Source: Winogradskyella schleiferi
GTDB lineage: Bacteria > Bacteroidota > Bacteroidia > Flavobacteriales > Flavobacteriaceae
NCBI RefSeq assembly: GCF_013394655.1
Contig: NZ_CP053351.1
Span: forward strand, 2,138,501 to 2,202,500
Direction of reading: 5' to 3'
Length of the DNA stretch: 64,000 bases
The first letter of the stretch is position 1. Each line of letters begins with the position of its first letter. Positions 1 through 64,000 of this stretch are shown one piece after another. A program made the position numbers and the translations under genes. Below the pieces are notes generated by a model. That model had not been told where the DNA came from. It searched no databases and was given only the letters and a program-made list of their open reading frames with translations.

Positions 1-101
1 ATACTTTCAGGATTACAGGATAAAAAAATAGAATTAAGGAAAACCGTAAAAACTATTAGATATATTTTTTTCATTTTACATTGTTTTAAAATTGAACACT
101 A

Positions 102-148
102 GTGTTGCCCTCTGAGAAAATCTCAGAATTATAATTACAAGGCAACAC
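102..148. repeat. Nested inverted repeat (cruciform-like)
   Basis: Outer arms GTGTTGCC (102-109) and GGCAACAC (141-148) are perfect reverse complements. Between them a second perfect hairpin TCTGAGA (111-117), loop AAA, TCTCAGA (121-127) is nested. There is no T-tract after it, so it is not an obvious terminator. It lies upstream of the gene at 316 and may be an operator, a transfer-related site or an RNA leader structure; the function is unknown. Confidence 0.5.
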
Positions 149-315
149 ACAAAATTTTGAAGAGAAACTCTTCGTTGGGAAGGATGGATGGCAGGAGTAA
201 AACAGAACTATTTCTTCCCAAAAAGAGTTTGAATTTACTTTACCAATCCATTGATAGAATTGAAATCTGTAAACCTTATTACACCTAAGGTGGTATTCAA
301 TTCTAAAGCAAAAGA

Positions 316-1101
316 ATGAAGTTTATAATGGAACTCATGGAAACAGCTTGGAAAATTTTTGGAAAAGAATTTCCACGTTTATTCCATTGTGAATTTGTAG
401 TTTTAACAGGGAAAAAAATACATGACATGCAGGAAAAATTACTTTTAGAAGCTTTTGAAAAAGCAAGGAAAGAAGTGAATTCAGATAAAGTTTTTACGAG
501 GGCAAGACATTTATCGGAACAGATCTATGAGATAAATCAATTTACTTTTGGAGAAAGGAGCTTAACTGAAAAATTTAAAACAATAAAAAGTAATCATGAA
601 GGCGAAATTAATCTTAGAAAAGAGGTATTGGAAGCATTAAGTAAATATTTAAGTTATGATAGTTTTTTTAATTTTTCTAAAGTTCATAAAATAGAAACGC
701 AATCCAACAAGATTAAATTAGTTGTATTTATAAAAAAATATAGTGCAGTACTTATAGTTTCCATTTTACTAATTTCTAGTATTTTAATTTATAAATACAC
801 CACCAGACAGCGATGGATGGTTTGGCAAAATGACCAATATATAGAGGTCGATTTCGATGTTAAAAAATATGATATTAACCAACTTAAAATTTATAAAGAA
901 GAGCGAATTAAGTATTTTAAAAAAGTATTCCCTTCTTGTGAACATATTTTTTTTGAAAAGGATGGTAGCATAAGAATATGGTATGGAAAGAATAAAGAAA
1001 AAGAATTAGAATATTTTACAGCACTAGGTTTGCATCCTGAAACAGGAAAAACACTTAAGCCAATCACAGAATACATGATCAATAAGCATATTTGTAAATA
1101 A
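316..1101 (+). CDS. Hypothetical single-pass membrane protein of the integrative element
   Basis: The 261-residue product is not assigned to a function. Residues 1-130 look soluble, helical and charged. One clear membrane segment (VLIVSILLISSILIY) lies near residues 144-159. A basic and aromatic C-terminal domain follows (WMVWQNDQYIEV, KIWYG-like repeats) and the protein ends in ICK. It has no signal peptide, so the N-terminal part is probably cytoplasmic and the C-terminal part outside. It is the only gene visible in the AT-rich end of the putative integrative element and is separated from the attachment site by 340 bp of non-coding DNA. The ATG at 316 is the first in frame. It is probably accessory cargo. 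Confidence 0.65.
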   Translation: MKFIMELMETAWKIFGKEFPRLFHCEFVVLTGKKIHDMQEKLLLEAFEKARKEVNSDKVFTRARHLSEQIYEINQFTFGERSLTEKFKTIKSNHEGEINLRKEVLEALSKYLSYDSFFNFSKVHKIETQSNKIKLVVFIKKYSAVLIVSILLISSILIYKYTTRQRWMVWQNDQYIEVDFDVKKYDINQLKIYKEERIKYFKKVFPSCEHIFFEKDGSIRIWYGKNKEKELEYFTALGLHPETGKTLKPITEYMINKHICK

Positions 1102-1310
1102 CTATTTTTCAAAACATGTAACAATTATTTGAAATAAGTGGGACTTAAAATTAAATATATATTCATCTCAGAAAATTTCAGACTTAGTATAAGTCTCAAA
1201 TGAATAAAAAATAAATACTAATATATATTTCTAATTAATTATTGTTTTTATTTAAAAACAATCAGCAATAAAAAACAATAAAAAGTCCAATAATTTTTAT
1301 AAATTTGATT

Positions 1311-1376
1311 GAACACTATTTATTAACTTAAAGTGAACACAAAACTGAACACGTTTTGGAACACGATTAGGAACAT
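1311..1376 (+). repeat. Phased GAACAC direct repeats near the attachment site
   Basis: GAACAC starts at 1311, 1335, 1347 and 1359 and GAACAT at 1371. The steps are 24, 12, 12 and 12 bp, so all copies sit on one 12-bp phase. Another GAACAC lies at 94-99. The array ends 65 bp before the tRNA-Met fragment. Arrays of short direct repeats beside an attachment core are typical of integrase or excisionase arm-type binding sites. Replication iterons are an alternative reading. The rest of 1102-1440 shows no gene. Confidence 0.55.
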
Positions 1377-1440
1377 GGTCATTTTTTAAATATTTGATAG
1401 TCAGTGATTTAAAAATCACAAAAAGCTTCAAATTAAAATT

Positions 1441-1480
1441 CATAACCCGGAGGTCACGAGTTCAATTCTCGTTCTCGCTA
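1441..1480 (+). other. 3' fragment of tRNA-Met (attachment-site remnant)
   Basis: The sequence reads from the anticodon CAT through the 3' anticodon stem (CCCGG), a variable loop, a perfect T arm (ACGAG, TTCAATT, CTCGT) and the 3' acceptor strand TCTCGCT plus A. The 5' half (D arm, 5' anticodon stem) is absent: the bases before it are AT-rich and cannot pair. It is therefore not a functional tRNA but fits a duplicated attachment core. The natural tRNA terminator appears to follow directly at 1488-1520. Confidence 0.7.
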
Positions 1481-1487
1481 CAGCAGT

Positions 1488-1520
1488 AAAAGTCCAGCAC
1501 GAAGGTGTCGGACTTTTTTT
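1488..1520 (+). terminator. Rho-independent terminator behind the tRNA-Met fragment
   Basis: AAAAGTCC and CGGACTTTT arms with an inner CAC/GTG pairing form a hairpin that runs into a T-tract ending at 1520. It sits 8 bp after the tRNA fragment and is probably the original terminator of the tRNA-Met gene. Confidence 0.65.
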
Positions 1521-1540
1521 ATGCGTTGCGCCGAAGCTTG

Positions 1541-1785
1541 CTTCAAAGCGCACAGGCATAAAAAAAGTCCGAAACAACGCCTTAGCGTTGTGTACTTTTG
1601 CTATTGTATAGCTCACCTTGCGAAGAATCAGTAAAGCTAATTCCTAATTTACGCAGAACTTTATACGTTATGCTAAAACCCACTTTAAAGCACAAATCCA
1701 TAAAAAAAATCCATAGCAATGCTTTAGTGTCGTGAAATTTTACTTGTATAAAGCTCAACTCGCAAAGAATCGTTGAAGCTAATTC
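1541..1785. repeat. Diverged 103-bp direct repeat (two copies)
   Basis: Copy one (1541-1643) and copy two (1683-1785) align over 103 positions without a gap, sharing blocks such as AAGAATC and AAGCTAATTC. Copy one contains a good hairpin CAACGC-CTTA-GCGTTG (1575-1590); in copy two that hairpin is eroded. No convincing gene is present. The whole 1521-2045 stretch reads as old, decaying intergenic DNA. Confidence 0.6.
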
Positions 1786-2045
1786 GATATAGTCCAATAT
1801 GGCTATTTTCCATTTGTATTTCTCAGTACTTATCCAACACACCATCATTGACCGTCTCGAACATTAAAGGGATATTACGGCGCCATCTAACCTAATAAAA
1901 CCATCTGATTGAGCTTCTTAGTTTTGAACATGATAGAAATTATTTTGGAAAAGCTGTTAACCGCAATTCTTTTTCAACTTTCTAAATAGGAATAATTAAA
2001 TACCGTTTTTTTTATTAACTTAGAGCTTCTAATACTAAACCACTA

Positions 2046-2234
2046 ATGAATCTTATTAAAAAAATAGGCCCTTTAAATTTATTTATTTTAGGGCTTTGTG
2101 CCCTAATAATTGTGGTTGCCGAATATCTCTTTTTAATAGGAGATGAACTGCACGCCATATTTATTGGACTTTGGGCACCAACACTTCTATTGATTGTTAT
2201 ATTTATAAAACAAGTTTACAATGGAGGCAAATGA
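2046..2234 (+). CDS. Small membrane protein, two predicted helices
   Basis: The 62-residue product has two hydrophobic segments (LFILGLCALIIVVAEYLF near 12-29 and FIGLWAPTLLLIVIFI near 39-54) joined by a short acidic loop, and ends in a short basic tail. No family is recognised. Its last codons overlap by 14 bp the start of a second tiny membrane gene (2221-2334), which implies translational coupling. Paired micro-membrane proteins of this sort often serve as small subunits of a transporter or oxidase, but no such partner is next to them here. Confidence 0.5.
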   Translation: MNLIKKIGPLNLFILGLCALIIVVAEYLFLIGDELHAIFIGLWAPTLLLIVIFIKQVYNGGK

Positions 2235-2334
2235 AATCATTTTTGGGTTTTCCATCTTCGTGTCTATCTGTGTCATCGTGTGGGCTGTATTGGCCATTCG
2301 TGCTTACGATAAAATAGATCGTGAGAATCAGTAA
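2221..2334 (+). CDS. 37-residue small membrane protein
   Basis: This ORF begins with ATG inside the 3' end of the preceding small gene, in another frame, and reads MEANEIIFGFSIF followed by one hydrophobic helix (residues 7-26) and a charged tail ending in DKIDRENQ. The N-out/C-in charge layout and the overlap with 2046-2234 favour a real two-gene unit over chance. Its shape resembles very small transporter subunits, but no specific family match can be claimed. It is followed by about 380 bp without an intact gene. Confidence 0.45.
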   Translation: MEANEIIFGFSIFVSICVIVWAVLAIRAYDKIDRENQ

Positions 2335-2497
2335 ATAATATTGCTTAACTGTGCCTTGCGTATACCTAAATTTTTGTTACGTTATAAATTGAGAAAGGCG
2401 AATAGGCCAGTTATAGCAAACGAATTGATTAAAAAACCTACCAAGAACGGCCATTAGATGTTATTGCCAAAACTTTTAAAAGCTCTATTTACGATAA

Positions 2498-2614
2498 GAT
2501 TTAGACACCGCAGTTTTACCACATCGGTTAATGGGAAAAATGCTAGTTCGTAAGATTATTATGTGGACAGCTTATCATGCAAAGCATCATACTGAGATTT
2601 TGAAGGAAAACTAG
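2498..2614 (+). pseudogene. Remnant of a DinB-superfamily protein (C-terminal end)
   Basis: The 38-codon reading ends in MGKMLVRKIIMWTAYHAKHH and a lysine/glutamate tail before TAG. The pattern (a proline/histidine turn, G-K-x-x-x-R, then a helix with H-x-x-H-H) is what the last helices of DinB/YfiT-like metal-binding four-helix proteins look like. The upstream part is disrupted: weakly similar stretches lie in other frames between about 2380 and 2497 with stop codons. The gene is probably dead. Confidence 0.4.
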
Positions 2615-2716
2615 TCACTTATTAATTTCAAATGCCAAAGCAATGGCAATTAATCATTGAATCAAGTTATTTATTCCATCAAAATTTCTATCTTAAACAC
2701 TTAATACCAATTTATT

Positions 2717-3934
2717 ATGAAATTTAATATAACTATTCTTCTAATAATATTCTTTGGTTTACCCAATTTAATGCTTAGTCAAGGTAATGTCGTTATTGGC
2801 AAAATTGATAGTGTACCATCAAGTATTCTTGGTGAAAATAGAAAATTAATGATTCATGTACCTAACGATGGTTCTAATTCCAAAACCTTTCCTGTAGTTT
2901 ATTTATTGGATGGAGGTGATCACTTTACTTCGGTTGTTGGTATGATAGAACATTTAAGCAACAATTCACTTATACCTAAAATGATGGTAGTTGCTATACC
3001 TAATACAAATCGCACACGCGATCTGACGCCTACCAAGGCAGAAATCAATCCTCCAATGGTGCCAAAAGGGATTTCAGAACAGTCTGGTGGTGGCAAGAAT
3101 TTTTTAAATTTTATGGAACACGAGTTATTTCCATATATAGAAAAAAACTACCCTACATCTACCTATAGAATGTTTATAGGTCATTCCTTTGGTGGTCTAC
3201 TAGTAATGGATGCACTTTTTGATAAGCCAGAATTATTTACAGGCTATATTTCCATAGATCCGTCAATGTGGTGGGATAATAAAAAATTATTGAAGGGATA
3301 CAAAAACTCTAATTTAAGGGATGATAAATACGACAACAAAGCACTTTATATGGGTATTGCCAACACTTTAGAAGAAGGTATGGACACTACGACGGTAAAA
3401 GCAGCTAAGGGACCTATGGTTGACCATATAAATTCAATTTTTGAAACTAGAGATGTTCTCAGAAATACAAAAACCAGTGCTATTAAATTTAAATCCAAAT
3501 ATTATGAGAATGATAATCATGGTTCTGCAACTTTAATAACAACTTACGATGGCCTGCTGTTTCTTTTCGAATTTTACCAGTTTGAAGTCAAATTTGCAGA
3601 TGTAATGGCTCCTAACACTGATATCGTTAATAGGATGAAAACACATTATTCTAAGGTGACAAAGATTTTAGGCTATGAAAATAAACCTGACGAAAGAATG
3701 ATTAATGGAATGGGCTACCAACTCATGGAGATGGATAAACACGATTTAGCCAAACAGTTTTTTGAAATGAACATAGACTACTATCCTAAGAGTTTCAATG
3801 TTTATGATTCTTTAGGAGACTATTATTTGGCCGTTGATAATAAAGAAAAAGCCAAAGCGAATTTCAAAAAAGCCCTTGACATTGAAGAAAACCCGACATC
3901 TAGACAAAAATATGAAGAACTAAAATCGGATTAA
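2717..3934 (+). CDS. Secreted alpha/beta-hydrolase (putative esterase family) with C-terminal TPR
   Basis: The 405-residue protein starts with a signal peptide (residues 1-22, ending LMLSQG). The esterase domain follows, with the nucleophile elbow G-H-S-F-G at 155-159 (Ser157), an Asp-containing strand (ISIDPSMWWD) and a likely catalytic His in NDNHGSATL. The family (PF00756) includes siderophore esterases and other carboxylesterases. The last 60 residues look like a tetratricopeptide unit. It is probably periplasmic or secreted; the substrate is unknown. It is monocistronic and its stop codon directly abuts the stop codon of convergent purC. Confidence 0.85.
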   Translation: MKFNITILLIIFFGLPNLMLSQGNVVIGKIDSVPSSILGENRKLMIHVPNDGSNSKTFPVVYLLDGGDHFTSVVGMIEHLSNNSLIPKMMVVAIPNTNRTRDLTPTKAEINPPMVPKGISEQSGGGKNFLNFMEHELFPYIEKNYPTSTYRMFIGHSFGGLLVMDALFDKPELFTGYISIDPSMWWDNKKLLKGYKNSNLRDDKYDNKALYMGIANTLEEGMDTTTVKAAKGPMVDHINSIFETRDVLRNTKTSAIKFKSKYYENDNHGSATLITTYDGLLFLFEFYQFEVKFADVMAPNTDIVNRMKTHYSKVTKILGYENKPDERMINGMGYQLMEMDKHDLAKQFFEMNIDYYPKSFNVYDSLGDYYLAVDNKEKAKANFKKALDIEENPTSRQKYEELKSD

Positions 3935-4885
3935 TTAAGTTTTCAAATACTCTAAAACATTAGCCTCAATCCGACTCTGAATATCAGAAACATCTGCTTT
4001 TACAAAAGTATCTCCTGTAATATTCTCATAAAGTTCGATATAACGCTCGCTTACTGATTCAATATAATCATCACTCATAATAGGAACGGTTTGCCCCTCT
4101 AAGCCTTGGAAATCATTGGCAATTAACCATTGTCTTACAAATTCTTTAGACAATTGTTTTTGCGCCTCTCCTCTATCTTGACGCTCTTGGTAACCTTCCG
4201 CATAGAAATAACGTGAAGAATCTGGTGTATGGATCTCATCAATCAATACAATTTGTCCGTCTTTGGTTTTCCCGAATTCGTACTTGGTATCGACTAAAAT
4301 TAGTCCACGATCTGCTGCGATCTCTGTTCCTCTTTGAAATAGTTTTCTAGTGTAATCTTCAAGAACATTATAATCTTTTTCAGAAACGATGCCTCTTTTC
4401 AGAATATCTTCTCGAGAAATATCTTCGTCATGATCGCCCATTTCAGCTTTTGTTGCTGGTGTAATAATTTGTTTCGGGAATTTATCATTTTCTTTCATAC
4501 CTTCTGGCATCGCTACACCGCAAAGGGTTCGTTTCCCTGCTTTATATTCTCGTGCGGCATGACCAGACATATAACCACGAATCACCATTTCCACTTTAAA
4601 TGGTTCGCATAAATGCCCAATAGCTACATTTGGATCTGGTGTCGCCACCAACCAATTTGGAACTAAATCTTCAGTCGCTTTCATCATCTTAGTTGCAATC
4701 TGATTTAAGATTTGTCCTTTATACGGAATTCCTTTTGGCATCACTACATCAAAGGCACTTAAGCGATCTGTGGCAACCATAACCAATTGTTCATCGTTGA
4801 TGTTATATACTTCCCTTACTTTTCCTTTATAAACACTTTTCTGATTCGGAAAATTGAAATTAGTGTCTGTTATGGTATTGCTCAT
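3935..4885 (-). CDS. purC: Phosphoribosylaminoimidazole-succinocarboxamide synthase (SAICAR synthase)
   Basis: This enzyme of de novo purine synthesis joins CAIR and aspartate using ATP to make SAICAR in the cytoplasm. The 316-residue length fits the long form of the family. The N-terminal KGKVREVY motif (about 20-27), ATDRLSAFD near 39-47 and [15 protein letters not shown] near 101-115 are characteristic. It is transcribed leftward; phoH lies upstream on the same strand with about 70 bp between them, so the two may be co-transcribed. Its stop is directly adjacent to that of the convergent esterase, leaving no room for a separate terminator. Confidence 0.95.
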
Positions 4886-4936
4886 GATTTCGTTTATTCA
4901 TTTATGAGTTAAATTGTTTATTCGTCAAGTCTTTTA

Positions 4937-4953
4937 ACTGAGACTGAGACTGC
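4937..4953. repeat. Short ACTGAG repeat downstream of phoH
   Basis: ACTG recurs at 4937, 4943 and 4949 (6-bp step) just outside the phoH stop codon. It resembles the longer ACTG-phased arrays at 7359-7416 and 19907-19951, which also touch gene ends. Confidence 0.4.
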
Positions 4954-4956
4954 AAA

Positions 4957-5910
4957 CTATTCCCTATTTTCAATGCTCTTATAAGCCGCAATCACCTTCT
5001 TAACCAATTTATGACGAATCACATCTTTATCGTCTAAATAAATCGTACCAATACCTTCCACATTTTTCAACACCAAAAGCGCCTCTTTTAAACCAGATGT
5101 TGTACGACGAGGCAAATCCACTTGTCCTGGATCACCTGTAAGTAAAAACTTGGCGTTCTTACCCATCCGAGTTAAAAACATCTTCATTTGGGCATGCGTA
5201 GTGTTCTGACCTTCATCCAATATCACAAAAGCATGATCCAATGTACGACCACGCATAAAAGCCAATGGTGCAATTTGTATCACGCCTTTTTCAATATAAC
5301 TTTCCAATTTTTCGTGTGGAATCATATCACGTAAGGCATCATACAAGGGTTGCATATATGGATCTAATTTTTCTTTTAAATCACCAGGCAAGAACCCTAA
5401 ATTCTCACCAGCTTCCACGGCAGGACGTGTTAATATAATCCGCTTTACCTCTTTGCTTTTTAACGCTTGTACCGCCAAGGCAACGCCTGTATAGGTTTTA
5501 CCTGTTCCGGCCGGACCAATGGCAAAAACCATATCGTTTTTACGCATGCTCTCTACCAACTTGCGCTGATTTGCCGTTTGTGCTTTTATCAATTTTCCAC
5601 CAACGCCATGCACTATAACTTCTCCGCTTTTGGCAGATGTGTTATAATCGTCGCTACTCTGACTTGTTAAAACACGCTCTATTACATTTTCGTCGAGTTT
5701 GTTATATTTTGCAAAGTGATTTATCAACATGTTCATTCTGCGGTCAAACTCTTCGAGTAAATCTTCATCGCCATAAGCTTTTATTTTATTGCCTCTCGCG
5801 ACAATTTTTAATTTTGGGAAATATTGTTTTAGAAGTACAATGTTTGCATTTTGTGCACCGAAGAATTCCTTTGGAGTGATTTCTTCGAGTTCTAGGATAA
5901 GTTCGTTCAA
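4957..5910 (-). CDS. phoH: PhoH family ATPase
   Basis: PhoH-like proteins are P-loop ATPases, in many bacteria tied to RNA metabolism and phosphate stress. The 317-residue product has an N-terminal region of about 110 residues (KH/R3H-like), the Walker A motif GPAGTGKT at 132-139 and a Walker B strand with FVILDEGQN further on; the sensor motif LTGDPGQVDLP follows. The start is unusual: the family's usual MNEL N-terminus is encoded here by TTG at 5910, with an in-frame stop shortly upstream and no ATG before it. That would lower expression. Purine gene purC follows downstream. Confidence 0.93.
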   Translation of the reverse strand: MNELILELEEITPKEFFGAQNANIVLLKQYFPKLKIVARGNKIKAYGDEDLLEEFDRRMNMLINHFAKYNKLDENVIERVLTSQSSDDYNTSAKSGEVIVHGVGGKLIKAQTANQRKLVESMRKNDMVFAIGPAGTGKTYTGVALAVQALKSKEVKRIILTRPAVEAGENLGFLPGDLKEKLDPYMQPLYDALRDMIPHEKLESYIEKGVIQIAPLAFMRGRTLDHAFVILDEGQNTTHAQMKMFLTRMGKNAKFLLTGDPGQVDLPRRTTSGLKEALLVLKNVEGIGTIYLDDKDVIRHKLVKKVIAAYKSIENRE

Positions 5911-5954
5911 AAGCTTGCTTTGTTTAGTTTAAACCAATAAATATTAAAATTCAT

Positions 5955-5989
5955 TTGGTCTGTTAATCTGTTTTCTTTTCTTAATTTTG
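5955..5989 (+). promoter_or_regulatory. Candidate Bacteroidetes-type promoter for the SAM hydrolase gene
   Basis: TAATTTTG at 5982-5989 matches the TAnnTTTG -7 element of Bacteroidetes housekeeping promoters. A TTG at 5955-5957 could be the -33 element, though the 24-bp spacing is at the long end. It lies about 70 bp before the ATG at 6062. Confidence 0.3.
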
Positions 5990-6061
5990 TGATTCTGTTG
6001 TATGACACAAAGCTAATAATTTTACAACCACAAATCTTAAAAAAATATCAACAATCAATCC

Positions 6062-6907
6062 ATGGCGATAATCACTTTAACGACTGATTTTGGAGAAAAA
6101 GACCACTTTGCAGGAGCCACAAAAGGAGCGATTTATAGCGAACTTGAGGATATTAGCATTGTAGATATCTCACATTGTGTATCGCCATTTAATATTTCTG
6201 AAGCCGCTTATATTATTCAAAATGCCTACAGTAGTTTCCCCAAAGGAACGATTCATTTAATAGGAATTGATTCTGAGTTAAGTCCTGAAAACAAACATAT
6301 TGCGGTCAAACTAGACGACCATTACTTTATATGCGCCAACAATGGGATTATGAGCATGATATGTACAGAAATCGCACCAGAAAAGATAGTTGAAATTAAT
6401 ATCCACGACAGGGTTGAAACCAATTTTCCTGTTTTGGATATTTTTGTAAAAGTGGCTTGTCATATTGCACGAGGTGGAACTTTGGATGTGATTGGAAAAG
6501 TTGTTAACACCATTAAACCAATTAAAAATTTAGTGCCTTTTGTAAATGATGAGCAGAACCAAATTATTGGGAGTGTTATCTATATTGACAATTATGGAAA
6601 TGTGGTTACTAATATTAAACGTAAGTTTTTTGAAACGGTTCAGAAAGGGAGAGCTTATGAGGTTTTTGCTAGAAACCATATGTTTAAAAAAATCCATAAT
6701 AAATTTAGTGATATCATAAATTTTGAAATCGAAGAATCCAAACGCGATGTTGAAGGTAAAGGCTTAGTCGTTTTTAACTCTTCCGATTATTTAGAAATAG
6801 CAGTGTATAAAAGTAATTGTACCACAGTTGGTGGTGCTTCTACGTTGATGGGTTTGAAAAATATGGATACGGTTACTGTTAATTTTAAGCCCATCCTTTC
6901 CCGATAG
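6062..6907 (+). CDS. S-adenosyl-L-methionine hydrolase (adenosine-forming), DUF62 family
   Basis: The 281-residue product matches the SAM hydroxide adenosyltransferase family, which splits SAM with water into adenosine and methionine and is related to fluorinase. The start reads ITLTTDFGEKDHFAGATKG, the hallmark N-terminal motif with its conserved Asp. Later conserved features include DSELSPENKHIAV, an N-N-G turn (FICANNGIMSM) and the YIDNYGNVVTNI strand. It is cytoplasmic and monocistronic, divergent from phoH. The last codons are formed by a perfect palindrome (6899-6916) that seems to have invaded the gene end. Confidence 0.85.
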   Translation: MAIITLTTDFGEKDHFAGATKGAIYSELEDISIVDISHCVSPFNISEAAYIIQNAYSSFPKGTIHLIGIDSELSPENKHIAVKLDDHYFICANNGIMSMICTEIAPEKIVEINIHDRVETNFPVLDIFVKVACHIARGGTLDVIGKVVNTIKPIKNLVPFVNDEQNQIIGSVIYIDNYGNVVTNIKRKFFETVQKGRAYEVFARNHMFKKIHNKFSDIINFEIEESKRDVEGKGLVVFNSSDYLEIAVYKSNCTTVGGASTLMGLKNMDTVTVNFKPILSR

Positions 6908-6916
6908 CTATCGGGA
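6899..6916. repeat. Perfect 18-bp palindrome overlapping a stop codon
   Basis: TCCCGATAGCTATCGGGA is a perfect palindrome. Its TAG (6905-6907) is the stop codon of the SAM hydrolase gene. It looks like a dispersed short repeat rather than part of the ancestral coding sequence, and has no T-tract. Confidence 0.6.
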
Positions 6917-7025
6917 TCCAAAAGGGAAGGAAATCCACGATGACGCTAAAAAATATAAATAATGTTCTCACAAGAGTGAGAAAGTCCTTTTCTCTGGAAA
7001 GGATTTAGGAAAGGCCTATAATAAT

Positions 7026-7322
7026 ATGTTAGTAAGAATTGTAAAAATGAGTTTTGAACCTTCTAAAATAGAAGAATTCTTGGCTAATTTTGAAACGGTT
7101 AAAGAAAAGATTCGCAATTTTGAAGGCTGTCAATTTTTAGAATTGTATCGCGACCGGAATAGCACCAATATCTTTTTTACCTATAGTTATTGGGATTCTG
7201 AGAATGATTTGAATAATTATAGACATTCTGAATTGTTCAAAAGTGTTTGGGCTAAGACAAAACCATTGTTTAATGGAAAACCAGAAGCCTGGAGTGTAGA
7301 CAAATTGGCGATTTTAGAATGA
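7026..7322 (+). CDS. Antibiotic-biosynthesis-monooxygenase (ABM) domain protein
   Basis: The 98-residue protein has the ferredoxin-like ABM fold pattern: VRIVKMSFEPSKIEEFL, then FEGCQFLELYRD, FFTYSYWDSENDLNNYRHSE and a C-terminal GKPEAWSVDKL strand. Members are cofactor-free monooxygenases, heme-degrading enzymes or small-molecule binders and act as dimers. The length fits a single-domain member. It stands alone between the SAM hydrolase and a heptamer repeat carrying an insertion sequence; its substrate cannot be told from the sequence. Confidence 0.8.
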   Translation: MLVRIVKMSFEPSKIEEFLANFETVKEKIRNFEGCQFLELYRDRNSTNIFFTYSYWDSENDLNNYRHSELFKSVWAKTKPLFNGKPEAWSVDKLAILE

Positions 7323-7358
7323 ATATAGAATCTCGCAAAGGCGCAAAGCAAAATGAAT

Positions 7359-7416
7359 ACTGAACACTGAACACTGAACACTGAACACTGAACACTGAAC
7401 ACTGAACACTGAACAC
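7359..7416. repeat. Tandem heptamer repeat (ACTGAAC), interrupted by an insertion sequence
   Basis: About eight copies of ACTGAAC run without error to the left end of the insertion sequence. The array resumes on the other side of the element with CACTGAAC (8738-8745), so the insertion split one repeat array. The array is 37 bp downstream of the monooxygenase gene and upstream of gldF, and could vary in copy number by slippage. Confidence 0.9.
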
Positions 7417-7463
7417 TGTATGTCCCTAGTATAGGTTGACCACTTTAAACAAAGTGTAAACTT

Positions 7464-7862
7464 ATGAAAGCAAACATTAAACTATTAAAAAAGAAACGAA
7501 TTTATTCTGAAGAATTTAAACGACAAATCGTAAAAGATTTTGAATCTGGTCAATTTAGCGTGCCTCAATTGGAAAAATTACACAACATAAGCAATACATC
7601 AATTTACAGTTGGATCCATAAATTTTCTACCTTTAACGAAAAAGGTTCAAGAGTTGTAGAGATGAAAAACAGTAGTGCCCAAAAGATGAAAGAACAACAA
7701 GCCCGAATAAAAGAGCTTGAAGCCATAGTTGGGCGTAAACAGATAAAGATAGATTATTTGGAGAAGCTAATTGATATTGCAGAAGACGATTTAAGTATAG
7801 ATATCAAAAAAAATTCCAACACTCCGCAATCAACTGGTTCAGAACACATAAAGAAACACTAA
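7464..7862 (+). CDS. IS3-family transposase OrfA (DNA-binding part)
   Basis: The 132-residue product is basic, with a helix-turn-helix of the IS3 OrfA type (RIYSEEFKRQIVKDFESGQF, then PQLEKLHNISNTSIYSWIHKF) and a leucine-zipper-like coiled coil near 75-115 for dimer formation. It binds the inverted repeats. Its reading frame ends just before orfB; an A8 run at 7806-7813 would let ribosomes shift -1 and make the OrfAB transposase. The ATG at 7464 fits the family. Confidence 0.9.
   Translation: MKANIKLLKKKRIYSEEFKRQIVKDFESGQFSVPQLEKLHNISNTSIYSWIHKFSTFNEKGSRVVEMKNSSAQKMKEQQARIKELEAIVGRKQIKIDYLEKLIDIAEDDLSIDIKKNSNTPQSTGSEHIKKH
7806..7813 (+). other. Probable programmed -1 frameshift site of the IS3 element
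   Basis: Eight A residues fall in the orfA frame as ATC AAA AAA AAT. From here the -1 frame is open and runs without a stop into orfB, through residues that look like a natural linker (ANWFRTHKETLS region). OrfAB fusion by -1 slippage is the normal way IS3 elements make active transposase. Confidence 0.6.
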
Positions 7863-7870
7863 GTTTTAGT

Positions 7871-8707
7871 ATGAACCAGCTTTATAAAACCATAGGCATC
7901 AGTAAACAAGCCGTTAACCAGTATGCAAAGCGGCAAGCGGTTTTCGATAGTCGAGTGTCTCAATTAATATTAGAGGCAGATGATCTTCGGGAGGATCATC
8001 CTGGTTGTGGAGTAGAAAAGATGTACAATATATTAGATCCGGATTTTATAGGTCGAGACCGTTTTATAGAAACCATGATGGGTCTTGGTTACAGAATTAA
8101 AAAGAAAAGGAATTATAAACGCACAACAATAGCAGGTAAAAAGTTTTATCCCAACCTAATAAAAGGTCTAAGGGTAAACGCACCAAACGTGGTATGGCAA
8201 TCGGACATAACCTATCTGCCGCTCAACGGAAAACACTATTACGCTGTGTTTATAATAGATGTTTATACAAAAAAGATTGTTGGGTTTATCGTATCTGATA
8301 ACATGAGAGCGCAAGCGAATGTAGAAGCACTTAAAATGGCAATCAAGGAAAATAATGCACCCGAGATCCATAACTCGGACAGGGGAAGCCAATACACTTA
8401 CAGTAAATACATAGACTTACTGGTAAGCAATGGCACTAAGATAAGTATGTCTTTAAGTGGACTGGACAATGCATATGCAGAACGAATCAATAGAACTATA
8501 AAAGAAGAATATTTAGATTATTGGAAACCAGAAACCTTCTTTCAATTAAAAAAATGTGTAGCAAAAGCAGTTAAGAATTATAATGAAAAAAGAACACATA
8601 AAAGTTTACCAAAAATGAGCCCAGACAATTTTGAGAAATATTGGTCAACCTTAAAACCAAAAAATAGACCCATAATGACTATTTTTAACAATGAAGTAAA
8701 TAACTAA
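7871..8707 (+). CDS. IS3-family transposase OrfB (DDE integrase domain)
   Basis: The 278-residue product has the HTH_21-like region (ADDLREDHPGCGVEKMYNIL) followed by an rve integrase core. The catalytic triad is visible: D in WQSDITYLPL, D in HNSDRGSQY and E in YAERINRTIKEEYLD. It catalyses copy-out transposition when joined to OrfA. The ATG at 7871 may be used on its own, but the active protein is most likely the OrfAB fusion through the A8 slip. No stop or frameshift damages it. Confidence 0.92.
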   Translation: MNQLYKTIGISKQAVNQYAKRQAVFDSRVSQLILEADDLREDHPGCGVEKMYNILDPDFIGRDRFIETMMGLGYRIKKKRNYKRTTIAGKKFYPNLIKGLRVNAPNVVWQSDITYLPLNGKHYYAVFIIDVYTKKIVGFIVSDNMRAQANVEALKMAIKENNAPEIHNSDRGSQYTYSKYIDLLVSNGTKISMSLSGLDNAYAERINRTIKEEYLDYWKPETFFQLKKCVAKAVKNYNEKRTHKSLPKMSPDNFEKYWSTLKPKNRPIMTIFNNEVNN

Positions 8708-8755
8708 AAAACGGTCAACTCTATTCAGGGAAGTACACACTGAACAAAATTATAA

Positions 8756-9478
8756 ATGCTAGCAATACTTAAAAAAGAAATAAACACCTTCTTCGCTTCA
8801 CCAATTGGCTATTTGGTTATTGGTGTCTTTTTATTACTCAATGGACTATTTCTTTGGGTTTTTAAAGGCGAATTCAATATTTTGGATAATGGACAAGCTA
8901 GTTTGTCGTCGTTCTTTTTATTGGCACCATGGATTCTTATTTTTTTAGTTCCAGCAGTTACGATGCGGAGCTTTAGTGATGAAAAAAAACAAGGTACTTT
9001 AGAGTTGTTGGTTACCAAACCTATTTCGCATTTTCAGGTTGTATTAGGAAAATATTTTGGCGCTTTCGTATTGATTTTAATGGCTCTGATTCCAACGCTT
9101 CTATATGTGTACACCGTTTCTCAATTAGGAAACCCAGAAGGCAATCTCGATATGGGCAGCACCGTTGGCTCCTATTTTGGACTCTTGTTTTTAATTGGAG
9201 CTTATACAGCTATTGGCGTGTTCGCCTCTACCCTTTCCGATAATCAAATTGTGGCTTTTATTATTGCTGTTTTTATCTGTTTCTTTTTCTATTTTGGATT
9301 TGAAGGTTTATCGAATTATAACATTTTTGATAATCTTGTGTATATGGAAAATCTTGGTATGTCTGCACATTACAACAGTATGAGTCGTGGTGTGATTGAT
9401 ACAAGGGATTTAGTGTATTTTATAAGTATTGCAATAGCGTTTTTGCTATTCACTAAACTGAGAATTCAAAAGCAATAG
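8756..9478 (+). CDS. gldF: Gliding motility ABC transporter permease GldF
   Basis: GldF is the ABC-2-type permease of the GldA-GldF-GldG transporter needed for gliding in Flavobacterium. The 240-residue product has six predicted membrane helices and the typical N-terminus LKKEINTFFASPIGYLVIG with the conserved FSDEKKQGTLELLVTKP loop. The insertion sequence ends only 18 bp upstream of the ATG, so the native promoter has been separated from the gene unless it lies in those few bases. gldG follows with one extra gene in between. Confidence 0.92.
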   Translation: MLAILKKEINTFFASPIGYLVIGVFLLLNGLFLWVFKGEFNILDNGQASLSSFFLLAPWILIFLVPAVTMRSFSDEKKQGTLELLVTKPISHFQVVLGKYFGAFVLILMALIPTLLYVYTVSQLGNPEGNLDMGSTVGSYFGLLFLIGAYTAIGVFASTLSDNQIVAFIIAVFICFFFYFGFEGLSNYNIFDNLVYMENLGMSAHYNSMSRGVIDTRDLVYFISIAIAFLLFTKLRIQKQ

Positions 9479-9479
9479 C

Positions 9480-9977
9480 ATGATTATCACACCATTATTA
9501 GTCCTATTTTTAATCATCGTTTTTGTACTGTTATTTTTATTTTTAAATACAGTTGATAAACGAAAATGGCTCTCTGCTTTAATTAGTTTGGTTTTGACCC
9601 CTTTTGTGTTTTTCTTTATGTTTTATCCGTTTCTGAATATCATTAGCAGTTATCATCATCAGAAATATTTCGATAGTGAGGCTTGGACGGAAAATCCAGC
9701 ATTACGTTATGAAATGATTGATAACACCATGGCATCGGATACCTTGATTGGCGCATCAAAAGAAAGCATAGCAGAACTTTTAGGAAATGCAGAATGGCTC
9801 TCTTGGGACGAATCAGGAAAAATACACGATGCTGACAAATGGAATTATGGTCTCGGCATTGAACCAGGCGCATTTACAAATAAAAAAGAATGTGTAGAAA
9901 TCACGTTTCAAAACGGTAAAGTCATCGCTCTAAAACCGTATCAAGAAGAAATAACTTTCGAGAATGAAGAAGAATAA
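9480..9977 (+). CDS. Membrane-anchored hypothetical protein between gldF and gldG
   Basis: The 165-residue product has two N-terminal membrane helices (about 4-24 and 32-52) and a C-terminal soluble part with LIGASKESIAELLGN, then W-x-Y-x-LG (WNYGLGIEPGAF) and a strand VEITFQNGKVIALKPY. The soluble part recalls the small BamE/SmpA-like beta-lactamase-inhibitor fold, where a G-x-S-K-E-x-x-x-x-L-G helix precedes the sheet; this is only a resemblance. It starts 1 bp after gldF and overlaps gldG by 14 bp, so it is translated with the gliding transporter. I do not recognise it as a known Gld protein. Confidence 0.8.
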   Translation: MIITPLLVLFLIIVFVLLFLFLNTVDKRKWLSALISLVLTPFVFFFMFYPFLNIISSYHHQKYFDSEAWTENPALRYEMIDNTMASDTLIGASKESIAELLGNAEWLSWDESGKIHDADKWNYGLGIEPGAFTNKKECVEITFQNGKVIALKPYQEEITFENEEE

Positions 9978-11634
9978 ATCTATTTTATATAGCATTGCTA
10001 TTGTTGTTGCACTCATTATCGTGAATGCGATTTCAAGTTCGGTGTATCAACGGTTCGATCTTACAAAAGATAATCGGTATACACTTTCGGATGCTTCAAA
10101 ATCATTGGTTAGTGATTTGGATTCGCCTTTAATAATCGATGTGTTTTTGGAAGGGGATTTTCCTTCAGAATTTAGGTTGCTTCAAACTGAAGTCAGACAG
10201 ATTGTAGATGAGTTTCAATTAAAATCAAATCGAATTGTTGTTAATTATATTGATCCAATTAAAGATGAAAACACACGGCAACAATATATAGAAGAGTTAA
10301 CAAAACAAGGCTTAGAACCTTATATTAACACCGATAATAGTACTGGAAAAGTAACGCAAGACATCATTTTTCCTTGGGCTTATGCCAGTTATAAAAATGG
10401 ACGTGTGAAAATTCCACTTTTAAAACGAAGCATCACACAAGGCTTACAAGAGCAGATTAATAATTCGGTGCAATCGTTGGAATATGCTTTTGCAGATGGT
10501 TTTAGCAAACTGGTCAATGCTAAAGCAAAAAAGATTGCAATTTTGAAAGGTAATGGGCAGTTAGACGATATTTATATCGCTGACTTTCTTCAAACGATAA
10601 GACCTTATTATAGTTTGGCGCAATTCACTTTAGATAGTGTGGCCACCAATCCACAAGGTACGTTAGACAAATTGCAGCATTACGATTTAATTATTTCTGC
10701 AAAACCTAATATTCCTTTTTCAGAGAATGAAAAGCTTGTTTTAGATCAATATACCATGTATGGTGGCAAAAGTCTTTGGCTAACAGAATCGGTGGTTATG
10801 GACAAAGACAGTTTGTATAATGAAGCAGGTACAGGAGTTTCAATTATGCGCGATTTGAATTTGAACGATTTTTTCTTCAAATACGGTGTTCGCGTGAACC
10901 CAACTTTAGTAAAAGACCTCTACTCTGCTCCAATTATGTTGTCGATCGGAGAAGGCAGTCAGGCGCAAATGCAACCGATTCAATGGCAGTATTCGCCTTT
11001 GGCGGCATCCAATCCCAATCATCCAATTACCAAAAATCTGAACTTGGTAAAATTTGATTTTGCGAGTCCGATTGATACCTTAAAAAATAGCATCAAAAAA
11101 TCCATTTTATTGCAAAGTTCGCCAAAATCCAAGTTAGAAGGTGCACCAACCACAATTTCATTAGCGAATGTAACGCAAGCACCAGATGAAACCACATATG
11201 ATAAAGGCCCTCAAAACTTAGCTGTTCTTTTAGAAGGCAAGTTTAATTCTGTTTATGATAAACGTGTTTTGCCATTTAATGTGACTAATTTTAAGTCTAA
11301 AAGTGCTGATACTAAAATGGTCGTGATTTCGGATGGAAACGTAGTTAAAAACGAAGTTATAAAAAACAGACCTTTAGAGTTGGGCTTTGACCAACTCACA
11401 GGAAAATCGTTTGGCAACAAGGAATTTTTACTTAATACTGTAAATTACCTTTTGGACGATACAGGACTTATAAACATTAGAGCAAAGGAGATTAGTGTCG
11501 CTTTTTTGGATGCCGATAAAGTAAAAGACAGCAAAGGAACTTGGCAATTCATCAATATTGCTTTGCCTCTTATACTATTAGGCTTGTTTGGCTATGTTTT
11601 TAATTATCTGAGAAAACGGAAATACGCCTCATAA
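9964..11634 (+). CDS. gldG: Gliding motility-associated ABC transporter substrate-binding protein GldG
   Basis: The 556-residue protein has an N-terminal membrane helix (about 8-25), a large soluble domain (QRFDLTKDNRYTLSDASKSL near the start, typical of GldG and of the DUF4350/ABC-type uncharacterised region) and a C-terminal membrane helix (about 531-549) before a basic tail. GldG works with GldA and GldF at the cytoplasmic membrane in gliding motility. It overlaps the preceding gene by 14 bp. A 16-bp hairpin TCCCAC-TTTC-GTGGGA (11660-11675) follows the stop. Confidence 0.92.
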   Translation: MKKNKSILYSIAIVVALIIVNAISSSVYQRFDLTKDNRYTLSDASKSLVSDLDSPLIIDVFLEGDFPSEFRLLQTEVRQIVDEFQLKSNRIVVNYIDPIKDENTRQQYIEELTKQGLEPYINTDNSTGKVTQDIIFPWAYASYKNGRVKIPLLKRSITQGLQEQINNSVQSLEYAFADGFSKLVNAKAKKIAILKGNGQLDDIYIADFLQTIRPYYSLAQFTLDSVATNPQGTLDKLQHYDLIISAKPNIPFSENEKLVLDQYTMYGGKSLWLTESVVMDKDSLYNEAGTGVSIMRDLNLNDFFFKYGVRVNPTLVKDLYSAPIMLSIGEGSQAQMQPIQWQYSPLAASNPNHPITKNLNLVKFDFASPIDTLKNSIKKSILLQSSPKSKLEGAPTTISLANVTQAPDETTYDKGPQNLAVLLEGKFNSVYDKRVLPFNVTNFKSKSADTKMVVISDGNVVKNEVIKNRPLELGFDQLTGKSFGNKEFLLNTVNYLLDDTGLINIRAKEISVAFLDADKVKDSKGTWQFINIALPLILLGLFGYVFNYLRKRKYAS

Positions 11635-11732
11635 AATCTCAACTTCACTACTGCGGGACTCCCACTTTCGTGGGAACAATTTGTTAATAAGTTTGTTTTA
11701 TAAAACCCTTCTATTAAGATATATTTGTAAGA

Positions 11733-11852
11733 CGAACCAAAAAGAATTCAACACATATATTCATCATGAAACATCTAACCCAATGGGTTGGGTTTTATCT
11801 TAAAATTCTTAATAAGATGGTTCATGAGACGAATAAAAAACAATTAATATAG
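11733..11852 (+). promoter_or_regulatory. Structured leader upstream of dnaN with a possible 28-codon ORF
   Basis: GAACCA and AAGAATT in 11734-11749 pair with AATTCTT (11804-11810) and TGGTTC (11818-11823). Inside lies a perfect hairpin AACCCAA-TGGG-TTGGGTT (11777-11794) followed by TTTTATCTT, terminator-like. An ATG at 11766 opens a 28-codon ORF (MKHLTQWVGFYLKIL...) that stops at 11852, five bases before dnaN. The segment could act as an attenuating leader, or the ORF could be a real micropeptide; the sequence alone does not decide. Confidence 0.35.
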
Positions 11853-11857
11853 AACAC

Positions 11858-12976
11858 ATGAAATTTATTGTTTCAAGCACCTATTTATTAAAGCAACTTC
11901 AAGTATTGGGAGGCGTTATTAATAACAGCAATACGCTACCAATTTTAGATAATTTCTTATTCGAGCTGAGCCAATCCAAACTAACGATTTCCGCTAGTGA
12001 TTTAGAAACAACGATGTCTGCTACTATTGATGTTGAGAGTGATTCTGAAGGAAGTATCGCTTTACCTGCACGATTACTTTTGGACACCTTAAAGACTTTT
12101 CCTGAGCAACCACTTACTTTTGTAGTTGAAGAAAACAACACGGTTGAAATCAGCTCTAATCATGGTAAATATGCTTTAGCTTATGCTGATGGTGCTGAAT
12201 TCCCAAATGCAGTTTCTATAGAAGAAGCTAGCAAAACGACCATCATGGGCGATATTTTAGCGACTGCAATTAGTAAAACTATTTTTGCTGCCGGCAATGA
12301 TGATTTAAGACCTGTTATGAGTGGAGTGTTCTTTCAATTTTCTCAAGATAATTTAACCTTTGTAGCGACTGATGCTCACAAATTAGTAAAATATACCAGA
12401 AATGATGTCAGTGCCACGGAAACTGCCGAATTCATTATGCCTAAAAAACCGTTGACACTTTTAAAAGGCATTTTAGCTGGAAGTGATGATGATGTTTTAG
12501 TAGAATATAACGAATCGAATGCTAAATTTACGTTTGAAAATTCCGTATTGATTTGCCGTTTGATTGATGGCAAATATCCAAATTACGAAGCGGTAATTCC
12601 TAAAGAGAATCCGAATAAATTAGTTATTGACAGAACTCAGTTTTTAAACTCAGTTCGTCGTGTTAGTATTTTCTCTAATAAGACCACACATCAAATCCGT
12701 TTAAAAATTGCTGGTGCAGAATTAAATATTTCTGCTGAAGATATCGATTACTCCAACAAAGCCGAAGAACGTTTAACCTGTGATTACCAAGGTGACGATA
12801 TGCAAATTGGCTTTAACTCACGTTTCTTAACAGAAATGATAAACAATCTAAACTCAGACAATGTTCAGTTAGAAATGAGTTTACCAAATAGAGCAGGAAT
12901 CCTAACACCAATTGATGGTTTAGATGAAGGCGAACATGTGACTATGTTGGTAATGCCTGTTATGCTCAACAATTAG
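11858..12976 (+). CDS. dnaN: DNA polymerase III beta subunit (sliding clamp)
   Basis: The 372-residue protein has the three-domain clamp layout and full family length. It begins MKFIVSSTYLLKQLQVLGGV and ends in the conserved C-terminal PVMLNN region (usual P-x-R/L-x end). The dimeric ring encircles DNA and tethers the polymerase and other replication and repair proteins. No dnaA or recF is next to it, as is normal in Flavobacteriaceae. It is preceded by a structured leader and followed by a strong palindromic terminator. Confidence 0.97.
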   Translation: MKFIVSSTYLLKQLQVLGGVINNSNTLPILDNFLFELSQSKLTISASDLETTMSATIDVESDSEGSIALPARLLLDTLKTFPEQPLTFVVEENNTVEISSNHGKYALAYADGAEFPNAVSIEEASKTTIMGDILATAISKTIFAAGNDDLRPVMSGVFFQFSQDNLTFVATDAHKLVKYTRNDVSATETAEFIMPKKPLTLLKGILAGSDDDVLVEYNESNAKFTFENSVLICRLIDGKYPNYEAVIPKENPNKLVIDRTQFLNSVRRVSIFSNKTTHQIRLKIAGAELNISAEDIDYSNKAEERLTCDYQGDDMQIGFNSRFLTEMINNLNSDNVQLEMSLPNRAGILTPIDGLDEGEHVTMLVMPVMLNN

Positions 12977-13005
12977 TAGAGATTTTTGCAAATTATTTCG
13001 ACATA

Positions 13006-13033
13006 AAAAGGCTCACCAATTGGTGAGCCTTTT
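13006..13033. terminator. Perfect palindromic terminator between dnaN and the DUF4870 gene
   Basis: AAAAGGCTCACCAAT (13006-13020) is followed directly by its complement, ending in TTTT. The stem is perfect and flanked by A and T runs, so it can end transcription from both dnaN (plus) and the convergent minus-strand gene at 13074. Confidence 0.85.
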
Positions 13034-13073
13034 CAATTCCATATCTAAGATACTGAAACAAGTTCAGCACATG

Positions 13074-13436
13074 CTAACTAATAAAATTAATAGACAATGG
13101 ATAACTAGGTAATTCTCCATTACCAGCTTTTATAGCGTTAATAATTGGCATTACAAATGCTAAAATTCCAATTAAGATTAAGGTTAGGATTCCTAAACCA
13201 AATACGATGATTAACGGAATACTAATTATTGTATATATAAGTATACTCAATTGAAAATTCAATATCGACTTTCCATTGGCATCCATACTTTCAACTTGAT
13301 CTTTTTGTGTTGCCCAAATAATTAAAGGCACAATGAGTCCGCCAAATCCAGTAAAATACGTTAGTAATTGCGATAAATGCGTAATGACCAATAATTGATT
13401 GTCTGTACGTTTAAGTGTGTGATAATTTGATTCCAT
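13074..13436 (-). CDS. DUF4870 (Tic20-like) small membrane protein
   Basis: From the ATG at 13436 the product has 120 residues (MESNYHTLKRTDNQL...). An upstream in-frame ATG at 13472 would add 12 residues unlike the family. Three to four hydrophobic helices follow the DUF4870 pattern: LLTYFTGFGGLIVPLIIWATQ, then the conserved D-x-x-G-K-x-x-L-N-F-Q-L-S motif (MDANGKSILNFQLS) and a glycine/leucine-rich tail helix pair. Function is unknown. It is last in the leftward run of sulfur-related genes but may have its own promoter in the 94-bp gap. Confidence 0.85.
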   Translation of the reverse strand: MESNYHTLKRTDNQLLVITHLSQLLTYFTGFGGLIVPLIIWATQKDQVESMDANGKSILNFQLSILIYTIISIPLIIVFGLGILTLILIGILAFVMPIINAIKAGNGELPSYPLSINFIS

Positions 13437-13530
13437 GATTAATGATTTTACACTTATATGACGCAAATTCATTAAAAATGTTACAAAAAAATTAAACTAT
13501 TTTTAAAATTACGTAATCTCAATTATATAT

Positions 13531-14004
13531 TTAAATAAAGAGAATTTGAGCAGCTTCTTGATCTGCTCGATTATAAAAATCCCCTATTGTTAAAATACCG
13601 TCCAACTCATCGATTAGGTCTTCCTCATTTAAGTGAAACATATCTACGGCAAGTTTACAAGCCCAAAGTTTACAACCAGAATCCGAAAGGATTTCCAAAA
13701 ATTCACCGATTGGTGGCATATCTAATTTTTCCATTTCCTTTTTCATCATCTTAGTTGCAAGAGCTTCAACACCTGGCAAACCACCAAGCATCGTTGGTAT
13801 ATGCATTGCAGGATTACCCACAGTGGCGACATGCAAATGATCTAGTTTCTTTTTCTGTATGGCTTCTAATCCAAAGAAGGTAAAAAACACCTCAGATTCT
13901 ATGCCCTCCATTCGTGCGCCATTAGCCATTACAAAGGCTGCATAAACATTTTCTATGGTCGCTTTTGACAAAATAAAAAGCATCTTTTTTACTTTTGTAC
14001 CCAT
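13531..14004 (-). CDS. DsrE/DsrF/DrsH-like family protein
   Basis: The 157-residue product has the DsrE2-type fold (COG2210): LFILSKATIENVYAAFVMANGARMEG near the start and, later, GCKLWACKLAVDMF with two cysteines, one of which is the expected persulfide-carrying residue. Members take part in sulfur transfer between rhodanese, TusA/DsrE-type and DsrC proteins in the cytoplasm or at the membrane. The gene directly follows tusE/dsrC (30 bp apart), which supports a relay role. Confidence 0.85.
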   Translation of the reverse strand: MGTKVKKMLFILSKATIENVYAAFVMANGARMEGIESEVFFTFFGLEAIQKKKLDHLHVATVGNPAMHIPTMLGGLPGVEALATKMMKKEMEKLDMPPIGEFLEILSDSGCKLWACKLAVDMFHLNEEDLIDELDGILTIGDFYNRADQEAAQILFI

Positions 14005-14034
14005 AATTTCTAGTTTTTTATAGTGTTGATTAGT

Positions 14035-14346
14035 TTATATACAACTTTTTGGTTTAGGAATACCCGCTATCAATGTTGATTTTTTTAGGGGTCCACCAGG
14101 AAATAGATGATAAAATTCTTTAATATTTATAACACCACTTTTCTTAATACCTCTAATAGATAATGGCTCTTCCTTATGATGTTTATCCTGCAGATATTCA
14201 ACAACTTCCCAGTGTTTTTCCGTCATAACTATATCACATTCATCCGCAATACATTCACAGACTTCACGATCCCACTGTTTAAAATCTATTAAGTAGCCTT
14301 CTTCATTAACATCTATTTCTCTTTTGGCAATTATTTTTTTCATCAT
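14035..14346 (-). CDS. TusE/DsrC/DsvC family sulfur relay protein
   Basis: The 103-residue protein matches the DsrC/TusE fold: EEGYLIDFKQWDREV at the start, a helical core with EKHWEVVEYLQD, then FPGGPLKKSTLIAGIPKPKSC at the end. The penultimate Cys102, the persulfide carrier, is present. The second cysteine that true DsrC has about ten residues earlier is replaced (Ser/Thr at that site), so it looks more like a TusE-type carrier than the dissimilatory DsrC. It lies between the SQR-like gene (17 bp) and dsrE (30 bp). Confidence 0.9.
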   Translation of the reverse strand: MMKKIIAKREIDVNEEGYLIDFKQWDREVCECIADECDIVMTEKHWEVVEYLQDKHHKEEPLSIRGIKKSGVINIKEFYHLFPGGPLKKSTLIAGIPKPKSCI

Positions 14347-14363
14347 TTCTAAAATTTATAGGG

Positions 14364-15614
14364 TTATTTATTATCAGTTTTTATATCGAATATTTTTCCT
14401 TTGAAACTCATGTTTCTTCCTACAAATGGAATTGATATACCTCTCAACAACATATTCCAATAGATCCATCTAAATGCTAATTTTCCCCAATGATTAAATA
14501 TGCTTTCTTTTAATAATTTTAGAGGACCTATTTTTGCAAAGGGAAATGTGCCATGCACTGGTTCTTGTTCGTAATTAAAGTCTATCAATAAGGCTTTATT
14601 TTCGCCTGTTTCAATAAAACAATTAGCATGACCATCAAACTCTTGTTTTAATTTAAATCCTTTTGTATATAAAATGATATTATCCGTTAATGTTTCTGCT
14701 TGGAAATGCGCTACAGAACCTGCCTTAGAAGCTGGTACATTGGTGGCATCACCTATAACGAAAATATTATCATGTGCCTTGCATTGCAACGTGTGTTTAT
14801 GTGTTGGTATAAAATTTAAATCATCACCCAATCCTGACCGCTCTATAGCTTCATCTCCCATATTTGTTGGTACAGTTACTAACAAATCAAATGGAATTTC
14901 TTTATCGATATAATCAACTATAGCTTTCTTTTTATTATCAACTTCCATTATTGCAAAATCCGTCTCTATCTTTATTTGTTTTTCTTCTAATAAGTAGTTT
15001 AGTGCTTTGGTACAGGTTGGCTTTGTAAATGCGCCATCTAAAGGTGTTACATAAGTGATTTCTACCTTATCTCTCATCCCTTTTTTCTTAAAATAAGAAT
15101 CTGCTAAAAATGCAAATTCTAAAGGTGCAACAGGACATTTTATTGGCATTTCAGTAATGTGCACTACTAATTTTCCACCTTCCCAATCTCTTAATTTATT
15201 GCGTAGTGCCAATGCACCTTCATAGGTATAAAAATCAAAAATATCCTTTCTCCATAATGGGCCACGTAAACCATCTGTTTCGTCTGGCGCAATTTTAGAC
15301 CCTGTTGCTACAATTAGGATATCATAGTCTAAAGTTTCGTCTTCCAATTTAACTTGGTTAGACTCAGGAAATATTCGATCTATTTTTTTCTGAATATAAT
15401 TGACACCATTGGGTATGAATTTCTTGCCTTCTTTTTTTACCTGATCTTCGGTATAAGTATCAAACGGTAAAAACAAAAAACCTGGTTGATAATAATGGGT
15501 TTTATATTGATCTACAATGGTAATTTGCCAATCTTTTTTTGGTAATTTATTGTCCAAATGATTGGCCATCATCGTTCCTGCGGTACCTGCGCCTAATATT
15601 AATAGATTTTTCAT
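14364..15614 (-). CDS. FAD/NAD(P)-dependent oxidoreductase, sulfide:quinone reductase-like
   Basis: The 416-residue flavoprotein starts with a dinucleotide-binding motif (ILGAGTAGTMMANHL), has ILIVATGSKIAPD and a second FAD-binding IFVIGDATNVPASKAGS. Cysteines in MPIKCPVAPLEF and KPTCTKAL are placed like the redox-active cysteines of sulfide:quinone oxidoreductases. The C-terminus has amphipathic/hydrophobic stretches (FRWIYWNMLLRG) for membrane binding. It would oxidise sulfide to sulfane sulfur with electrons going to quinone. It heads a three-gene unit with tusE and dsrE. A TGAT-N4-ATCA palindrome lies 83 bp upstream. Confidence 0.85.
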   Translation of the reverse strand: MKNLLILGAGTAGTMMANHLDNKLPKKDWQITIVDQYKTHYYQPGFLFLPFDTYTEDQVKKEGKKFIPNGVNYIQKKIDRIFPESNQVKLEDETLDYDILIVATGSKIAPDETDGLRGPLWRKDIFDFYTYEGALALRNKLRDWEGGKLVVHITEMPIKCPVAPLEFAFLADSYFKKKGMRDKVEITYVTPLDGAFTKPTCTKALNYLLEEKQIKIETDFAIMEVDNKKKAIVDYIDKEIPFDLLVTVPTNMGDEAIERSGLGDDLNFIPTHKHTLQCKAHDNIFVIGDATNVPASKAGSVAHFQAETLTDNIILYTKGFKLKQEFDGHANCFIETGENKALLIDFNYEQEPVHGTFPFAKIGPLKLLKESIFNHWGKLAFRWIYWNMLLRGISIPFVGRNMSFKGKIFDIKTDNK

Positions 15615-15696
15615 CTTCTAAATATTTAAGTTTACATTGCTGTAAACGCATTAACTTTCTCTTTATAAAGTTACTTTACTTACCCTAGAATTTACA

Positions 15697-15708
15697 TGAT
15701 TTTTATCA
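15697..15708. promoter_or_regulatory. FNR-like palindrome upstream of the SQR-like gene
   Basis: TGATTTTTATCA is a TGAT-N4-ATCA palindrome, the core of the classic FNR box, 83 bp upstream of the start at 15614. Similar sites precede other genes in 22-26 kb. Confidence 0.5.
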
Positions 15709-15827
15709 TAATCCTGTGTAGCAAATGTTACAGAAGAAAGCGCTGAAACACCTAATAATGGGAACGTATGGCGAAATGACCATGTGAAGTATTATAAGAA
15801 ATTAAGGGAAGTTATATCACCACTATT

Positions 15828-16037
15828 TTAACAGGTTTTGCAATCTCCACCCTCTTTTTTAATCCCTAATTTCACTAAAATTGTTTCTAACAAACACCAT
15901 TTAGTAAAAGCGGATTGAATTAAATTCAGTCCAATGAATACGGTAAACCACATCCAATTTGGATTGACATATACGGTTAACACAACGCTTAAAAGCACCA
16001 TAAAACCAACTATAACTCTAAAGTATGTATTTAACAT
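15828..16037 (-). CDS. DUF2892 (YgaP-like) inner-membrane protein
   Basis: From the ATG at 16037 the product has 69 residues; a longer reading from 16073 overlaps the upstream gene and adds an atypical start. Two membrane helices (YFRVIVGFMVLLSVVLTVYV and WFTVFIGLNLIQSAFTKWC) are followed by LLETILVKLGIKKEGG and a terminal C-K-T-C. DUF2892 domains are often fused or adjacent to rhodaneses and sulfur oxidation genes. The conserved N-P-N-W and F-T-K-W-C motifs are present. It lies in the sulfur/efflux run between the PII-like gene and the SQR gene. Confidence 0.85.
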   Translation of the reverse strand: MLNTYFRVIVGFMVLLSVVLTVYVNPNWMWFTVFIGLNLIQSAFTKWCLLETILVKLGIKKEGGDCKTC

Positions 16038-16056
16038 TTTAATTATTTTTTTAAGT

Positions 16057-16362
16057 TTATATAAATTTTTCAATAGGAACTACAATCGCTCTTACAGGAT
16101 TGTTAGTTTCTAAATTTGTATTGAATTCTTTTATGAGTTTGAATAAAGCGTCAATATTTTCATCTTCAGTAAAAGAGAAAAACAGTTCAGAATCTGCTCC
16201 GCTATTTTCACTAGCAAACCAATTGGAACTTTGTATTACAGATGCAGAAGTTTTAAAGCCCTCAATATCAGACTCACTGAAATTATTGATTTGAGCTTGT
16301 TTAAATAATTTGATAACATCCTTTTTGTAGTAATCAACTACTGTTACTATGACTAGTTTCAT
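16057..16362 (-). CDS. PII-like / DUF3240-type small protein
   Basis: The 101-residue product has the ferredoxin-like beta-alpha-beta pattern of PII-like proteins: a KLVIVTVVDYYKKDVIKLFKQA start, a loop rich in Ser/Asn/Glu, a strand ELFFSFTEDENIDALFKLIKEF and a final strand VRAIVVPIEKFI. It lies just downstream of the RND pump gene, as do small PII-like proteins (DUF3240) next to CusA-type pumps elsewhere. It may sense a ligand and adjust the pump. The family assignment is by pattern and context only. Confidence 0.6.
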   Translation of the reverse strand: MKLVIVTVVDYYKKDVIKLFKQAQINNFSESDIEGFKTSASVIQSSNWFASENSGADSELFFSFTEDENIDALFKLIKEFNTNLETNNPVRAIVVPIEKFI

Positions 16363-16383
16363 TATTTTTGGTTTTTATTTTAC

Positions 16384-16435
16384 AACCTGCAAGGTTCGTG
16401 TGCTGTACTTGTTTCAGTATCTAACCTTGTAGGTT
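16384..16435. repeat. Inverted repeat with AACCT(G/T)-type arms downstream of the RND gene
   Basis: AACCTGCAAGGTT (16384-16396) and AACCTTGTAGGTT (16423-16435) are reverse complements apart from one mismatch and each arm is itself nearly palindromic. On the plus side it runs into a T-rich stretch. It lies between the PII-like gene and the RND gene and looks like a dispersed short repeat that may also fold in mRNA. Confidence 0.55.
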
Positions 16436-16451
16436 TGTTTTTTGTTTTTAC

Positions 16452-16527
16452 ACCCCTAAAGTCCCCTCAAGGGGACAATCCACCTATTTGAATCCATCAA
16501 TTGTCCCCTTGAGGGGACTTTAGCGGT
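16452..16527. repeat. 27-bp inverted repeat, REP-like
   Basis: Two 27-bp arms (16452-16478 and 16501-16527) that read ACCCCTAAAGTCCCC... match with one mismatch and each arm contains a CCCCTCAAGGGG core. GC-rich hairpins of this sort in an AT-rich genome look like a repetitive extragenic palindrome. It sits within the pump operon and could reduce read-through to the PII-like gene. Confidence 0.65.
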
Positions 16528-16587
16528 ATTTTTTTTATATCTGTCAGATTTTATAAACATGACAGGAAAACTTTATTCAGCAAAAGA

Positions 16588-19500
16588 TTATTTATAATTC
16601 TTCTTCTCTATCATGTAATACACCAATGGTACTACTAACAAAGTCAACACCGTTGACACAATTGTTCCTCCCATTAATGAAATGGCCAAACCTTGGAAAA
16701 TTGGGTCAAACAGAATAACAAATGCGCCAATTACAACCGTTCCTGCTGTTAATAAAATAGGTGTTGTTCGCACTGCTCCTGCTTCAATGGCAGCTTGTTT
16801 TAGTGGTACACCGTCTGCTGTTCTTAAGTTGATAAAATCAATGAGCAATACTGAGTTTCTTACCATGATTCCTGCTAAAGCAATCATTCCGATAAACGAT
16901 GTTGCTGTAAAAAATGCTCCCATAAACCAATGTCCTAAAATAATTCCGATTAAGGATAATGGAATCGCAACCATCATTACTACTGGTGCTTTAAAGTTTT
17001 GGAACCAGCCGACAATTAAAATATAGATTAAGATGATAGCACCTAAAAAGGCAATTCCTAAATCTCTAAAGACTTCTAAGGTTATTTGCCATTCGCCATC
17101 CCATTTTACGGTGTAATCGTCCTCATATTCTGGTTGCCCCAAATACATCTCATTAATTTCATAACCTTGTGGTAGTGGAATCTCTTTCAATTTCTTTTCC
17201 ATTCCTAAAATCGCATACGCAGGACTCTCTAACTCTCCAGCCATATCTGCCATCACATAAACCACTCGTTTTTGATTTTTGTGATAAATGCTTTTTGCCG
17301 CTGTATTTTCAGAAATATTTACCAAATCTGAAATCGGTACCATATTGCCTTGTTTAGATTTTACTTTTAATTGAGAGATATCCGTAATTGTCGATTTTTC
17401 CTTTTCATCTAAAGCCAATACGACACCTATTTGGTTAACAGCGTCTTCATCATACAAATTGGTAATAGCTCTATTGGATAAAGCCATATTCATAGTGTAA
17501 GCTATTTGCTGTGGTGCAACACCATATAACATTGCCTTTTCTTTGTTAATATCAAACTGATATTCGGTTTGGTCGTCTTCTACCATCCAATCTATATCAA
17601 CGACATCATCTGTATGCCGCAATATCTCCTGAACATGATTTGCGACTCTAATTTGCTCATCATAGTCAGGTCCGTAAACTTCAGCAACAATAGTTGATAA
17701 TACTGGTGGTCCTGGTGGTACTTCTACCAATTTAACGTTGGCATTATACTTTGCAGCTATTTCTTGAATATCTGGACGTAATAATTTGGCGATATCATGA
17801 CTTTGAGCAGAACGGTCTTCTTTTGCTAATAAATTCACCTGAATATCTGCCATATTAGATCCACCACGTAAATCGTAATGTCGTACTAAACCATTAAACG
17901 TAATTGGTGCAGATGTTCCAACATAGTTTTGATAATTAACCACTTCTGGTCTGTTAGATAAGTATTGAGAAATCTCCTGAGCAACAACACCTGTTCGTTC
18001 TAGAGTTGTACCTTCTGGCATATCAATCACCACCTGAAATTCGTTTTTATTATCAAAAGGCAGCATTTTTACAGCAACCGAATTTGTAAAAAACAGTGCC
18101 ATTGTTCCCAATAATACCGCAAAGGTCCCTAATAAAAACAACCATCGCTTTCCTTTACTTTCTAAAAGTGGTCGTTCAAACTTATTGTATATTCTGTAAA
18201 TAAGCGTATCCTCAACGGCCTTTTCAGGCTTGTCTTCTTCTCCTTTCCCGCTTTCGGAACGGGCAGACTTGTCTTTCTCCCTTAGAAAAATATAACCCAA
18301 ATATGGTGTAATCGTTAAGGCTACAAATAAGGATAAAATCATGGCAATAGACGCTCCAATTGGCATTGGTGCCATATATGGTCCCATTAATCCAGAAACA
18401 AAAGCCATTGGTAATACCGAAGCAATTACCGTAAAGGTTGCTAAAATGGTCGGGTTTCCAACTTCGTTAATCGCATACAAAGCCGCTTGTTTAAAAGGCA
18501 AGCGTTTCATTTTGAAATGCCTATGCATATTTTCGGCAATAATAATAGAGTCATCGACGACAATACCAGTAACAAATACTAACGCGAATAAGGTGATTCG
18601 GTTTAGCGTATAATCCATCATGTAATAACTCAACAACGTTAATGCAAACGTAATTGGTACGGATAAAAACACCACTAAGCCACCTCTCCAACCCATAGCA
18701 AGCATCACTACAATGGTTACTGCAATGATAGAGCCAATTAGGTGTAACAACAATTCTGACACTTTATGAGACGCTGTTTCTCCATAGTTTCTTGTGATTT
18801 CTACATGAACATCATCAGGAATTAAAGTCGAACGCAAATGGTCAACCTTATCAATAATAACTTCTGCGATTTTCATAGCATCTGCGCCTTTTCTTTTCGC
18901 TACAGAAATGGTAACCGCAGGATATTCAGATTTATATTCCGCAGATTTTTCCGCACCTTTTCCAAACCCTAAGCTCACATAGTTTTGTGGTACTTCAGGT
19001 CCATCAATAATCTTAGCCACTTGCTTTAAGTAAATCGGTTGATTTTGTTGTACTCCAACGACCAGGTTTTCAACATCTGTAACTGATTCTAAAAATTTCC
19101 CAGTATTCACTAAAAATTCAGTATCGTTTTTATCAAAACTTCCAGCACTTAATTGGCTGTTATTTGCTTTAATCATTTCAGAAACTGACAAGAAGTCCAA
19201 TCCACTGGCTGCCAATTTATCTTTATCTAAAATCACACGTAATTGACGGTCTCTTCCACCTATTTTATGAGTAATAGCAACATCATTTACCTTTTTAATT
19301 TCGGCTTCCAATTCTTGAGCTATTTGGTTTAATTGGTAATCGTCATAATTCTCGCTCCACAAGGTTAAACCTAACATAGGCACATCATCAATAGCACGTG
19401 TTTTCACTAATGGAAACGTAACTCCAGCTGGCATTTGGTCCATGTGTTTATTAATTTCGTTGTACATTTTTACAAACGAACGCTCAATATCTTCGCCCAC

Positions 19501-19803
19501 ATAAAACTGCACGATGACCATGCCTTGCTCTTTCATAGACGTCGAATACACGTATTCCACACCTTTAATATTCGAAATTAATTGCTCTAACGGCTTAATC
19601 ACTCGCGATTCTACTTCCGTAGGACTTGCTCCAGGATAACCCACAAAAATGTCTGCCATTGGCACGTCAATTTGTGGCTCTTCCTCACGTGGAATTAAAA
19701 ACGAACTATATACACCAACCACCATAAATACAATCATTAACAACACGGTTAACTTAGATTGCATAAACACTTTGGCAATTTTTCCTGCGATACCTTCTTT
19801 CAT
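16588..19803 (-). CDS. RND-family efflux permease (AcrB/CusA superfamily)
   Basis: The 1071-residue inner-membrane pump has twelve predicted helices with the two large periplasmic loops of RND permeases. Helix 1 (LTVLLMIVFMVVGVYSSFL) follows a short N-terminus. Helix 4 carries GIVVDDSIIIAENM, with the two adjacent Asp residues of proton-relay helices in hydrophobe/amphiphile exporters rather than the metal-specific form. A charged linker (SARSESGKGEEDKPEK) separates helices 6 and 7. It exports substrates with the adaptor and TolC encoded just upstream (19939-22390). The sulfur genes downstream suggest a link to sulfide or redox stress, but the substrate is unknown. Confidence 0.93.
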   Translation of the reverse strand: MKEGIAGKIAKVFMQSKLTVLLMIVFMVVGVYSSFLIPREEEPQIDVPMADIFVGYPGASPTEVESRVIKPLEQLISNIKGVEYVYSTSMKEQGMVIVQFYVGEDIERSFVKMYNEINKHMDQMPAGVTFPLVKTRAIDDVPMLGLTLWSENYDDYQLNQIAQELEAEIKKVNDVAITHKIGGRDRQLRVILDKDKLAASGLDFLSVSEMIKANNSQLSAGSFDKNDTEFLVNTGKFLESVTDVENLVVGVQQNQPIYLKQVAKIIDGPEVPQNYVSLGFGKGAEKSAEYKSEYPAVTISVAKRKGADAMKIAEVIIDKVDHLRSTLIPDDVHVEITRNYGETASHKVSELLLHLIGSIIAVTIVVMLAMGWRGGLVVFLSVPITFALTLLSYYMMDYTLNRITLFALVFVTGIVVDDSIIIAENMHRHFKMKRLPFKQAALYAINEVGNPTILATFTVIASVLPMAFVSGLMGPYMAPMPIGASIAMILSLFVALTITPYLGYIFLREKDKSARSESGKGEEDKPEKAVEDTLIYRIYNKFERPLLESKGKRWLFLLGTFAVLLGTMALFFTNSVAVKMLPFDNKNEFQVVIDMPEGTTLERTGVVAQEISQYLSNRPEVVNYQNYVGTSAPITFNGLVRHYDLRGGSNMADIQVNLLAKEDRSAQSHDIAKLLRPDIQEIAAKYNANVKLVEVPPGPPVLSTIVAEVYGPDYDEQIRVANHVQEILRHTDDVVDIDWMVEDDQTEYQFDINKEKAMLYGVAPQQIAYTMNMALSNRAITNLYDEDAVNQIGVVLALDEKEKSTITDISQLKVKSKQGNMVPISDLVNISENTAAKSIYHKNQKRVVYVMADMAGELESPAYAILGMEKKLKEIPLPQGYEINEMYLGQPEYEDDYTVKWDGEWQITLEVFRDLGIAFLGAIILIYILIVGWFQNFKAPVVMMVAIPLSLIGIILGHWFMGAFFTATSFIGMIALAGIMVRNSVLLIDFINLRTADGVPLKQAAIEAGAVRTTPILLTAGTVVIGAFVILFDPIFQGLAISLMGGTIVSTVLTLLVVPLVYYMIEKKNYK

Positions 19804-19906
19804 ATCCTATCCCTAACCCTCTCCTAAGGAAAGGGAACTATTACGGGTTCTTTTTTAGTTATTATTTATTTTAAATACCTACCAGGCTTTTGAAACCTCG
19901 TGAGAA

Positions 19907-19951
19907 ACTGATGACTGCGACTGTTTACTGAATACTGTTTACTGCACACTG
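19907..19951. repeat. ACTG array on a 7-bp phase at the 3' end of the adaptor gene
   Basis: ACTG begins at 19907, 19914, 19920, 19927, 19934, 19941 and 19948, a 7-bp step with one 6-bp exception. The array overlaps the stop codon of the adaptor gene (TTA on this strand at 19939-19941). It is a diverged relative of the ACTGAAC heptamer array at 7359-7416. Confidence 0.6.
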
Positions 19952-21018
19952 ATTTTAGCTCCATTGTAAAGTTTTCCTTCAGCAGAAACGATATAAGCTT
20001 CATCTGTATTTAAACCAGATAAAACTTCTACTTGGTCGCCAAACGTTCTACCTAAACGTAACCAACGCAATAAAGCTGTGTTACTCTGACTTACCGTATA
20101 AACTCCAGATAATTGACCGTTGGTAACAATCGCTTCACTTGGAATTAAAACCATTTCCGATTTTGCTTTTCTTTCCACAGGAAATTGAACTGTTGTAAAC
20201 ATTCCTGATAAGATGTTAGCCTCTGTTTTGTCTAAATCGATTTTTACTAAATATTGTCCACCTGTATTTTTTGCAGATGTACTTACTTCAGCTACTTTTC
20301 CTTTTAAAGTTTGATTAATAGATTTTACTAAAACATCAACCGTAGAACCTCTTTCAATTTCAGAAATTTCAGATTCAGGTACCATTGCCATCACTTCAAA
20401 ATTTTCTGGTGTCTCCATACTAATTAATGGCTCTCCTGGATTTGCCATATTTCCCGCCTCTACATTTTTACTTGTAATGGTTCCGCTAAATGGTGCCGTA
20501 ATATTACTATAAGTGAATTGTGCGTTAATTTCGTTTTTCATTTGATTTGCCGATTCCAATCGTGCTTTTGCCATTTCAAAATTAGCCGTCATATCATCCA
20601 TTTCTTTTTGAGAGGCACTATTCTCAGCAAATAAATTTTTGAAACGATTATAATCTTTTTGTGCATTGTTAAAAGCAGCTGTTGCTTCATTAATTCCTGC
20701 ATTTACTTGTGCGCGTTTGGCTTGTAAATCAGCATTATTAATAGAAACCAATAATTGACCTTTACGTACTTTGTCTCCAACATTAACATGCACTTTATTA
20801 ACATAACCCATCATTCTCGTACTTAAATCCGCACTATTCACAGCCTGAATTTTTCCGCTTACAGCCAAAAACGGACTGTTAGTATTGGTTTCCACCTGAC
20901 TCGTTTTTACTGTAATTGCTGGTGAATTATCTTCAACGGCGTTTTTGTCTTCGCCTCCGCAACTCGTAAATAACAAGGCTAAAGAAAATGCTACTATGGT
21001 ATATATTTTTTTATTCAT
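19939..21018 (-). CDS. RND efflux periplasmic adaptor (membrane fusion protein), lipoprotein
   Basis: The 359-residue protein is a HlyD/AcrA-type adaptor. The signal ends in the lipobox LFTSC (Cys20). A lipoyl-like half (GYVNKVHVNVGDKVRKGQLL), a coiled hairpin (residues about 95-155) with ITAPFSGTI on the return strand, and beta-barrel segments with FEVMAMVPESEISEI follow. It links the RND permease to TolC in the periplasm. It lies between tolC (64 bp) and the pump (135 bp). Its final codons are made of an ACTG repeat. Confidence 0.93.
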   Translation of the reverse strand: MNKKIYTIVAFSLALLFTSCGGEDKNAVEDNSPAITVKTSQVETNTNSPFLAVSGKIQAVNSADLSTRMMGYVNKVHVNVGDKVRKGQLLVSINNADLQAKRAQVNAGINEATAAFNNAQKDYNRFKNLFAENSASQKEMDDMTANFEMAKARLESANQMKNEINAQFTYSNITAPFSGTITSKNVEAGNMANPGEPLISMETPENFEVMAMVPESEISEIERGSTVDVLVKSINQTLKGKVAEVSTSAKNTGGQYLVKIDLDKTEANILSGMFTTVQFPVERKAKSEMVLIPSEAIVTNGQLSGVYTVSQSNTALLRWLRLGRTFGDQVEVLSGLNTDEAYIVSAEGKLYNGAKISVQ

Positions 21019-21082
21019 TTTATGTCTTTTTTTAGTTAGATTATTAGTCTTTACTCTTGGTTCATTTATCTTGTTTCTCTTT

Positions 21083-22390
21083 TTATTCTTTTGTTAAAAA
21101 CTGTAAATATGCTTGTGCGTAATTGTATTCAAAAATGGTTTGGTAATATTCTAATTGCTTTTGTGCGTATTGCGTTTCAGCAATTAACAAATCGGATGTT
21201 TTTTCCAATCCTTCCTTAAATCTATTCGTTCTTATTCTTAGTGATTCTTCAGATTGTTCTAAGGCTAATGAATTTAACTTTAGTTTGTTTTCAGCATCAA
21301 TAAAAGCACGTTTTGCTTTGTTTAATTCTAAATTGCTTTGCGAAACGTATTGTTTGTATTCTAATTTCGATTGTTCATATTCAGCTTTACTTTTTTGCGC
21401 TTTTCCAAAACGTTTAGAGCCTTGAAAAATATCCCAACTTAATTGTGCGCCAAATAAATACCCATTGGCATCAGCTTGAAAAATTTGATCATCATACAAC
21501 TCATAACTACCGAAAGCGTTCAATCGAGGTAAGAATGTCATTTTATCAGCTTTATTCATGGCTTTATAGGCATTGGATGCTAATTCCATCGCTTTAATAT
21601 CTGATCGGTTTTCTGAAATTGTTTTGTCTTCCATTTCAAAAGTTGAAACCGTTAATTCATCTGTTGGTGTGTAGATCACGTACTTTTCATCATTCATTAA
21701 AAATGATAGATAATTAGAGGCATTTTGCACATTACTTTTTGCGGTTTGTAATTGATTTTGAACTTCAGTAACGCGCACTTCAACATTCAACACGTCGGCA
21801 CGTTGCAAATACCCTTGTTTGAAACTATTATCTGCTAATCTTTTATTGGCATTGGCTGCTTCTAATGCTGTTTCTAAAACATCAACAGCTTTATACGCCA
21901 ATTGTAATTGCATATAGGCTTTGTCAACTTCAAACGCTAAATAATCTTGAGTGCGTTCGGTCTTTAAAGACATGGCTTCCATTTTAGATTTGGCAGCCTT
22001 ACGTTGGTACATGCCATCAAAATTGAGTAATGGTTGTTGAATTTCAAACTTTGTTGCGTAATTTTCAATCTGCGAAGGATCGTTTAATAATGCAGGATTG
22101 AAATCATTTTGCGTTAAAATCTCCTGGTTCAATTTAGACCCAAACGCCATCAATGGATTTGTAGTTGCTATAGCAGTATGACTTGCTGTGATGTTTGGCA
22201 GGAATACCGCATTGGTTTGCCTGTAATCTGCTCTGGCTTGATTGAATTCTTCTTCTGAAATTTTAAGGCTTGTATTTTTCTCAGTAACCTTAGTTTGTAC
22301 TTCTATTTTAGATATTGGAACAAGTTCTTGTGCTTTCACAACAAATACAAAAGCCAAAAATCCTAATGTTATATAAATATGCTTTTTCAT
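21083..22390 (-). CDS. TolC family outer-membrane efflux protein
   Basis: The 435-residue protein has a signal peptide (1-20, ending VVKAQ) and the two repeated long coiled-coil halves of outer-membrane efflux proteins, for example near 120-215 (KSKMEAMSLKTERTQDYLAF) and 320-430 with QAYLQFL at the end. It forms the trimeric outer-membrane duct for the pump encoded downstream. It follows the DUF4405 gene by 24 bp. A GTAAC-N4-GTTAC palindrome in the end of that gene lies 50 bp before this start, so the efflux genes may have their own promoter. Confidence 0.92.
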   Translation of the reverse strand: MKKHIYITLGFLAFVFVVKAQELVPISKIEVQTKVTEKNTSLKISEEEFNQARADYRQTNAVFLPNITASHTAIATTNPLMAFGSKLNQEILTQNDFNPALLNDPSQIENYATKFEIQQPLLNFDGMYQRKAAKSKMEAMSLKTERTQDYLAFEVDKAYMQLQLAYKAVDVLETALEAANANKRLADNSFKQGYLQRADVLNVEVRVTEVQNQLQTAKSNVQNASNYLSFLMNDEKYVIYTPTDELTVSTFEMEDKTISENRSDIKAMELASNAYKAMNKADKMTFLPRLNAFGSYELYDDQIFQADANGYLFGAQLSWDIFQGSKRFGKAQKSKAEYEQSKLEYKQYVSQSNLELNKAKRAFIDAENKLKLNSLALEQSEESLRIRTNRFKEGLEKTSDLLIAETQYAQKQLEYYQTIFEYNYAQAYLQFLTKE

Positions 22391-22414
22391 TAATTTTCAA
22401 TTTATGGTGCAAAC

Positions 22415-22873
22415 TTAGTTGAAAGTTGAAGTGATGTTTGTAACCAATGTTACTTGGCGTTCGTTTTTATGATTAGCTATTCTAATTTCAGGTTTTAGAA
22501 ATAATGGAATGAGAATTAATAAAGCACATAGGATTGCAAAACCAACTGCTATAATTCTTTTAGTCAATTTCACTTTTATAATTTTTTGATAAACGGCGAC
22601 AACGACTTTCCAGTGCAAAAGAATATGTAATACCAATAAACCAACCAAAATAAAACTCAATACAAGATGAACCGTTCCCCATTGATGTCTATCTAATCCT
22701 AAAAAATAAAGTTCTACGTTTTTTCCATAAACTTCCTTTCGATCCTGACCGGATAAAAGTGTATACTTCATTAGAAAACCAATACCAACAATTGCAGACA
22801 TAAATAATGTCATGGTTGCATTTAGTATAAAATTCCAGAAGGATTTCCGTTTTGCTTTGACAGACTTTTTCAT
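22415..22873 (-). CDS. DUF4405 membrane protein (possible cytochrome b-like)
   Basis: The 152-residue product has three to four membrane helices. The central one carries histidines in the pattern HQWGTVHLVLSFILVGLLVLH-I-L-L-H-W, like the heme-binding helices of DUF4405/cytochrome b561-type proteins. It starts with a very basic N-terminus and ends in a soluble tail. Function is unknown; a role in electron transfer at the membrane fits its place before the TolC/RND genes and near other redox proteins. A TGAT-N4-ATCA box is 59 bp upstream. Confidence 0.8.
   Translation of the reverse strand: MKKSVKAKRKSFWNFILNATMTLFMSAIVGIGFLMKYTLLSGQDRKEVYGKNVELYFLGLDRHQWGTVHLVLSFILVGLLVLHILLHWKVVVAVYQKIIKVKLTKRIIAVGFAILCALLILIPLFLKPEIRIANHKNERQVTLVTNITSTFN
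22440..22453. promoter_or_regulatory. GTAAC-N4-GTTAC palindrome 50 bp upstream of tolC
   Basis: GTAACCAATGTTAC lies inside the last codons of the DUF4405 gene, 50 bp before the TolC start. The same palindrome type occurs before DUF2202 and the cytochrome gene at similar distances, which argues for an operator within a coding region. Confidence 0.4.
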
Positions 22874-22931
22874 TGTATAAACACGTTTTTGACTTGTAAT
22901 TAAAGGTATTTACAATACAAAAATGCTACAA

Positions 22932-22943
22932 TGATATTCATCA
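22932..22943. promoter_or_regulatory. FNR-like palindrome upstream of the DUF4405 gene
   Basis: TGATATTCATCA (TGAT-N4-ATCA) sits 59 bp before the start codon at 22873, at the same distance as the site before the small gene at 24412. Confidence 0.5.
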
Positions 22944-23013
22944 GATAATTTATAAGAATAAGCCTAAAAAAACCACAAAAAAAAGAGCGCTTCAGAAATA
23001 TTTTAATCACGGT

Positions 23014-23643
23014 TTAATTACATTGTTCTTGATCACCGGTAATAATTAAATCGAATTCTTCTTGAGAAAGAAACTGAGGTGCATAAGTGTTGCCACTATT
23101 TTCAATGCCATTAATAAAGCTTCGTAAATGATTTCTAGAACCACACTGTAGGTTTTCAAATACAGCAATTAAATCCTCATTTTCACTAGCATCTAAATAT
23201 TCTTGTAAATCTTTGATATCTAAATCTTCTATTGTTGCTCCTATTTCCAAAGCACTAGCCACACTAAAAGCGCCATCGATTTCAAATTGATCATATAGAT
23301 TTTGAAGGTTTTGGTTTTCAAATTCGCCAATGGGCTGTATGGCATATTCGATATTGTTCTGAATCAATAAATTTTCGACTAAATTCATATGTGCTTGCTC
23401 ACTGTTTTTAATATTGGCAAACTGATTTATAGACCATAAATCATTTAAATAGGTATAAGTATCTCTGGCTAATTTTTCTTCTTCGAGCATAAATAACAAA
23501 GCAGCTTTATCATCTTCTAATAGAGTTTGGTTTGTTGGGTCAACATTAAAATCGTCATTATCATCGCTGCAAGAGGAAAAAATGACGACTGAAAAGACTA
23601 AAATTAATATAGGTATGACGCGGAACACTACTGGCTTTTTCAT
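23014..23643 (-). CDS. DUF2202 ferritin-like lipoprotein
   Basis: The 209-residue protein has a lipoprotein signal (ILIFSVV-type core ending FSSC near residue 25) and an acidic linker, then the DUF2202 helical domain: LLFMLEEEKLARDTYTYL, then NSEQAHMNLVENLL and a C-terminal CGSRNHLRSFING. Glutamate and histidine residues in E-x-x-x-A-R-D-x-Y and E-Q-x-H-M match a ferritin-like di-iron site. It would be exported and membrane-anchored. Function is not settled. A GTAAC-N4-GTTAC box lies 55 bp upstream, consistent with redox control. Confidence 0.85.
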   Translation of the reverse strand: MKKPVVFRVIPILILVFSVVIFSSCSDDNDDFNVDPTNQTLLEDDKAALLFMLEEEKLARDTYTYLNDLWSINQFANIKNSEQAHMNLVENLLIQNNIEYAIQPIGEFENQNLQNLYDQFEIDGAFSVASALEIGATIEDLDIKDLQEYLDASENEDLIAVFENLQCGSRNHLRSFINGIENSGNTYAPQFLSQEEFDLIITGDQEQCN

Positions 23644-23697
23644 TTTCTTAAAATTTAGATTTATTAATAAATTTAGACAATAAATAGAAGACTATCA

Positions 23698-23711
23698 GTA
23701 ACTTATGTTAC
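23698..23711. promoter_or_regulatory. GTAAC-N4-GTTAC palindrome upstream of the DUF2202 gene
   Basis: GTAACTTATGTTAC is a perfect palindromic frame, 55 bp before the start at 23643. The identical 14-mer occurs at 25929-25942 before the cytochrome gene. Confidence 0.6.
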
Positions 23712-23713
23712 AT

Positions 23714-23749
23714 AAAAAAGGCACTTATAAATACTTATAAATGCCTTTT
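23714..23749 (-). terminator. Terminator behind the 33-codon ORF
   Basis: AAAAGGCACTTATAA (23716-23730) pairs with TTATAAATGCCTTTT (23735-23749) with one mismatch and a 4-base loop. On the minus strand the stem is followed by a T run (A run at 23714-23719 on the plus strand). It closes the small transcript from 23880 leftward. Confidence 0.7.
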
Positions 23750-23778
23750 CACTAACCAACCAAAAACTGACAACCACA

Positions 23779-23880
23779 TCAGTTTACTTTTCTCGAGCCT
23801 CCATGTCCTCCAGCAACAACAAGCATTATTTTTATACTCAAATAAATGAACTTGAAAAACTGAATGATCAGATTCATCAT
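23779..23880 (-). CDS. 33-residue small membrane peptide gene
   Basis: The ORF reads MMNLIIQFFKFIYLSIKIML followed by VVAGGHGGSRKVN and TGA: one hydrophobic helix and a glycine/histidine/basic tail. It is short and unmatched to any family I know. Three facts support it: an FNR-like box (23930-23941) 50 bp upstream, a second palindrome (24009-24022) further up, and a terminator starting 30 bp after its stop. An alternative is that the transcript is a small RNA and the ORF is accidental. Confidence 0.45.
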   Translation of the reverse strand: MMNLIIQFFKFIYLSIKIMLVVAGGHGGSRKVN

Positions 23881-23929
23881 TTTAAATCTTTAATATTTTG
23901 AAATTAGGTTATTAAACAAGTTTTTGAAA

Positions 23930-23941
23930 TGATATTAATCA
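23930..23941. promoter_or_regulatory. FNR-like palindrome upstream of the 33-codon ORF
   Basis: TGATATTAATCA (TGAT-N4-ATCA, self-complementary through its spacer ATTA/TAAT apart from the centre) ends 50 bp before the ATG at 23880, the spacing seen for the other boxes. Confidence 0.5.
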
Positions 23942-24008
23942 CTTCAAAATTCCGAATAAACTGATTAAAGACTTACTGTAAAGATGTTTATTTTCAACGA
24001 AAGCCATT

Positions 24009-24022
24009 GTAACTTTTGTTAC
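24009..24022. promoter_or_regulatory. Distal GTAAC-N4-GTTAC palindrome
   Basis: GTAACTTTTGTTAC lies 129 bp upstream of the 33-codon ORF and 68 bp upstream of the nearer box. It may be a second regulator site for the same small transcript. Nothing else is visible between it and the terminator at 24182. Confidence 0.45.
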
Positions 24023-24181
24023 CAGAACAAGTTAGAAACATAACAAAATTAGTTTTGAATGGCTTATTCATATTACATTTTAAAACAAAACTAAAATCAA
24101 GCTGATTTTGGAAGAAAACCCATTATGTATCCTGGCAGAAATTTTTCAGCATTTTTACCATTTAAATTTTAGACCTATTAC

Positions 24182-24219
24182 AAAAAAAGAGGGTAGTTAA
24201 TTATTGACTACCCTCTTTT
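24182..24219 (-). terminator. Strong terminator behind the 56-residue membrane protein gene
   Basis: AAAAGAGGGTAGT (24185-24197) and ACTACCCTCTTTT (24207-24219) form a perfect 13-bp stem with a 9-base loop. Read leftward it ends in a run of seven T. It starts 22 bp after the stop of the gene at 24242. Confidence 0.85.
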
Positions 24220-24241
24220 CAAATATATAATTAAGTTTTAA

Positions 24242-24412
24242 TTAATACTCTGTGTTATTGTCTTCATTAAGTTTGTTAGACTCTTCCGTGCTTTTACCTT
24301 TAGACATAAAATTAATTAGTATGCCTACCAATGTAATACAAACCAATGCGAAAATCACAATCATTACCACGCCATTGGTCCAACTATATAATGCTATTAA
24401 TGAATTAATCAT
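24242..24412 (-). CDS. 56-residue single-pass membrane protein
   Basis: The product starts MINSLIALYSWTNGVVMIVI and continues through a hydrophobic helix to about residue 35, then has a hydrophilic tail (MSKGKSTEESNKLNEDNNTEY). It has its own terminator and a TGAC-N4-GTCA box 59 bp upstream of the ATG, so it is a separate transcription unit. Size and layout recall the small membrane subunits of respiratory or transport complexes, but no family is recognised. Confidence 0.65.
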   Translation of the reverse strand: MINSLIALYSWTNGVVMIVIFALVCITLVGILINFMSKGKSTEESNKLNEDNNTEY

Positions 24413-24470
24413 ATTTAGGTTGATTTAGTTTTGATAGGGTAAAATTAAGAACTATAATTTTTTAGAAAGA

Positions 24471-24482
24471 TGACATTTGTCA
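24471..24482. promoter_or_regulatory. FNR/Crp-like palindrome upstream of the 56-residue protein gene
   Basis: TGACATTTGTCA (TGAC-N4-GTCA) is a perfect palindromic frame 59 bp before the start at 24412. It differs from the other TGAT-N4-ATCA sites only in the last base of each half. Confidence 0.5.
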
Positions 24483-24539
24483 GTAATTACAAAAATATTC
24501 CTATTAATTTTTCTAAATGCCTGAATGATTAGACCATTT

Positions 24540-24833
24540 TTAAGCATTGTTTATAATATTTATAAGCTCTTCTTTTTGAAGAACGCCAGACTGCCTCCAT
24601 ACTTGTTTGCCATTTTTAAACAACAACATGGTTGGTACTCCTCTTACTTGATATTTTGACGCTAATGCTTGATTTTTATCCACATCTATTTTTATAATAG
24701 ACACACGTTCACCCAAACTATCCTTCACTTGTTTTAAAATTGGAGCTAACATTTTGCACGGCCCACACCAGTCTGCAAAAAAATCCACTAAAACGGGTTC
24801 ATCTTGGTTTATTAATTCTGAAAATTTACTCAT
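24540..24833 (-). CDS. trxA: Thioredoxin
   Basis: The 97-residue protein has the active site W-C-G-P-C (residues 22-26) in VLVDFFADWCGPCKMLAPIL, the cis-proline strand GVPTMLLFKNGK and the final helix. It is a full-length cytoplasmic thioredoxin without a signal peptide. It starts 14 bp after the cytochrome gene ends, so the two are probably one operon controlled by the palindrome at 25929. It could reduce persulfides or protein disulfides during the stress that induces the neighbours. Confidence 0.95.
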   Translation of the reverse strand: MSKFSELINQDEPVLVDFFADWCGPCKMLAPILKQVKDSLGERVSIIKIDVDKNQALASKYQVRGVPTMLLFKNGKQVWRQSGVLQKEELINIINNA

Positions 24834-24847
24834 ACCTGACTTAATTT

Positions 24848-25882
24848 TTATTTATCGAAAGTGATACTCCAAATACCTCTTACTTCATTAACATCATAGC
24901 CAATGGCTTTATCCATAGGATATAAACTCCTTATTTTTGCTAATGTAGAATTTTCCAAAGTTTCATTTGGTTTTCCGTGGCATTGAAGACACATGGTATT
25001 CGTCGTAATCGGGTAATATACCCTTACGTTATCATCCGTTTCTTTTACGATCGGAGTTGCTTCTTCACTATTTGCCACCACTTTTTTAAAGGTTTTTATA
25101 TACTCTAATTCTTCTGTATTTGCTTTATTATTCGGGTTTCTCGGCTTATCCGATACACGTTTGATAGTAGCATTATGCACAACAGCCATACTATCGGTTA
25201 AAGGATAAGCACGCTCATTACAAAATGCCAAGGCTTCTAAAGTTCCTTTCTTTTGAATCGTTTCCATTAAGTTTTTGCCTAAAACAGCTTTTGTCGTTAG
25301 TGCATACTTTAGACCACGTTCTCCATATGGTAAATCCTGCAAATTAGTTTGGGCTTGCTGGTTTTGCATTCTTTTTCCATTACCCATTCTATTTCCTTTT
25401 CCCTTTTCTTTCCCATTTCCCATACCTTGACCATTACCTCTCTCTTTATTAAAATGTGCTTCAAACCATTCAGGTTGTTCAATTTCGAAATCGTACATAT
25501 ACTCAGAAATTTGGGCAATGGTTTCCTCAGGAAAGGCTTGTTTCGGCATCACTCCAAATCGTTTTACAGCTCCAAACATTCTCGCGTCTTCTTCATTTGG
25601 GTTTTTAATCCATGCTTGCATAGATGCTATAAATTCTTCTTTTGTAGTATTATCATTTTTATAATGCTTTTTAATAGCAATCATAGGAGGACCAATTCTA
25701 ATATCCTCAGTAGCCGTTGGACTATGACAGATGTAACAATTGGTTTCCATTAACTTTTTTCCTGGATGGTTAGATGCTTTAGAAGATTTATCTACAGAAC
25801 TATAAGCATCATTGTTTTTTTTGCCGGAATTACAACTCATTAAAATCATCACTAAAACGAGCAATCCTATACCTTTTTTCAT
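24848..25882 (-). CDS. Lipoprotein with an N-terminal cytochrome c and a C-terminal DUF3365 heme domain
   Basis: From the ATG at 25882 (MKKGIGLLVLVMILMSC) the product is a lipoprotein with the lipid Cys in the motif LMSC. A longer reading from 25909 adds nine residues without family support. The first domain has a C-Y-I-C-H heme site and a distal Met region (GVMPKQAF). A linker rich in Gly, Asn, Lys and Met (about residues 150-180) follows. The second domain (DUF3365, Tll0287-like) contains C-L-Q-C-H. Two hemes c are thus expected in the periplasm. It is followed by trxA. Confidence 0.85.
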   Translation of the reverse strand: MKKGIGLLVLVMILMSCNSGKKNNDAYSSVDKSSKASNHPGKKLMETNCYICHSPTATEDIRIGPPMIAIKKHYKNDNTTKEEFIASMQAWIKNPNEEDARMFGAVKRFGVMPKQAFPEETIAQISEYMYDFEIEQPEWFEAHFNKERGNGQGMGNGKEKGKGNRMGNGKRMQNQQAQTNLQDLPYGERGLKYALTTKAVLGKNLMETIQKKGTLEALAFCNERAYPLTDSMAVVHNATIKRVSDKPRNPNNKANTEELEYIKTFKKVVANSEEATPIVKETDDNVRVYYPITTNTMCLQCHGKPNETLENSTLAKIRSLYPMDKAIGYDVNEVRGIWSITFDK

Positions 25883-25928
25883 CTCAAATATATTTGAATA
25901 AAAGTACAACCATTTAGGTTTTTGTTAC

Positions 25929-25942
25929 GTAACTTATGTTAC
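25929..25942. promoter_or_regulatory. GTAAC-N4-GTTAC palindrome between the cytochrome gene and the YdjM-like gene
   Basis: GTAACTTATGTTAC, identical to the box at 23698, lies 46 bp before the cytochrome start at 25882 and 48 bp before the divergent start at 25991. It could serve either or both genes. Confidence 0.6.
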
Positions 25943-25990
25943 AATCCACAATGGTGAACATCAAAGAAAAACGTATTTTTACTACCAAAT

Positions 25991-26989
25991 ATGGATTCAC
26001 TCACACAAATCGTTTTAGGCGCAGCCGTTGGCGAAGCAGTTTTAGGCAAAAAAGTTGGTAACAAAGCCATTTTATATGGTGCTATTGCTGGTACCATTCC
26101 AGATTTGGATGTCTTTGCATCTCATTTTACAGACACCGTTTCGGCTTTGGCGATTCATCGTGGCTTTACGCATTCCATTGTATTTTCTGTACTCTTCGCT
26201 CCTATCTTTGGGTGGCTCGTTTCACGCTACGAAACCTATAAGGATTTTAAAGGTTGGTCTTGGCTATTTTTCTGGGCTTTTTTAACACATCCCATTTTAG
26301 ATGCACACACCACTTGGGGAACACAACTATTTTGGCCTTTGGATTTAAGACTGGCATTTAAAACTATTTTCGTTGTTGACCCCTTATACACATTACCTTT
26401 TTTAGTGTGCCTGATTTTGACACTATTTCAAAAACGATCTTCGAAAAAAAGACGATTTTATAATAATTTAGGTCTAACAGTAAGTACTCTATATTTAGGA
26501 CTGACTTTTATTTTGAAAAACGTTGCTTCATCTCAATTTGAAGACGCATTACTAAATCAAAATATAGCATACAACGAATTGGACACCAGACCTTCGCCGC
26601 TTAACACTATTTTATGGAATGCAAATGTGGAAACTAAAAGCGCCTATTTATTAGGCACTTATTCATTTTTTGATAGTAAAGAAATTAGCTTTGAGAGGTA
26701 TCCTAAAAATCATGAGTTACTGGGAAGTCTCATTGAAAATGAGAACGTAAAACGTATGATTAAAATTTCAGAAGGTTGGTTTACCATAACCAAAACAGAC
26801 GATAAATTGTACTATAACGATTTACGTTTTGGATTATTGAATTTAGAACCCAATTCCCAAGACTTTGTATTTAAATATGAAATTGAAGTTGATGACTCTG
26901 GCCATGTCATATTTACCGAACAAGAAAAAAACCAGCGCGACGGTAAAAAACTGATATCGAGTCTATGGAAACGCCTAAAGGGAAACTGA
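25991..26989 (+). CDS. Membrane-bound metal-dependent hydrolase (YdjM/LexA-binding-type)
   Basis: The 332-residue protein starts MDSLTQIVLGAAVGEAVLGK, the signature of the YdjM family, followed by IPDLDVF and HRGFTHSIVFS with the metal-binding His/Asp residues. Four to five membrane helices lie between residues 60 and 175. The C-terminal half is soluble. The fold is related to phospholipase-type zinc hydrolases. Function is unclear. It shares an intergenic region and a palindrome with the cytochrome gene and is convergent with the phospholipase gene (11 bp apart). Confidence 0.85.
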   Translation: MDSLTQIVLGAAVGEAVLGKKVGNKAILYGAIAGTIPDLDVFASHFTDTVSALAIHRGFTHSIVFSVLFAPIFGWLVSRYETYKDFKGWSWLFFWAFLTHPILDAHTTWGTQLFWPLDLRLAFKTIFVVDPLYTLPFLVCLILTLFQKRSSKKRRFYNNLGLTVSTLYLGLTFILKNVASSQFEDALLNQNIAYNELDTRPSPLNTILWNANVETKSAYLLGTYSFFDSKEISFERYPKNHELLGSLIENENVKRMIKISEGWFTITKTDDKLYYNDLRFGLLNLEPNSQDFVFKYEIEVDDSGHVIFTEQEKNQRDGKKLISSLWKRLKGN

Positions 26990-27000
26990 CCAGCTTCAAT

Positions 27001-27858
27001 CTACTTGCCTCTTAACCATTTAAATTCATTCGTTCTTATGACATAGCCAATCCGTATCATGCTTTGGGATTGTTGATAATTCAATAAGCCTTCAGCCTGG
27101 CCTACAAACCATTCTAGCATGAGGTATTGGTTGGAAATATTATTGCCAAATGGATTGAAATAAACACGCGTGCGAACAGAGCCTTTTGGGTCTAAGTTTA
27201 AGCCTTTTCTAAAGCGTAAATCAAAAAACAGTTTGTCTTTTTTTATGATATGAGACAGGTTAATCTGTCCTAAACCTACATATTCCAGTAAATCCGGATT
27301 GCCTTCTTTGTATGTTAAAGGTACCCATACCTTAAATCTACCGATCGTGTTATTAGCGACTTTTGTTGCATATTCCAGGCTTATTCTATTCCAGCTTCTG
27401 GAAGCAATACTATCCCTTCCGTTGGATTCGTGTTCAAAAGATAACGTTCCAATACCTTTTAACTTCTTGTCTTTATCATAAAAAGCTTTTCCTACAGCAA
27501 TAGAAGGATTAAAATTTATATCACTAAACGGAAAGGATTCTTTGTAGATATTCCAGAACGATTTTTGAGTATAGGTTAAAAACAAATAGGTATCCCAAGG
27601 CAATTTACTTCGGGTCAATATTTGCTTAAAACTGATTTGATATTTAGCATCTGACGTGCTTCTATTGATGGTTTTATTGGTCGGAACTCCTGTAATAAAA
27701 TAATTGTCCTTATGAATTGAAAAATAAGGTAGCTTAGCTATAGAATCATTTAATTCTTGTTTGGAATAAGCTTGGGAATTACAGTTTAGGCATATAAAAA
27801 AGATAATTATAAAGCCAAACCCTTTAATGAGGCGCTGAGTATCAAAAATTTGTTTCAT
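27001..27858 (-). CDS. pldA: Outer-membrane phospholipase A
   Basis: The 285-residue product has a signal peptide (residues 1-29, ending in CNSQA) and the OMPLA beta-barrel pattern. The active-site segment reads FEHESNGRDS, matching the His and Ser of the H-x-S-N-G motif, with the supporting Asn further on (SWNRISLEYA). OMPLA hydrolyses phospholipids in the outer leaflet when the outer membrane is disturbed and works as a calcium-dependent dimer. The gene is monocistronic. The 294-bp gap to the next gene shows no other feature. Confidence 0.88.
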   Translation of the reverse strand: MKQIFDTQRLIKGFGFIIIFFICLNCNSQAYSKQELNDSIAKLPYFSIHKDNYFITGVPTNKTINRSTSDAKYQISFKQILTRSKLPWDTYLFLTYTQKSFWNIYKESFPFSDINFNPSIAVGKAFYDKDKKLKGIGTLSFEHESNGRDSIASRSWNRISLEYATKVANNTIGRFKVWVPLTYKEGNPDLLEYVGLGQINLSHIIKKDKLFFDLRFRKGLNLDPKGSVRTRVYFNPFGNNISNQYLMLEWFVGQAEGLLNYQQSQSMIRIGYVIRTNEFKWLRGK

Positions 27859-28152
27859 GTGTTGATTATGAGTCTAATGCATTTCAATTTTCTATTGCAA
27901 AAATAAAGACCTGAAAACGAAATGCTTAACGCAAATACCATTGAAAGTATCTTTAAAAGATGAATTAAAAATTATGCGAACTATCAATTTCATAAAATCT
28001 CAATGCAAATGAGTTAAAACTATTACAAATAATGCTACCTATGTCCTTCACTAGGCATTTATCTTTAAAAATCAATTTTAAATCAAAATTAGATGTTTTT
28101 AATAAAAAGATGATTATTTTAAGATTGATTTTCAAATTAAGGCGTCGCTATT

Positions 28153-29964
28153 ATGGAATTACCTATTATACTGGTTTTCATTATCATCGGAATTAGCATC
28201 TTGCTCTTTATTACGGAATTATTTCCTGTAGATAAAATTGCATTTTTCATTATAGTGGCTTTGGTATTATTACAATTAACAACGCCAGAAGAAGCCATTA
28301 GTGGTTTTGCCAATTCTGCTACAATTACCATTTTAGCGTTAATGATACTCGCCGTTGGACTTGAGGAAAATGGTGTGATTCAATTGCTTTCCGATGGTAT
28401 AAAGAAACTGAAGATTTTGCCGCTTATTCTGCTTACGCCTGCATTTATGATTATATCCGCGAGCATTTCGGCATTTATCAGTACAACAGCAGTCGTCATT
28501 ATTTTTATTAAAATCATCACACAATTATCTGAAAAATACGGTTTCTCATCGTCCCGATTATTAATGCCGATTTCTTTTGCCGGTATTTTAGGAGGTAGCT
28601 GCACCTTAATGGGAACGTCTACCAATCTTATCGTGAATTCCATTGCTAAAAAACATGGTGTAGAAGCGTTCAGCTTTTTTGAGTTTTCCGTTTTCGGAAT
28701 CATATTCTTTGTAATTGGACTTGTAATCATGAGCATCGCTTCAAGGTTTTTACCGAAAAGCAAACAAAGTGACTTAAGAAAAGATTACGATCTTGAATCT
28801 TATGTATTCACGATAAAAGTAACTTCCGATTCACCTTTAATCGGTAAAACGTTTGGATCTATTCATTTTTTGGATGATAATGAAACCAAAGTTTTGAAAT
28901 TAATAAGGGACAAGCAGGTTATCAATGATCCAGGAAAATACATCAAACTAATAGCCAGGGACAATCTGGTGGTTATGAGCAATATAGACAATCTGCAATC
29001 CTTAATTAAAAAAAATGGTTTTGTACTCAATGAAAAAAGACAAAACCATCAGAAAGAGAATTATGGCGATGGTATCGAAGAACCAAAAAGCGATATGAGT
29101 TATATCGAAGTTCTTATTCTTCCTGGTTCTAATCTTATTGGTAAAACATTAAAAGCTTTACGTCGAATTTCGTTTCAGGGTGCATTTCCTATTGCGATAA
29201 AAAAACGAAAAAATCTAAGGAACACAAGAGAACGCTTACTGAGAAAAAATATAAAGGATATTAATCTTAAACCAGGTGATCGCGTCTTACTTGAAATGCA
29301 AGAGCATAAAATTTCAGAATTATATGAAATTGAAAATATCGCTATACTAAACGAACATGAATTTAAACCCAATGTTCCAAATTCCAAACGCCTCTTGGCA
29401 TTACTGATTTTGTTGATTGTGATTACGTTGGCAGCAACGAGTTTGCTAAGTATATTATCGGCTTCCTTAGTAGGCGTTGGCGCTATGCTCCTAACGAATA
29501 TCATTCAACTAGAAGGTGTTTACCAAAAGGTCAACTGGCAGATTATCTTTTTATTGGCTGGGATGATTCCACTTGGAATTGCGATGACCAATAGCGGAGC
29601 CGATACTTGGATATCGAACAATCTGCTAGCTGTTATGGACGGCCAACCACCACTCATCGTATTAGGTTTGCTCTTTGGGATTACCATGATTTTATCTGGA
29701 GTCATTTCGAATAATGCCACAGCAATTATCATGGCACCAATCGCAATAGCTATTGCTAGCGGCTTAAGCTTAGATATTAAACCCTTTTTATTGACGGTAA
29801 TGTTTGGTGCTAATTTTAGTTTTTTCACGCCTGTTGGCTACCAAACCAATACGCTTATTTATGGTACAGGTGCATATAAATTCAAACATTTTTTAATTAT
29901 AGGTGGTGTTTTATCCTTAACACTTTGGATTGTGGGAACACTACTTTTATCAATGCAATTATAA
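28153..29964 (+). CDS. SLC13/DASS-type anion transporter with two TrkA-C domains
   Basis: The 603-residue membrane protein has two sets of hydrophobic helices (about 1-205 and 410-600) with the DASS/CitT-like motifs MGTSTNLIVNS and SNNATAIIMAP. Between them are two RCK_C (TrkA-C) domains (about 220-300 and 315-400), the architecture of YfbS-like permeases. Substrates may include sulfate, dicarboxylates or other anions. It is cotranscribed with the MscS gene, which starts 2 bp after its stop. Confidence 0.9.
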   Translation: MELPIILVFIIIGISILLFITELFPVDKIAFFIIVALVLLQLTTPEEAISGFANSATITILALMILAVGLEENGVIQLLSDGIKKLKILPLILLTPAFMIISASISAFISTTAVVIIFIKIITQLSEKYGFSSSRLLMPISFAGILGGSCTLMGTSTNLIVNSIAKKHGVEAFSFFEFSVFGIIFFVIGLVIMSIASRFLPKSKQSDLRKDYDLESYVFTIKVTSDSPLIGKTFGSIHFLDDNETKVLKLIRDKQVINDPGKYIKLIARDNLVVMSNIDNLQSLIKKNGFVLNEKRQNHQKENYGDGIEEPKSDMSYIEVLILPGSNLIGKTLKALRRISFQGAFPIAIKKRKNLRNTRERLLRKNIKDINLKPGDRVLLEMQEHKISELYEIENIAILNEHEFKPNVPNSKRLLALLILLIVITLAATSLLSILSASLVGVGAMLLTNIIQLEGVYQKVNWQIIFLLAGMIPLGIAMTNSGADTWISNNLLAVMDGQPPLIVLGLLFGITMILSGVISNNATAIIMAPIAIAIASGLSLDIKPFLLTVMFGANFSFFTPVGYQTNTLIYGTGAYKFKHFLIIGGVLSLTLWIVGTLLLSMQL

Positions 29965-29966
29965 TT

Positions 29967-30881
29967 ATGATAATCCTTATTCAAAATTCTAAAACCCAAG
30001 ACATCGTTCCAAAACTTATGGATAAATTAAACGGTTGGTGGGAAGCTATTCTTTTAAAGCTTCCTAACGTAGCCATTGCTATTGTCGTAATTATCTGTAG
30101 TTTTTTACTCGCACGGTTTTTAGGTAATTTATTACTTAAAATTTTACGTCGACGTATGCAAAATCAATCGGTACGACGGCTTTTGGCAAAAGCCCTCAAG
30201 ATCATTATTGTATTGGGCGGTTTTTTCATAGCCTTGGGAGTACTGAATTTAGACAAAGCCTTAACCTCGATCCTCGCAGGAGCTGGTGTTGTGGCGTTGG
30301 CCATTGGTTTGGCATTGCAGAGCACTTTGTCCAATACGTTTTCGGGCGTTATGCTATCGTTTTTACCACGTCTTCAAATCGGAGACTATGTAGAGACTAA
30401 TGATCATGGTGGATATATTCATGAAATAAGTATGCGGAATTTAGTATTAAAACGACCAGATGGGCAATTTGTGGTCATGCCAAATTCAAAATTCATTGAA
30501 GAACCTTTTATCAATTACTCGTTGATTGATCGCGGAAGAATTACCGTGTCTTGTGGCGTTGCTTATGGTACGGAATTACATAGTGTAAAGAAAATGGTCA
30601 TGGAAAAAGTAAAGAAAGCATTTCCTCAAAAAGACAACGAAAAGATTGAATTTTATTACACTAAGTTTAATGACAGTTCCATAGATTTTATTCTGAGATT
30701 TTGGATTGACTTTGTAAAAAAAGGTCAGATGTATGCCGCTCAGGATAAGGCGATTTTATTGATCAATGACTTATTTAACGAAAACAATATTGAAATCCCA
30801 TTTCCAATTAGAACGCTTAATGTTTCTGAAGAACAGTTGGGTAATATGAACGCCATATTTAATGAGCGAAAATCGGAATAA
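29967..30881 (+). CDS. MscS-type mechanosensitive ion channel
   Basis: From the ATG at 29967 the product has 304 residues; an upstream ATG at 29925 would overlap the transporter gene. Three membrane helices are followed by the pore helix (ILAGAGVVALAIGLALQSTLSN), rich in Gly and Ala as in MscS TM3, and a cytoplasmic beta domain (GDYVETNDHGGYIHEISMR, then RPDGQFVVMPNSKF). The channel opens on osmotic downshock. It forms a two-gene unit with the DASS transporter. Confidence 0.9.
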   Translation: MIILIQNSKTQDIVPKLMDKLNGWWEAILLKLPNVAIAIVVIICSFLLARFLGNLLLKILRRRMQNQSVRRLLAKALKIIIVLGGFFIALGVLNLDKALTSILAGAGVVALAIGLALQSTLSNTFSGVMLSFLPRLQIGDYVETNDHGGYIHEISMRNLVLKRPDGQFVVMPNSKFIEEPFINYSLIDRGRITVSCGVAYGTELHSVKKMVMEKVKKAFPQKDNEKIEFYYTKFNDSSIDFILRFWIDFVKKGQMYAAQDKAILLINDLFNENNIEIPFPIRTLNVSEEQLGNMNAIFNERKSE

Positions 30882-31053
30882 TAAGGTTTTTACTTAAGTG
30901 TTTAGCGATTAATAAAGCTCAACAATTAGATAAAACAAAGCCTAATTGAGTTTAATGAAAAAGGCTAAAATGAAATGATATGCCTTCTTCTTTATTTATG
31001 ATTTCATTTAAAAAAATGATCATATTTCAACCTAAATAGTTAATTTTATACAT

Positions 31054-32112
31054 ATGATTGTCGTTTATATAATAAGTGTAATATTTATCATCACACCGTT
31101 TTTACCAGCTACAGGACTTACACATTGGTTTTTCAGGACTGCGGATTTTGTGAGATTACAATCTATAGCAATTGAAATCATCTTATTAATCCTCTTATTT
31201 GTTTTTGAAGACCAATACCACTGGTTCCAATATATTTTAATAGCAGGACTTTTGATTGCCATGGTATATCAATTGGCCAAAGTAATACCCTATACCAAAT
31301 TAGCCAAGCGATTAGATCACTCCAATGAAAGTGATGGCATGGTTTCGATTTTGGCTGTCAATGTTTTACAGACCAATTCCCAATACGATAAATTGATAGC
31401 CATTATAAATGAAAACGATCCCGATCTTGTACTTACTATGGAAAGCAATAAAGATTGGGAAAATGCCCTAAGTGCTATTGAAAGAAACTATCCGTTTTCG
31501 GTAAAAGTACCTCTAGAAAACCTGTATGGAATGCACCTGTATTCGAAAAATGAACTTAAAAATGTATCCAAGCAATTTCAGGTAGAGGATGATGTCCCTT
31601 CTATCTATTTTGATTATGCCATAAACAACGAGGTCGATGTTTTCTTTGGCTGTCTGCATCCAGCACCACCAAGTCCTACCGAGAATGACACGTCTAAAGA
31701 ACAGGATGCCGAACTTATGCTGACAGGTGCCTACATACGAGATTTGGACAAATCCTGTGTGGTTTGTGGCGATATGAATGATGTGGTATGGAGCAGAACT
31801 ACCCGTCTATTCAAAAAAATGACTAAAATGATAGATCCACGTGTGGGAAGAGGGCTTTATGCCACATTTCACGCGGACTATAAATTGATGCGCTTTCCCT
31901 TGGATCATCTCTTCATAACAAAAGATCTTTACGTAGGTCAAATGCATAGAACCAAACACTTAGGGAGCGACCACTTCGGTGTGTACTATGAAATTTACCA
32001 CAAAAAAGAACAACAAACCAAAACCAAAGGAAAGTTAAATGGTGAAGAAAAAGAGGATGTAAATGAAAAGATTGAAGAAGGAAAGGAAAAGGCTTCTGAA
32101 AATGACAACTGA
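31054..32112 (+). CDS. Membrane-anchored endonuclease/exonuclease/phosphatase-family protein
   Basis: The 352-residue protein has two or three N-terminal membrane helices (about 1-85), then an EEP domain: ILAVNVLQTN, then LVLTMESNKDWENAL (catalytic Glu), VVCGDMNDVVWS (G-D-x-N) and HLGSDHFGVYYEI (S-D-H). These are the metal and phosphate residues of the family. The last 35 residues form a Lys/Glu-rich tail. The substrate may be nucleic acid or a phosphoester; the domain most likely faces the periplasm. It is monocistronic. Confidence 0.85.
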   Translation: MIVVYIISVIFIITPFLPATGLTHWFFRTADFVRLQSIAIEIILLILLFVFEDQYHWFQYILIAGLLIAMVYQLAKVIPYTKLAKRLDHSNESDGMVSILAVNVLQTNSQYDKLIAIINENDPDLVLTMESNKDWENALSAIERNYPFSVKVPLENLYGMHLYSKNELKNVSKQFQVEDDVPSIYFDYAINNEVDVFFGCLHPAPPSPTENDTSKEQDAELMLTGAYIRDLDKSCVVCGDMNDVVWSRTTRLFKKMTKMIDPRVGRGLYATFHADYKLMRFPLDHLFITKDLYVGQMHRTKHLGSDHFGVYYEIYHKKEQQTKTKGKLNGEEKEDVNEKIEEGKEKASENDN

Positions 32113-32189
32113 CACCATAAATGTTTAATTGCATCCCATCATATATATGGTATGTAAGTAGAGCGAATTATGTTGAATTCTTCTACTTT

Positions 32190-33062
32190 CTATTTCAGTA
32201 AAATGCGCATATTAGAAAGCGCTTTTTCAAAACGCAATATGTCCTTTTCTAAAACATTCCTGATTTTGGTTTTCATTTCGGTCATTTCGTTGTAGGCAGA
32301 AATGATTTTATGCGAACGATATATCACTTTGTTGGCACTTTGGCTCTCTTTTACAAATGGCAAAACAGCTTGTGCCAATAGCTTAATTCGATTTTCCACG
32401 TGGACTTCCTCACTTCTATTCTCTAAAGGTAAAGTTTCAGTATCAAAGACATCATCAGATAGTTGTTGATTCAAATCTGTTACCCAATCCGTGTAAATTT
32501 TCTTTAATGCCATAGGTTCGCTTTCCGTTGAAAGTGCTGAGAAAAATGTTCTTGATCGGAACAAACGCCATTTGGAATATACATGTTTATTTTCTTGATA
32601 GTGCGTTCGAAAATAATTGATTTCCTTAGAAATATAAGCATGATAATTACCAAAAAAATTAGAATCAATCAGCAATTGTTTAAAGTTCGGTAGCTTTTCT
32701 TTTTTCGAATTATGGTAATACCTATTTAAGTGTACTAAATTGATTTTGGTTAAGAACTTATCATTTAATGATGCAGAAAGTATAGGATTATAAAAACTAT
32801 CCAGATCAAGGGAGCGATTGAACTCCTTAAGATCAACTATGGCTTTCTCTATAGATTCTATTAATTCTGGCAAAGACGATTGAAAAAAATCATAAGCATC
32901 TTGTGAATTATCTTTCCGCTGTTTTCTATAAATAAAAAACCCTATGAGTACGCCTATAATTGCCAATAGCACAGCAATTCCATCAATCAACATAGACCAT
33001 TGGTTGGGATCCATATGCCATTCTTCAAAAAACAAATAGTATTTTTCAGAATCTTGATTCAT
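32190..33062 (-). CDS. Hypothetical membrane-anchored protein
   Basis: The 290-residue product has one membrane helix near residues 23-43 (MLIDGIAVLLAIIGVLIGFFIY) and a long helical, charged cytoplasmic part with no motif I recognise. The region after the helix (KQRKDNSQDAYDFFQSSLPEL) and several coiled-coil-like heptads suggest an oligomeric scaffold. It is convergent with the EEP gene and lies about 180 bp from the next gene. Function is unknown. Confidence 0.7.
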   Translation of the reverse strand: MNQDSEKYYLFFEEWHMDPNQWSMLIDGIAVLLAIIGVLIGFFIYRKQRKDNSQDAYDFFQSSLPELIESIEKAIVDLKEFNRSLDLDSFYNPILSASLNDKFLTKINLVHLNRYYHNSKKEKLPNFKQLLIDSNFFGNYHAYISKEINYFRTHYQENKHVYSKWRLFRSRTFFSALSTESEPMALKKIYTDWVTDLNQQLSDDVFDTETLPLENRSEEVHVENRIKLLAQAVLPFVKESQSANKVIYRSHKIISAYNEMTEMKTKIRNVLEKDILRFEKALSNMRILLK

Positions 33063-33243
33063 TTACTTAAATTAAGAAATTCTATACGTCATATCATAGT
33101 AATATAAACATTGCAAAACGTTTAGCCTCCTACTATTTTTTAAAAAAATTGAGAGTCAGTACTAAATATGCTGCGATGGTTAAACCAAATTATTATAACC
33201 CTAAAAATAGTTACTATTTAATTTAAACAAATTCGATTAAATT

Positions 33244-33477
33244 CTAATCCTCCTCGTCCTCACCCTCGCCAGGAATCATTTCAATGTTGCGCTGCATACG
33301 GTCCATAGCATCATGGATTTTCTTCTTGTCGCTATCCTTGAGATCGTTAAGATCTTTTTTCTTAACCAAATTGCCGTTACCATCTGGTTTTAATGTTTCT
33401 TCTTTAGTAACCTTATCAAAATTCGAAGATTTATCGTACGGTTGCTGAAAGTCGGCATGTTTCTTTTCGTTGCTCAT
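33244..33477 (-). CDS. Small hydrophilic hypothetical protein
   Basis: The 77-residue product is strongly charged and has no hydrophobic segment (Lys/Asp/Glu-rich, ending in MIPGEGEDEED). Such small, disordered-looking proteins are common among general-stress genes of Flavobacteriaceae. No family is recognised. The ATG at 33477 has AT-rich upstream DNA and no Shine-Dalgarno sequence, as elsewhere in the window. Confidence 0.6.
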   Translation of the reverse strand: MSNEKKHADFQQPYDKSSNFDKVTKEETLKPDGNGNLVKKKDLNDLKDSDKKKIHDAMDRMQRNIEMIPGEGEDEED

Positions 33478-33668
33478 AATATCTGTTTATAAAGGTTCTG
33501 CCCTAAGATAACAGTAAACCCACCGAACATTTGACGCTTTAGGATTTGATTTTGATGCAAATAAAAAGACCTGAATTATTAATCAAGTAAGACAGCCGTT
33601 TTAAGTTGTTATATACATATAAAAGGAAAGAATCTCAACCAGCCAAAATATCAACGCTATGGAGTAGA

Positions 33669-34082
33669 TTAATGCGGTAGTTTCTTTCTCAAAACGCCAT
33701 AAATAAGCGTGCCTATTAATGCACCACATAAAACGACAAATATTGAGATATAGCCTGCTCCAGCAAGAACATACATGGGACCAGGACAAACACCTGCCAA
33801 TGCCCAACCTAATCCAAATACTATTCCGCCAACTAAATAACGGGTAACACTTTTATTTTTAGGTTCTAAACTCATTTCATCCCCATCAATCGGTTCTATG
33901 TTTTTTTTCTTGATGATCTTTACGCCAACAATTCCCAGTAGCACTGCTGAACCCATAAGACCATACATATGGAAAGCCCCAAATTGGAACATTTCATAAA
34001 TACGAAACCAAGAGGCCGCTTCGGATTTATACATTATAATACCGAACAAAATACCAATAAATAAATACGTTACATATCTCAT
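33669..34082 (-). CDS. YeeE/YedE family membrane protein, second half
   Basis: From the ATG at 34082 the product has 137 residues; a longer reading from a TTG at 34091 would overlap the partner gene. Four helices include the conserved GLGWALAGVCPGPMYV with its cysteine. In YeeE/YedE transporters, such as the thiosulfate importer TsuA, two repeats of this kind form one protein. Here the halves are separate genes starting 1 bp apart, so a heterodimer is likely. It would import thiosulfate or a similar sulfur compound. Confidence 0.88.
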   Translation of the reverse strand: MRYVTYLFIGILFGIIMYKSEAASWFRIYEMFQFGAFHMYGLMGSAVLLGIVGVKIIKKKNIEPIDGDEMSLEPKNKSVTRYLVGGIVFGLGWALAGVCPGPMYVLAGAGYISIFVVLCGALIGTLIYGVLRKKLPH

Positions 34083-34083
34083 A

Positions 34084-34644
34084 CTATCCAAAAATTAAAG
34101 GGTATAATAAATGAACCATAACTAATCCACCTATAAAAAAACCTATCACAGCTATTAAAGATGGTAGCTGTAAATTACTCAAGCCAGATATACCGTGTCC
34201 AGAGGTGCAACCACCTGCATATCGAGCACCAAAACCTACCAAAATACCGCCCAATAAAAGAATGAAAATAGTAAAGGGCTCGCCCAATGCATCCAGCGAA
34301 AAAATCTCTGAAGGCAAATACTGTTCACCTGCACTGGTGATGTTATAATCTGCTGCAAGTTGCTGCGCTACTTCAGGATTGATTTCTACAGTAGAATTAC
34401 TCATATAATATGAAGCGATAAAACCACCTATGGCAGCACCTAATACAACCATTAAATTCCAGCGTTTTGATTTCCAGTCATATTTGAAATAATCTGCCAC
34501 TTTTTCCGCACCAACGGCTGCACAGGCTGTACGTAAATTAGAAGACATACCAAATTGTTTACCTGCAAACAATAATAAGAACAGGACTAATGCAATTAAT
34601 GGGCCTCCAACGTACCATGCCCATGGGTCATAAATAAGATTCAT
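34084..34644 (-). CDS. YeeE/YedE family membrane protein, first half
   Basis: The 186-residue product has five or so helices and two conserved cysteine motifs: FGMSSNLRTACAAVG (Cys41) and RYAGGCTSGHGISG (Cys146). The G-G-C-T-S-G-H-G motif is the family hallmark and in TsuA handles the thiosulfate sulfur. A long polar insert (about 85-120) separates them. It follows the metallo-beta-lactamase/rhodanese gene by 24 bp and is followed directly by its partner half. The three genes make a sulfur import and processing unit. Confidence 0.9.
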   Translation of the reverse strand: MNLIYDPWAWYVGGPLIALVLFLLLFAGKQFGMSSNLRTACAAVGAEKVADYFKYDWKSKRWNLMVVLGAAIGGFIASYYMSNSTVEINPEVAQQLAADYNITSAGEQYLPSEIFSLDALGEPFTIFILLLGGILVGFGARYAGGCTSGHGISGLSNLQLPSLIAVIGFFIGGLVMVHLLYPLIFG

Positions 34645-34668
34645 AATAGAAGTTTATTAAGTTCTTAA

Positions 34669-35994
34669 CTAATTAAAGTCCTTTACACGCTCGCCCAAGT
34701 CATAAACTTTGGAACTTAAGTGTTTTTCAATTATACTACTTCCTGCAGCACTTCTGTAACCACCTGCACAATGTACCACAATAGGTTTGTCGGTCGGAAT
34801 TTTACCAACATCGTCCCGCAAAGTATTTAAGGGCATTGAAATAGCACTTTCAAATACCTTACCCTCCTCTACCTCACTGTGATTTCGGACATCAATAATG
34901 GTGTAATCGTTTGGGTTTTCGTTAAAGTCCTTAATGGCCAAGGCGCTTGTTTCTTTTAGTCTCACATTAGGAAGTGTGACAACCTTTTGAAGTTGGTTTT
35001 CGTAACCAATTTTAGCAACACGCTCCAAAATCATGTGCAAATCTTTGGGATGGCTAATAACAATGCTGAACCGTTCTTCAGGTTTAATTATAGCACCCAA
35101 CCAAGTCTCAAATTTGGCGGTTTCAGACGCTGCTTGCACATTGATACTGCCCTTAAGGTGACCTTTTTTAAATTCGCGCTCTTCACGGACATCTACGATT
35201 AGTCCACGTAGGCTGCTACCCATTTTAAACTGCACTTTTGCCGTCGCTTTGCGTAGTATTTCGGCTCCCTTTTTGTTCACATCAACATTGTAACCAAAAT
35301 ACGAAGGAATAAAAGGCTGACTATCAATTAATTCTTTCACAAATTCCTTTTTCGAAGTGGTTTTGAAAGCCCAATTTTGTTTGCGCTCCTCACCTAAAGT
35401 ACTACTGCTTGCATCACCCATGCTTTTACCGCAAAGCGAACCCGAACCATGCGCAGGATATACAACGGCATCATCGGGTAAGTTCTTGAATTTTGTATGG
35501 ATGCTGTCAAACATAGCTTCGGCAAGCTCTTGCTGTTTCTGTTCTTTATTGCCACCGTCTTTTCTTAAATCTGGTCGACCAACATCGCCAACAAAAAGGG
35601 TATCGCCAGTAAATAGTGCCGTTTTACTGCCCTCTTGTGCCACCACAGTAATACTATCAGGAGAATGCCCAGGAGTATTTAATGCTGTAAAGTTAATATT
35701 GCCTAATGGGATAACATCGCCTTCATCAAAGCTGCTGTGTGGATAAATAGCACCCAATTTTTCACTGTTATAAATGGTGGCTCCAGTTTCCTTGTGAATT
35801 TGCAAATGTGAGCTAATAAAATCTGCATGAGGATGTGTTTCAATTACCGCAATAATATTAGCGTTATTTGTTTTAGCAAATTCGTAGTAGAATTCTGGAT
35901 TGCGTTCGGGATCGATGACTATCATTTTGCCTTCACTAATAATAGCATAACTAAAATGGGATAAAGGCTCGTATTCAAATTGTTTGATTTTCAT
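34669..35994 (-). CDS. Metallo-beta-lactamase persulfide dioxygenase-like protein with two rhodanese domains
   Basis: The 441-residue protein starts with an MBL domain (about 1-245) with THPHADFISSH at 53-63 (His54, His56, Asp58), GDTLFVGDVGRPD and a later YPAHGSG; this is the ETHE1/persulfide dioxygenase type, which oxidises glutathione or other persulfides to sulfite. Two rhodanese domains follow. The second has an intact loop HCAGGYRS with catalytic Cys. In the first the loop position reads ISHPKDLH, without a Cys, so it is probably inactive. It is cotranscribed with the YeeE halves. Confidence 0.92.
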   Translation of the reverse strand: MKIKQFEYEPLSHFSYAIISEGKMIVIDPERNPEFYYEFAKTNNANIIAVIETHPHADFISSHLQIHKETGATIYNSEKLGAIYPHSSFDEGDVIPLGNINFTALNTPGHSPDSITVVAQEGSKTALFTGDTLFVGDVGRPDLRKDGGNKEQKQQELAEAMFDSIHTKFKNLPDDAVVYPAHGSGSLCGKSMGDASSSTLGEERKQNWAFKTTSKKEFVKELIDSQPFIPSYFGYNVDVNKKGAEILRKATAKVQFKMGSSLRGLIVDVREEREFKKGHLKGSINVQAASETAKFETWLGAIIKPEERFSIVISHPKDLHMILERVAKIGYENQLQKVVTLPNVRLKETSALAIKDFNENPNDYTIIDVRNHSEVEEGKVFESAISMPLNTLRDDVGKIPTDKPIVVHCAGGYRSAAGSSIIEKHLSSKVYDLGERVKDFN

Positions 35995-36338
35995 GTTCCT
36001 TATTTTTATTTGATTTTATCTCTTTAAAATTAAATAGTATGATCGATATACATTACTTCAATTCATACAGATGCTAATGCAAATAAAAAAATAGGATCTT
36101 TAATTGAGTTAAAGAAAGAATTAAACTTAGAAGGCTAAATGACCAATAACGAACGGTTTAGCCATGTAAGTTATATTTGTATTCTTTATTCGATGACTTT
36201 GGAAAAATTGTATAGCTAAAGCGCATATTCAAATCAGTTCCAATAAAAACATCACGTATTTATAATCTTAATCATCATTGTGGCTGTATGCTTCGGCCGA
36301 ATCTGGATTTATAGCGTTTAAATTGAATTTCTTTTTTT
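35995..36338. other. Intergenic stretch with one hairpin
   Basis: No intact gene is seen. GGCTAAA (36133-36139) and TTTAGCC (36157-36163) form a 7-bp hairpin. A short stretch just before it could be read as a decayed ORF ending ELKKELNLEG, but it has no start codon and stops upstream, so it is not annotated as a gene. Confidence 0.4.
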
Positions 36339-36695
36339 CTATTTTAAGATCCATTTCTTAGCCAATTCTTTATCCTTTGAGTCAAAATATTTAACCTCTG
36401 AACTTGTAAAAAAGTCAGTAACATTTGCCACAAATTCCTGCCACTTTTTATCACCTACAAAATCCATCTTCCCATAATCGGAAATGTGTGCGCTATCTAT
36501 TTTAATATCTTCCCAAAATCCTTTTAAGGTATAACCTTTAAAATCTTCCATTTCAAAATAGAAATCCACCTTTTTTCCTTTGTTAATAATATTGTGGATA
36601 AGTGGATGCATTTTTTCTAAATCGTTTTTTGAAATTTTACCGCTGATTTTTGCGGAAATCAAATTCTCTTTTTGTGTATTTAATAGCTGTATCAT
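36339..36695 (-). CDS. SpoIIAA-like (STAS-type) protein
   Basis: The 118-residue product follows the SpoIIAA-like family (PF11964): ISAKISGKISKNDLEKMHPLI at the start, KVDFYFEMEDFKGYTLKGFW in the middle, and IAFVGDKKWQEF-type strand (MDFVGDKKWQEFVANVTDFF) followed by VKYFDSKDKELAKKWI. Members are small cytoplasmic proteins with a STAS-like fold, possibly lipid-binding or regulatory. It is 65 bp from the permease gene and likely shares its transcript, a pairing that may point to a role in the same stress response. Confidence 0.85.
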   Translation of the reverse strand: MIQLLNTQKENLISAKISGKISKNDLEKMHPLIHNIINKGKKVDFYFEMEDFKGYTLKGFWEDIKIDSAHISDYGKMDFVGDKKWQEFVANVTDFFTSSEVKYFDSKDKELAKKWILK

Positions 36696-36760
36696 AATTT
36701 TTTGTTTTTATAGTTATCAAAATATTCTATATAAAAGCAACGGAAGTCCATCACTTGATG

Positions 36761-37984
36761 TCAACCTATAAATTTAATTATTAAACCACCAGCGAGCCAT
36801 GCGTAACAGATAAAGGCAGTATATTTTAAAATGCTTTCCAGCAAAGGACTTTTGGGTGCCATTTCACTCATTGAATGTGCTACATCCTTTCTCTTAAAGA
36901 ATCCCAAGTAAATCAGATACCCAGAAATTGCAAGGAAGGCCATATTTAAATAGAAGGTATAATCAATTTTAAAATGATCCTTATCTTGAATCTTTACCTG
37001 TGAAGGATCTGGTAATATACTTAACAAATCGAAAGAATAATGTAAGGCCAAGGCTGTTCCGATCAATGCCGTAAACAAAAGAAATAAAATAAACAATGAC
37101 ATTTTCCATCCATAGTACTTTGCATTAATCCTAAGTACAGGAAAAACCACTAAATCACTAAAAATGAAAGCCATCACACCAGCAAAACTTACACCTTTGC
37201 CAAAAAGCAATGCTGCCAATGGAATATTTCCCATTGAACCGATAAACGTCAAAAAAGCAGCAACTGGTCCAACAAGAATATGTTCCAGAACTTCAAAAAA
37301 AGTGAAATCCGTTTTGCCTTGACCACTATTAATAAATAACGTTTGGAAAAATGAATCAGGGACGAAGACTGCTACGATACCGGCAATGGTAAAGCCAACG
37401 GTTACATCTTTCCATACCATTTGCCATTCCATCTTATATTTTTTGGCAACTTTTGCCCAGCTACCTTCATGCATTATTTGTTTTTTCCAGTCTTTAGAAT
37501 TTTCAGATTCATCAGCATCCTGTCCCTCAAGATTTTTTCGAGCTTTATCTATCAGTTTTTTGGGATTTATAATACGAATAAGAATCCAGCAGATGAGAAT
37601 GAGTAGTAGTCCACCAATATATTCCCCAACGACGAACTGCCAACCTAAAAATATGGATATGATTATACCTAGCTCAATTACTAAATTGGTAGAGGCTAAT
37701 AAAAAAGCTATGGACGAAACAAAACTTGCCCCTTTTTTAAACAAGGACTTTGTACTCGCTAATGCAGCAAAACTGCAAGAACTGCTTATAAAGCCGAAAA
37801 AGGTTCCTAATAGTACACTTTTGGATTCATTTTTCCCCATCGTTTTTTGCATCCGTTTTTCGGTAACAAAAATCTGAATCATACTACTGATGATATAACC
37901 CAATATAAAAGCCCAAAGTGCCATCCAGAAAAATCCGGTCGTGGTATAGGCTGCTTCTCCCCATTGTTCTAAAAACCCTTTCAT
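36761..37984 (-). CDS. ArsP/DUF318-type permease
   Basis: The 407-residue membrane protein has eight to ten helices and the motifs of the COG0701 permease family: SSCSFAALASTKSLFKKGASFVSS (with Cys near residue 61), and GSMGNIPLAALLFGKGVSFAG in the second half. Members include ArsP, an exporter of organoarsenicals; other members may handle sulfur compounds. The cytoplasmic loop between (about 140-190) is strongly charged. Its position next to the second sulfur cluster suggests an exporter of a toxic metalloid or sulfur compound; the substrate cannot be named. Confidence 0.85.
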   Translation of the reverse strand: MKGFLEQWGEAAYTTTGFFWMALWAFILGYIISSMIQIFVTEKRMQKTMGKNESKSVLLGTFFGFISSSCSFAALASTKSLFKKGASFVSSIAFLLASTNLVIELGIIISIFLGWQFVVGEYIGGLLLILICWILIRIINPKKLIDKARKNLEGQDADESENSKDWKKQIMHEGSWAKVAKKYKMEWQMVWKDVTVGFTIAGIVAVFVPDSFFQTLFINSGQGKTDFTFFEVLEHILVGPVAAFLTFIGSMGNIPLAALLFGKGVSFAGVMAFIFSDLVVFPVLRINAKYYGWKMSLFILFLLFTALIGTALALHYSFDLLSILPDPSQVKIQDKDHFKIDYTFYLNMAFLAISGYLIYLGFFKRKDVAHSMSEMAPKSPLLESILKYTAFICYAWLAGGLIIKFIG

Positions 37985-38383
37985 TTTGTTAGATTATTTA
38001 TTATACTTATCACAAATATCTTATCATCATATTAATTTACTTCAACGTTTTTACAGTTATCTATAAAGTTATATAGCCTGTTCTTCTAACGTTATTTGAT
38101 GAAAATTTAAGCGTTAGCGACGACAGTTTACAACAAGAAACTTATAAATTAGCATTCGTATTGCCGTAACACGTATCTTTATTGACTCTAATACGTAAAC
38201 ATTTTGTTTATTTATCTTCCCATTTTACAGTTCTGTGTTGAGATAAAACTTTAAATTCTACTTTCAATGAAGATATAATAGAGATGGCCAAAAATCGTCT
38301 AAATAGAAAAACCAGAGTCTAAGTTGTAGGAAGCTTCATTTTAGAAATTTAAAGCTAAACTAATAAGTGGTATTTTTAAGATT
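37985..38383. other. Intergenic stretch without a recognisable gene
   Basis: About 400 AT-rich bases separate the ArsP-like permease gene from the small membrane gene at 38384. I see no intact ORF, RNA gene or strong terminator. Short ATG-started readings (for example 38283) end after a dozen codons. Confidence 0.4.
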
Positions 38384-38833
38384 TTAACCAAGTGCTTCTA
38401 AGCTGAGATATACAAAAACTGCAGTGACGCTAAATACAATGTGGGCAAAAATTAAATGAATATAATAATGTGTGTAATTAAACTTTGCGGTAAAATCTAT
38501 AAGCTTATAAAGAATCATCCAACCTATAACTCCCAAAATCCCTGAGAATATACCCAGCGGAATGCTCAATAAGATTGATTTTTCACAATCAAGCACCCTC
38601 CATAAAAGTTCATACAAACCCAAGAAAATAAATCCTATTAGGAAGTGAAAAATCCAACCCAATAATTGAGCAGTACGCAATGATTTTTTTTTCTTATAAG
38701 TTTTCTTAATAACTATAGTTAGTAATTTAGGTTCACTAAATAAATTGTTTGTTATGTTTCCCCAAATTATACTAAAGAGTGTCATCATTGACACAGCTAC
38801 TATTCCAGTAATTATTAAATAGATAAATTCCAT
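38384..38833 (-). CDS. Hypothetical four-helix membrane protein
   Basis: From the ATG at 38833 the product has 149 residues; a reading from 38857 would overlap the upstream DUF421 gene. Four hydrophobic helices are spread along the chain: one at the start (FIYLIITGIVAVSMMTLFSIIW), two in the middle and one at the end (YIHLIFAHIVFSVTAVFVYL). A basic cytoplasmic loop follows helix 1. It starts 10 bp after DUF421 stops, so they are cotranscribed. No family is recognised. Confidence 0.7.
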   Translation of the reverse strand: MEFIYLIITGIVAVSMMTLFSIIWGNITNNLFSEPKLLTIVIKKTYKKKKSLRTAQLLGWIFHFLIGFIFLGLYELLWRVLDCEKSILLSIPLGIFSGILGVIGWMILYKLIDFTAKFNYTHYYIHLIFAHIVFSVTAVFVYLSLEALG

Positions 38834-38843
38834 ATTTATTGTG

Positions 38844-39419
38844 CTACCTTTGTACATCTTTTAAAAGCCAATCATCAATACCATCATTATCCCGTTTGTG
38901 CAGCACGACTAAGTTTCCAGTGGTCTCAAATATTACCGCTTTTATTTCTGAGAGCTTGGTAACATTCGCTTCACGAATTTTAGAGCGTAAATCACCTTCG
39001 GTTAATCTTACCGCTTTTAAATTTTCTTTAAGAATATGTTGTCCTTCCATAACTAAAGTGGGCTGATTGTCTATTCGTTTTCTAAACCAACTAAATCTTC
39101 GGAAATAGGCTGCTACAAGTTGAAGGATATATACCATCAATAATCCTATTGCCCCTTCAAGAAAACTCACAGTTTCAGACAATATGGTAGTTGCTGTAAT
39201 TGAACCTACGGCTACGGTCATCGCGAAATCGAAACTCGACATTTTAGAGAAACTTCGCTTTCCGAATAGTCTAGTATAAACAATTATGGCTGTGTAAATG
39301 CCAATACTAGACAAAATAATCATTAGTATGGATTGCAAATCCGTATCAAAAACACTAGTGGCTTTTTTTGCAGATTGATTTAAAATTAAGAATGAGTTAA
39401 TTGTTGCTAATAATGTCAT
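38844..39419 (-). CDS. DUF421 (YetF-like) membrane protein
   Basis: The 191-residue product has three helices near the N-terminus and the DUF421 soluble domain. The conserved motif LFGKRSFSKMSSFDFAMTVAVGS at about 68-90 is typical (K-R-x-x-x-x-S-x-F-D). The C-terminal half contains QPTLVMEGQHILKENLKAVRLTEGDL, the YetF-like lipid/dimer domain. Members are linked to sporulation or stress in other bacteria but have no settled biochemical role. It lies between ligD (17 bp) and a four-helix protein gene. Confidence 0.88.
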   Translation of the reverse strand: MTLLATINSFLILNQSAKKATSVFDTDLQSILMIILSSIGIYTAIIVYTRLFGKRSFSKMSSFDFAMTVAVGSITATTILSETVSFLEGAIGLLMVYILQLVAAYFRRFSWFRKRIDNQPTLVMEGQHILKENLKAVRLTEGDLRSKIREANVTKLSEIKAVIFETTGNLVVLHKRDNDGIDDWLLKDVQR

Positions 39420-39436
39420 AATGAATTCTTTTTATA

Positions 39437-41863
39437 TTATTCACGATTAAGATTTTCTAAGGCTTGTTCCATATCAATCCCTTCTCCTAAAATATTTAAA
39501 AAGCTATCCTCTTTATTTTTGAATAATTCAGGGACTGTTGAAATAGTATAATCTTCAATTCTTAGATGTGTATTCACATCCTTCCAGTCAATAGGTGTTG
39601 AAACGCTTGCACCTGGTTTGGGTCTTAAGCTAAATGCAGATACTATAGTCTGCCCTTTTCGGTTCTGCAAATAATCTAGATAAATTTTAGGGCCTCTTTT
39701 CTTGACAGAGCGTACCAATGTGGTTAATTCTGGCAGTTGCTCTTGTATATAGTAACACAGTAATTTTGTAAAATCCCGAGCTTCACTGTAAGTATATTTA
39801 CCGCCTAAAGGAATATAAATATGAATTCCTGAGGCACCTGAAGTTTTACAATACCCTTTTATATCAGCGCTGTCCAACACAACTTTGGCAGCTTGGGCAG
39901 TTTCAATAACTTGCTTAAATGTATTTTTTTCTGAAGGGTCTAAATCGATAATGGTATAGTCTGGTTTATCTAATTGATAAATTGTGGAATGCCAAGGATG
40001 CAACTCAATACAACCTAAGTTATTCATATAGGTTAATGTAGCCTGATTTTGACATAGCAAATAGTTGATAATACGTTCCGACGATTTTGAATGGATTTTA
40101 AACGTATCAATCCAATCAGGTAAATGCTCATTATCCTTTTGGTAGAAAGACTCTCCTTTAATGCCATTGGGATGGCGATGCAGACTTTGAGGTCTATCTT
40201 TCAAGTAAGGAAGGATAAAATCGGACATTTTTATATAATAGTCCAATAGATCATATTTGGTCAATTGGGCATCTGGCCAATACACTTTTTCAATATTGGA
40301 AATGGGCACATGTATAGCGTCAATTTCTAATGTGGTTTCAGAGTTTGACGGCACTTTTTTGTTCGGTAAAGACTTGTGTTCCTTTGAAATTTGTACCGGA
40401 ACCGATTTGTCATCGCGCATGTGTAAAAATACAGGATGCCTCATCACACCGCTTGTGGTCCATTCGGCAAATTTTACTTCGCAAATCAGTTTCGGTATCA
40501 GCCAATGCGCTTTTCTGCCTTTGAGATGTTTCGCAATTTTAAATACTGGCTTTTCGGTTTGATAAGGCTCAAACTTCTGATGTAATCGCTTTATTTGTTT
40601 TGAAGAGAATCCTGAGCCACAAGTACCCACATAAACCAACTCATCATTTTCTATCATTCCCAAAATTAGAGATGCGAATTTGCGAGTACTATTTTTAGAT
40701 TCGGTATACCCACAAATGATAGTCTCAACGCTTTCTATTTTCTTAAATTTCAACCAATCTGGTGTTCTAATATTTGTATAATATTTAGAATTAGCCTTTT
40801 TTGCAATAACCCCTTCCATTCCTAATTTTAAGGCTCTATCATAGACCGTTTTACCCATGCCATCAATATGGTCGCAGTAGGTAATATGATTGGACTCTGG
40901 CACTAAGTTTTTAAGCAATTCCTTTCGGTCTAAAAGTGGCAAATCTGTTGTGCTATGACCGTTGAGAAATAATACGTCAAAAACAAAGTAATTAAGATGA
41001 CCCTTTGTAGTTGTTGGGTCATAATTTTGTAGTGCATTGAATTGTGGAATTCCGTCACTATTTAAAATGACTATTTCACCATCCAGAATAGCGGTATGTT
41101 CAATAGATTCCAATTCATCTTGAATAATTTTGAACGAAGCGTTGAGGGATATCCCATTTCTAGAATACAATTCCACCGCTCCGGAATCTACGTTAGCCAA
41201 AGCACGGTAGCCATCGTATTTTAATTCGTAAATCCAATTTTTGTCATTAAATATGTCCTTTGCTGGCGAAGCCAACATCGGTTTTACAATGGATTTTAAA
41301 TTTAATTCAGAAGTACGACTTTTAGTTTGAGGCTGAAAATTAGCAACTACATAGTCTTCTGCATCGTAGCTTAAATTAGTTGCATATGCATCGTCGTGTT
41401 TAATTAATAACCATTGATTTTTTCTATTCATCGATGAAGAACGCACCAATGTGAAAATACCTTTTAATTGATTACCTTTTAGAACAAGCTTTAATTTTCC
41501 CTCTGCATAATCTGTTGTTAGGTCTTCATTATTATATAAGCTTTCGTACGTGCCTTCATCCCAAATAGTCATTTTGCCAGCACCATAATTTCCTTTTGGA
41601 ATGACACCTTCAAATGACAAATAAGATACCGGATGATCTTCAGTATGGACCGCAAGCCTTTTATCTTTAGGATTCATGGAAGGTCCTTTGGGTACCGCCC
41701 AACTTTTAAGAACACCTTCCATTTCCAAGCGCAAATCGTAATGCAGATGACTTGCGCGATGCCTTTGTATCACAAACCTGTATTTATTTTCAGAATTGTA
41801 AACATCTTTCGGTTCTGGCGTGTCCTTAAATGTTCGTTTTTTTCTATAGGCTTCAAGGCTCAT
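39437..41863 (-). CDS. ligD: Multifunctional DNA ligase D (PE-LIG-POL)
   Basis: LigD seals double-strand breaks in bacterial non-homologous end joining with Ku. The 808-residue protein has domains in the order 3'-phosphoesterase (about 20-160, with SHLHYDLRLE at 39-47), ATP-dependent ligase (about 195-500, with the adenylated lysine in ELKYDGYR, Lys215, and VEGVIAKK-type motif IV as MEGVIAKKANS), and polymerase/primase (about 515-800, YTIIDLDPSE, GIHIYIPLG). This order is that of Pseudomonas rather than Mycobacterium. It starts 3 bp after Ku, its partner. Confidence 0.95.
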   Translation of the reverse strand: MSLEAYRKKRTFKDTPEPKDVYNSENKYRFVIQRHRASHLHYDLRLEMEGVLKSWAVPKGPSMNPKDKRLAVHTEDHPVSYLSFEGVIPKGNYGAGKMTIWDEGTYESLYNNEDLTTDYAEGKLKLVLKGNQLKGIFTLVRSSSMNRKNQWLLIKHDDAYATNLSYDAEDYVVANFQPQTKSRTSELNLKSIVKPMLASPAKDIFNDKNWIYELKYDGYRALANVDSGAVELYSRNGISLNASFKIIQDELESIEHTAILDGEIVILNSDGIPQFNALQNYDPTTTKGHLNYFVFDVLFLNGHSTTDLPLLDRKELLKNLVPESNHITYCDHIDGMGKTVYDRALKLGMEGVIAKKANSKYYTNIRTPDWLKFKKIESVETIICGYTESKNSTRKFASLILGMIENDELVYVGTCGSGFSSKQIKRLHQKFEPYQTEKPVFKIAKHLKGRKAHWLIPKLICEVKFAEWTTSGVMRHPVFLHMRDDKSVPVQISKEHKSLPNKKVPSNSETTLEIDAIHVPISNIEKVYWPDAQLTKYDLLDYYIKMSDFILPYLKDRPQSLHRHPNGIKGESFYQKDNEHLPDWIDTFKIHSKSSERIINYLLCQNQATLTYMNNLGCIELHPWHSTIYQLDKPDYTIIDLDPSEKNTFKQVIETAQAAKVVLDSADIKGYCKTSGASGIHIYIPLGGKYTYSEARDFTKLLCYYIQEQLPELTTLVRSVKKRGPKIYLDYLQNRKGQTIVSAFSLRPKPGASVSTPIDWKDVNTHLRIEDYTISTVPELFKNKEDSFLNILGEGIDMEQALENLNRE

Positions 41864-41866
41864 GGT

Positions 41867-42640
41867 TTAAGAAGCTTTCTTTTTCTTTTGTTCCAGACTA
41901 GCCTTCAGTTTCGCCATTAAATCTTTTGCAGCGGTTGGTTTCACCTCCACCTTCTCAGATTTAATTTCCTTACCTGTGGTTTTGGCTTCTATAATTTTTA
42001 ATAACTGCGAATTATAGACATCCTTGTATTTCGTGAAATCAAATTTTTCGGTATAATTTTCAATAAGGGATTCTGCCATTGCTATTTCCTTTTCAGAATT
42101 TTTCGTCTTTGGAACTTCTATATTCTTAGGATTTCGTATTTCATCATCAAACCTTATGACGTGAAGTACAATGACATTCTTATAGACACCAACCAGACAC
42201 AAGTTTTCCTTTTGGCGCATCACAAAAGTTGCTACGCCTAATTTTCCAGTCTTCTTTAACGCATCTCGAAGCAGATTATAGGCTTTACCACCTTCTTTTT
42301 GAGGTTCTAAATAATAGGGTTTTTTGAAAAGTACATCAGCAACGTCTGACTCCTTTACAAACTCTTCAATATCAATAGTCTTATTTTTCTTCACGTTTGC
42401 CTTCTCAAAATCTTCCTTTTCAAGAATTACATAGCCATCATCTTTTTTATACCCTTTTACAATATCTTTCCACTCCACCTCTTTGCCCGTTTTCTCGTTG
42501 ATGCGCTTGTAGCGAATACGTTCGCCATCATGACTATCAAGCATATCTAATTCTAGAGCTCTATTCTCTGAAGCGGAATACATTTTTATAGGTATTGATA
42601 CAAGCCCAAAACTAATAGAGCCATTCCATACTGATCTCAT
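41867..42640 (-). CDS. ku: Ku protein for non-homologous end joining
   Basis: The 257-residue product begins MRSVWNGSISFGLVSIPIKMY, the diagnostic start of bacterial Ku, and has the beta-barrel/bridge region with IRYKRINEKTGKEVEW and FVMRQKENLCLVGVY. It binds DNA ends as a dimeric ring and recruits LigD. The C-terminal tail is lysine-rich (SLEQKKKKAS) for DNA binding. It is the first gene of the Ku-LigD pair and is separated from the catalase gene by about 50 bp. Confidence 0.96.
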   Translation of the reverse strand: MRSVWNGSISFGLVSIPIKMYSASENRALELDMLDSHDGERIRYKRINEKTGKEVEWKDIVKGYKKDDGYVILEKEDFEKANVKKNKTIDIEEFVKESDVADVLFKKPYYLEPQKEGGKAYNLLRDALKKTGKLGVATFVMRQKENLCLVGVYKNVIVLHVIRFDDEIRNPKNIEVPKTKNSEKEIAMAESLIENYTEKFDFTKYKDVYNSQLLKIIEAKTTGKEIKSEKVEVKPTAAKDLMAKLKASLEQKKKKAS

Positions 42641-42692
42641 AAGACATTATTTAAGGTTATACTTAACTCGACTATGTAATCTAAAAATAAGA

Positions 42693-44825
42693 TTATGCTG
42701 GTACTTTTGAAGCGACCTCCATCCGATCCCAATTTCTATGTTTGGCAATAGCATCTATAAATTCTTTTGGCTTTCCGTTAATAATTATCGCCTTATCATC
42801 CTTGTAATCCTTAACAAAGGTTTCATCAATTAAATGTTCACCTTCGTTATCTACGGCAATCGCTTTACAATATTTAAATGTCTCGTTAACAAATACTTTG
42901 TACTTGGGTACGTTTAATAATTTGTCAACAGAAGATTGTCCTCCTGGAATATAAATAGCATCAAACAGCACACTTTCGGTTGTCATAATTGCAGCATCTA
43001 CTTCATGTTTCATATCCTCATCACAGGTAACGGTTCCACCATGAGGTGCCACTAGTTTTACCATCGCATTTTCTTTTTCAAGCGCATTTTTCATCTTCTT
43101 AAAGTTCTTCATTGAAAAACCGTCTGCAACCAGTACTGCAACTTGTCTAGTGGCAATACTATCGAATTTGGTATGTGCCTGACTTAGCGCTTTGTCTTTT
43201 TCTAAGTAATTTTTGGCCTTTGGTGGTTGCTGCTCTTTTGTATTAGCATCTGCACCAATCGCTTGATTTATGGGTTTATCAATACTTTTAGGAACATCCA
43301 GCCCTAAACCTTCACCAACTTTTTTCGCTAACTTTTTATCGATTTGGGATATGACCCAAAGCATCCGTTCTTTAATATGCTTGTGATTGCATTTTCCTAG
43401 CTCAAAAGTGTAGGCATCTGCAACATGTTGTTTTTCCCAATCCTCTAAACTTCTATAGAATAGCGCAGGTTGAGAAAAATGATCGTTAAAGCTTTCACTA
43501 CGGGTTCTTATTTTCTTGGCATCAATACGCTCTTCATAAGAGGTAAAAGCACCTTCTGCCATTTTAGCCAAATGCGGACAGCCACCACCCAAGGAATTAG
43601 GGAAATACGCCGTTTGTCCTTTTGGAATATCCATTTGCATATGACCATCTCGTTGATTGTTATGCACTTCGCCGACTGGTCTATTTATTGGGATTTGATG
43701 AAAATTTGGACTGCCTAAGCGCGATAATTGCGTATCACGATATGAGAAAAGACGACCTTGTAAAAGCGGGTCGTTTGTAAAATCAATGCCAGGTACAATA
43801 TGGCCTGGCAAGAATGCGACTTGTTCCGTTTCCGCAAAGAAATTTTCAGGATTGCGGTTAAGGGTCATTTTACCTATGATTTCAACGGGTACCATTTCTT
43901 CAGGTATTAATTTAGTGGGATCCAGTAAATCAAATTCAAACTTATGTTCATCTTCTTCAGGTACAACTTGAATGCCCAATTCCCATTCCGGATATTGGCC
44001 TGCTTCAATCGCATTCCATAAATCACGTCTGTGAAAATCAGGATCGGCACCATTGATTTTAACCGCTTCATCCCAAGTCACAGAATGAACCCCTAAAACT
44101 GGTTTCCAATGAAACTTTACAAAATGTGCTTCGTTGTTATCATTAATTAATCTGAAGGTATGAATACCGAATCCTTCCATCATCCTAAAACTTCTCGGGA
44201 TAGCACGATCGCTCATAACCCATATCTGATTGTGAAGTGTTTCGGTAGTTCTTGAGATAAAATCGTAGAAGGTATCATGTGCTGATGCTGCTTGTGGAAT
44301 TTCCTTGTTCGGTTCTGGTTTTACGGAATGAATTAAATCTGGAAATTTCATAGCATCCTGAATAAAGAAAATAGGCATATTGTTTCCCACTAAATCCCAT
44401 GTGCCTTCTTGTGTATAAAATTTTACGGCAAACCCTCTAACGTCCCGAGCCAAATCTGGTGAACCTTTTGAGCCGGCAACTGTAGAGAAACGAACGAAAA
44501 CCGGTGTTTTACGATTCGTATCTGTAAAAATACCAGCTTTACTATATTTTTTTATGCTTTTGGTCAACTCAAAATAGCCATGAGCACCACTTCCTCGAGC
44601 GTGCACTATACGCTCCGGAATACGCTCGTGATCAAAATGTGTGATTTTTTCCCGTAATAAAAAATCTTCCAAAAGGGTTGAACCACGTTCGCCTGCTTTT
44701 AGAGAATTATTCGTGTCATTGACTTTCAATCCTTGGTTGGTAGTCATCACCTTACCATTACTGTCCTTTTCAAATTGTTTTAAATCCGCTTTTTTCTGAT
44801 TGGATTCTGATTGTTTTTTAGCCAT
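42693..44825 (-). CDS. katE: Large-subunit catalase (KatE type) with DJ-1/PfpI-like C-terminal domain
   Basis: The 710-residue size marks a clade 2 catalase. The N-terminal region (DFLLREKITHFDHERIPERIVHARG) contains the distal His, VRFSTVAGSKGSPD follows, and the heme-binding Tyr is in LFSYRDTQLSRLG. The last 150 residues form a class I amidotransferase-like (DJ-1) domain (VAVLVADGFSMKNFKKMKNAL). It decomposes hydrogen peroxide in the cytoplasm. It is upstream of Ku-LigD on the same strand, as expected for a stationary-phase or desiccation-stress cluster. Confidence 0.96.
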   Translation of the reverse strand: MAKKQSESNQKKADLKQFEKDSNGKVMTTNQGLKVNDTNNSLKAGERGSTLLEDFLLREKITHFDHERIPERIVHARGSGAHGYFELTKSIKKYSKAGIFTDTNRKTPVFVRFSTVAGSKGSPDLARDVRGFAVKFYTQEGTWDLVGNNMPIFFIQDAMKFPDLIHSVKPEPNKEIPQAASAHDTFYDFISRTTETLHNQIWVMSDRAIPRSFRMMEGFGIHTFRLINDNNEAHFVKFHWKPVLGVHSVTWDEAVKINGADPDFHRRDLWNAIEAGQYPEWELGIQVVPEEDEHKFEFDLLDPTKLIPEEMVPVEIIGKMTLNRNPENFFAETEQVAFLPGHIVPGIDFTNDPLLQGRLFSYRDTQLSRLGSPNFHQIPINRPVGEVHNNQRDGHMQMDIPKGQTAYFPNSLGGGCPHLAKMAEGAFTSYEERIDAKKIRTRSESFNDHFSQPALFYRSLEDWEKQHVADAYTFELGKCNHKHIKERMLWVISQIDKKLAKKVGEGLGLDVPKSIDKPINQAIGADANTKEQQPPKAKNYLEKDKALSQAHTKFDSIATRQVAVLVADGFSMKNFKKMKNALEKENAMVKLVAPHGGTVTCDEDMKHEVDAAIMTTESVLFDAIYIPGGQSSVDKLLNVPKYKVFVNETFKYCKAIAVDNEGEHLIDETFVKDYKDDKAIIINGKPKEFIDAIAKHRNWDRMEVASKVPA

Positions 44826-45011
44826 AATGTTAAAATTTTTGAGTTGATTTTCAGTATTTAAATGTAGAGTTAAGTCTAAACTTTTATTAACTCAACCGCA
44901 TTTATTCCTATCGGAATCCATCTTTTACTTTGTTATTTTCTACACATTTTGTAATTTAAAATTATGAATGAGATCAGTCACATGGATTTTTAAATTTCCC
45001 TACTTGCGGCA

Positions 45012-45398
45012 ATGGTTGCCGCTGTCGTCATTGGTATAGAGCGCCAAATAAAAAGTAAAAATGCTGGTTTAAAAACTAACGCCCTTGTGGCCGTGGGTGC
45101 TGCTATTTTTGTAAACATATCTTATAGTTTTATAGGTGTAGATAATGTGGACAATAGCAGAATTATAAGTCAGGTCATAGTGGGCGTAGGATTTCTAGGT
45201 GCTGGTGTAATTATGAAAAGAAAAGAGCATGTAAGTGGTCTAGCGACTGCTGCCTCCATTTGGTGTAGTGCTGGATTGGGTTGTTTGGCTGCTTTGAAAA
45301 TGTATGTAGAATTAGCCACTGCAACCGCACTGATTGTATCTATTAATTTGATCTTCGGATTTTTAAATAAATATATATACAAAAAGAAGAATGATTGA
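45012..45398 (+). CDS. MgtC/SapB family membrane protein, truncated at the N-terminus
   Basis: The 128-residue reading has the MgtC core: VVIGIERQIKSKNAGLKTNAL, then VGFLGAGVIMKRKEHVSGLATAASIW and three further helices. MgtC-type proteins are inner-membrane regulators of ATP synthase and magnesium or acid stress. The natural start seems to lie upstream: ATG at 44964 reads MNEISHMDF, then an in-frame TAA (44991-44993), then ISLLAAM joined in frame to the annotated start. A Leu codon TTA changed to TAA would explain it. The protein now could start only at ATG 45012 inside helix 1, and may be non-functional. Confidence 0.75.
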   Translation: MVAAVVIGIERQIKSKNAGLKTNALVAVGAAIFVNISYSFIGVDNVDNSRIISQVIVGVGFLGAGVIMKRKEHVSGLATAASIWCSAGLGCLAALKMYVELATATALIVSINLIFGFLNKYIYKKKND

Positions 45399-45473
45399 GA
45401 GTCAAACTATAAATGGATGGTTTCATTAAAGCCCTTGACTCTTACGAATAATGTGTAATAAAAATTTTAAAAC

Positions 45474-45641
45474 ATGAGCAAATCGAAACCCAATGACAAT
45501 AAAAACGGAAACAGGGAAATTCCAGATTCCAGCACTAAAAAGGCAAGAGGCAGCAAAAGTGTACATAGTCCATTAGACAATTCGCAGGAAGATGGATGGA
45601 AACCTGATGCCATTGACAAAGGAAACACCGAAGAAGAATAA
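45474..45641 (+). CDS. 55-residue hydrophilic protein
   Basis: The ORF reads MSKSKPNDNKNGNREIPDSS and continues with KKARGSKSVHSPLDNSQEDG, WKPDAIDKGNTEEE and a TAA. It is very polar and probably disordered, with no hydrophobic helix. It lies between mgtC and a bidirectional terminator (45652-45690), in an island of stress genes that includes a similar hydrophilic protein (33244). Small hydrophilic proteins of this look accompany Ku/LigD/catalase in desiccation-tolerant bacteria, but no family match can be claimed. Confidence 0.55.
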   Translation: MSKSKPNDNKNGNREIPDSSTKKARGSKSVHSPLDNSQEDGWKPDAIDKGNTEEE

Positions 45642-45651
45642 ATTATCTTTG

Positions 45652-45690
45652 AAGCCAAATTCATATATTTTTTGAATTTGGCTTTTTTTT
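45652..45690. terminator. Bidirectional terminator between the 55-residue gene and the SDR gene
   Basis: AAGCCAAATTCA (45652-45663) and TGAATTTGGCTT (45673-45684) form a perfect 12-bp stem with a 9-base loop, followed by T8. It ends the plus-strand gene and can also stop the convergent SDR transcript. Confidence 0.85.
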
Positions 45691-45694
45691 TGGG

Positions 45695-46543
45695 CTATGC
45701 GCCTATGATTTCACCGCCATTAACATGAATAAATTGTCCCGTAATATAACTGGCATCCTTCGATGCTAAAAACACATATGCTGGCGCCACTTCACTTGGT
45801 TGGCCAGCGCGCCCCAAAGGTGTATCCTGACCAAAATCACTCACATCATTAAATGTGGCAGGAATTAAAGGTGTCCAAATCGGTCCAGGTGCTACACCAT
45901 TTACTCTTATATTTTTATCTGCAATTTGCTTTGCCAATGAACGCGTAAAACTCGTTATAGCGCCTTTTGTACTTGCATAATCTACTAAGTGGCTACTACC
46001 TCTATAGGCTGTAACTGAACTAGTATTTATAATACAATCGCCAGAATTTAAGTGTTCTAATGATAGTTTTGCCAAATGAAAATAAGGATAGATATTAGTT
46101 TTATAAGTGTCATCAAAATCTTCCATTGAAATAGCTTTAATAGAATCTTTAGGAAACTGAACCGCTGCATTGTTCACAAGAATATTAAGTTTTTTATACT
46201 TATCTAGACATTCTTTTACAACCCGCTCACAGTCATTTCCTTTTTTTAAATCTGCTTTTATAATGAGACATGATTGTCCTTCTTTTTCTACTAGTGCTTT
46301 CGTCTTTTTAGCATCTTCGGTCTCAGAAAGATAAACAATGGCCACATCTGCGCCTTCGCGTGCAAAATGAACTGCCACACTCCTACCAATGCCACTATCA
46401 CCACCTGTAATTAGGGCTATTTTATCTTTTAGTTTATCGCTGCCTTTATAATCAGACCGAATGATTTCTGGTTTAGGGTTCATCTTATTTTGTTTTCCTG
46501 GCAATTCTTGACTTTGCGTCGGAAATTCTTTTGGTTTACTCAT
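45695..46543 (-). CDS. Short-chain dehydrogenase/reductase (glucose-dehydrogenase-like, YhxC type)
   Basis: From the ATG at 46543 the product has 282 residues; a TTG-started reading 6 bp upstream is not needed. Residues 1-35 form a polar extension (PTQSQELPGKQNKMNPKPE) seen in stress-induced SDRs of this type. The cofactor motif GGDSGIGRSVAVHFAREGA follows, then NNAAVQ, the catalytic Ser, YASTKGA (Tyr-x-x-x-Lys) and PGPIWTPLI. Substrate unknown; such enzymes are common in general stress regulons. It ends 5 bp from the terminator T-run. Confidence 0.9.
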   Translation of the reverse strand: MSKPKEFPTQSQELPGKQNKMNPKPEIIRSDYKGSDKLKDKIALITGGDSGIGRSVAVHFAREGADVAIVYLSETEDAKKTKALVEKEGQSCLIIKADLKKGNDCERVVKECLDKYKKLNILVNNAAVQFPKDSIKAISMEDFDDTYKTNIYPYFHLAKLSLEHLNSGDCIINTSSVTAYRGSSHLVDYASTKGAITSFTRSLAKQIADKNIRVNGVAPGPIWTPLIPATFNDVSDFGQDTPLGRAGQPSEVAPAYVFLASKDASYITGQFIHVNGGEIIGA

Positions 46544-46752
46544 TTTCAACAGTTTTTTTAAATTTTATTTATATCATAGTTTTAAGATTCTTTTTTCTGC
46601 CAAGGTAAAGCGAATCATCACCAAAAAATTCGAATTTAAAAATACGCCGCATTGGCATATACCATAATTAAGAGAATTAGGAATTATGACTAAAAGGTGG
46701 ATTACCAAAGCCGTTACTCAAGCTTTTCTTCATGCTAAGGAAAAATCATATA

Positions 46753-47205
46753 TTAATGAATCCCCTCTAAATAATTTGCTTTGTTATAACTTGCTTGAAT
46801 CTCAGATTTTTGTTTTAACAGTAATTCTCTTATGGTCGGATTCAGGTCGTAGTTGTTAAGAATATCGTCATAATCGTCAATGGCTTGTTTCTCTCCATTT
46901 CTAACTTCCTCTAACATTGATTCATCATCATCCATAGAAAAGAAAGCTTTAGTGTCAATCCAAGCTCTATGCAATGAACCGCTAATACTGCCGTCGTGCT
47001 GATTAACCTCCATTCCCTTCTTTCTAAGGGTATTGGTCAAATCATTAACATGCCCACCTCTTTCTCTAGCTTTCTCATTAAAAAACGTCTTCAATCTCGG
47101 ATTATCAACATGGTCTGCCACCGTTTTAAATCCTTTTTCAGCATCGTAAGCCTTTTCAATTAAGTCATTTAGTTTGTTTTCTGTTTTTTCATCAAATAGT
47201 CCCAT
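46753..47205 (-). CDS. PA2169 family four-helix-bundle protein (DUF2383)
   Basis: The 150-residue product is all-helical with the DUF2383 pattern: LNDLIEKAYDAEKGFKTVAD, then ARERGGHVNDLTNTLRKKG, HRAWIDTKAFF and a C-terminal EEVRNGEKQAIDDYDDIL helix. It has a ferritin-like four-helix layout with conserved Glu/His/Asp, possibly metal-binding. Members are induced by oxidative or envelope stress. It lies about 210 bp from the SDR gene on the same strand. The ATG at 47205 fits family length. Confidence 0.9.
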   Translation of the reverse strand: MGLFDEKTENKLNDLIEKAYDAEKGFKTVADHVDNPRLKTFFNEKARERGGHVNDLTNTLRKKGMEVNQHDGSISGSLHRAWIDTKAFFSMDDDESMLEEVRNGEKQAIDDYDDILNNYDLNPTIRELLLKQKSEIQASYNKANYLEGIH

Positions 47206-47477
47206 AGGTTTATATTTTAGTGTCGTAAGAATTTTGATCTCTTTCTGTGATTATTAATTTGTTAGTCTAAAATTATATAAACCACCTAAAGGGTATTAAT
47301 CGAATTAAATGAGACCTTTGCTCATTTCCTAAAAGTATATCTTATGGCATTTGGTCAATATGTGAAGAAAAGCAGCTGTTTTAATAATAAGTTAAAGCAT
47401 AGGGCTTTTATTACAACATGCTATCACCTCCTTTGGATTCATAAAATCCTGATGTAAAATGTATGATGTTGTCCTTT

Positions 47478-48782
47478 TTAAATCTCACTTAGATGAATTA
47501 TGTTTTCAGCCTTAATGGATCGCTTCAAACTACTTAAAATTCGAGAGGTGTCATAATTATTGACTTGAGCAGTTAAATACCCTAAAATATCGCTTTCGGT
47601 GCTAATAGCTTCTGACTTGTCAATAAATCCATAGCCTTGATAAATACCATTAATAGCATAAACAAAAGCGTCTTCATTTTTATGTCGCCCGTTCAGTTTA
47701 TAAAGCGTTCTCTTCTTTTGGGTCTGAAATAGTTGAAATGCTTTTTTAAATCGCTCGTTATAATTGGCGATGGATTCATCTCCTGAACAGACACAGCCCT
47801 TATTCAATTTTGTATATTTAGAACATGGCCCTTTTACGGTTTCTATTCCACAATGCTTTCTGCATAAGTCATGCGTTTCACAGAAATGTTCTAAAGTTTG
47901 TTTTACCGAAGCTCTATTGAAATATTGCTCTGGCATCTGATCTATATAATCCTTTCTCGTAATTTTTAATTTCGCAATACCCTTAGCGGTTTGTCCTTGA
48001 CTTATAATATAAGGTGCAGAAGTATGAATTTGCTGTGTGTTGAATTTAGGTTTTAAATGTTTTATAGCCTTAGATTCTATAAGCTGTGCAACAAAATCAT
48101 TCCCTGTATAGATGACTTCAATAGCATTGACAAGCGAATAATCTATATTAGAGAGTTTCCCATTTTTAGAAAAATGACTCTGCAAACGTTTCCTAATATT
48201 TTTGGCTTTCCCAACATAGATCACTTCATCCAATGCGTTTAAAAAATAATAAACACCAGGTGCTAATTTGTATTCAGATAAGTCCCTAGGGTTTTCCTTC
48301 TGTTGCTGAGCATCTTCCTTAGATTCATTATGATTTTGGGATGTGATATAGGCGTGCATTTGCTGCAAGACCAATTCTGCAAAATCCTTACTATACTGCG
48401 GTGACTTGTTTTTAGATAAATCAATTTTTAACGGTAATTGGTCATATCCTGGCTTCCGAATTATAATGGGCTTGATTTCAAAATTATAACCAATGGATTT
48501 AAACTGGGATTTTAGTAATTTAAATTGAAGTAAATCAAAAAAAACCAATTGATGGCCATAGAACAGTTCTATAAGTTCATCCGCCAAGTCAATAAAAATA
48601 GGGGAATTAAGAATTTCTGATGCCTTGAGTTTGGAGCGTTGAAAAATCCGTTTCGGAATTTCAGCTTGAGGATCAATTGTCATAAACCGAATATCATCAT
48701 CATCTACATCCTTCACTGAAATCCTATAGGGAATTTCCAGCCCTTTTTTCAGCTTTAAAGTTTGAATATAAATAAATTTCAT
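47478..48782 (-). CDS. GIY-YIG nuclease (UvrC/Cho-like) fused to an apparently inactive exonuclease domain
   Basis: The 434-residue protein resembles flavobacterial DnaQ-exonuclease plus GIY-YIG fusions. The GIY-YIG domain (about 171-260) is intact: PGVYYFL at 175-181, VIYVGKAKNIRKRL at 188-200 and a later Glu. A UvrC-like Cys-rich segment (DLCRKHCGIE, GPCSKYTKLNKGCVC) follows. The first 125 residues align with the exonuclease by spacing and by the tail of the fold (LLKSQFKSIGYNFE), but the Asp/Glu of the first motif and the His-Asn-x-x-Phe-Asp of the second are gone. It probably incises DNA in repair. Confidence 0.8.
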   Translation of the reverse strand: MKFIYIQTLKLKKGLEIPYRISVKDVDDDDIRFMTIDPQAEIPKRIFQRSKLKASEILNSPIFIDLADELIELFYGHQLVFFDLLQFKLLKSQFKSIGYNFEIKPIIIRKPGYDQLPLKIDLSKNKSPQYSKDFAELVLQQMHAYITSQNHNESKEDAQQQKENPRDLSEYKLAPGVYYFLNALDEVIYVGKAKNIRKRLQSHFSKNGKLSNIDYSLVNAIEVIYTGNDFVAQLIESKAIKHLKPKFNTQQIHTSAPYIISQGQTAKGIAKLKITRKDYIDQMPEQYFNRASVKQTLEHFCETHDLCRKHCGIETVKGPCSKYTKLNKGCVCSGDESIANYNERFKKAFQLFQTQKKRTLYKLNGRHKNEDAFVYAINGIYQGYGFIDKSEAISTESDILGYLTAQVNNYDTSRILSSLKRSIKAENIIHLSEI

Positions 48783-48912
48783 TCGAACAAAAATAAGTAA
48801 TATTTAAGCCGTTCAAATTATTAGAAATCCAAGGTTAGCTGACAGAATAATAATTAATAATCCCGATATGTATAGTCAAGCAAACACTATACACCAACTT
48901 GAAAAAAAAAGC

Positions 48913-49278
48913 TTAGGAGTCTTTATCAAGATTCAAGATACTTTCGTCATGACCTTTCTGATCATCAGGAATGGACTCAATGAATTCATGTACCTCTAAA
49001 TTTGCAGTAGGACCATAAGAATTAATAATGGTGCCTTTACAGTCCTCGTCCGTTTCAATAACATAAAGAATGGATTGGTCAGAGGGATTGCTCATACCTT
49101 CGTAACGATGTTCAGCAACAATTTTGACTTGCTCAGGCGAAAATTTCGATTTTTCCTGTGAAGCTATTAGTTTGCCGTTTTCTACGCGAAAATTCTCTGT
49201 ATAACCCTTTTTTTCATAAAGTTCTAAATAATCTAATTCGTGTTTTGCGTTTGGATCGCTATAATCTGGTTGTTTCAT
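48913..49278 (-). CDS. Small acidic protein of a family often labelled PRPP synthetase
   Basis: From the ATG at 49278 (MKQPDYSDPNAKHELDYLEL) the product has 121 residues; the longer reading from 49326 adds an unlikely start. It has two parts: a short helix-strand pattern with GYTENFRVENGKLIA, and a strand-rich end with EHRYEGMSNPSDQSILYVIE and KGTIINSYGP. This matches a small Bacteroidetes family that databases often label phosphoribosylpyrophosphate synthetase, although it lacks all PRPP synthetase motifs. The real role is unknown. Confidence 0.65.
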   Translation of the reverse strand: MKQPDYSDPNAKHELDYLELYEKKGYTENFRVENGKLIASQEKSKFSPEQVKIVAEHRYEGMSNPSDQSILYVIETDEDCKGTIINSYGPTANLEVHEFIESIPDDQKGHDESILNLDKDS

Positions 49279-49515
49279 AATTAAAATATTTTGTTGTTGA
49301 TTTCGAAGATAGCGTATAACCTTCAAATTAATTTTCTCATATAGAATAAAAACTAACTCGAATGCAAATAATAGGTATTAAAATACTAAATTTTATGGGG
49401 ACTTATTTGAAATAAAGCAGAAGCATAGATATATTTTAAAATTAAACTATCTTCGCAACCTATAAAGGATAAGATTTGCTTTAACACGGTCATTTTGCCT
49501 TAATTAATCATATTT

Positions 49516-49953
49516 ATGTATCAACTAACGTACCGTTCAAAAGCGATATCTACTCTAGAAATTGAAGATTTAGACAACATTCTTGTTAGAGCCAATGAAG
49601 TCAATAAAATCAACGATATTACAGGATGCCTTATTTTTCTTAATGGCGCCTTCGTGCAAATTTTAGAAGGTGGACAGAAAGAAGTGAATACTGTTTTTGA
49701 AAAAATTAAGCTCGATTCTCGCCACCATTCTGTGGAGTTACTATGGGAAAATCAATATGACAAAAGGCATTTTTCAGACTGGAATATGACCTACTACAGA
49801 CCAAACGAATCAGCACATACAGAATATGTGAATAACCTTTTGTTGCTGTCTCAATTTTCAGAAAAATTTTCTGGAACCTTATTAAGGTTTTGGACTTCAG
49901 TTGGTAAACTTTTAAACGATGATCCTAATAAAACTCCAGAATATATATTTTAA
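49516..49953 (+). CDS. BLUF-domain blue-light photoreceptor
   Basis: The 145-residue protein is a short BLUF protein that binds FAD and senses blue light. The residues of the photocycle are all present at family spacing: Tyr6 (LTYRSKA), Asn30 (VNKINDITGCL), Gln48 (FVQILEGG), Trp89 and Met91 (FSDWNM). After the domain there is only a short helical tail and no output domain, so it must act by binding a partner. It stands alone between divergent genes; its partner is not evident here. Confidence 0.93.
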   Translation: MYQLTYRSKAISTLEIEDLDNILVRANEVNKINDITGCLIFLNGAFVQILEGGQKEVNTVFEKIKLDSRHHSVELLWENQYDKRHFSDWNMTYYRPNESAHTEYVNNLLLLSQFSEKFSGTLLRFWTSVGKLLNDDPNKTPEYIF

Positions 49954-50124
49954 TTCGTTTTAAATATAGAAATCCAATCACAACTAGATAAAGTTGGGTT
50001 GTAGCAATTTTTTTTGTGCGCTTAATTGGTGGGTAATGAAATCAATGACAGGAAAGACTATTTGAAAATCAACAACCGAATGCCACAGCTTTCCTTAAGA
50101 AACCGTAGATACATAAGGCTATAT

Positions 50125-50400
50125 TTAATGTTCAAACCGCGAGCTGTTAAGCATATATTTCAATAGATGTTCTGGCTTGTTCTCTCTTGTTAGAAAATTG
50201 AGCTTATGTTGTAAGTCAAACAGTTCTTTTTCCATATACCGGATTTTATCGTTGTGCCTGTTGTTGAGTTTTACGCGTTTAATAATATCTATTTGATTTT
50301 CTAGGACAATAATATTAAGCATCCGTTGATACTCGTTAACGTTGATATCTGGAGTACCGTTCTCTCTTAAAACTTTAGAAAAATATCTCGTGAATTGCAT
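50125..50400 (-). CDS. Small helical hypothetical protein
   Basis: The 91-residue product is helical, with a basic N-terminus (MQFTRYFSKVLRENG) and coiled-coil-like heptads near 30-75. It has no hydrophobic segment and no motif I recognise. The gene is isolated, with about 170 bp to the BLUF gene and 294 bp to the dehydrogenase gene, neither gap holding another gene. It could be a small adaptor. Confidence 0.55.
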   Translation of the reverse strand: MQFTRYFSKVLRENGTPDINVNEYQRMLNIIVLENQIDIIKRVKLNNRHNDKIRYMEKELFDLQHKLNFLTRENKPEHLLKYMLNSSRFEH

Positions 50401-50694
50401 ACTACAAAATTAGTAGCTATTCGTTTTTGTCCTTGCTAAACATTGTAGTTTTATTAAAGAAAAATTGCTTCCCTAACTCCAATTTGAAAATAAAAACTAA
50501 CCGCATCAAGCAGCTACTGTAATACAACAGTAATTTTTTTAAAACTATTGCTACAGTACGAATTGATTTTGATACCGCAAGAAAAATGCATCGTCTATCT
50601 TAGCTCAGAAGTTTAAAAAAAGTCAATTAGTCAGCTTACAAGTAGGTGATCCACAATAGATTTTATAATTTCGATTAACTCTATATTCTAAATT

Positions 50695-51657
50695 ATGAAA
50701 ATTGTCATTTTAGACGGCTATACCTTAAATCCTGGAGATCTGGATTGGGACGCCTTCAAAAGCTTAGGCGACTTAACGGTTTTTGACCGTACCGAACACG
50801 ATACTAAAAAAATAATCGAAGCTATTGGTGATGCCGAAATTGTATTGACCAACAAAACCCCAATTTCAGAAGCGATTTTACAGAAAGCACCAAAATTAAA
50901 ATATATAGGCTTGCTCGCCACAGGATACAATAATGTGGATATCGACACTGCCCAAGAATTAGATATTATAGTGACCAATATCCCAACCTACGGCACAACC
51001 GCAGTGGCACAATTTACCATGGCTTTACTTTTAGAAATGTGCCATCATGTAGGCGAACACAATAGCGCAGTACAACGTGGCGGATGGCGTAACCGTAAGG
51101 ACTTTTCATTTTGGAACTATCCTTTGATTGAATTAGAGGGCAAAACGATGGGAATCATTGGTTTTGGAAGTATAGGACGCGCCACCGCTAAGTTGGCTGA
51201 GGCCTTTGGAATGAAAATTATAACGACCCCAAGCAGTAATAAACCCGAAACGGAAACGGCTATAAAAGTGGTTGATATGGATACACTCCTAAAACAGTCT
51301 GATGTGGTAAGTTTGCATTTACCGTTAACAGATGACACCGAAGGTTTAATCAATAAAACCACAATCGCTAAAATGAAAAACAGCGCCATGCTTATTAATA
51401 CAGCACGTGGCGGATTAATTGTAGAAAAGGATCTCAAAGACGCTTTAAACTCAGGTCAATTGGCGTATGCCGCTGTAGACGTGGTGTCAACCGAACCCAT
51501 TACCGAAGACAATCCACTTTTAAAAGCAAAAAATTGTATCATCACACCACATATCGCATGGGCACCAAAAGCCTCTAGAACACGACTGATGACTACGGCC
51601 ATCGAAAATCTTAAAGCATTTCTAAACGACCAACCGGTTAATGTTGTAAAGCCTTAA
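50695..51657 (+). CDS. D-2-hydroxyacid dehydrogenase (glycerate/phosphoglycerate dehydrogenase-like)
   Basis: The 320-residue enzyme has the two-domain layout of D-isomer-specific 2-hydroxyacid dehydrogenases. The NAD(H) fold is marked by GIIGFGSIGRATAKLAEAFG. The catalytic Arg (NTARGGLIV), Glu (STEPITEDNPL) and His (TPHIAWAPKASR) are present. It reduces a 2-keto acid such as hydroxypyruvate or glyoxylate; the exact substrate is open. The gene is monocistronic. The 292-bp stretch after it holds nothing recognisable. Confidence 0.92.
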   Translation: MKIVILDGYTLNPGDLDWDAFKSLGDLTVFDRTEHDTKKIIEAIGDAEIVLTNKTPISEAILQKAPKLKYIGLLATGYNNVDIDTAQELDIIVTNIPTYGTTAVAQFTMALLLEMCHHVGEHNSAVQRGGWRNRKDFSFWNYPLIELEGKTMGIIGFGSIGRATAKLAEAFGMKIITTPSSNKPETETAIKVVDMDTLLKQSDVVSLHLPLTDDTEGLINKTTIAKMKNSAMLINTARGGLIVEKDLKDALNSGQLAYAAVDVVSTEPITEDNPLLKAKNCIITPHIAWAPKASRTRLMTTAIENLKAFLNDQPVNVVKP

Positions 51658-51950
51658 GTATTGATTTTTTTGAATGCTTTTTTGAAATTAAAATTTTTAA
51701 CAACAAGCTATAGCGTAGTCACTGCATATTTAAAACAGTCTTAAAATGAGCTTATAGCAAAACTATAAAAGCAAATAAGCTTAACGTGGTAAATATAGAA
51801 TGAAAAACAGCACTAATTTCTAGTTACAGAAAGTCAAATAGTAAGATTTATAACTCTTAAACACCAGACATTACAAATTCAGAACAATTATTATTTAGAT
51901 TCATAAAATCACAACACTACACTTAACAACATTACATAAAATCAATAGGG

Positions 51951-54050
51951 TTATATAAGTCTTTTGTCCTCTAAAGACGTTTTCAATTGATTATGATTGT
52001 CCCAAAATCTATCGTTAATTTTTTGAATAACGGCCTCATAATCTGGGTGACTTTTCAAGGATTTCATTAAGGGATCTTCTTCAAGAAATAACAATATCCA
52101 ATATTGATAATTAGTTTTAGTCGCAAACAGTTTTAACTGCTCTATAGCAAGATCGGGTTTTTCATCGTGCAAATACTTTATGGCCAAACTAGCGGGTTGG
52201 TAAATAGATTGATCATTTTCACAATATTCAGCATAGGCTTTATAATAGTCTTCAGCTTTGTCATGGAAGCCCATTTTATCGTATACCAATCCAATTTTTA
52301 AATTTTCTTGTGGATACATATTCAGCCCATTTTTTTTCTTGATTTTTTCAAACTTATTATAGTAGTAAAAGGCACTATCATATTTTTCCTGAAAATAATA
52401 GAACTTTGCTACTTCTTGCATAATATCCAATCGTGTGGTATCTTTTTTCCATTCCTTCAGTAAAGCTTCTGTCGTCTTTTCCATATTTTGATGCTGTGTG
52501 TATTGTATAAACACGTTTAAAAAAGGCACGTAATAATTCTGAGGGTTATGATCTAAAGCTAATTTTATATACTTCTGTGCTTCCTCTGTAAAACCATTTT
52601 GAACAAAGGCATTACTTAAGGCCAAATACATATAACTTTTGCTTATGGAATCATTCGCTTCAATATCAAGTTGTAAACCTTTTAAGGCATATTCCAAATA
52701 TTTACCTGTATCAGGAATGGCTCGTGAATACAAATCGGCAAGTATTTGAACCACAGAAGACGCATTGGGATTATAGTCTAAGGCTTTTTCTAAATGAGGG
52801 ATAGCTAAGCGAAACTCATTTATATTGATGTAGTAAAGGGCTTTAGCGATAAGACTTTCGGCAGATTTAGAATCATATAGCAACGCTTTATCTGCATTGT
52901 TATTTATAATATCTGTATACCGTTTCTCCGCTTGATTTAGGTCCAAATAATAGTATGATATCGCAATCTGAGCATACGCGAGTGCAAATTGAGGGTCCTC
53001 TTCTATCGCTTTTTCAAATAACGAAATAGCAGTTTCCAAGCCCGCTTTAGTCGCTTCTTGAATTTGCTCGAGCCCTTTTAAATAATAATCATAGGCCAAT
53101 ACGTTTTCTGTAGGTTTTTTATTTATTTGTTGTAATTCAGCTGGTGTCACGGTCACTTTTATAGCCTCCGCAATTTTTTTGGCAACCCTATTTTGCACGG
53201 AGAAAATGTCTTCCGTTTTATGGTTGTACTGTTCTGCCCAAATTGGTGTATCGTTTGAAGCATCAATCAATTGGATATTCAACAAAACCTGATCACCTGA
53301 GCGTTGCCCACTGCCCTCAATCAAATAATTGACCTTGAGTTCTTCTGCGATTTCTGAGATGGTCTTATCGGTATCTCTATATTTTTCGACGGATGTTCTA
53401 CTGATAACTTGGAGATCTTCTATCTTTTGTAAATTGTTTAGTGTCGACTCCATAAGTCCGTTCACAAAATACAGGTTATCAGCATCACTACTCATATTCT
53501 TAAACGGTAATACAGCTATTGATGTCTTAAAATCAGCATCTTCTTTATCAGTATGAAGTGTTTCTTTAGGAAAAAACAAGAATACCGCTAAGACTAAAAC
53601 CAAGAGAATTCCCAGTATGAGATGAACTCGGTACTGGTGGAAACCCCCTTTTTTGGTAACTTCAATAGCTTCTGTGTCCTGATTATCTTCTGGTTCTAGT
53701 TCAACATGCTCACCAAGTTTTTTTCTAGCTTCACCTGGCGAATACCCATAATAGTCTCTAAAGCATTTGATGAAATAGGAATTATTACTAAAACCCACCT
53801 GATAAGCAATTTCAGAAACCGTAAATTCCGTTTCTTTTAACAATGTCATCCCTTTTTGAAGCCGAACTTCACGAATAAATTGACTAGCACTACCTTGTGT
53901 CTGTTTCTTAATCTTCCGCAACAAGTTTGATCGGCTCATATTCATGAGCTCCGCCAATTCTGAAACCCCAAATTGCTCATTAGAGATATGCTCTAAAACA
54001 AGGGCTTCAGCTTGCTCAATAAATTTTCCTTGATATGAGATGTTAGACAT
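51951..54050 (-). CDS. AraC-type regulator with membrane helix, TolB-like domain and TPR repeats
   Basis: The 699-residue protein has the DNA-binding domain first: an AraC HTH at about 15-110 (FGVSELAELMNMSRSNLLRK and EIAYQVGFSNNSYFIKCFRDYYG). One membrane helix follows (about 143-160, LILGILLVLVLAVFLFF). A TolB-like/FlgO-like domain (SIAVLPFKNMSSDADNLYF...) at about 175-310 and a long TPR array (310-690) are beyond the membrane. It may sense an extracytoplasmic signal and act on nearby promoters. It is divergent from the ankyrin gene; direct repeats in the gap (54463-54491) are candidate operators. Confidence 0.9.
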   Translation of the reverse strand: MSNISYQGKFIEQAEALVLEHISNEQFGVSELAELMNMSRSNLLRKIKKQTQGSASQFIREVRLQKGMTLLKETEFTVSEIAYQVGFSNNSYFIKCFRDYYGYSPGEARKKLGEHVELEPEDNQDTEAIEVTKKGGFHQYRVHLILGILLVLVLAVFLFFPKETLHTDKEDADFKTSIAVLPFKNMSSDADNLYFVNGLMESTLNNLQKIEDLQVISRTSVEKYRDTDKTISEIAEELKVNYLIEGSGQRSGDQVLLNIQLIDASNDTPIWAEQYNHKTEDIFSVQNRVAKKIAEAIKVTVTPAELQQINKKPTENVLAYDYYLKGLEQIQEATKAGLETAISLFEKAIEEDPQFALAYAQIAISYYYLDLNQAEKRYTDIINNNADKALLYDSKSAESLIAKALYYININEFRLAIPHLEKALDYNPNASSVVQILADLYSRAIPDTGKYLEYALKGLQLDIEANDSISKSYMYLALSNAFVQNGFTEEAQKYIKLALDHNPQNYYVPFLNVFIQYTQHQNMEKTTEALLKEWKKDTTRLDIMQEVAKFYYFQEKYDSAFYYYNKFEKIKKKNGLNMYPQENLKIGLVYDKMGFHDKAEDYYKAYAEYCENDQSIYQPASLAIKYLHDEKPDLAIEQLKLFATKTNYQYWILLFLEEDPLMKSLKSHPDYEAVIQKINDRFWDNHNQLKTSLEDKRLI

Positions 54051-54221
54051 GATGTTTCGTACTGTATCAAATTTAGAGATTTTTATTTAGTATATGAAAA
54101 AATTGTTAGTACGTATATTTTCAATTTCCCGAAGGGAAAAGAATTCGTGTTAATAATTTCGTTTCGAATACATTGTTGGGAGTTTATGATAAAGCATTAC
54201 TTATTAATCACTATATATTTA

Positions 54222-54362
54222 GCCACAAATACACGAATTCACTCGTTTTCTATATTATAAAAAAATTGACTATCTATTACACAAATGAAACAGACCTTAG
54301 GTCTGTTCCTAAGATTTATAGACCTTCATTAATCGCAAATATAAGATTCGTGTATTCGTGGC
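54222..54362. repeat. MITE-like element with 17-bp terminal inverted repeats
   Basis: GCCACAAATACACGAAT (54222-54238) and its complement (54346-54362) match with one mismatch. The 141-bp interior is AT-rich and has an internal hairpin AACAGACC-TTA-GGTCTGTT. The terminal sequence has the look of a dispersed chromosomal repeat. No gene is inside. Confidence 0.5.
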
Positions 54363-54462
54363 AAAAAAATCAATTACTTCTATTTTTGTCATTTACTAAA
54401 AAATTTTTATTTAAACACTATACTGCTTAAAGTTCAAAGTTAGTTAGTAAAAAACAGTTGCT

Positions 54463-54491
54463 TGCGTCATAATTTATACTTCTGCGTCATA
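54463..54491 (+). promoter_or_regulatory. Direct repeat TGCGTCATA, 20 bp apart (candidate AraC operator)
   Basis: TGCGTCATA occurs at 54463-54471 and 54483-54491, one copy each two helical turns apart on the same face. AraC-family dimers bind such direct repeats. The site lies 120 bp before the ankyrin gene and 410 bp before the divergent AraC/TPR gene. Confidence 0.45.
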
Positions 54492-54610
54492 GTTTTCAAC
54501 CGCTCATCAAACTTGACACAATAGGCTTCATGCGGATTATCAGTCAATTAGGTTAGTGTCGCATCTTTGTAAAACAAAAATCAAGTTATTAATCATTAAA
54601 AATTTAAATT

Positions 54611-55204
54611 ATGAAAACACTTAAAAACACTTCACTTAGAATGACCATTCAGACGGTAGTCTTGACGCTTTTATTAACAAGTTCATGCGCACAATCTAAC
54701 AAAGAAATAAGTTCAAATGATTCGGCTAAAACAACCAAAACAGTTGACAAACCGAGTATAGATATTCATGGCGCTGTCCTTACAGGGAATTTGGAAGCCG
54801 TTAAGCAACATATTGAAGCTGGGACAGATATTAATCAAAAAGAACCAATGTCTGGCTCTACACCTTTAATGTCAGCAGCCACATTTAACCAACCTGAAAT
54901 CGCTAAAGTACTGATCAATGCCAATGCAGATTTGTCTATAAAAAATAATGATGGCGGAACGGCTTTACACACTGCAGCATTTTTTGGACGAATCGAAATT
55001 GTACAATTACTTATTGATGCCAAAGCAGATAAAACTGTACGTAATAATTATGGAGCTACAGCAAGAGAAACAGCAATGGTAGATTTTGCTCAAATGAAAC
55101 CTATCTATGAAATGCTAATTCAACAATTAAAACCAATGGGATTTACATTAGATCTTAATGAATTACAAAAAGCACTTCCTGTTGTAGCAATGATGCTTCA
55201 ATAA
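54611..55204 (+). CDS. Secreted or lipid-anchored ankyrin-repeat protein
   Basis: The 197-residue product has a signal peptide with a Cys after LLLTSS (LLTSSCAQS), consistent with a lipoprotein. About four ankyrin repeats follow (DIHGAVLTGNLEAVKQHIEAG, GSTPLMSAATFNQPEIAKVLI, GGTALHTAAFFGRIEIVQLL, GATARETAM). It would sit in the periplasm and bind a protein partner. It is the first of a plus-strand set with the acyltransferase (13 bp) and the DUF6090 gene, and its upstream region contains a candidate AraC operator. Confidence 0.85.
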   Translation: MKTLKNTSLRMTIQTVVLTLLLTSSCAQSNKEISSNDSAKTTKTVDKPSIDIHGAVLTGNLEAVKQHIEAGTDINQKEPMSGSTPLMSAATFNQPEIAKVLINANADLSIKNNDGGTALHTAAFFGRIEIVQLLIDAKADKTVRNNYGATARETAMVDFAQMKPIYEMLIQQLKPMGFTLDLNELQKALPVVAMMLQ

Positions 55205-55216
55205 ACATAAAACAAG

Positions 55217-56302
55217 ATGACAACAGAAAGAAGATACGATATTGATTGGCTCAGAGTCATTGCTATAGGTTTATTACTGATATATCATATAGCCATTATA
55301 TTTCAACCTTGGGCTATGTTTATAGGGTTTATAAGAAGTGAAGACGCTTTAGAAGGACTTTGGAAACCAATGACGATGCTCAATGTTTGGCGGATACCAT
55401 TACTCTTTTTTGTATCGGGAATGGGACTGTATTTTGCCATGAAAAAAAGAAATTGGAAGCAACTATTAATAGAGCGCGGTAAACGAATTCTCTTACCCTT
55501 TGTGTTCGGAATTTTGGCTATTACGCCATTACATTTTTTAGTTTTTCAGCAATACTATAATATGCCATTGAGTTATTTTCCGCATATGGGACATCTCTGG
55601 TTTTTAGGAAATATTTTTTTCTATGTCGTAGTGTTGTCACCAGTTTTTTTCTACTTGAAGACTAATGAAAATGGAAAATTTAGGAAAGCCATTTCAAAAG
55701 TCATGACCTATGCTATAGGCCCATTATTGATCTCTGGATTTTTTATGTTAGAAATAGGTGCTGTTAAACCACAACTCTTTGAACTATACGCTCAAACCTG
55801 GCATGGATTTTTTATAGGGTTGCTTGCTTTCTTTTTTGGATTTTTGTTTGTGTATAGCGGTAACGTATTTTGGCAAACCGTTTCAAAGTGGAAATGGTTG
55901 TATATCGGTTTGGCAACCATTCTCTTCGTGATTCGTTTCACAGGGTTTGAGTCTTTATCAAATATGTATATCACCACCATAGAATCTAATGCTTGGATAT
56001 TAGGTTTATTCGGCATAGGATATCGTTACCTTAATAAACCAAGTGCCTTACTCAGCTATTTGAGTGCAGCTGTTTATCCTGTTTATATTCTTCACATGTT
56101 TGTATTATTTGCAGGTGCATTGTTCATCCTGCCATTGAATCTTCATCCTTTGCTAGCGTTTATAGGAATTACAGTATTCACTTTTATAGTCTGTTTTCTA
56201 ATTTATGAATTCATCCTAAAAAGAATAGCCATCTTAAGACCTTTATTTGGGTTGAAATGGAAATTTAAAAGCGTCGTAAAGCCAAAATTTGAAAAGATTT
56301 GA
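55217..56302 (+). CDS. Acyltransferase-3/OpgC-like membrane protein
   Basis: The 361-residue protein has ten or so membrane helices. It begins with ERRYDIDWLRVIAIGLLLIYHIAI, the conserved D-x-L-R motif and catalytic His of the acyltransferase 3 family, and has the F-F-x-S-G-x-G-L motif in LLFFVSGMGLYFAMKKR. Such enzymes transfer acyl groups onto sugars or lipids of the envelope. It follows the ankyrin gene by 13 bp, so the two are cotranscribed and may act on the same envelope component. Confidence 0.88.
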   Translation: MTTERRYDIDWLRVIAIGLLLIYHIAIIFQPWAMFIGFIRSEDALEGLWKPMTMLNVWRIPLLFFVSGMGLYFAMKKRNWKQLLIERGKRILLPFVFGILAITPLHFLVFQQYYNMPLSYFPHMGHLWFLGNIFFYVVVLSPVFFYLKTNENGKFRKAISKVMTYAIGPLLISGFFMLEIGAVKPQLFELYAQTWHGFFIGLLAFFFGFLFVYSGNVFWQTVSKWKWLYIGLATILFVIRFTGFESLSNMYITTIESNAWILGLFGIGYRYLNKPSALLSYLSAAVYPVYILHMFVLFAGALFILPLNLHPLLAFIGITVFTFIVCFLIYEFILKRIAILRPLFGLKWKFKSVVKPKFEKI

Positions 56303-56347
56303 GTCATATCCAAAACGTTGTGTTTCAATTTAACAAACCACTAAGCC

Positions 56348-57079
56348 ATGATTAAATTATTTAGAAAAATTAGACGAGAAATGCTGATTAAAAACCCACC
56401 TGCCCTACAGGAAGGTAAGTTCGCCAACTATATCGCTTATGCAGCAGGAGAAATTATTCTAGTTATTGTCGGAATCCTTATTGCGTTGGCAATCAACGAA
56501 CATTCAAATAATGAGAAGAAATTAGAATTGCGGAATTCATACATAATTCAGTTACATGATGAAGCCGATCGCAACCTAAACAAGCTCACTATTTTGGATA
56601 ATGAGGCAGCTACAATGCTCAAAGAGTTAGATACCGTATTCAAAATTTTATTGTATAAAGATTATGATAACCCGAGATTATCTACAAAATCATTCTATTT
56701 AATTATGTCTAAGAAGTTTTATCCAGTTATGATAACCTATGAAAATTTAAAATTCTCTGGTGATTTAAAATTATTTGACGATTTAAGTTTACGTAATGCT
56801 ATCTCTGAAACCTACGAAACCTTTAACCCTATTGAGAAACTTGAATCTTCTGAACAACAGGCCATTGAGGCCTATTATGAAAATTTTTTGATGCGTAACG
56901 TAAAATTTAGGGATATGGGCATTTCTTCAGACACTTACGAAAAAGACATTTATTTCGAAAATATGGTTTTAACTAGGATGACTACAATTGCACAAAATCG
57001 AGCGGCTTACAGTAATGCCATTGCATCATTAAAAAACCTGAGAAACACTTATGCTGACTTACAAAATACAAATGAATAA
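56348..57079 (+). CDS. DUF6090 family protein
   Basis: The 243-residue protein has the family's start: a basic helix (IKLFRKIRREMLIKN), a conserved KFANYIAYAAGEIILVIVGILIALAINE membrane segment (about residues 25-50) and a long helical C-terminal domain. The domain is widespread in Bacteroidetes, often with several paralogues per genome, and is not functionally characterised. It lies 45 bp after the acyltransferase gene. Confidence 0.88.
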   Translation: MIKLFRKIRREMLIKNPPALQEGKFANYIAYAAGEIILVIVGILIALAINEHSNNEKKLELRNSYIIQLHDEADRNLNKLTILDNEAATMLKELDTVFKILLYKDYDNPRLSTKSFYLIMSKKFYPVMITYENLKFSGDLKLFDDLSLRNAISETYETFNPIEKLESSEQQAIEAYYENFLMRNVKFRDMGISSDTYEKDIYFENMVLTRMTTIAQNRAAYSNAIASLKNLRNTYADLQNTNE

Positions 57080-57140
57080 CTCAGAAAAGTTTGATATCGA
57101 GTAGTAAACATCAATTTAAACAATCAAAAAACAAACAATT

Positions 57141-57290
57141 ATGAAATTGATTAAAAGCAAAAAAGGAATTAGACTTGCAATAGGCATAGTTTCAGGTGTA
57201 TCAGTAGGCTTATTAACCTCAAACATAGCTTTGTGGCTTCCTATTGGAATTGCCATTGGTGCCGCGTTAGAATACTCAAAAAAATCTTAA
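57141..57290 (+). CDS. 49-residue small membrane protein
   Basis: The ORF reads MKLIKSKKGIRLAIGIVSGV followed by hydrophobic, glycine-rich residues (SVGLLTSNIALWLPIGIAIG) and a short tail AALEYSKKS. A basic N-terminus and two short helices joined by a tight turn suggest a membrane peptide. Its leader (57121-57143) is nearly the same as that of the duplicated outer-membrane gene at 61685. No family is recognised; the conserved leader supports it as a gene. Confidence 0.55.
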   Translation: MKLIKSKKGIRLAIGIVSGVSVGLLTSNIALWLPIGIAIGAALEYSKKS

Positions 57291-57332
57291 TGCAACAACT
57301 GAGATTACAAAATAAATCATCAATCAAAAAAC

Positions 57333-57602
57333 GAAGAATTTGAAAAATTAAAAATCCCAGTATTGTCTTCAAATAGTTATAAGGTTACACCAGTAGATGC
57401 CATCTTAAATCAAAATGCGATACGAAATGCTCAAATTAAATAAAATAACAAAAACTATAAAGTTGTACAGTTAGAAAACTTAGATCATTTTTTTTAAGAG
57501 TGCGAAACAGCAAAGATTGATGAATATCAAATAGATAGAGCAAACGTTTTCCTCAATAGCATTAAAAGAAATATCAAGTTGGTTTTAGAGCCTCTTAATT
57601 GA
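57333..57602 (+). pseudogene. Decayed alpha/beta-hydrolase C-terminal fragment
   Basis: Ninety codons in one frame read EFEKLKIPVLSSNSYKVTPVDA..., then NYKVVQLENLDHFF, interrupted by two in-frame TAA codons and closed by TGA. The strand IPVL...NS, the following helix and the late D-H-F resemble the end of an alpha/beta-hydrolase. There is no proper start codon. The rest of 57291-57750 is AT-rich and empty. Assignment is by pattern only. Confidence 0.4.
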
Positions 57603-57750
57603 TGCATAAAGCACAATAGTTAAAGTTTTATCTAGAGATTTGCTAATAGGTAGTTTTACCTGTTCATAAAATTGCTCAAACTTGTTTTTTTATATTCTGT
57701 ACACGAGTTAATTGACTTATATTTATCTTTTATTTTAAGGATCTAAGAGT

Positions 57751-59526
57751 TTGATTGACCAGAAATCTATAGCAGTACTGCCATTCGTCAATATGAGTAA
57801 TGATATTGAAAACGAATCTTTCTGTGATGGTATTGCAGAAGAAATAATTAATGCCTTATCAAAAATAAAAGGATTAAAGGTGATTGCAAGACGGTCTTCG
57901 TTTGCATTTAAAAATAAAAACATTGATGTTCGACATATTGGTAATCAATTAGGTGTGGCTACTGTTTTAGAAGGAAGCGTTAGAAAATCAAACAATAGCA
58001 TTCGCATAACAGGGCAATTGATAGATACAAAATACGGTACGCAATATTGGTCTAAAAAATTCGATAGAGAATTAATAGATATCTTCGAATTGGAAGATGT
58101 AGTGAGTCTTGCCATAGCAGATGAAGTCCGAAACAATTTTGGGCATTTTGAAGTGCAGGACCATTTAATTAAACAACCTACAAATAATGTCGAGGCTTAT
58201 CAATTATTTTTAAAAGGGCGTTCATTGCAATTAAAATGGACACCAGAAAGTCTAAATGAAGCAATATCATACTATAATCAAGCGATTAACTTAGATAAAA
58301 ATTACGCTAAAGCTTATTATGCCAATTTACAATGCTATGGGTTATTGGCCGTTTGGGGTTATATGCCTTACCAAGAAGCTATGGATTTAGCTGTTGGCAA
58401 TCTATTAATAGCCAAAGAAATAGAAACAGCACTACCCGAATATCCACTCTCTTTTGTAGGAAAGTTTCTTTGGGGTGAATGGGATTTTAAAAATGCATAT
58501 ATACATATAGAAAAAGCTTTAGATATTAATCCTAATTATATTGATGGATTAGAAGCTATGACAGAGCTTTCTATAGCACTTGGATTTTTTGATAAGGCTT
58601 TAACGTATGCAAACAGATTATTAGAAGTAGATCCGCTATCCGCAAATAACCATTACACATTAGCTAGCATTTACTACTACCAACGAAAGTTTGATAAAGC
58701 ATTAGAAAATGTAAACTACGCTCTAACACTTAATACTGAATTAGCATTAGCACATCATTTGAAATGTTTCTGTTTAATATGGCTAAACAGAAGTCAACAG
58801 TTTCAATATTGTATTCAGGATACTACTTTAAAAGAGGAGAAAAATCTATTATTTCAACTTATCAACAATAAGGATGTTGAAGTTCCGGAACAAATGATTA
58901 CAAAATGGGTACAATCTCAAAACGAAGAAACGATGCCAGTTCCCTATGATGTGTTTATTTTAAGCAATTCAAGTTCTATAGACCAAGGGTTTACACGCTT
59001 AAAGGAAATGATTGAGCAAAGACGTGGACAAGTTATAAACTATAGGCAAGAACCTTTTTTACAACCCTTACATAATATCAAAGAATTTTCAGAGCTACAC
59101 AAGTCTAATTTGTCCATTGAAGACGTTGATTGCCATCAAACAGACGAAGAAAAATCATCACCAATCATTTTAGATGCTCAACAAATAGAAACGCTAAAAG
59201 AGGAATTAGGTTCTTATTTTAAAGAGGACGAACCTTTCTTAAATCCACAATTAAGTTTAAAATTCGTGGCTGATGTGTTTGAATTAAATACCAATAAAAT
59301 ATCCTACGTAATCAATAAAGCTTTTCATCTTAATTTCAATGACTTTGTGAATTCGTATCGCTTAAATCATTTTAAATCCATAGCTATAGACCCAAAAAAC
59401 TCGCATTTAACTATTCTTGGCTTAGCTTATGACAGTGGTTTCAATTCTAAAAGCGTATTTAACACCTATTTCAAAAAAATAGAGGGCATTACACCTAGTA
59501 AATGGGTAAAATCTAATACTAAATAG
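57751..59526 (+). CDS. TolB-like/TPR protein with a C-terminal AraC DNA-binding domain
   Basis: The 591-residue product has the TolB-like domain first (KSIAVLPFVNMSNDIENESF at about 5-24), then TPR repeats (about 145-330) and an AraC HTH at the C-terminus (about 500-585; LSLKFVADVFELNTNKISYV, ILGLAYDSGFNSKSVFNTYF). This is the reverse order of the protein at 51951-54050. No membrane helix is visible. The only plausible start is TTG at 57751; an in-frame stop lies 12 bp upstream. The ATG may have been lost, or the start weakened. It is next to the duplicated outer-membrane genes. Confidence 0.85.
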   Translation: MIDQKSIAVLPFVNMSNDIENESFCDGIAEEIINALSKIKGLKVIARRSSFAFKNKNIDVRHIGNQLGVATVLEGSVRKSNNSIRITGQLIDTKYGTQYWSKKFDRELIDIFELEDVVSLAIADEVRNNFGHFEVQDHLIKQPTNNVEAYQLFLKGRSLQLKWTPESLNEAISYYNQAINLDKNYAKAYYANLQCYGLLAVWGYMPYQEAMDLAVGNLLIAKEIETALPEYPLSFVGKFLWGEWDFKNAYIHIEKALDINPNYIDGLEAMTELSIALGFFDKALTYANRLLEVDPLSANNHYTLASIYYYQRKFDKALENVNYALTLNTELALAHHLKCFCLIWLNRSQQFQYCIQDTTLKEEKNLLFQLINNKDVEVPEQMITKWVQSQNEETMPVPYDVFILSNSSSIDQGFTRLKEMIEQRRGQVINYRQEPFLQPLHNIKEFSELHKSNLSIEDVDCHQTDEEKSSPIILDAQQIETLKEELGSYFKEDEPFLNPQLSLKFVADVFELNTNKISYVINKAFHLNFNDFVNSYRLNHFKSIAIDPKNSHLTILGLAYDSGFNSKSVFNTYFKKIEGITPSKWVKSNTK

Positions 59527-59693
59527 CGAAGAGTTATAGGTCTTTTACCTCAGTTTAAAACACGCTAAATTAATTTTTAGACGCTTTCCCTTTTCTTAAT
59601 GTTTAGATTTGAAAATTATTTTATTCTTATACACCACTAGAGTTAGCCTAACAAATTTAAAATTCAAACAGTTTTCATTTTAATACTTGAATT

Positions 59694-59717
59694 CGTCCGA
59701 AATTATAATCTCGGACG
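59694..59717. promoter_or_regulatory. Inverted repeat CGTCCGA-N10-TCGGACG, candidate operator
   Basis: CGTCCGA (59694-59700) and TCGGACG (59711-59717) are perfect reverse complements with a 10-bp spacer, 52 bp upstream of the outer-membrane gene at 59769 and 168 bp after the AraC/TPR gene. The GC-rich arms stand out in AT-rich DNA. Confidence 0.45.
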
Positions 59718-59768
59718 TTTACAGTCTTCTTATACCTCAAATTTGCACCATCAAAAAAATTTACAATT

Positions 59769-60386
59769 ATGAAATCAATTAAAATGAAAACAATCAAAAA
59801 ACAAATTGTATTAAGAATGGCTTGTGTAGCCTTTGCCTTAGTATCCAGTGTAACATATGCACAAAACACAAATTCAGAAACAACAACACATCGAGATGGC
59901 TTTATTATAGAATTTGTAGTAGGTGGCGGTCTAATCAGTATAGAAGATAGTGAAGGTATTCAAACATTCGACAAATCTCAAGGAACCTTTGTTTTTCCAG
60001 ATTTAAAGTTGGGCTATATGTTAAATGAAAGACTCGCTATTACTGCTGCTATGCCAGGAAATATTTACGAATTTCAGGATAATGATAGAAATTTTGGAGG
60101 TTTTATCCCATCGCTACAATATTGGGTAAAAGATCGTTGGTGGATTCATGGTGGAATTGGTTTAGCAATAGATTCGCCTGCACTATATGATATTAAAGAC
60201 GACATAAATGACGATTGGAACTTTGGTTGTGCTGTTATGGCAAGCACAGGTTACGAAATTTACAAAAAGAAAAACTTTGCACTTAATGTGCAGTCAAAAT
60301 TAGTGCTTGGTAGTGTGTCTTTAGACGGAGACGCACACAGAGATGCAGTACTCTTTAATGTAGGATTAGGCTTTAGCTGGTTTTAA
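59769..60386 (+). CDS. Outer-membrane beta-barrel-like protein, copy 1
   Basis: The 205-residue product has a signal peptide after a short basic start (ending SVTYAQ near 31) and alternating strands ending in an aromatic residue (NVGLGFSWF), the signature of a small outer-membrane barrel. Glycine-rich FVVGGGLISIEDSEG and FDKSQGTFVFPDLKLGY lie near the start. It is 92% identical by my count (17 differences in 205) to the gene at 61685. An inverted repeat at 59694 lies upstream. Function is unknown. Confidence 0.8.
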   Translation: MKSIKMKTIKKQIVLRMACVAFALVSSVTYAQNTNSETTTHRDGFIIEFVVGGGLISIEDSEGIQTFDKSQGTFVFPDLKLGYMLNERLAITAAMPGNIYEFQDNDRNFGGFIPSLQYWVKDRWWIHGGIGLAIDSPALYDIKDDINDDWNFGCAVMASTGYEIYKKKNFALNVQSKLVLGSVSLDGDAHRDAVLFNVGLGFSWF

Positions 60387-60423
60387 GGTTGAATTTACAA
60401 ATTTATTTAAATCTAAAATTATT

Positions 60424-60990
60424 ATGAAAAAAACTTTAATTACTTTGACTTTGTGCGGACTAACATTAATCGCCAAATCTCAAAACACAAGTGTAGAAAA
60501 ATCAATATTCGGATTACAAACTGGAGTTTTAGGAATCTGGGCATATAATGAAGCAAAACTATCAAATACCATAGCACTGAGAACAGAACTTGGTTTTGAT
60601 TTTGGTGTTTGGGAATCTACTTTTTACGATGATTATGATTCCCCATTTTTGCTAACACCTGTAATCGTTGTGGAGCCAAGACTCTATTACAACCTAAAAA
60701 AACGCTCAGAGAACTTAAAACCAATTGATGGAAATAGCGGTAATTTTATTGCTTTAAAAATGGGTTATCACCCAGAATTGGCTCTGTTCAATACTGACGA
60801 TGCTCCTGTGGTAAGTGATTTTTCCATTATACCCACTCTTGGAATTAGGCGACATATAGGCAAACATTTTAATTTTGAAGCAGGACTTGGCGCAGGATTT
60901 AGTTACACATATGCTAAACGCGCTGGTTATTCAAAGAACAAAAGTGAAATGGAATTAAATATGCACTTGCGAATAGGGTATAAATTATAG
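60424..60990 (+). CDS. Outer-membrane beta-barrel-like protein, unrelated to its neighbour
   Basis: The 188-residue product has a signal peptide (LTLCGLTLIAKSQ) and barrel-like strands with terminal aromatic residues (for example LRTELGFDFGVW, FNFEAGLGAGFSYTYAK and a final MHLRIGYKL). It lies 37 bp after copy 1 of the duplicated gene and is likely cotranscribed. Similar proteins are common in Bacteroidetes and have no known role. The 295 bp after it contain no intact gene. Confidence 0.75.
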   Translation: MKKTLITLTLCGLTLIAKSQNTSVEKSIFGLQTGVLGIWAYNEAKLSNTIALRTELGFDFGVWESTFYDDYDSPFLLTPVIVVEPRLYYNLKKRSENLKPIDGNSGNFIALKMGYHPELALFNTDDAPVVSDFSIIPTLGIRRHIGKHFNFEAGLGAGFSYTYAKRAGYSKNKSEMELNMHLRIGYKL

Positions 60991-61285
60991 CATAAACAAA
61001 AACAAGTCTCTGTGTTGACATAAATGTCATAAAGATGTCACAAGCTCAGCACAAGTGTCGTTAAGGTTTGTATTTAATTTTGAACAATAATCATTCAATA
61101 CAAACTAATGAAAATTAAGTTTAGTTAAATGAACAATCATAATCAATAGCCAAAATGCTAAATCAAAAAACAGAAAACCAAATTAAACTTGTTAAACCCT
61201 GTAATAAATTGGTTAACTGCCTTTTAAATGATCTACAAAATATTAAACGGTATAAATTTGTCTATTCATATAAATTTTAATCATC

Positions 61286-61635
61286 ATGAAAAAAGTATTT
61301 ATTTTTAGTTTATTTATTGGAATATTAGGAACAAATTACGGCCAAGATTTTACGCGACAGGCTGATAGTTTAAAAAATAAAGAATTGCTGATGCCTGCAT
61401 TACAAGAATAATATGCAGCCTTATAACAAAAACCCTCAACAGAAATACATTATGGGATAGCTTCAACCTACGCTCTTTTACGGACTGATCAAGCTCAGAA
61501 CTCTGCATCTGTTCATTTAATACCTGCGCTTAAAATGATGGTACTTTAAAATCTCCTTATGACCCAACATTTTTAAGTAAGTGTAATATTTCCAAATTTA
61601 TGACACTATCCATTAGAAACAGAAAGAGCTAAAAT
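61286..61635 (+). pseudogene. Decayed TPR-type secreted protein gene
   Basis: The reading starts with a good signal peptide (MKKVFIFSLFIGILGTNYGQ) and continues DFTRQADSLKNKELLMPALQE before a TAA. The same frame then continues (YAAL, stop, QKPSTEIHYGIASTYALLR), and after a frame change reads LKSPYDPTFLSKCNISKFM. The order of pieces fits a tetratricopeptide protein with a Y-D-P-x-F-L-S tail. Stops and at least one frameshift show the gene is dead. It lies between the two copies of the duplicated outer-membrane gene. Confidence 0.5.
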
Positions 61636-61684
61636 TTAATTTAGAATAATAACATCAATCAAAACAATCAAAAAACGAACAATT

Positions 61685-62302
61685 ATGACATCAATTAAAA
61701 TGAAAACAATCAAAAAACAAATCTTATCAAGAATGGCTTGTGTAGCCTTTGCCTTAGTATCTAGTGTAACATATGCACAAAACACAAATTCCGAAATAAC
61801 AACACAAAGAGAAGGTTTTATTGTAGAATTTGTAGTAGGTGGCGGTCTAATCAGTATAGAAGATAGTGCAGGTATTCAAACATTCGACAAATCTCAAGGA
61901 ACGTTTGTTTTTCCAGATTTAAAGTTGGGCTATATGTTAAATGAAAGACTCGCTATTACTGCTGCTATGCCAGGAAATATTTATGAATTTCAGGATAATG
62001 ATAGAAATTTTGGAGGGTTCATTCCATCGCTACAATATTGGGTCAAAGAGCGTTGGTGGATACATGGTGGAATTGGTTTAGCAATAGATTCGCCCGCACT
62101 ATATGATATTAAAGACGACGTAAATGACGATTGGGACTTTGGTTGTGCTGTTATGGCAAGCACAGGTTACGAGATTTACAAAAAGAAAAATTTCGCGCTC
62201 AATATTCAATCCAAATTAGTTTTGGGCAGTGTGTCTTTAGATGGAAATGCAGATAGAGATGCCTTAATCTTTAATGTAGGCTTAGGGTTTAGCTGGTTAT
62301 AA
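61685..62302 (+). CDS. Outer-membrane beta-barrel-like protein, copy 2
   Basis: This 205-residue protein is a recent duplicate of the product at 59769: same length, 17 substitutions by my count, mostly conservative and spread along the chain. The DNA match begins shortly before the start codon and extends about ten bases past the stop (AAGGTTGAAT). The signal peptide and barrel strands are intact, so both copies look functional. Between the copies lie an unrelated barrel gene and a decayed TPR gene. Confidence 0.8.
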   Translation: MTSIKMKTIKKQILSRMACVAFALVSSVTYAQNTNSEITTQREGFIVEFVVGGGLISIEDSAGIQTFDKSQGTFVFPDLKLGYMLNERLAITAAMPGNIYEFQDNDRNFGGFIPSLQYWVKERWWIHGGIGLAIDSPALYDIKDDVNDDWDFGCAVMASTGYEIYKKKNFALNIQSKLVLGSVSLDGNADRDALIFNVGLGFSWL

Positions 62303-62415
62303 GGTTGAATATCACTAAAAATAATGATTGATAAATATATTATTTAGTTGGCAATAATTAGTAACAATGTTTAATTTAAGACTACTAACTAGTAATTGGT
62401 CCTAAATAAAAAAAA

Positions 62416-62808
62416 ATGAACACCAAAATATTAATGACCTCAAGTGCCTTATTTTTGGCCTTTATTGGAATCCTTCTTTCTTTTTTACCAAATGAAATGG
62501 TGGAATATCTAAATGTCGAGCCAAATATTATTACTACACTCTTTTTGAAAATAATGAGTGCATTATACCTGGGTTTTGGAATTTTAAATTGGATGGCTAA
62601 AGGAACGTTAATTGGAGGGATTTATAATAGACCTATTGCAATTGGAAATCTAATGCATTTTGGGGTTGGAGCAATTGCACTAGTTAAAATTGCTTCTAAA
62701 ATTCAATCACATTCAGAAATTGTCATTTCTCTCACAGCAGTGTATGTGATTTTTGCAATACTTTTTGTCTATGTCTTTAGAACTAATCCGACAAAAACAC
62801 AAAAGTAA
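62416..62808 (+). CDS. Hypothetical four-helix membrane protein
   Basis: The 130-residue product has four hydrophobic helices at about 7-24 (LMTSSALFLAFIGILLSFL), 40-60, 70-92 and 100-122, with a short loop bearing N-E-M-V-E-Y-L. The pattern resembles small DoxX-like or DUF4345-type proteins, which is only a resemblance. It stands alone after the outer-membrane gene cluster. The ATG at 62416 gives the fit to the first helix. Confidence 0.7.
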   Translation: MNTKILMTSSALFLAFIGILLSFLPNEMVEYLNVEPNIITTLFLKIMSALYLGFGILNWMAKGTLIGGIYNRPIAIGNLMHFGVGAIALVKIASKIQSHSEIVISLTAVYVIFAILFVYVFRTNPTKTQK

Positions 62809-62924
62809 AATAACCCTGACAATAAATTGGAGAAATTAATAAAATAATTGGATTTGTTCTGTTTTACAAATACGAACCTTTAATAGTTCTATTTGTATCA
62901 ACTTTGTAGTAAAAAATTTTAATT

Positions 62925-63857
62925 ATGAAAGCAATAGAATGTCTAAAGTATGGCGATGTAGAAAATCTGGTGCTCAGTAATGTTAGAAAACCAATACCAA
63001 AATCTAATGAAGTACTTATAAAAATATGTGCTACTTCAGTAACTACAAGTGATGTTCTTATTCGGAGAATGAATGAACCCATGATTCCCAAATTTATACT
63101 TCAACTCATATTTGGTTTTGGAAAGCCAAGAAATCCAATTCTAGGAATGGTTTCATCAGGTGTTATAGAGGAAAAAGGCAAGGAAGTTACATCTTTTAAT
63201 TTAGGAGATGAAGTTTTCGCATATGGTTCCATCTCACCTACCAAACGCCGTTTTGGTTCTTATGCAGAATATATTTGTTTACCAGAAGATTGGAATCTTA
63301 CATTAAAACCTGTAAATCTTAGTTTTGCGGAAGCTGCAGCGATTCCTTATGGTGGTTTGCTTGCTTCTCATTTATTAAAAAAGACGAGTATAAACAAAGG
63401 CGACAATGTTTTAATTTATGGAGCGTCAGGAAGTATAGGCACAATGGTCATTCAATTGGCGAAGCATTTGGGTGCTCATGTCACTAGTGTTTGTAGTGGT
63501 AGAAACTTCGATTTAGTAAAATCTTTAGGTAGTGATGAGCTGATTGACTACACCTTAGAAAATGCTGAAAAACAATTAGAAATATATAAATATGTGATTG
63601 ATGCTGTAGGCCATTCGAAATCATCGATACTAAAAGAAAAGAGCAAAAAAGCATTGACTTCGAATGGCAAATATATATCCATCGATCATGGGACGCCATC
63701 AACGCCAAAAGAAGCTTTTTCTAATTTAAAAAGGTTAGCAGAACAAGAGAAACTTAGACCTGTTATTGATAGAGTATATTCTTTAGAAGAAATGGCCGAA
63801 GCTCATAGATATGTTGAGAAGGGTCATAAAAGAGGAAATGTGGTGATCACTATTTAG
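62925..63857 (+). CDS. NAD(P)-dependent quinone oxidoreductase/alcohol dehydrogenase of the MDR superfamily
   Basis: The 310-residue protein has the catalytic GroES-like domain (KAIECLKYGDVENLVLSNV, VSSGVIEEKGKEVTSFNLGDEVFAYG) and the cofactor motif GASGSIGTMVIQLAKHLGAHV. The cysteines that bind the structural and catalytic zinc in alcohol dehydrogenases are absent, so it belongs to the zinc-free quinone-oxidoreductase-like branch. It probably reduces quinones or enones with NADPH in the cytoplasm. The gene is monocistronic. The 143 bp after it to the window end hold nothing recognisable. Confidence 0.9.
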   Translation: MKAIECLKYGDVENLVLSNVRKPIPKSNEVLIKICATSVTTSDVLIRRMNEPMIPKFILQLIFGFGKPRNPILGMVSSGVIEEKGKEVTSFNLGDEVFAYGSISPTKRRFGSYAEYICLPEDWNLTLKPVNLSFAEAAAIPYGGLLASHLLKKTSINKGDNVLIYGASGSIGTMVIQLAKHLGAHVTSVCSGRNFDLVKSLGSDELIDYTLENAEKQLEIYKYVIDAVGHSKSSILKEKSKKALTSNGKYISIDHGTPSTPKEAFSNLKRLAEQEKLRPVIDRVYSLEEMAEAHRYVEKGHKRGNVVITI

Positions 63858-64000
63858 CTGGTTATGGATTTTATCAACTTATAAATAAATAAATTAGCTG
63901 CTGAATGGTCAGGTCAGTAAACGAACAAAAAATGTTTTTTAAATCACAACTACTACTTATTTTTAACTGATATAATCCGTTGTTTAAATTTATACAAATG

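Follow-up and report, generated by a model that had tools for sequence, protein, structure and literature searches.

Two classes of palindrome at a fixed promoter spacing mark a probable sulfide-defence gene island in Winogradskyella schleiferi

We analysed computationally a window of 64,000 nucleotides from the Winogradskyella schleiferi genome, in which genes for sulfide oxidation, RND efflux and electron transfer lie together on the minus strand (Table 1). The type III sulfide:quinone reductase (SQR) scores 652 bits with NF049943 against a cut-off of 525, and TIGR03342 is also matched in the SQR/Dsr unit. The microprotein normally comes after an SQR-like flavoprotein. An earlier note on this DNA had listed eight palindromes near these genes, four GTAAC-N4-GTTAC and four TGAY-N4-RTCA, and all eight are present. 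The distances to start codons that it gave also hold, with seven sites 46-82 bp before an ATG (for the cytochrome we used ATG 25882 instead of the listed TTG 25909) and the eighth, at 24009, 128 bp before the 33-codon ORF. The site at 22440 lies within the 3′ end of the DUF4405 ORF, upstream of tolC.

Table 1 Palindromic sites and genes of the window. Octamers are written as on the minus strand and begin 29.5 nt from the palindrome centre.
Feature	Position	Strand	-7 element or basis
GTAAC-N4-GTTAC, putative tolC operator	22440..22453	-	TAAGTTTG at 22410-22417
GTAAC-N4-GTTAC, putative DUF2202-gene operator	23698..23711	-	TAAATTTA at 23668-23675
GTAAC-N4-GTTAC, distal to microprotein	24009..24022	-	weaker element CATCTTTA at 23979-23986; weakest of the four GTAAC sites
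GTAAC-N4-GTTAC, putative operator of cytochrome/Tll0287-type haem protein	25929..25942	-	TACTTTTA at 25899-25906
TGAT-N4-ATCA site of type III SQR	15697..15708	-	TAACTTTA at 15666-15673
TGAT-N4-ATCA site of DUF4405	22932..22943	-	TACCTTTA at 22901-22908
TGAT-N4-ATCA site of microprotein	23930..23941	-	TAATTTCA at 23899-23906
TGAC-N4-GTCA site of 56-aa membrane protein	24471..24482	-	TAATTTTA at 24440-24447
c-type cytochrome (Cytochrom_C) with Tll0287-like domain, 344 aa	24848..25882	-	Pfam
Thioredoxin	24540..24833	-	Pfam
56-aa conserved protein, membrane-type by sequence	24242..24412	-	no Pfam family; orthologues in related loci
33-aa conserved microprotein (33-codon ORF)	23779..23880, stop included	-	sequence conservation
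DUF2202 protein	23014..23643	-	Pfam
DUF4405 protein	22415..22873	-	Pfam
TolC-type outer membrane efflux protein	21083..22390	-	Pfam
RND efflux pump: membrane fusion protein 19939-21018, AcrB-type permease 16588-19803	16588..21018	-	Pfam
Type III SQR 14364-15614, DsrC/TusE-like 14035-14346, DsrE-like 13531-14004	13531..15614	-	Pfam, NF049943, TIGR03342

Enrichment over chance density, which the earlier note had made a test of both motifs, was found for one of them. GTAAC-N4-GTTAC occurs four times in the window against 0.05 expected, a count reached in 0 of 100 shuffles, and the whole genome has eight copies in 4.56 Mb, four of them within 3.5 kb here. TGAY-N4-RTCA is not enriched by count (seven in the window versus 4.8 expected; 24 of the 100 shuffles reach seven).

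Both classes share a fixed distance to the promoter, a feature that is new relative to the earlier note. At six of the eight sites the Bacteroidota -7 element TANNTTTR lies downstream of the palindrome, its start exactly 29.5 nt from the centre (gap 23), and the remaining two carry at that distance an octamer with one core mismatch. At a background rate of 0.0024 per site and gap this corresponds to p about 5e-15, a value that needs a ~60-fold correction for gaps and orientations because the gap was discovered on the same eight sites. None of the three TGAY palindromes elsewhere in the window has a -7 element at that spacing in either direction. Across 80 named loci of related genomes (1.56 Mb), GTAAC palindromes with a -7 element at gap 23 number 157, versus a mean of 2.9 and a maximum of 17 at 39 other gaps, and TGAY palindromes 70, versus 2.5 per other gap. 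GTAAC palindromes in these loci total 200, compared with 5, 0 and 0 for three scrambled versions. The shuffles and the -7 spacing in the window and the 80 related loci speak against a chance origin of the palindromes. It is very probable that the palindromes of this sulfur and electron-transfer region are genuine gene switches and that they fall into two separate kinds.

It is extremely unlikely that the palindromes act as RNA hairpins, whether attenuators or terminators, or as mobile repeats. Their inverted symmetry and mostly AT-rich, intergenic setting would suit such a role, but they stand upstream of the -7 element and so would not be transcribed from it, their 4-nt loops vary, the -7 spacing is fixed to the base, and no Rfam match was found in 15000-26500. 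The spacing corresponds instead to the class II activator geometry of Crp/Fnr proteins, near -41.5, with transcription starts predicted from the -7 element only. A site centred near -41.5 without a conserved -33 element is the usual class II layout, and no column between palindrome and -7 element is conserved (≤0.2 bits), so no separate -33 element is seen. The flavobacterial -7/-33 consensus is TAnnTTTG/TTTG, and the -33 element is required for full promoter activity (PMC2483708). A repressor bound at -41.5 could in principle block RNA polymerase too, but the position of the sites without a conserved -33 makes this quite unlikely and argues for an activator.

We scanned 28% of the genome, window included, for both composite motifs. 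In 1.2 Mb outside the window, none of 66 oriented TAAC-N4-GTTA sequences has the full TANNTTTR at gap 23, and the only near match is the rhodanese site, with GAATTTTG. The gap-23 peak outside the window (15 vs 2.7 over all 60 stretches) is due to the TGAY type and to stretches selected for their Crp-type genes; leaving out the five stretches so selected, it stands at 6 vs 2.3 (p 0.03), and for TGAY alone at 4 vs 0.47 (p 0.001). The GTAAC palindromes at 2952303, 3209315 and 3432808 lack a -7 element in both directions and probably arose by chance. Palindromes per Mb were just 2.4-fold higher in 20 genomes with the candidate regulator described below, hand-picked among high scorers (20 of up to 125), than in 20 of the 24 genomes without it, with base counts rounded, and in 30 of these 40 genomes a backward control pattern outnumbered the real one. 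Simply counting palindromes genome by genome has little power as a test.

The sites recur before orthologous genes in relatives, as the earlier note had asked of a real regulon. The haem protein has the exact palindrome and exact -7 element at gap 23 in 24 of 80 orthologous loci, 25 TolC genes lie behind GTAAC sites and none behind TGAY, and the 56-aa gene is preceded by TGAY in 17 named loci and by GTAAC in none. The DUF2202 gene has the exact GTAAC site and -7 element in 4 of 10 loci, own included (3 in the named loci); in same-genus footprinting, genome G368 had no DUF2202 match. Among the named loci a single type III SQR orthologue (L214) was seen, and a TGAY site with a -7 element precedes it. 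Twelve of the 80 loci have no GTAAC site with a -7 element. Together with the class II spacing, this recurrence supports the earlier proposal of one or two Crp/Fnr regulators for sulfide, efflux and electron-transfer genes.

The targets of the two classes separate. GTAAC sites stand upstream of TolC, haem protein, rhodanese, persulfide dioxygenase, peroxiredoxin, TauE and SQR genes, and TGAY sites upstream of FNR-type genes and the 56-aa membrane protein. In the 80 named loci, for which the haem protein served as bait, biasing target counts towards this neighbourhood, TolC, haem protein and rhodanese genes have 69 GTAAC and 0 TGAY sites, and the 56-aa gene, a 125-aa gene and Usp have 0 and 39 (p about 3e-30, ignoring the relatedness of the loci). 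Three families are mixed (GTAAC/TGAY): peroxiredoxin 21/5, persulfide dioxygenase 17/3 and SQR 10/4.

The likely reader of GTAAC-N4-GTTAC is a 211-aa Crp/Fnr protein with the recognition helix SRVVISR, encoded outside the window at G000:C1:3240232-3240867. PF13545 (44 bits, cut-off 27) and PF00027 (36 bits, cut-off 27.5) place it in the Crp/Fnr superfamily, and its AlphaFold model (mean pLDDT 82) matches CRP, NtcA and FNR in Foldseek, with TM-scores mostly of 0.5-0.6 that leave its domain orientation uncertain. Beside it lie genes for Sulf_transp, TauE, metallo-beta-lactamase/rhodanese (persulfide dioxygenase-like), YgaP-like and HMA proteins. The regulator gene sits within the same cluster in 21 of the 80 loci, all of which have GTAAC sites. 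A GTAAC-like site with a -7 element (≤2 mismatches of 10) follows the gene within 150 bp in 23 of 30 loci; six show no such site, one further locus has it only at +857, and in the own genome it is poor (GTCACTTTTGTAAC).

The best sequence (4e-18) and Foldseek match of the regulator is 3dv8, a Crp/Fnr protein of Eubacterium rectale from structural genomics, which is titled putative, has the helix HREVITR and aligns with two of the three regulator cysteines described below. Next in sequence similarity come solved chains of NtcA, a cyanobacterial protein of the Crp/Fnr family (2xgx, 9.5e-10), whose STRVTVTR pairs with SRVVISR in the alignment. The NtcA box, GTA-N8-TAC, is contained in GTAAC-N4-GTTAC. 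However, the regulator scores 47.4 bits against the NtcA equivalog cut-off of 244.95, and has a cysteine triad and sulfur targets.

A paralogue with E in place of V in the helix (REV) links residue to operator. Of 14 loci examined by a dyad search without preset letters, 9 have a perfect GTGAC-N4-GTCAC after its gene and 1 an imperfect one. Regulators of the two helix types each precede matching operators. Neither kind of site was seen at the three members of the subfamily whose key residue is E, and none at six more distant V-type loci (L261, L262, L264-L267). A single FNR-type oxygen regulator binding both palindromes as TRAY-N4-RTYA variants would account for the shared TRAY core, the common -7 distance and the mixed families, but is very unlikely given the matching of helix and operator and the six families that keep one class across genera; those families also weigh against a single degenerate regulon. 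Two regulators fit better than one, because targets separate and helix and operator covary.

GTAAC-N4-GTTAC is not an FNR box, nor a new motif. Rodionov and others predicted it in 2005 as GTAACnnnnGTTAC, the motif of HcpR2, which regulates hcp in anaerobes; the prediction covered Clostridium, Bacteroides, Thermotogales and Treponema, and hcp was the main target (PMC1274295). An HcpR2-type regulator responding to NO or nitrosative stress, with the sulfur genes as part of that response, would explain the identical operator; HcpR2 is likewise a Crp/Fnr protein, and FNR-type cysteines are absent from HcpR proteins as from the regulator here (PMC1274295). Position 181, named in that work as determinant of the same base, is however Pro in HcpR2 (PMC1274295); among 70 subfamily members here, 67 have Val and 3 have Glu. 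Furthermore, the own genome lacks hcp (PF03063), and 149 family genomes gave a single match, an end fragment of 42 positions; the same search matched 5 of 14 control genomes. The missing hcp speaks against plain HcpR2 identity. The targets here are sulfur genes, and the main text of the 2005 paper has zero mentions of sulfide, persulfide, rhodanese or Flavobacter- (PMC1274295). We consider the nitrosative reading unlikely.

The regulator has no FNR-type N-terminal iron-sulfur cysteines. It has three others, C78, C84 and C85, that are near-invariant (70, 69 and 68 of 70 subfamily sequences), and no other; no other alignment column exceeds 30% Cys. They lie in a stretch, GDTCAMSLTCCM, that probably corresponds to the cAMP cassette of CRP; with the CRP model the regulator scores 51 bits against a cut-off of 266. 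Because the three cysteines are near-invariant, thiol (persulfide) sensing is our best guess for the signal, and a regulator of this kind, common in flavobacteria, probably turns on sulfide defence. The assignment could be correct with the cysteines serving metal or haem binding, peroxide or general disulfide stress. Peroxiredoxin, thioredoxin neighbours, an RND pump and haem proteins are indeed among the targets, three cysteines could ligate metal, and an HMA protein is encoded in the regulator operon. This is rather unlikely, as rhodanese, persulfide dioxygenase, SQR and TauE recur as targets, sulfur-transport genes follow the regulator, and FisR, a sulfane-sulfur activator, also uses three cysteines (PMC9774590). 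FisR, SqrR/BigR and CstR resemble the proposed regulator in targets (SQR, persulfide dioxygenase, TauE, YeeE/YedE) and, if it senses thiols as proposed, in signal (PMC7315123, PMC9774590), but are a sigma-54 activator and ArsR- and CsoR-family proteins, respectively.

Behind TGAT-N4-ATCA sites lie FixS, radical-SAM (hemN-like), formate-tetrahydrofolate ligase and Usp genes. Sites and FNR-type genes behind them are shared with E. coli FNR. The candidate for these sites, L009, has an N-terminal CxxC, but with its best NCBIfam model, PRK11161.1, scores 77.3 bits, below the FNR cut-off of 228.

We propose, with a probability of about 0.78, that the window is part of a sulfide/persulfide-defence regulon under a persulfide-sensing GTAAC activator and a second, FNR-like regulator; binding, activation and both signals we infer from the features above. 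The 211-aa protein would bind GTAAC-N4-GTTAC at about -41.5, contact RNA polymerase and activate, in this window, the promoters of the haem protein, DUF2202 and TolC genes and, elsewhere in the genome, a rhodanese gene; in relatives its targets would extend to persulfide dioxygenase, peroxiredoxin, TauE, SQR, SulP and cytochrome bd. C78, C84 and C85 would most likely sense sulfane sulfur through persulfide or polysulfide links. TGAY-N4-RTCA, at the same position, would serve the FNR-like regulator, with its Glu-containing helix, and couple SQR, DUF4405, the 56-aa protein and the microprotein to low oxygen. More tentatively, at slightly less than even odds, a dedicated persulfide sensor on the Crp/Fnr fold, its cysteine triad replacing the cAMP pocket, would have taken over an HcpR2-type operator and would be the principal activator of sulfide defence in many Flavobacteriaceae and in some related Bacteroidota; within the one gene island it would overlie an FNR-like regulon.

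Few families are known to contain sulfide-responsive regulators, and if this reading is true, a Crp/Fnr persulfide sensor does the job done elsewhere by FisR, SqrR/BigR and CstR. In the literature accessible to our search, we found no flavobacterial regulator described as sulfide-responsive, nor a flavobacterial Crp/Fnr regulator of sulfide genes. The analysis yields a candidate regulator, operator, promoter layout and target list, all open to testing. It also yields a natural paralogue pair in which residue V or E tracks operator base pair A.T or G.C, in agreement with the 2005 correlation of residues 180 and 181 with operator bases across the Crp/Fnr family (PMC1274295).

All eight palindromes from which an earlier note had proposed a Crp/Fnr-type redox regulon are where it placed them. 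GTAAC-N4-GTTAC occurs four times in the window against 0.05 expected, and half of its eight copies in the 4.56-Mb genome lie inside a 3.5-kb stretch of the window; TGAY-N4-RTCA, by contrast, is not enriched there by count (7 vs 4.8 expected). Fixed spacing to a -7 element is a stronger signal than either count. The minus-strand octamer beginning 29.5 nt downstream of the palindrome centre, that is, after a gap of 23 nt (gap 23), is TANNTTTR at 6/8 sites and one core base away from it at the other two, and the other three TGAY palindromes of the window lack it in both directions. Such spacing puts the site centre about 41 nt upstream of the expected transcription start, where Crp/Fnr proteins bind as class II activators. 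A -7 element TAnnTTTG, paired with TTTG at -33, is described for Bacteroides fragilis and also occurs in Flavobacterium promoters (PMC2483708). A third GTAAC half-site (GTAACATAAGTTACGTAAC) directly follows the haem-protein palindrome.

Locations of the features discussed
Feature	Location	Strand
Haem-protein palindrome with third half-site	window 25924-25942	minus
Haem protein (bait)	window 24848-25882	minus
56-aa protein	window 24242-24412	minus
Microprotein (33-codon ORF)	window 23779-23880	minus
Crp/Fnr candidate regulator L014	own genome 3240232-3240867	
Crp/Fnr paralogue L013 (L226)	G000:C1:1362084-1362707	
Receiver-Crp/Fnr fusion L010	G000:C1:1740365-1743571	
GTAAC palindrome before rhodanese gene	own genome 3511491	
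~125-131-aa gene	L174:19654-20046	minus

Using the haem protein as bait, we found 112 relatives among named genomes and kept the best 80 of the 112; the closest is from Winogradskyella litoriviva (84%). Across these 80 loci (1.56 Mb) GTAAC-N4-GTTAC occurs 200 times, whereas three scrambled versions of it occur 5, 0 and 0 times. GTAAC with TANNTTT at gap 23 was found 157 times (mean 2.9, maximum 17, at 39 other gaps) and TGAY with TANNTTT 70 times (mean 2.5, maximum 7, at other gaps), and 68/80 loci hold at least one GTAAC site with a -7 element. The orthologous upstream regions support the earlier proposal: an exact palindrome with an exact -7 element at gap 23 precedes the haem protein in 24/80 loci, with two more at gap 22 and a weaker form in 12/80. 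The other 42/80 have no site within 350 nt of the haem protein, and in many of them the gene sits behind other cluster genes.

An ORF lies behind 155/157 GTAAC sites and 67/70 TGAY sites in the 80 loci, in counts that reflect the neighbourhood of the bait rather than whole genomes. GTAAC targets are TolC (25), the haem protein (24), peroxiredoxin (21), rhodanese (20), metallo-beta-lactamase/rhodanese (persulfide dioxygenase-like, 17), TauE (14), SQR-like proteins (10), DUF2202, SulP and cytochrome bd (3 each) and minor groups. TGAY targets are a 56-aa protein (17), a ~125-aa protein (16), Usp (6), peroxiredoxin (5), SQR-like (4), persulfide dioxygenase-like (3) and others. In these loci TolC, haem protein and rhodanese never stand behind TGAY sites, nor do the 56-aa, 125-aa and Usp genes stand behind GTAAC sites. 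Because peroxiredoxin, SQR and persulfide dioxygenase have mixed site classes, some of these genes seem to have switched between regulons. Neither the 56-aa protein, which is of membrane type, nor the ~125-131-aa gene and its relatives belong to a Pfam family.

Outside the window we scanned 60 stretches of 20 kb (1.2 Mb) of the same genome. Among 1138 oriented TRAY-N4-RTYA palindromes, TANNTTTR follows at gap 23 in 15, against a mean of 2.7 at 30 other gaps (range 10 to 40); 9 of the 15 fall in five stretches chosen for holding Crp-type genes, and with these removed gap 23 has 6 vs 2.3 (p 0.03), or 4 vs 0.47 for TGAY alone (p 0.001). The TGAY type makes up 13/15 cases, and TAAC-N4-GTTA with TANNTTTR at gap 23 is absent from these stretches. 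The genes behind the sites include those for formate-tetrahydrofolate ligase, FixS, three Usp proteins and a radical-SAM protein that we take, from its first residues, to be hemN. The genes behind the TGAY-type sites form a predicted FNR-like regulon, and cases with no gene behind them may be chance. The genome has four further GTAAC palindromes beyond the window. Three lack a -7 element; the fourth has a near match to it (GAATTTTG) and stands 52 nt upstream of the gene for a 103-aa rhodanese. L010, in which a response-regulator receiver is joined to a Crp/Fnr protein, lies among Usp genes with TGAT sites.

The main inference of the earlier note holds, and a specific candidate regulator can be added. 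The HTH_Crp_2 profile matches seven places in the genome, none inside the window; six of them score above the cut-off, and the remaining match is to an ArsR-type protein. The candidate for the GTAAC sites, L014 (211 aa, helix SRVVISR), is followed by two Sulf_transp proteins, TauE, a metallo-beta-lactamase/rhodanese, a YgaP-like membrane protein and an HMA protein, and is matched at E 1e-25 in at most 125/149 family genomes, paralogues counted. In 23/30 loci the L014-type gene is followed within 150 bp by a GTAAC-type site, with up to 2 mismatches in 10 allowed, that has a -7 element; one locus has such a site at +857 and six have none. A search after the regulator gene, for any 5-4-5 dyad plus -7 element, returned GTAAC-like sites in 15/30 L014-type loci and GTGAC-N4-GTCAC in 0/30 (11 loci gave nothing, 2 were unparsed and 2 had unrelated dyads, one beside a GTAAC-like site). 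The paralogous L013 type (helix REV[VI][ST]R; matched at 1e-45 in 14/149 family genomes) gave perfect GTGAC-N4-GTCAC in 9/14 and an imperfect copy in 1/14, the rest nothing or unparsed. Downstream of L013 itself, GTGAC-N4-GTCAC stands ahead of the following gene, which encodes a YgaP-like membrane protein. In alignment NtcA has the same R-V pair as the L014 helix, and NtcA binds GTA-N8-TAC. The helix residue that differs between the two types corresponds to Glu181, which in E. coli CRP makes a specific contact with a base (PMC12531629), and residues 180 and 181 were reported in 2005 to correlate with operator bases across the Crp/Fnr family (PMC1274295).

An L014-type gene is clustered with the haem protein in 21/80 named loci, with GTAAC sites in 21/21. 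GTAAC palindromes number 122 in 70.8 Mb (20 genomes with the regulator) vs 31 in 43.3 Mb (20 without; p about 2e-6). The excess is modest, which fits the expectation for palindromes that, across whole genomes, arise mostly by chance. In the wider phylum, outside the family, L014 is matched at 1e-40 in 94/296 genomes; among 28 loci from this search the helix has V in 25 and E in 3, and an exact GTAAC site with -7 element is present in 10 and not in 18.

The motif is already in print, as GTAACnnnnGTTAC, predicted in 2005 for the relative HcpR2, which has Pro at 181 (PMC1274295). The operator is shared; however, L014 has Val at 181, and hcp, the defining target of HcpR2, is absent from its genome and represented in 149 family genomes by one end fragment only, in a search that matched 5/14 control genomes. 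We predict that L014 acts on an HcpR2-type operator; identity with HcpR2 is a separate claim, supported neither by hcp nor by residue 181. New here are a predicted flavobacterial sulfur regulon, a regulator variant with Val at 181 and three conserved cysteines, and the geometry of the promoters.

In 70 distinct L014 orthologues (at least 40% identity), C78 (70/70), C84 (69/70) and C85 (68/70) are conserved within GDTCAMSLTCCM, and no other cysteine is. Judging by alignments to 3dv8 and NtcA, this stretch presumably corresponds to the cAMP cassette of CRP; AlphaFold confidence is lowest there (block means 59-72), and we therefore claim no geometry for it. From the target list and the three cysteines used by FisR (PMC9774590), we infer that the L014-type regulator senses persulfide, with NO, suggested by the resemblance to HcpR2, as the alternative signal.

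On the minus strand, with sites in parentheses, the island runs haem protein, thioredoxin, (TGAC) 56-aa protein, (GTAAC)(TGAT) microprotein, (GTAAC) DUF2202, (TGAT) DUF4405, (GTAAC) TolC, membrane fusion protein, RND permease, 101-aa protein, YgaP-type membrane protein, (TGAT) type III SQR, DsrC, DsrE and DUF4870. Going by protein families at every step, SQR would oxidise sulfide and pass electrons into the quinone pool, persulfide would be handed to DsrE/DsrC and rhodanese, products would be exported, and haem proteins and thioredoxin would handle electrons and thiols. To this the GTAAC sites would add the sulfane-sulfur signal and the TGAY sites the low-oxygen signal.

The 33-codon ORF encodes a conserved protein that has no Pfam match. 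Apart from the window copy, tblastn located it at 19 loci, of which 16 belong to the 80 named ones. Among 13 sequences compared in pairs, codon positions 1, 2 and 3 differ 294, 82 and 1058 times, with 874 synonymous vs 328 non-synonymous codon changes. In relatives it follows a 485-486-aa SQR-like flavoprotein, which matches Pyr_redox_2 plus weak SQR models only, at 16/16 complete genes of that type (two further ones run off the locus) and at 0/14 other complete SQR-like genes. No close relative of the 485-aa protein is encoded in the window genome, where its best match is the type III SQR (28% over 210 residues), and the window microprotein is orphaned. It has 33 aa, without the N-terminal extension of its relatives, which have about 45 aa, and the ending is IVAGGHGGTR-like.
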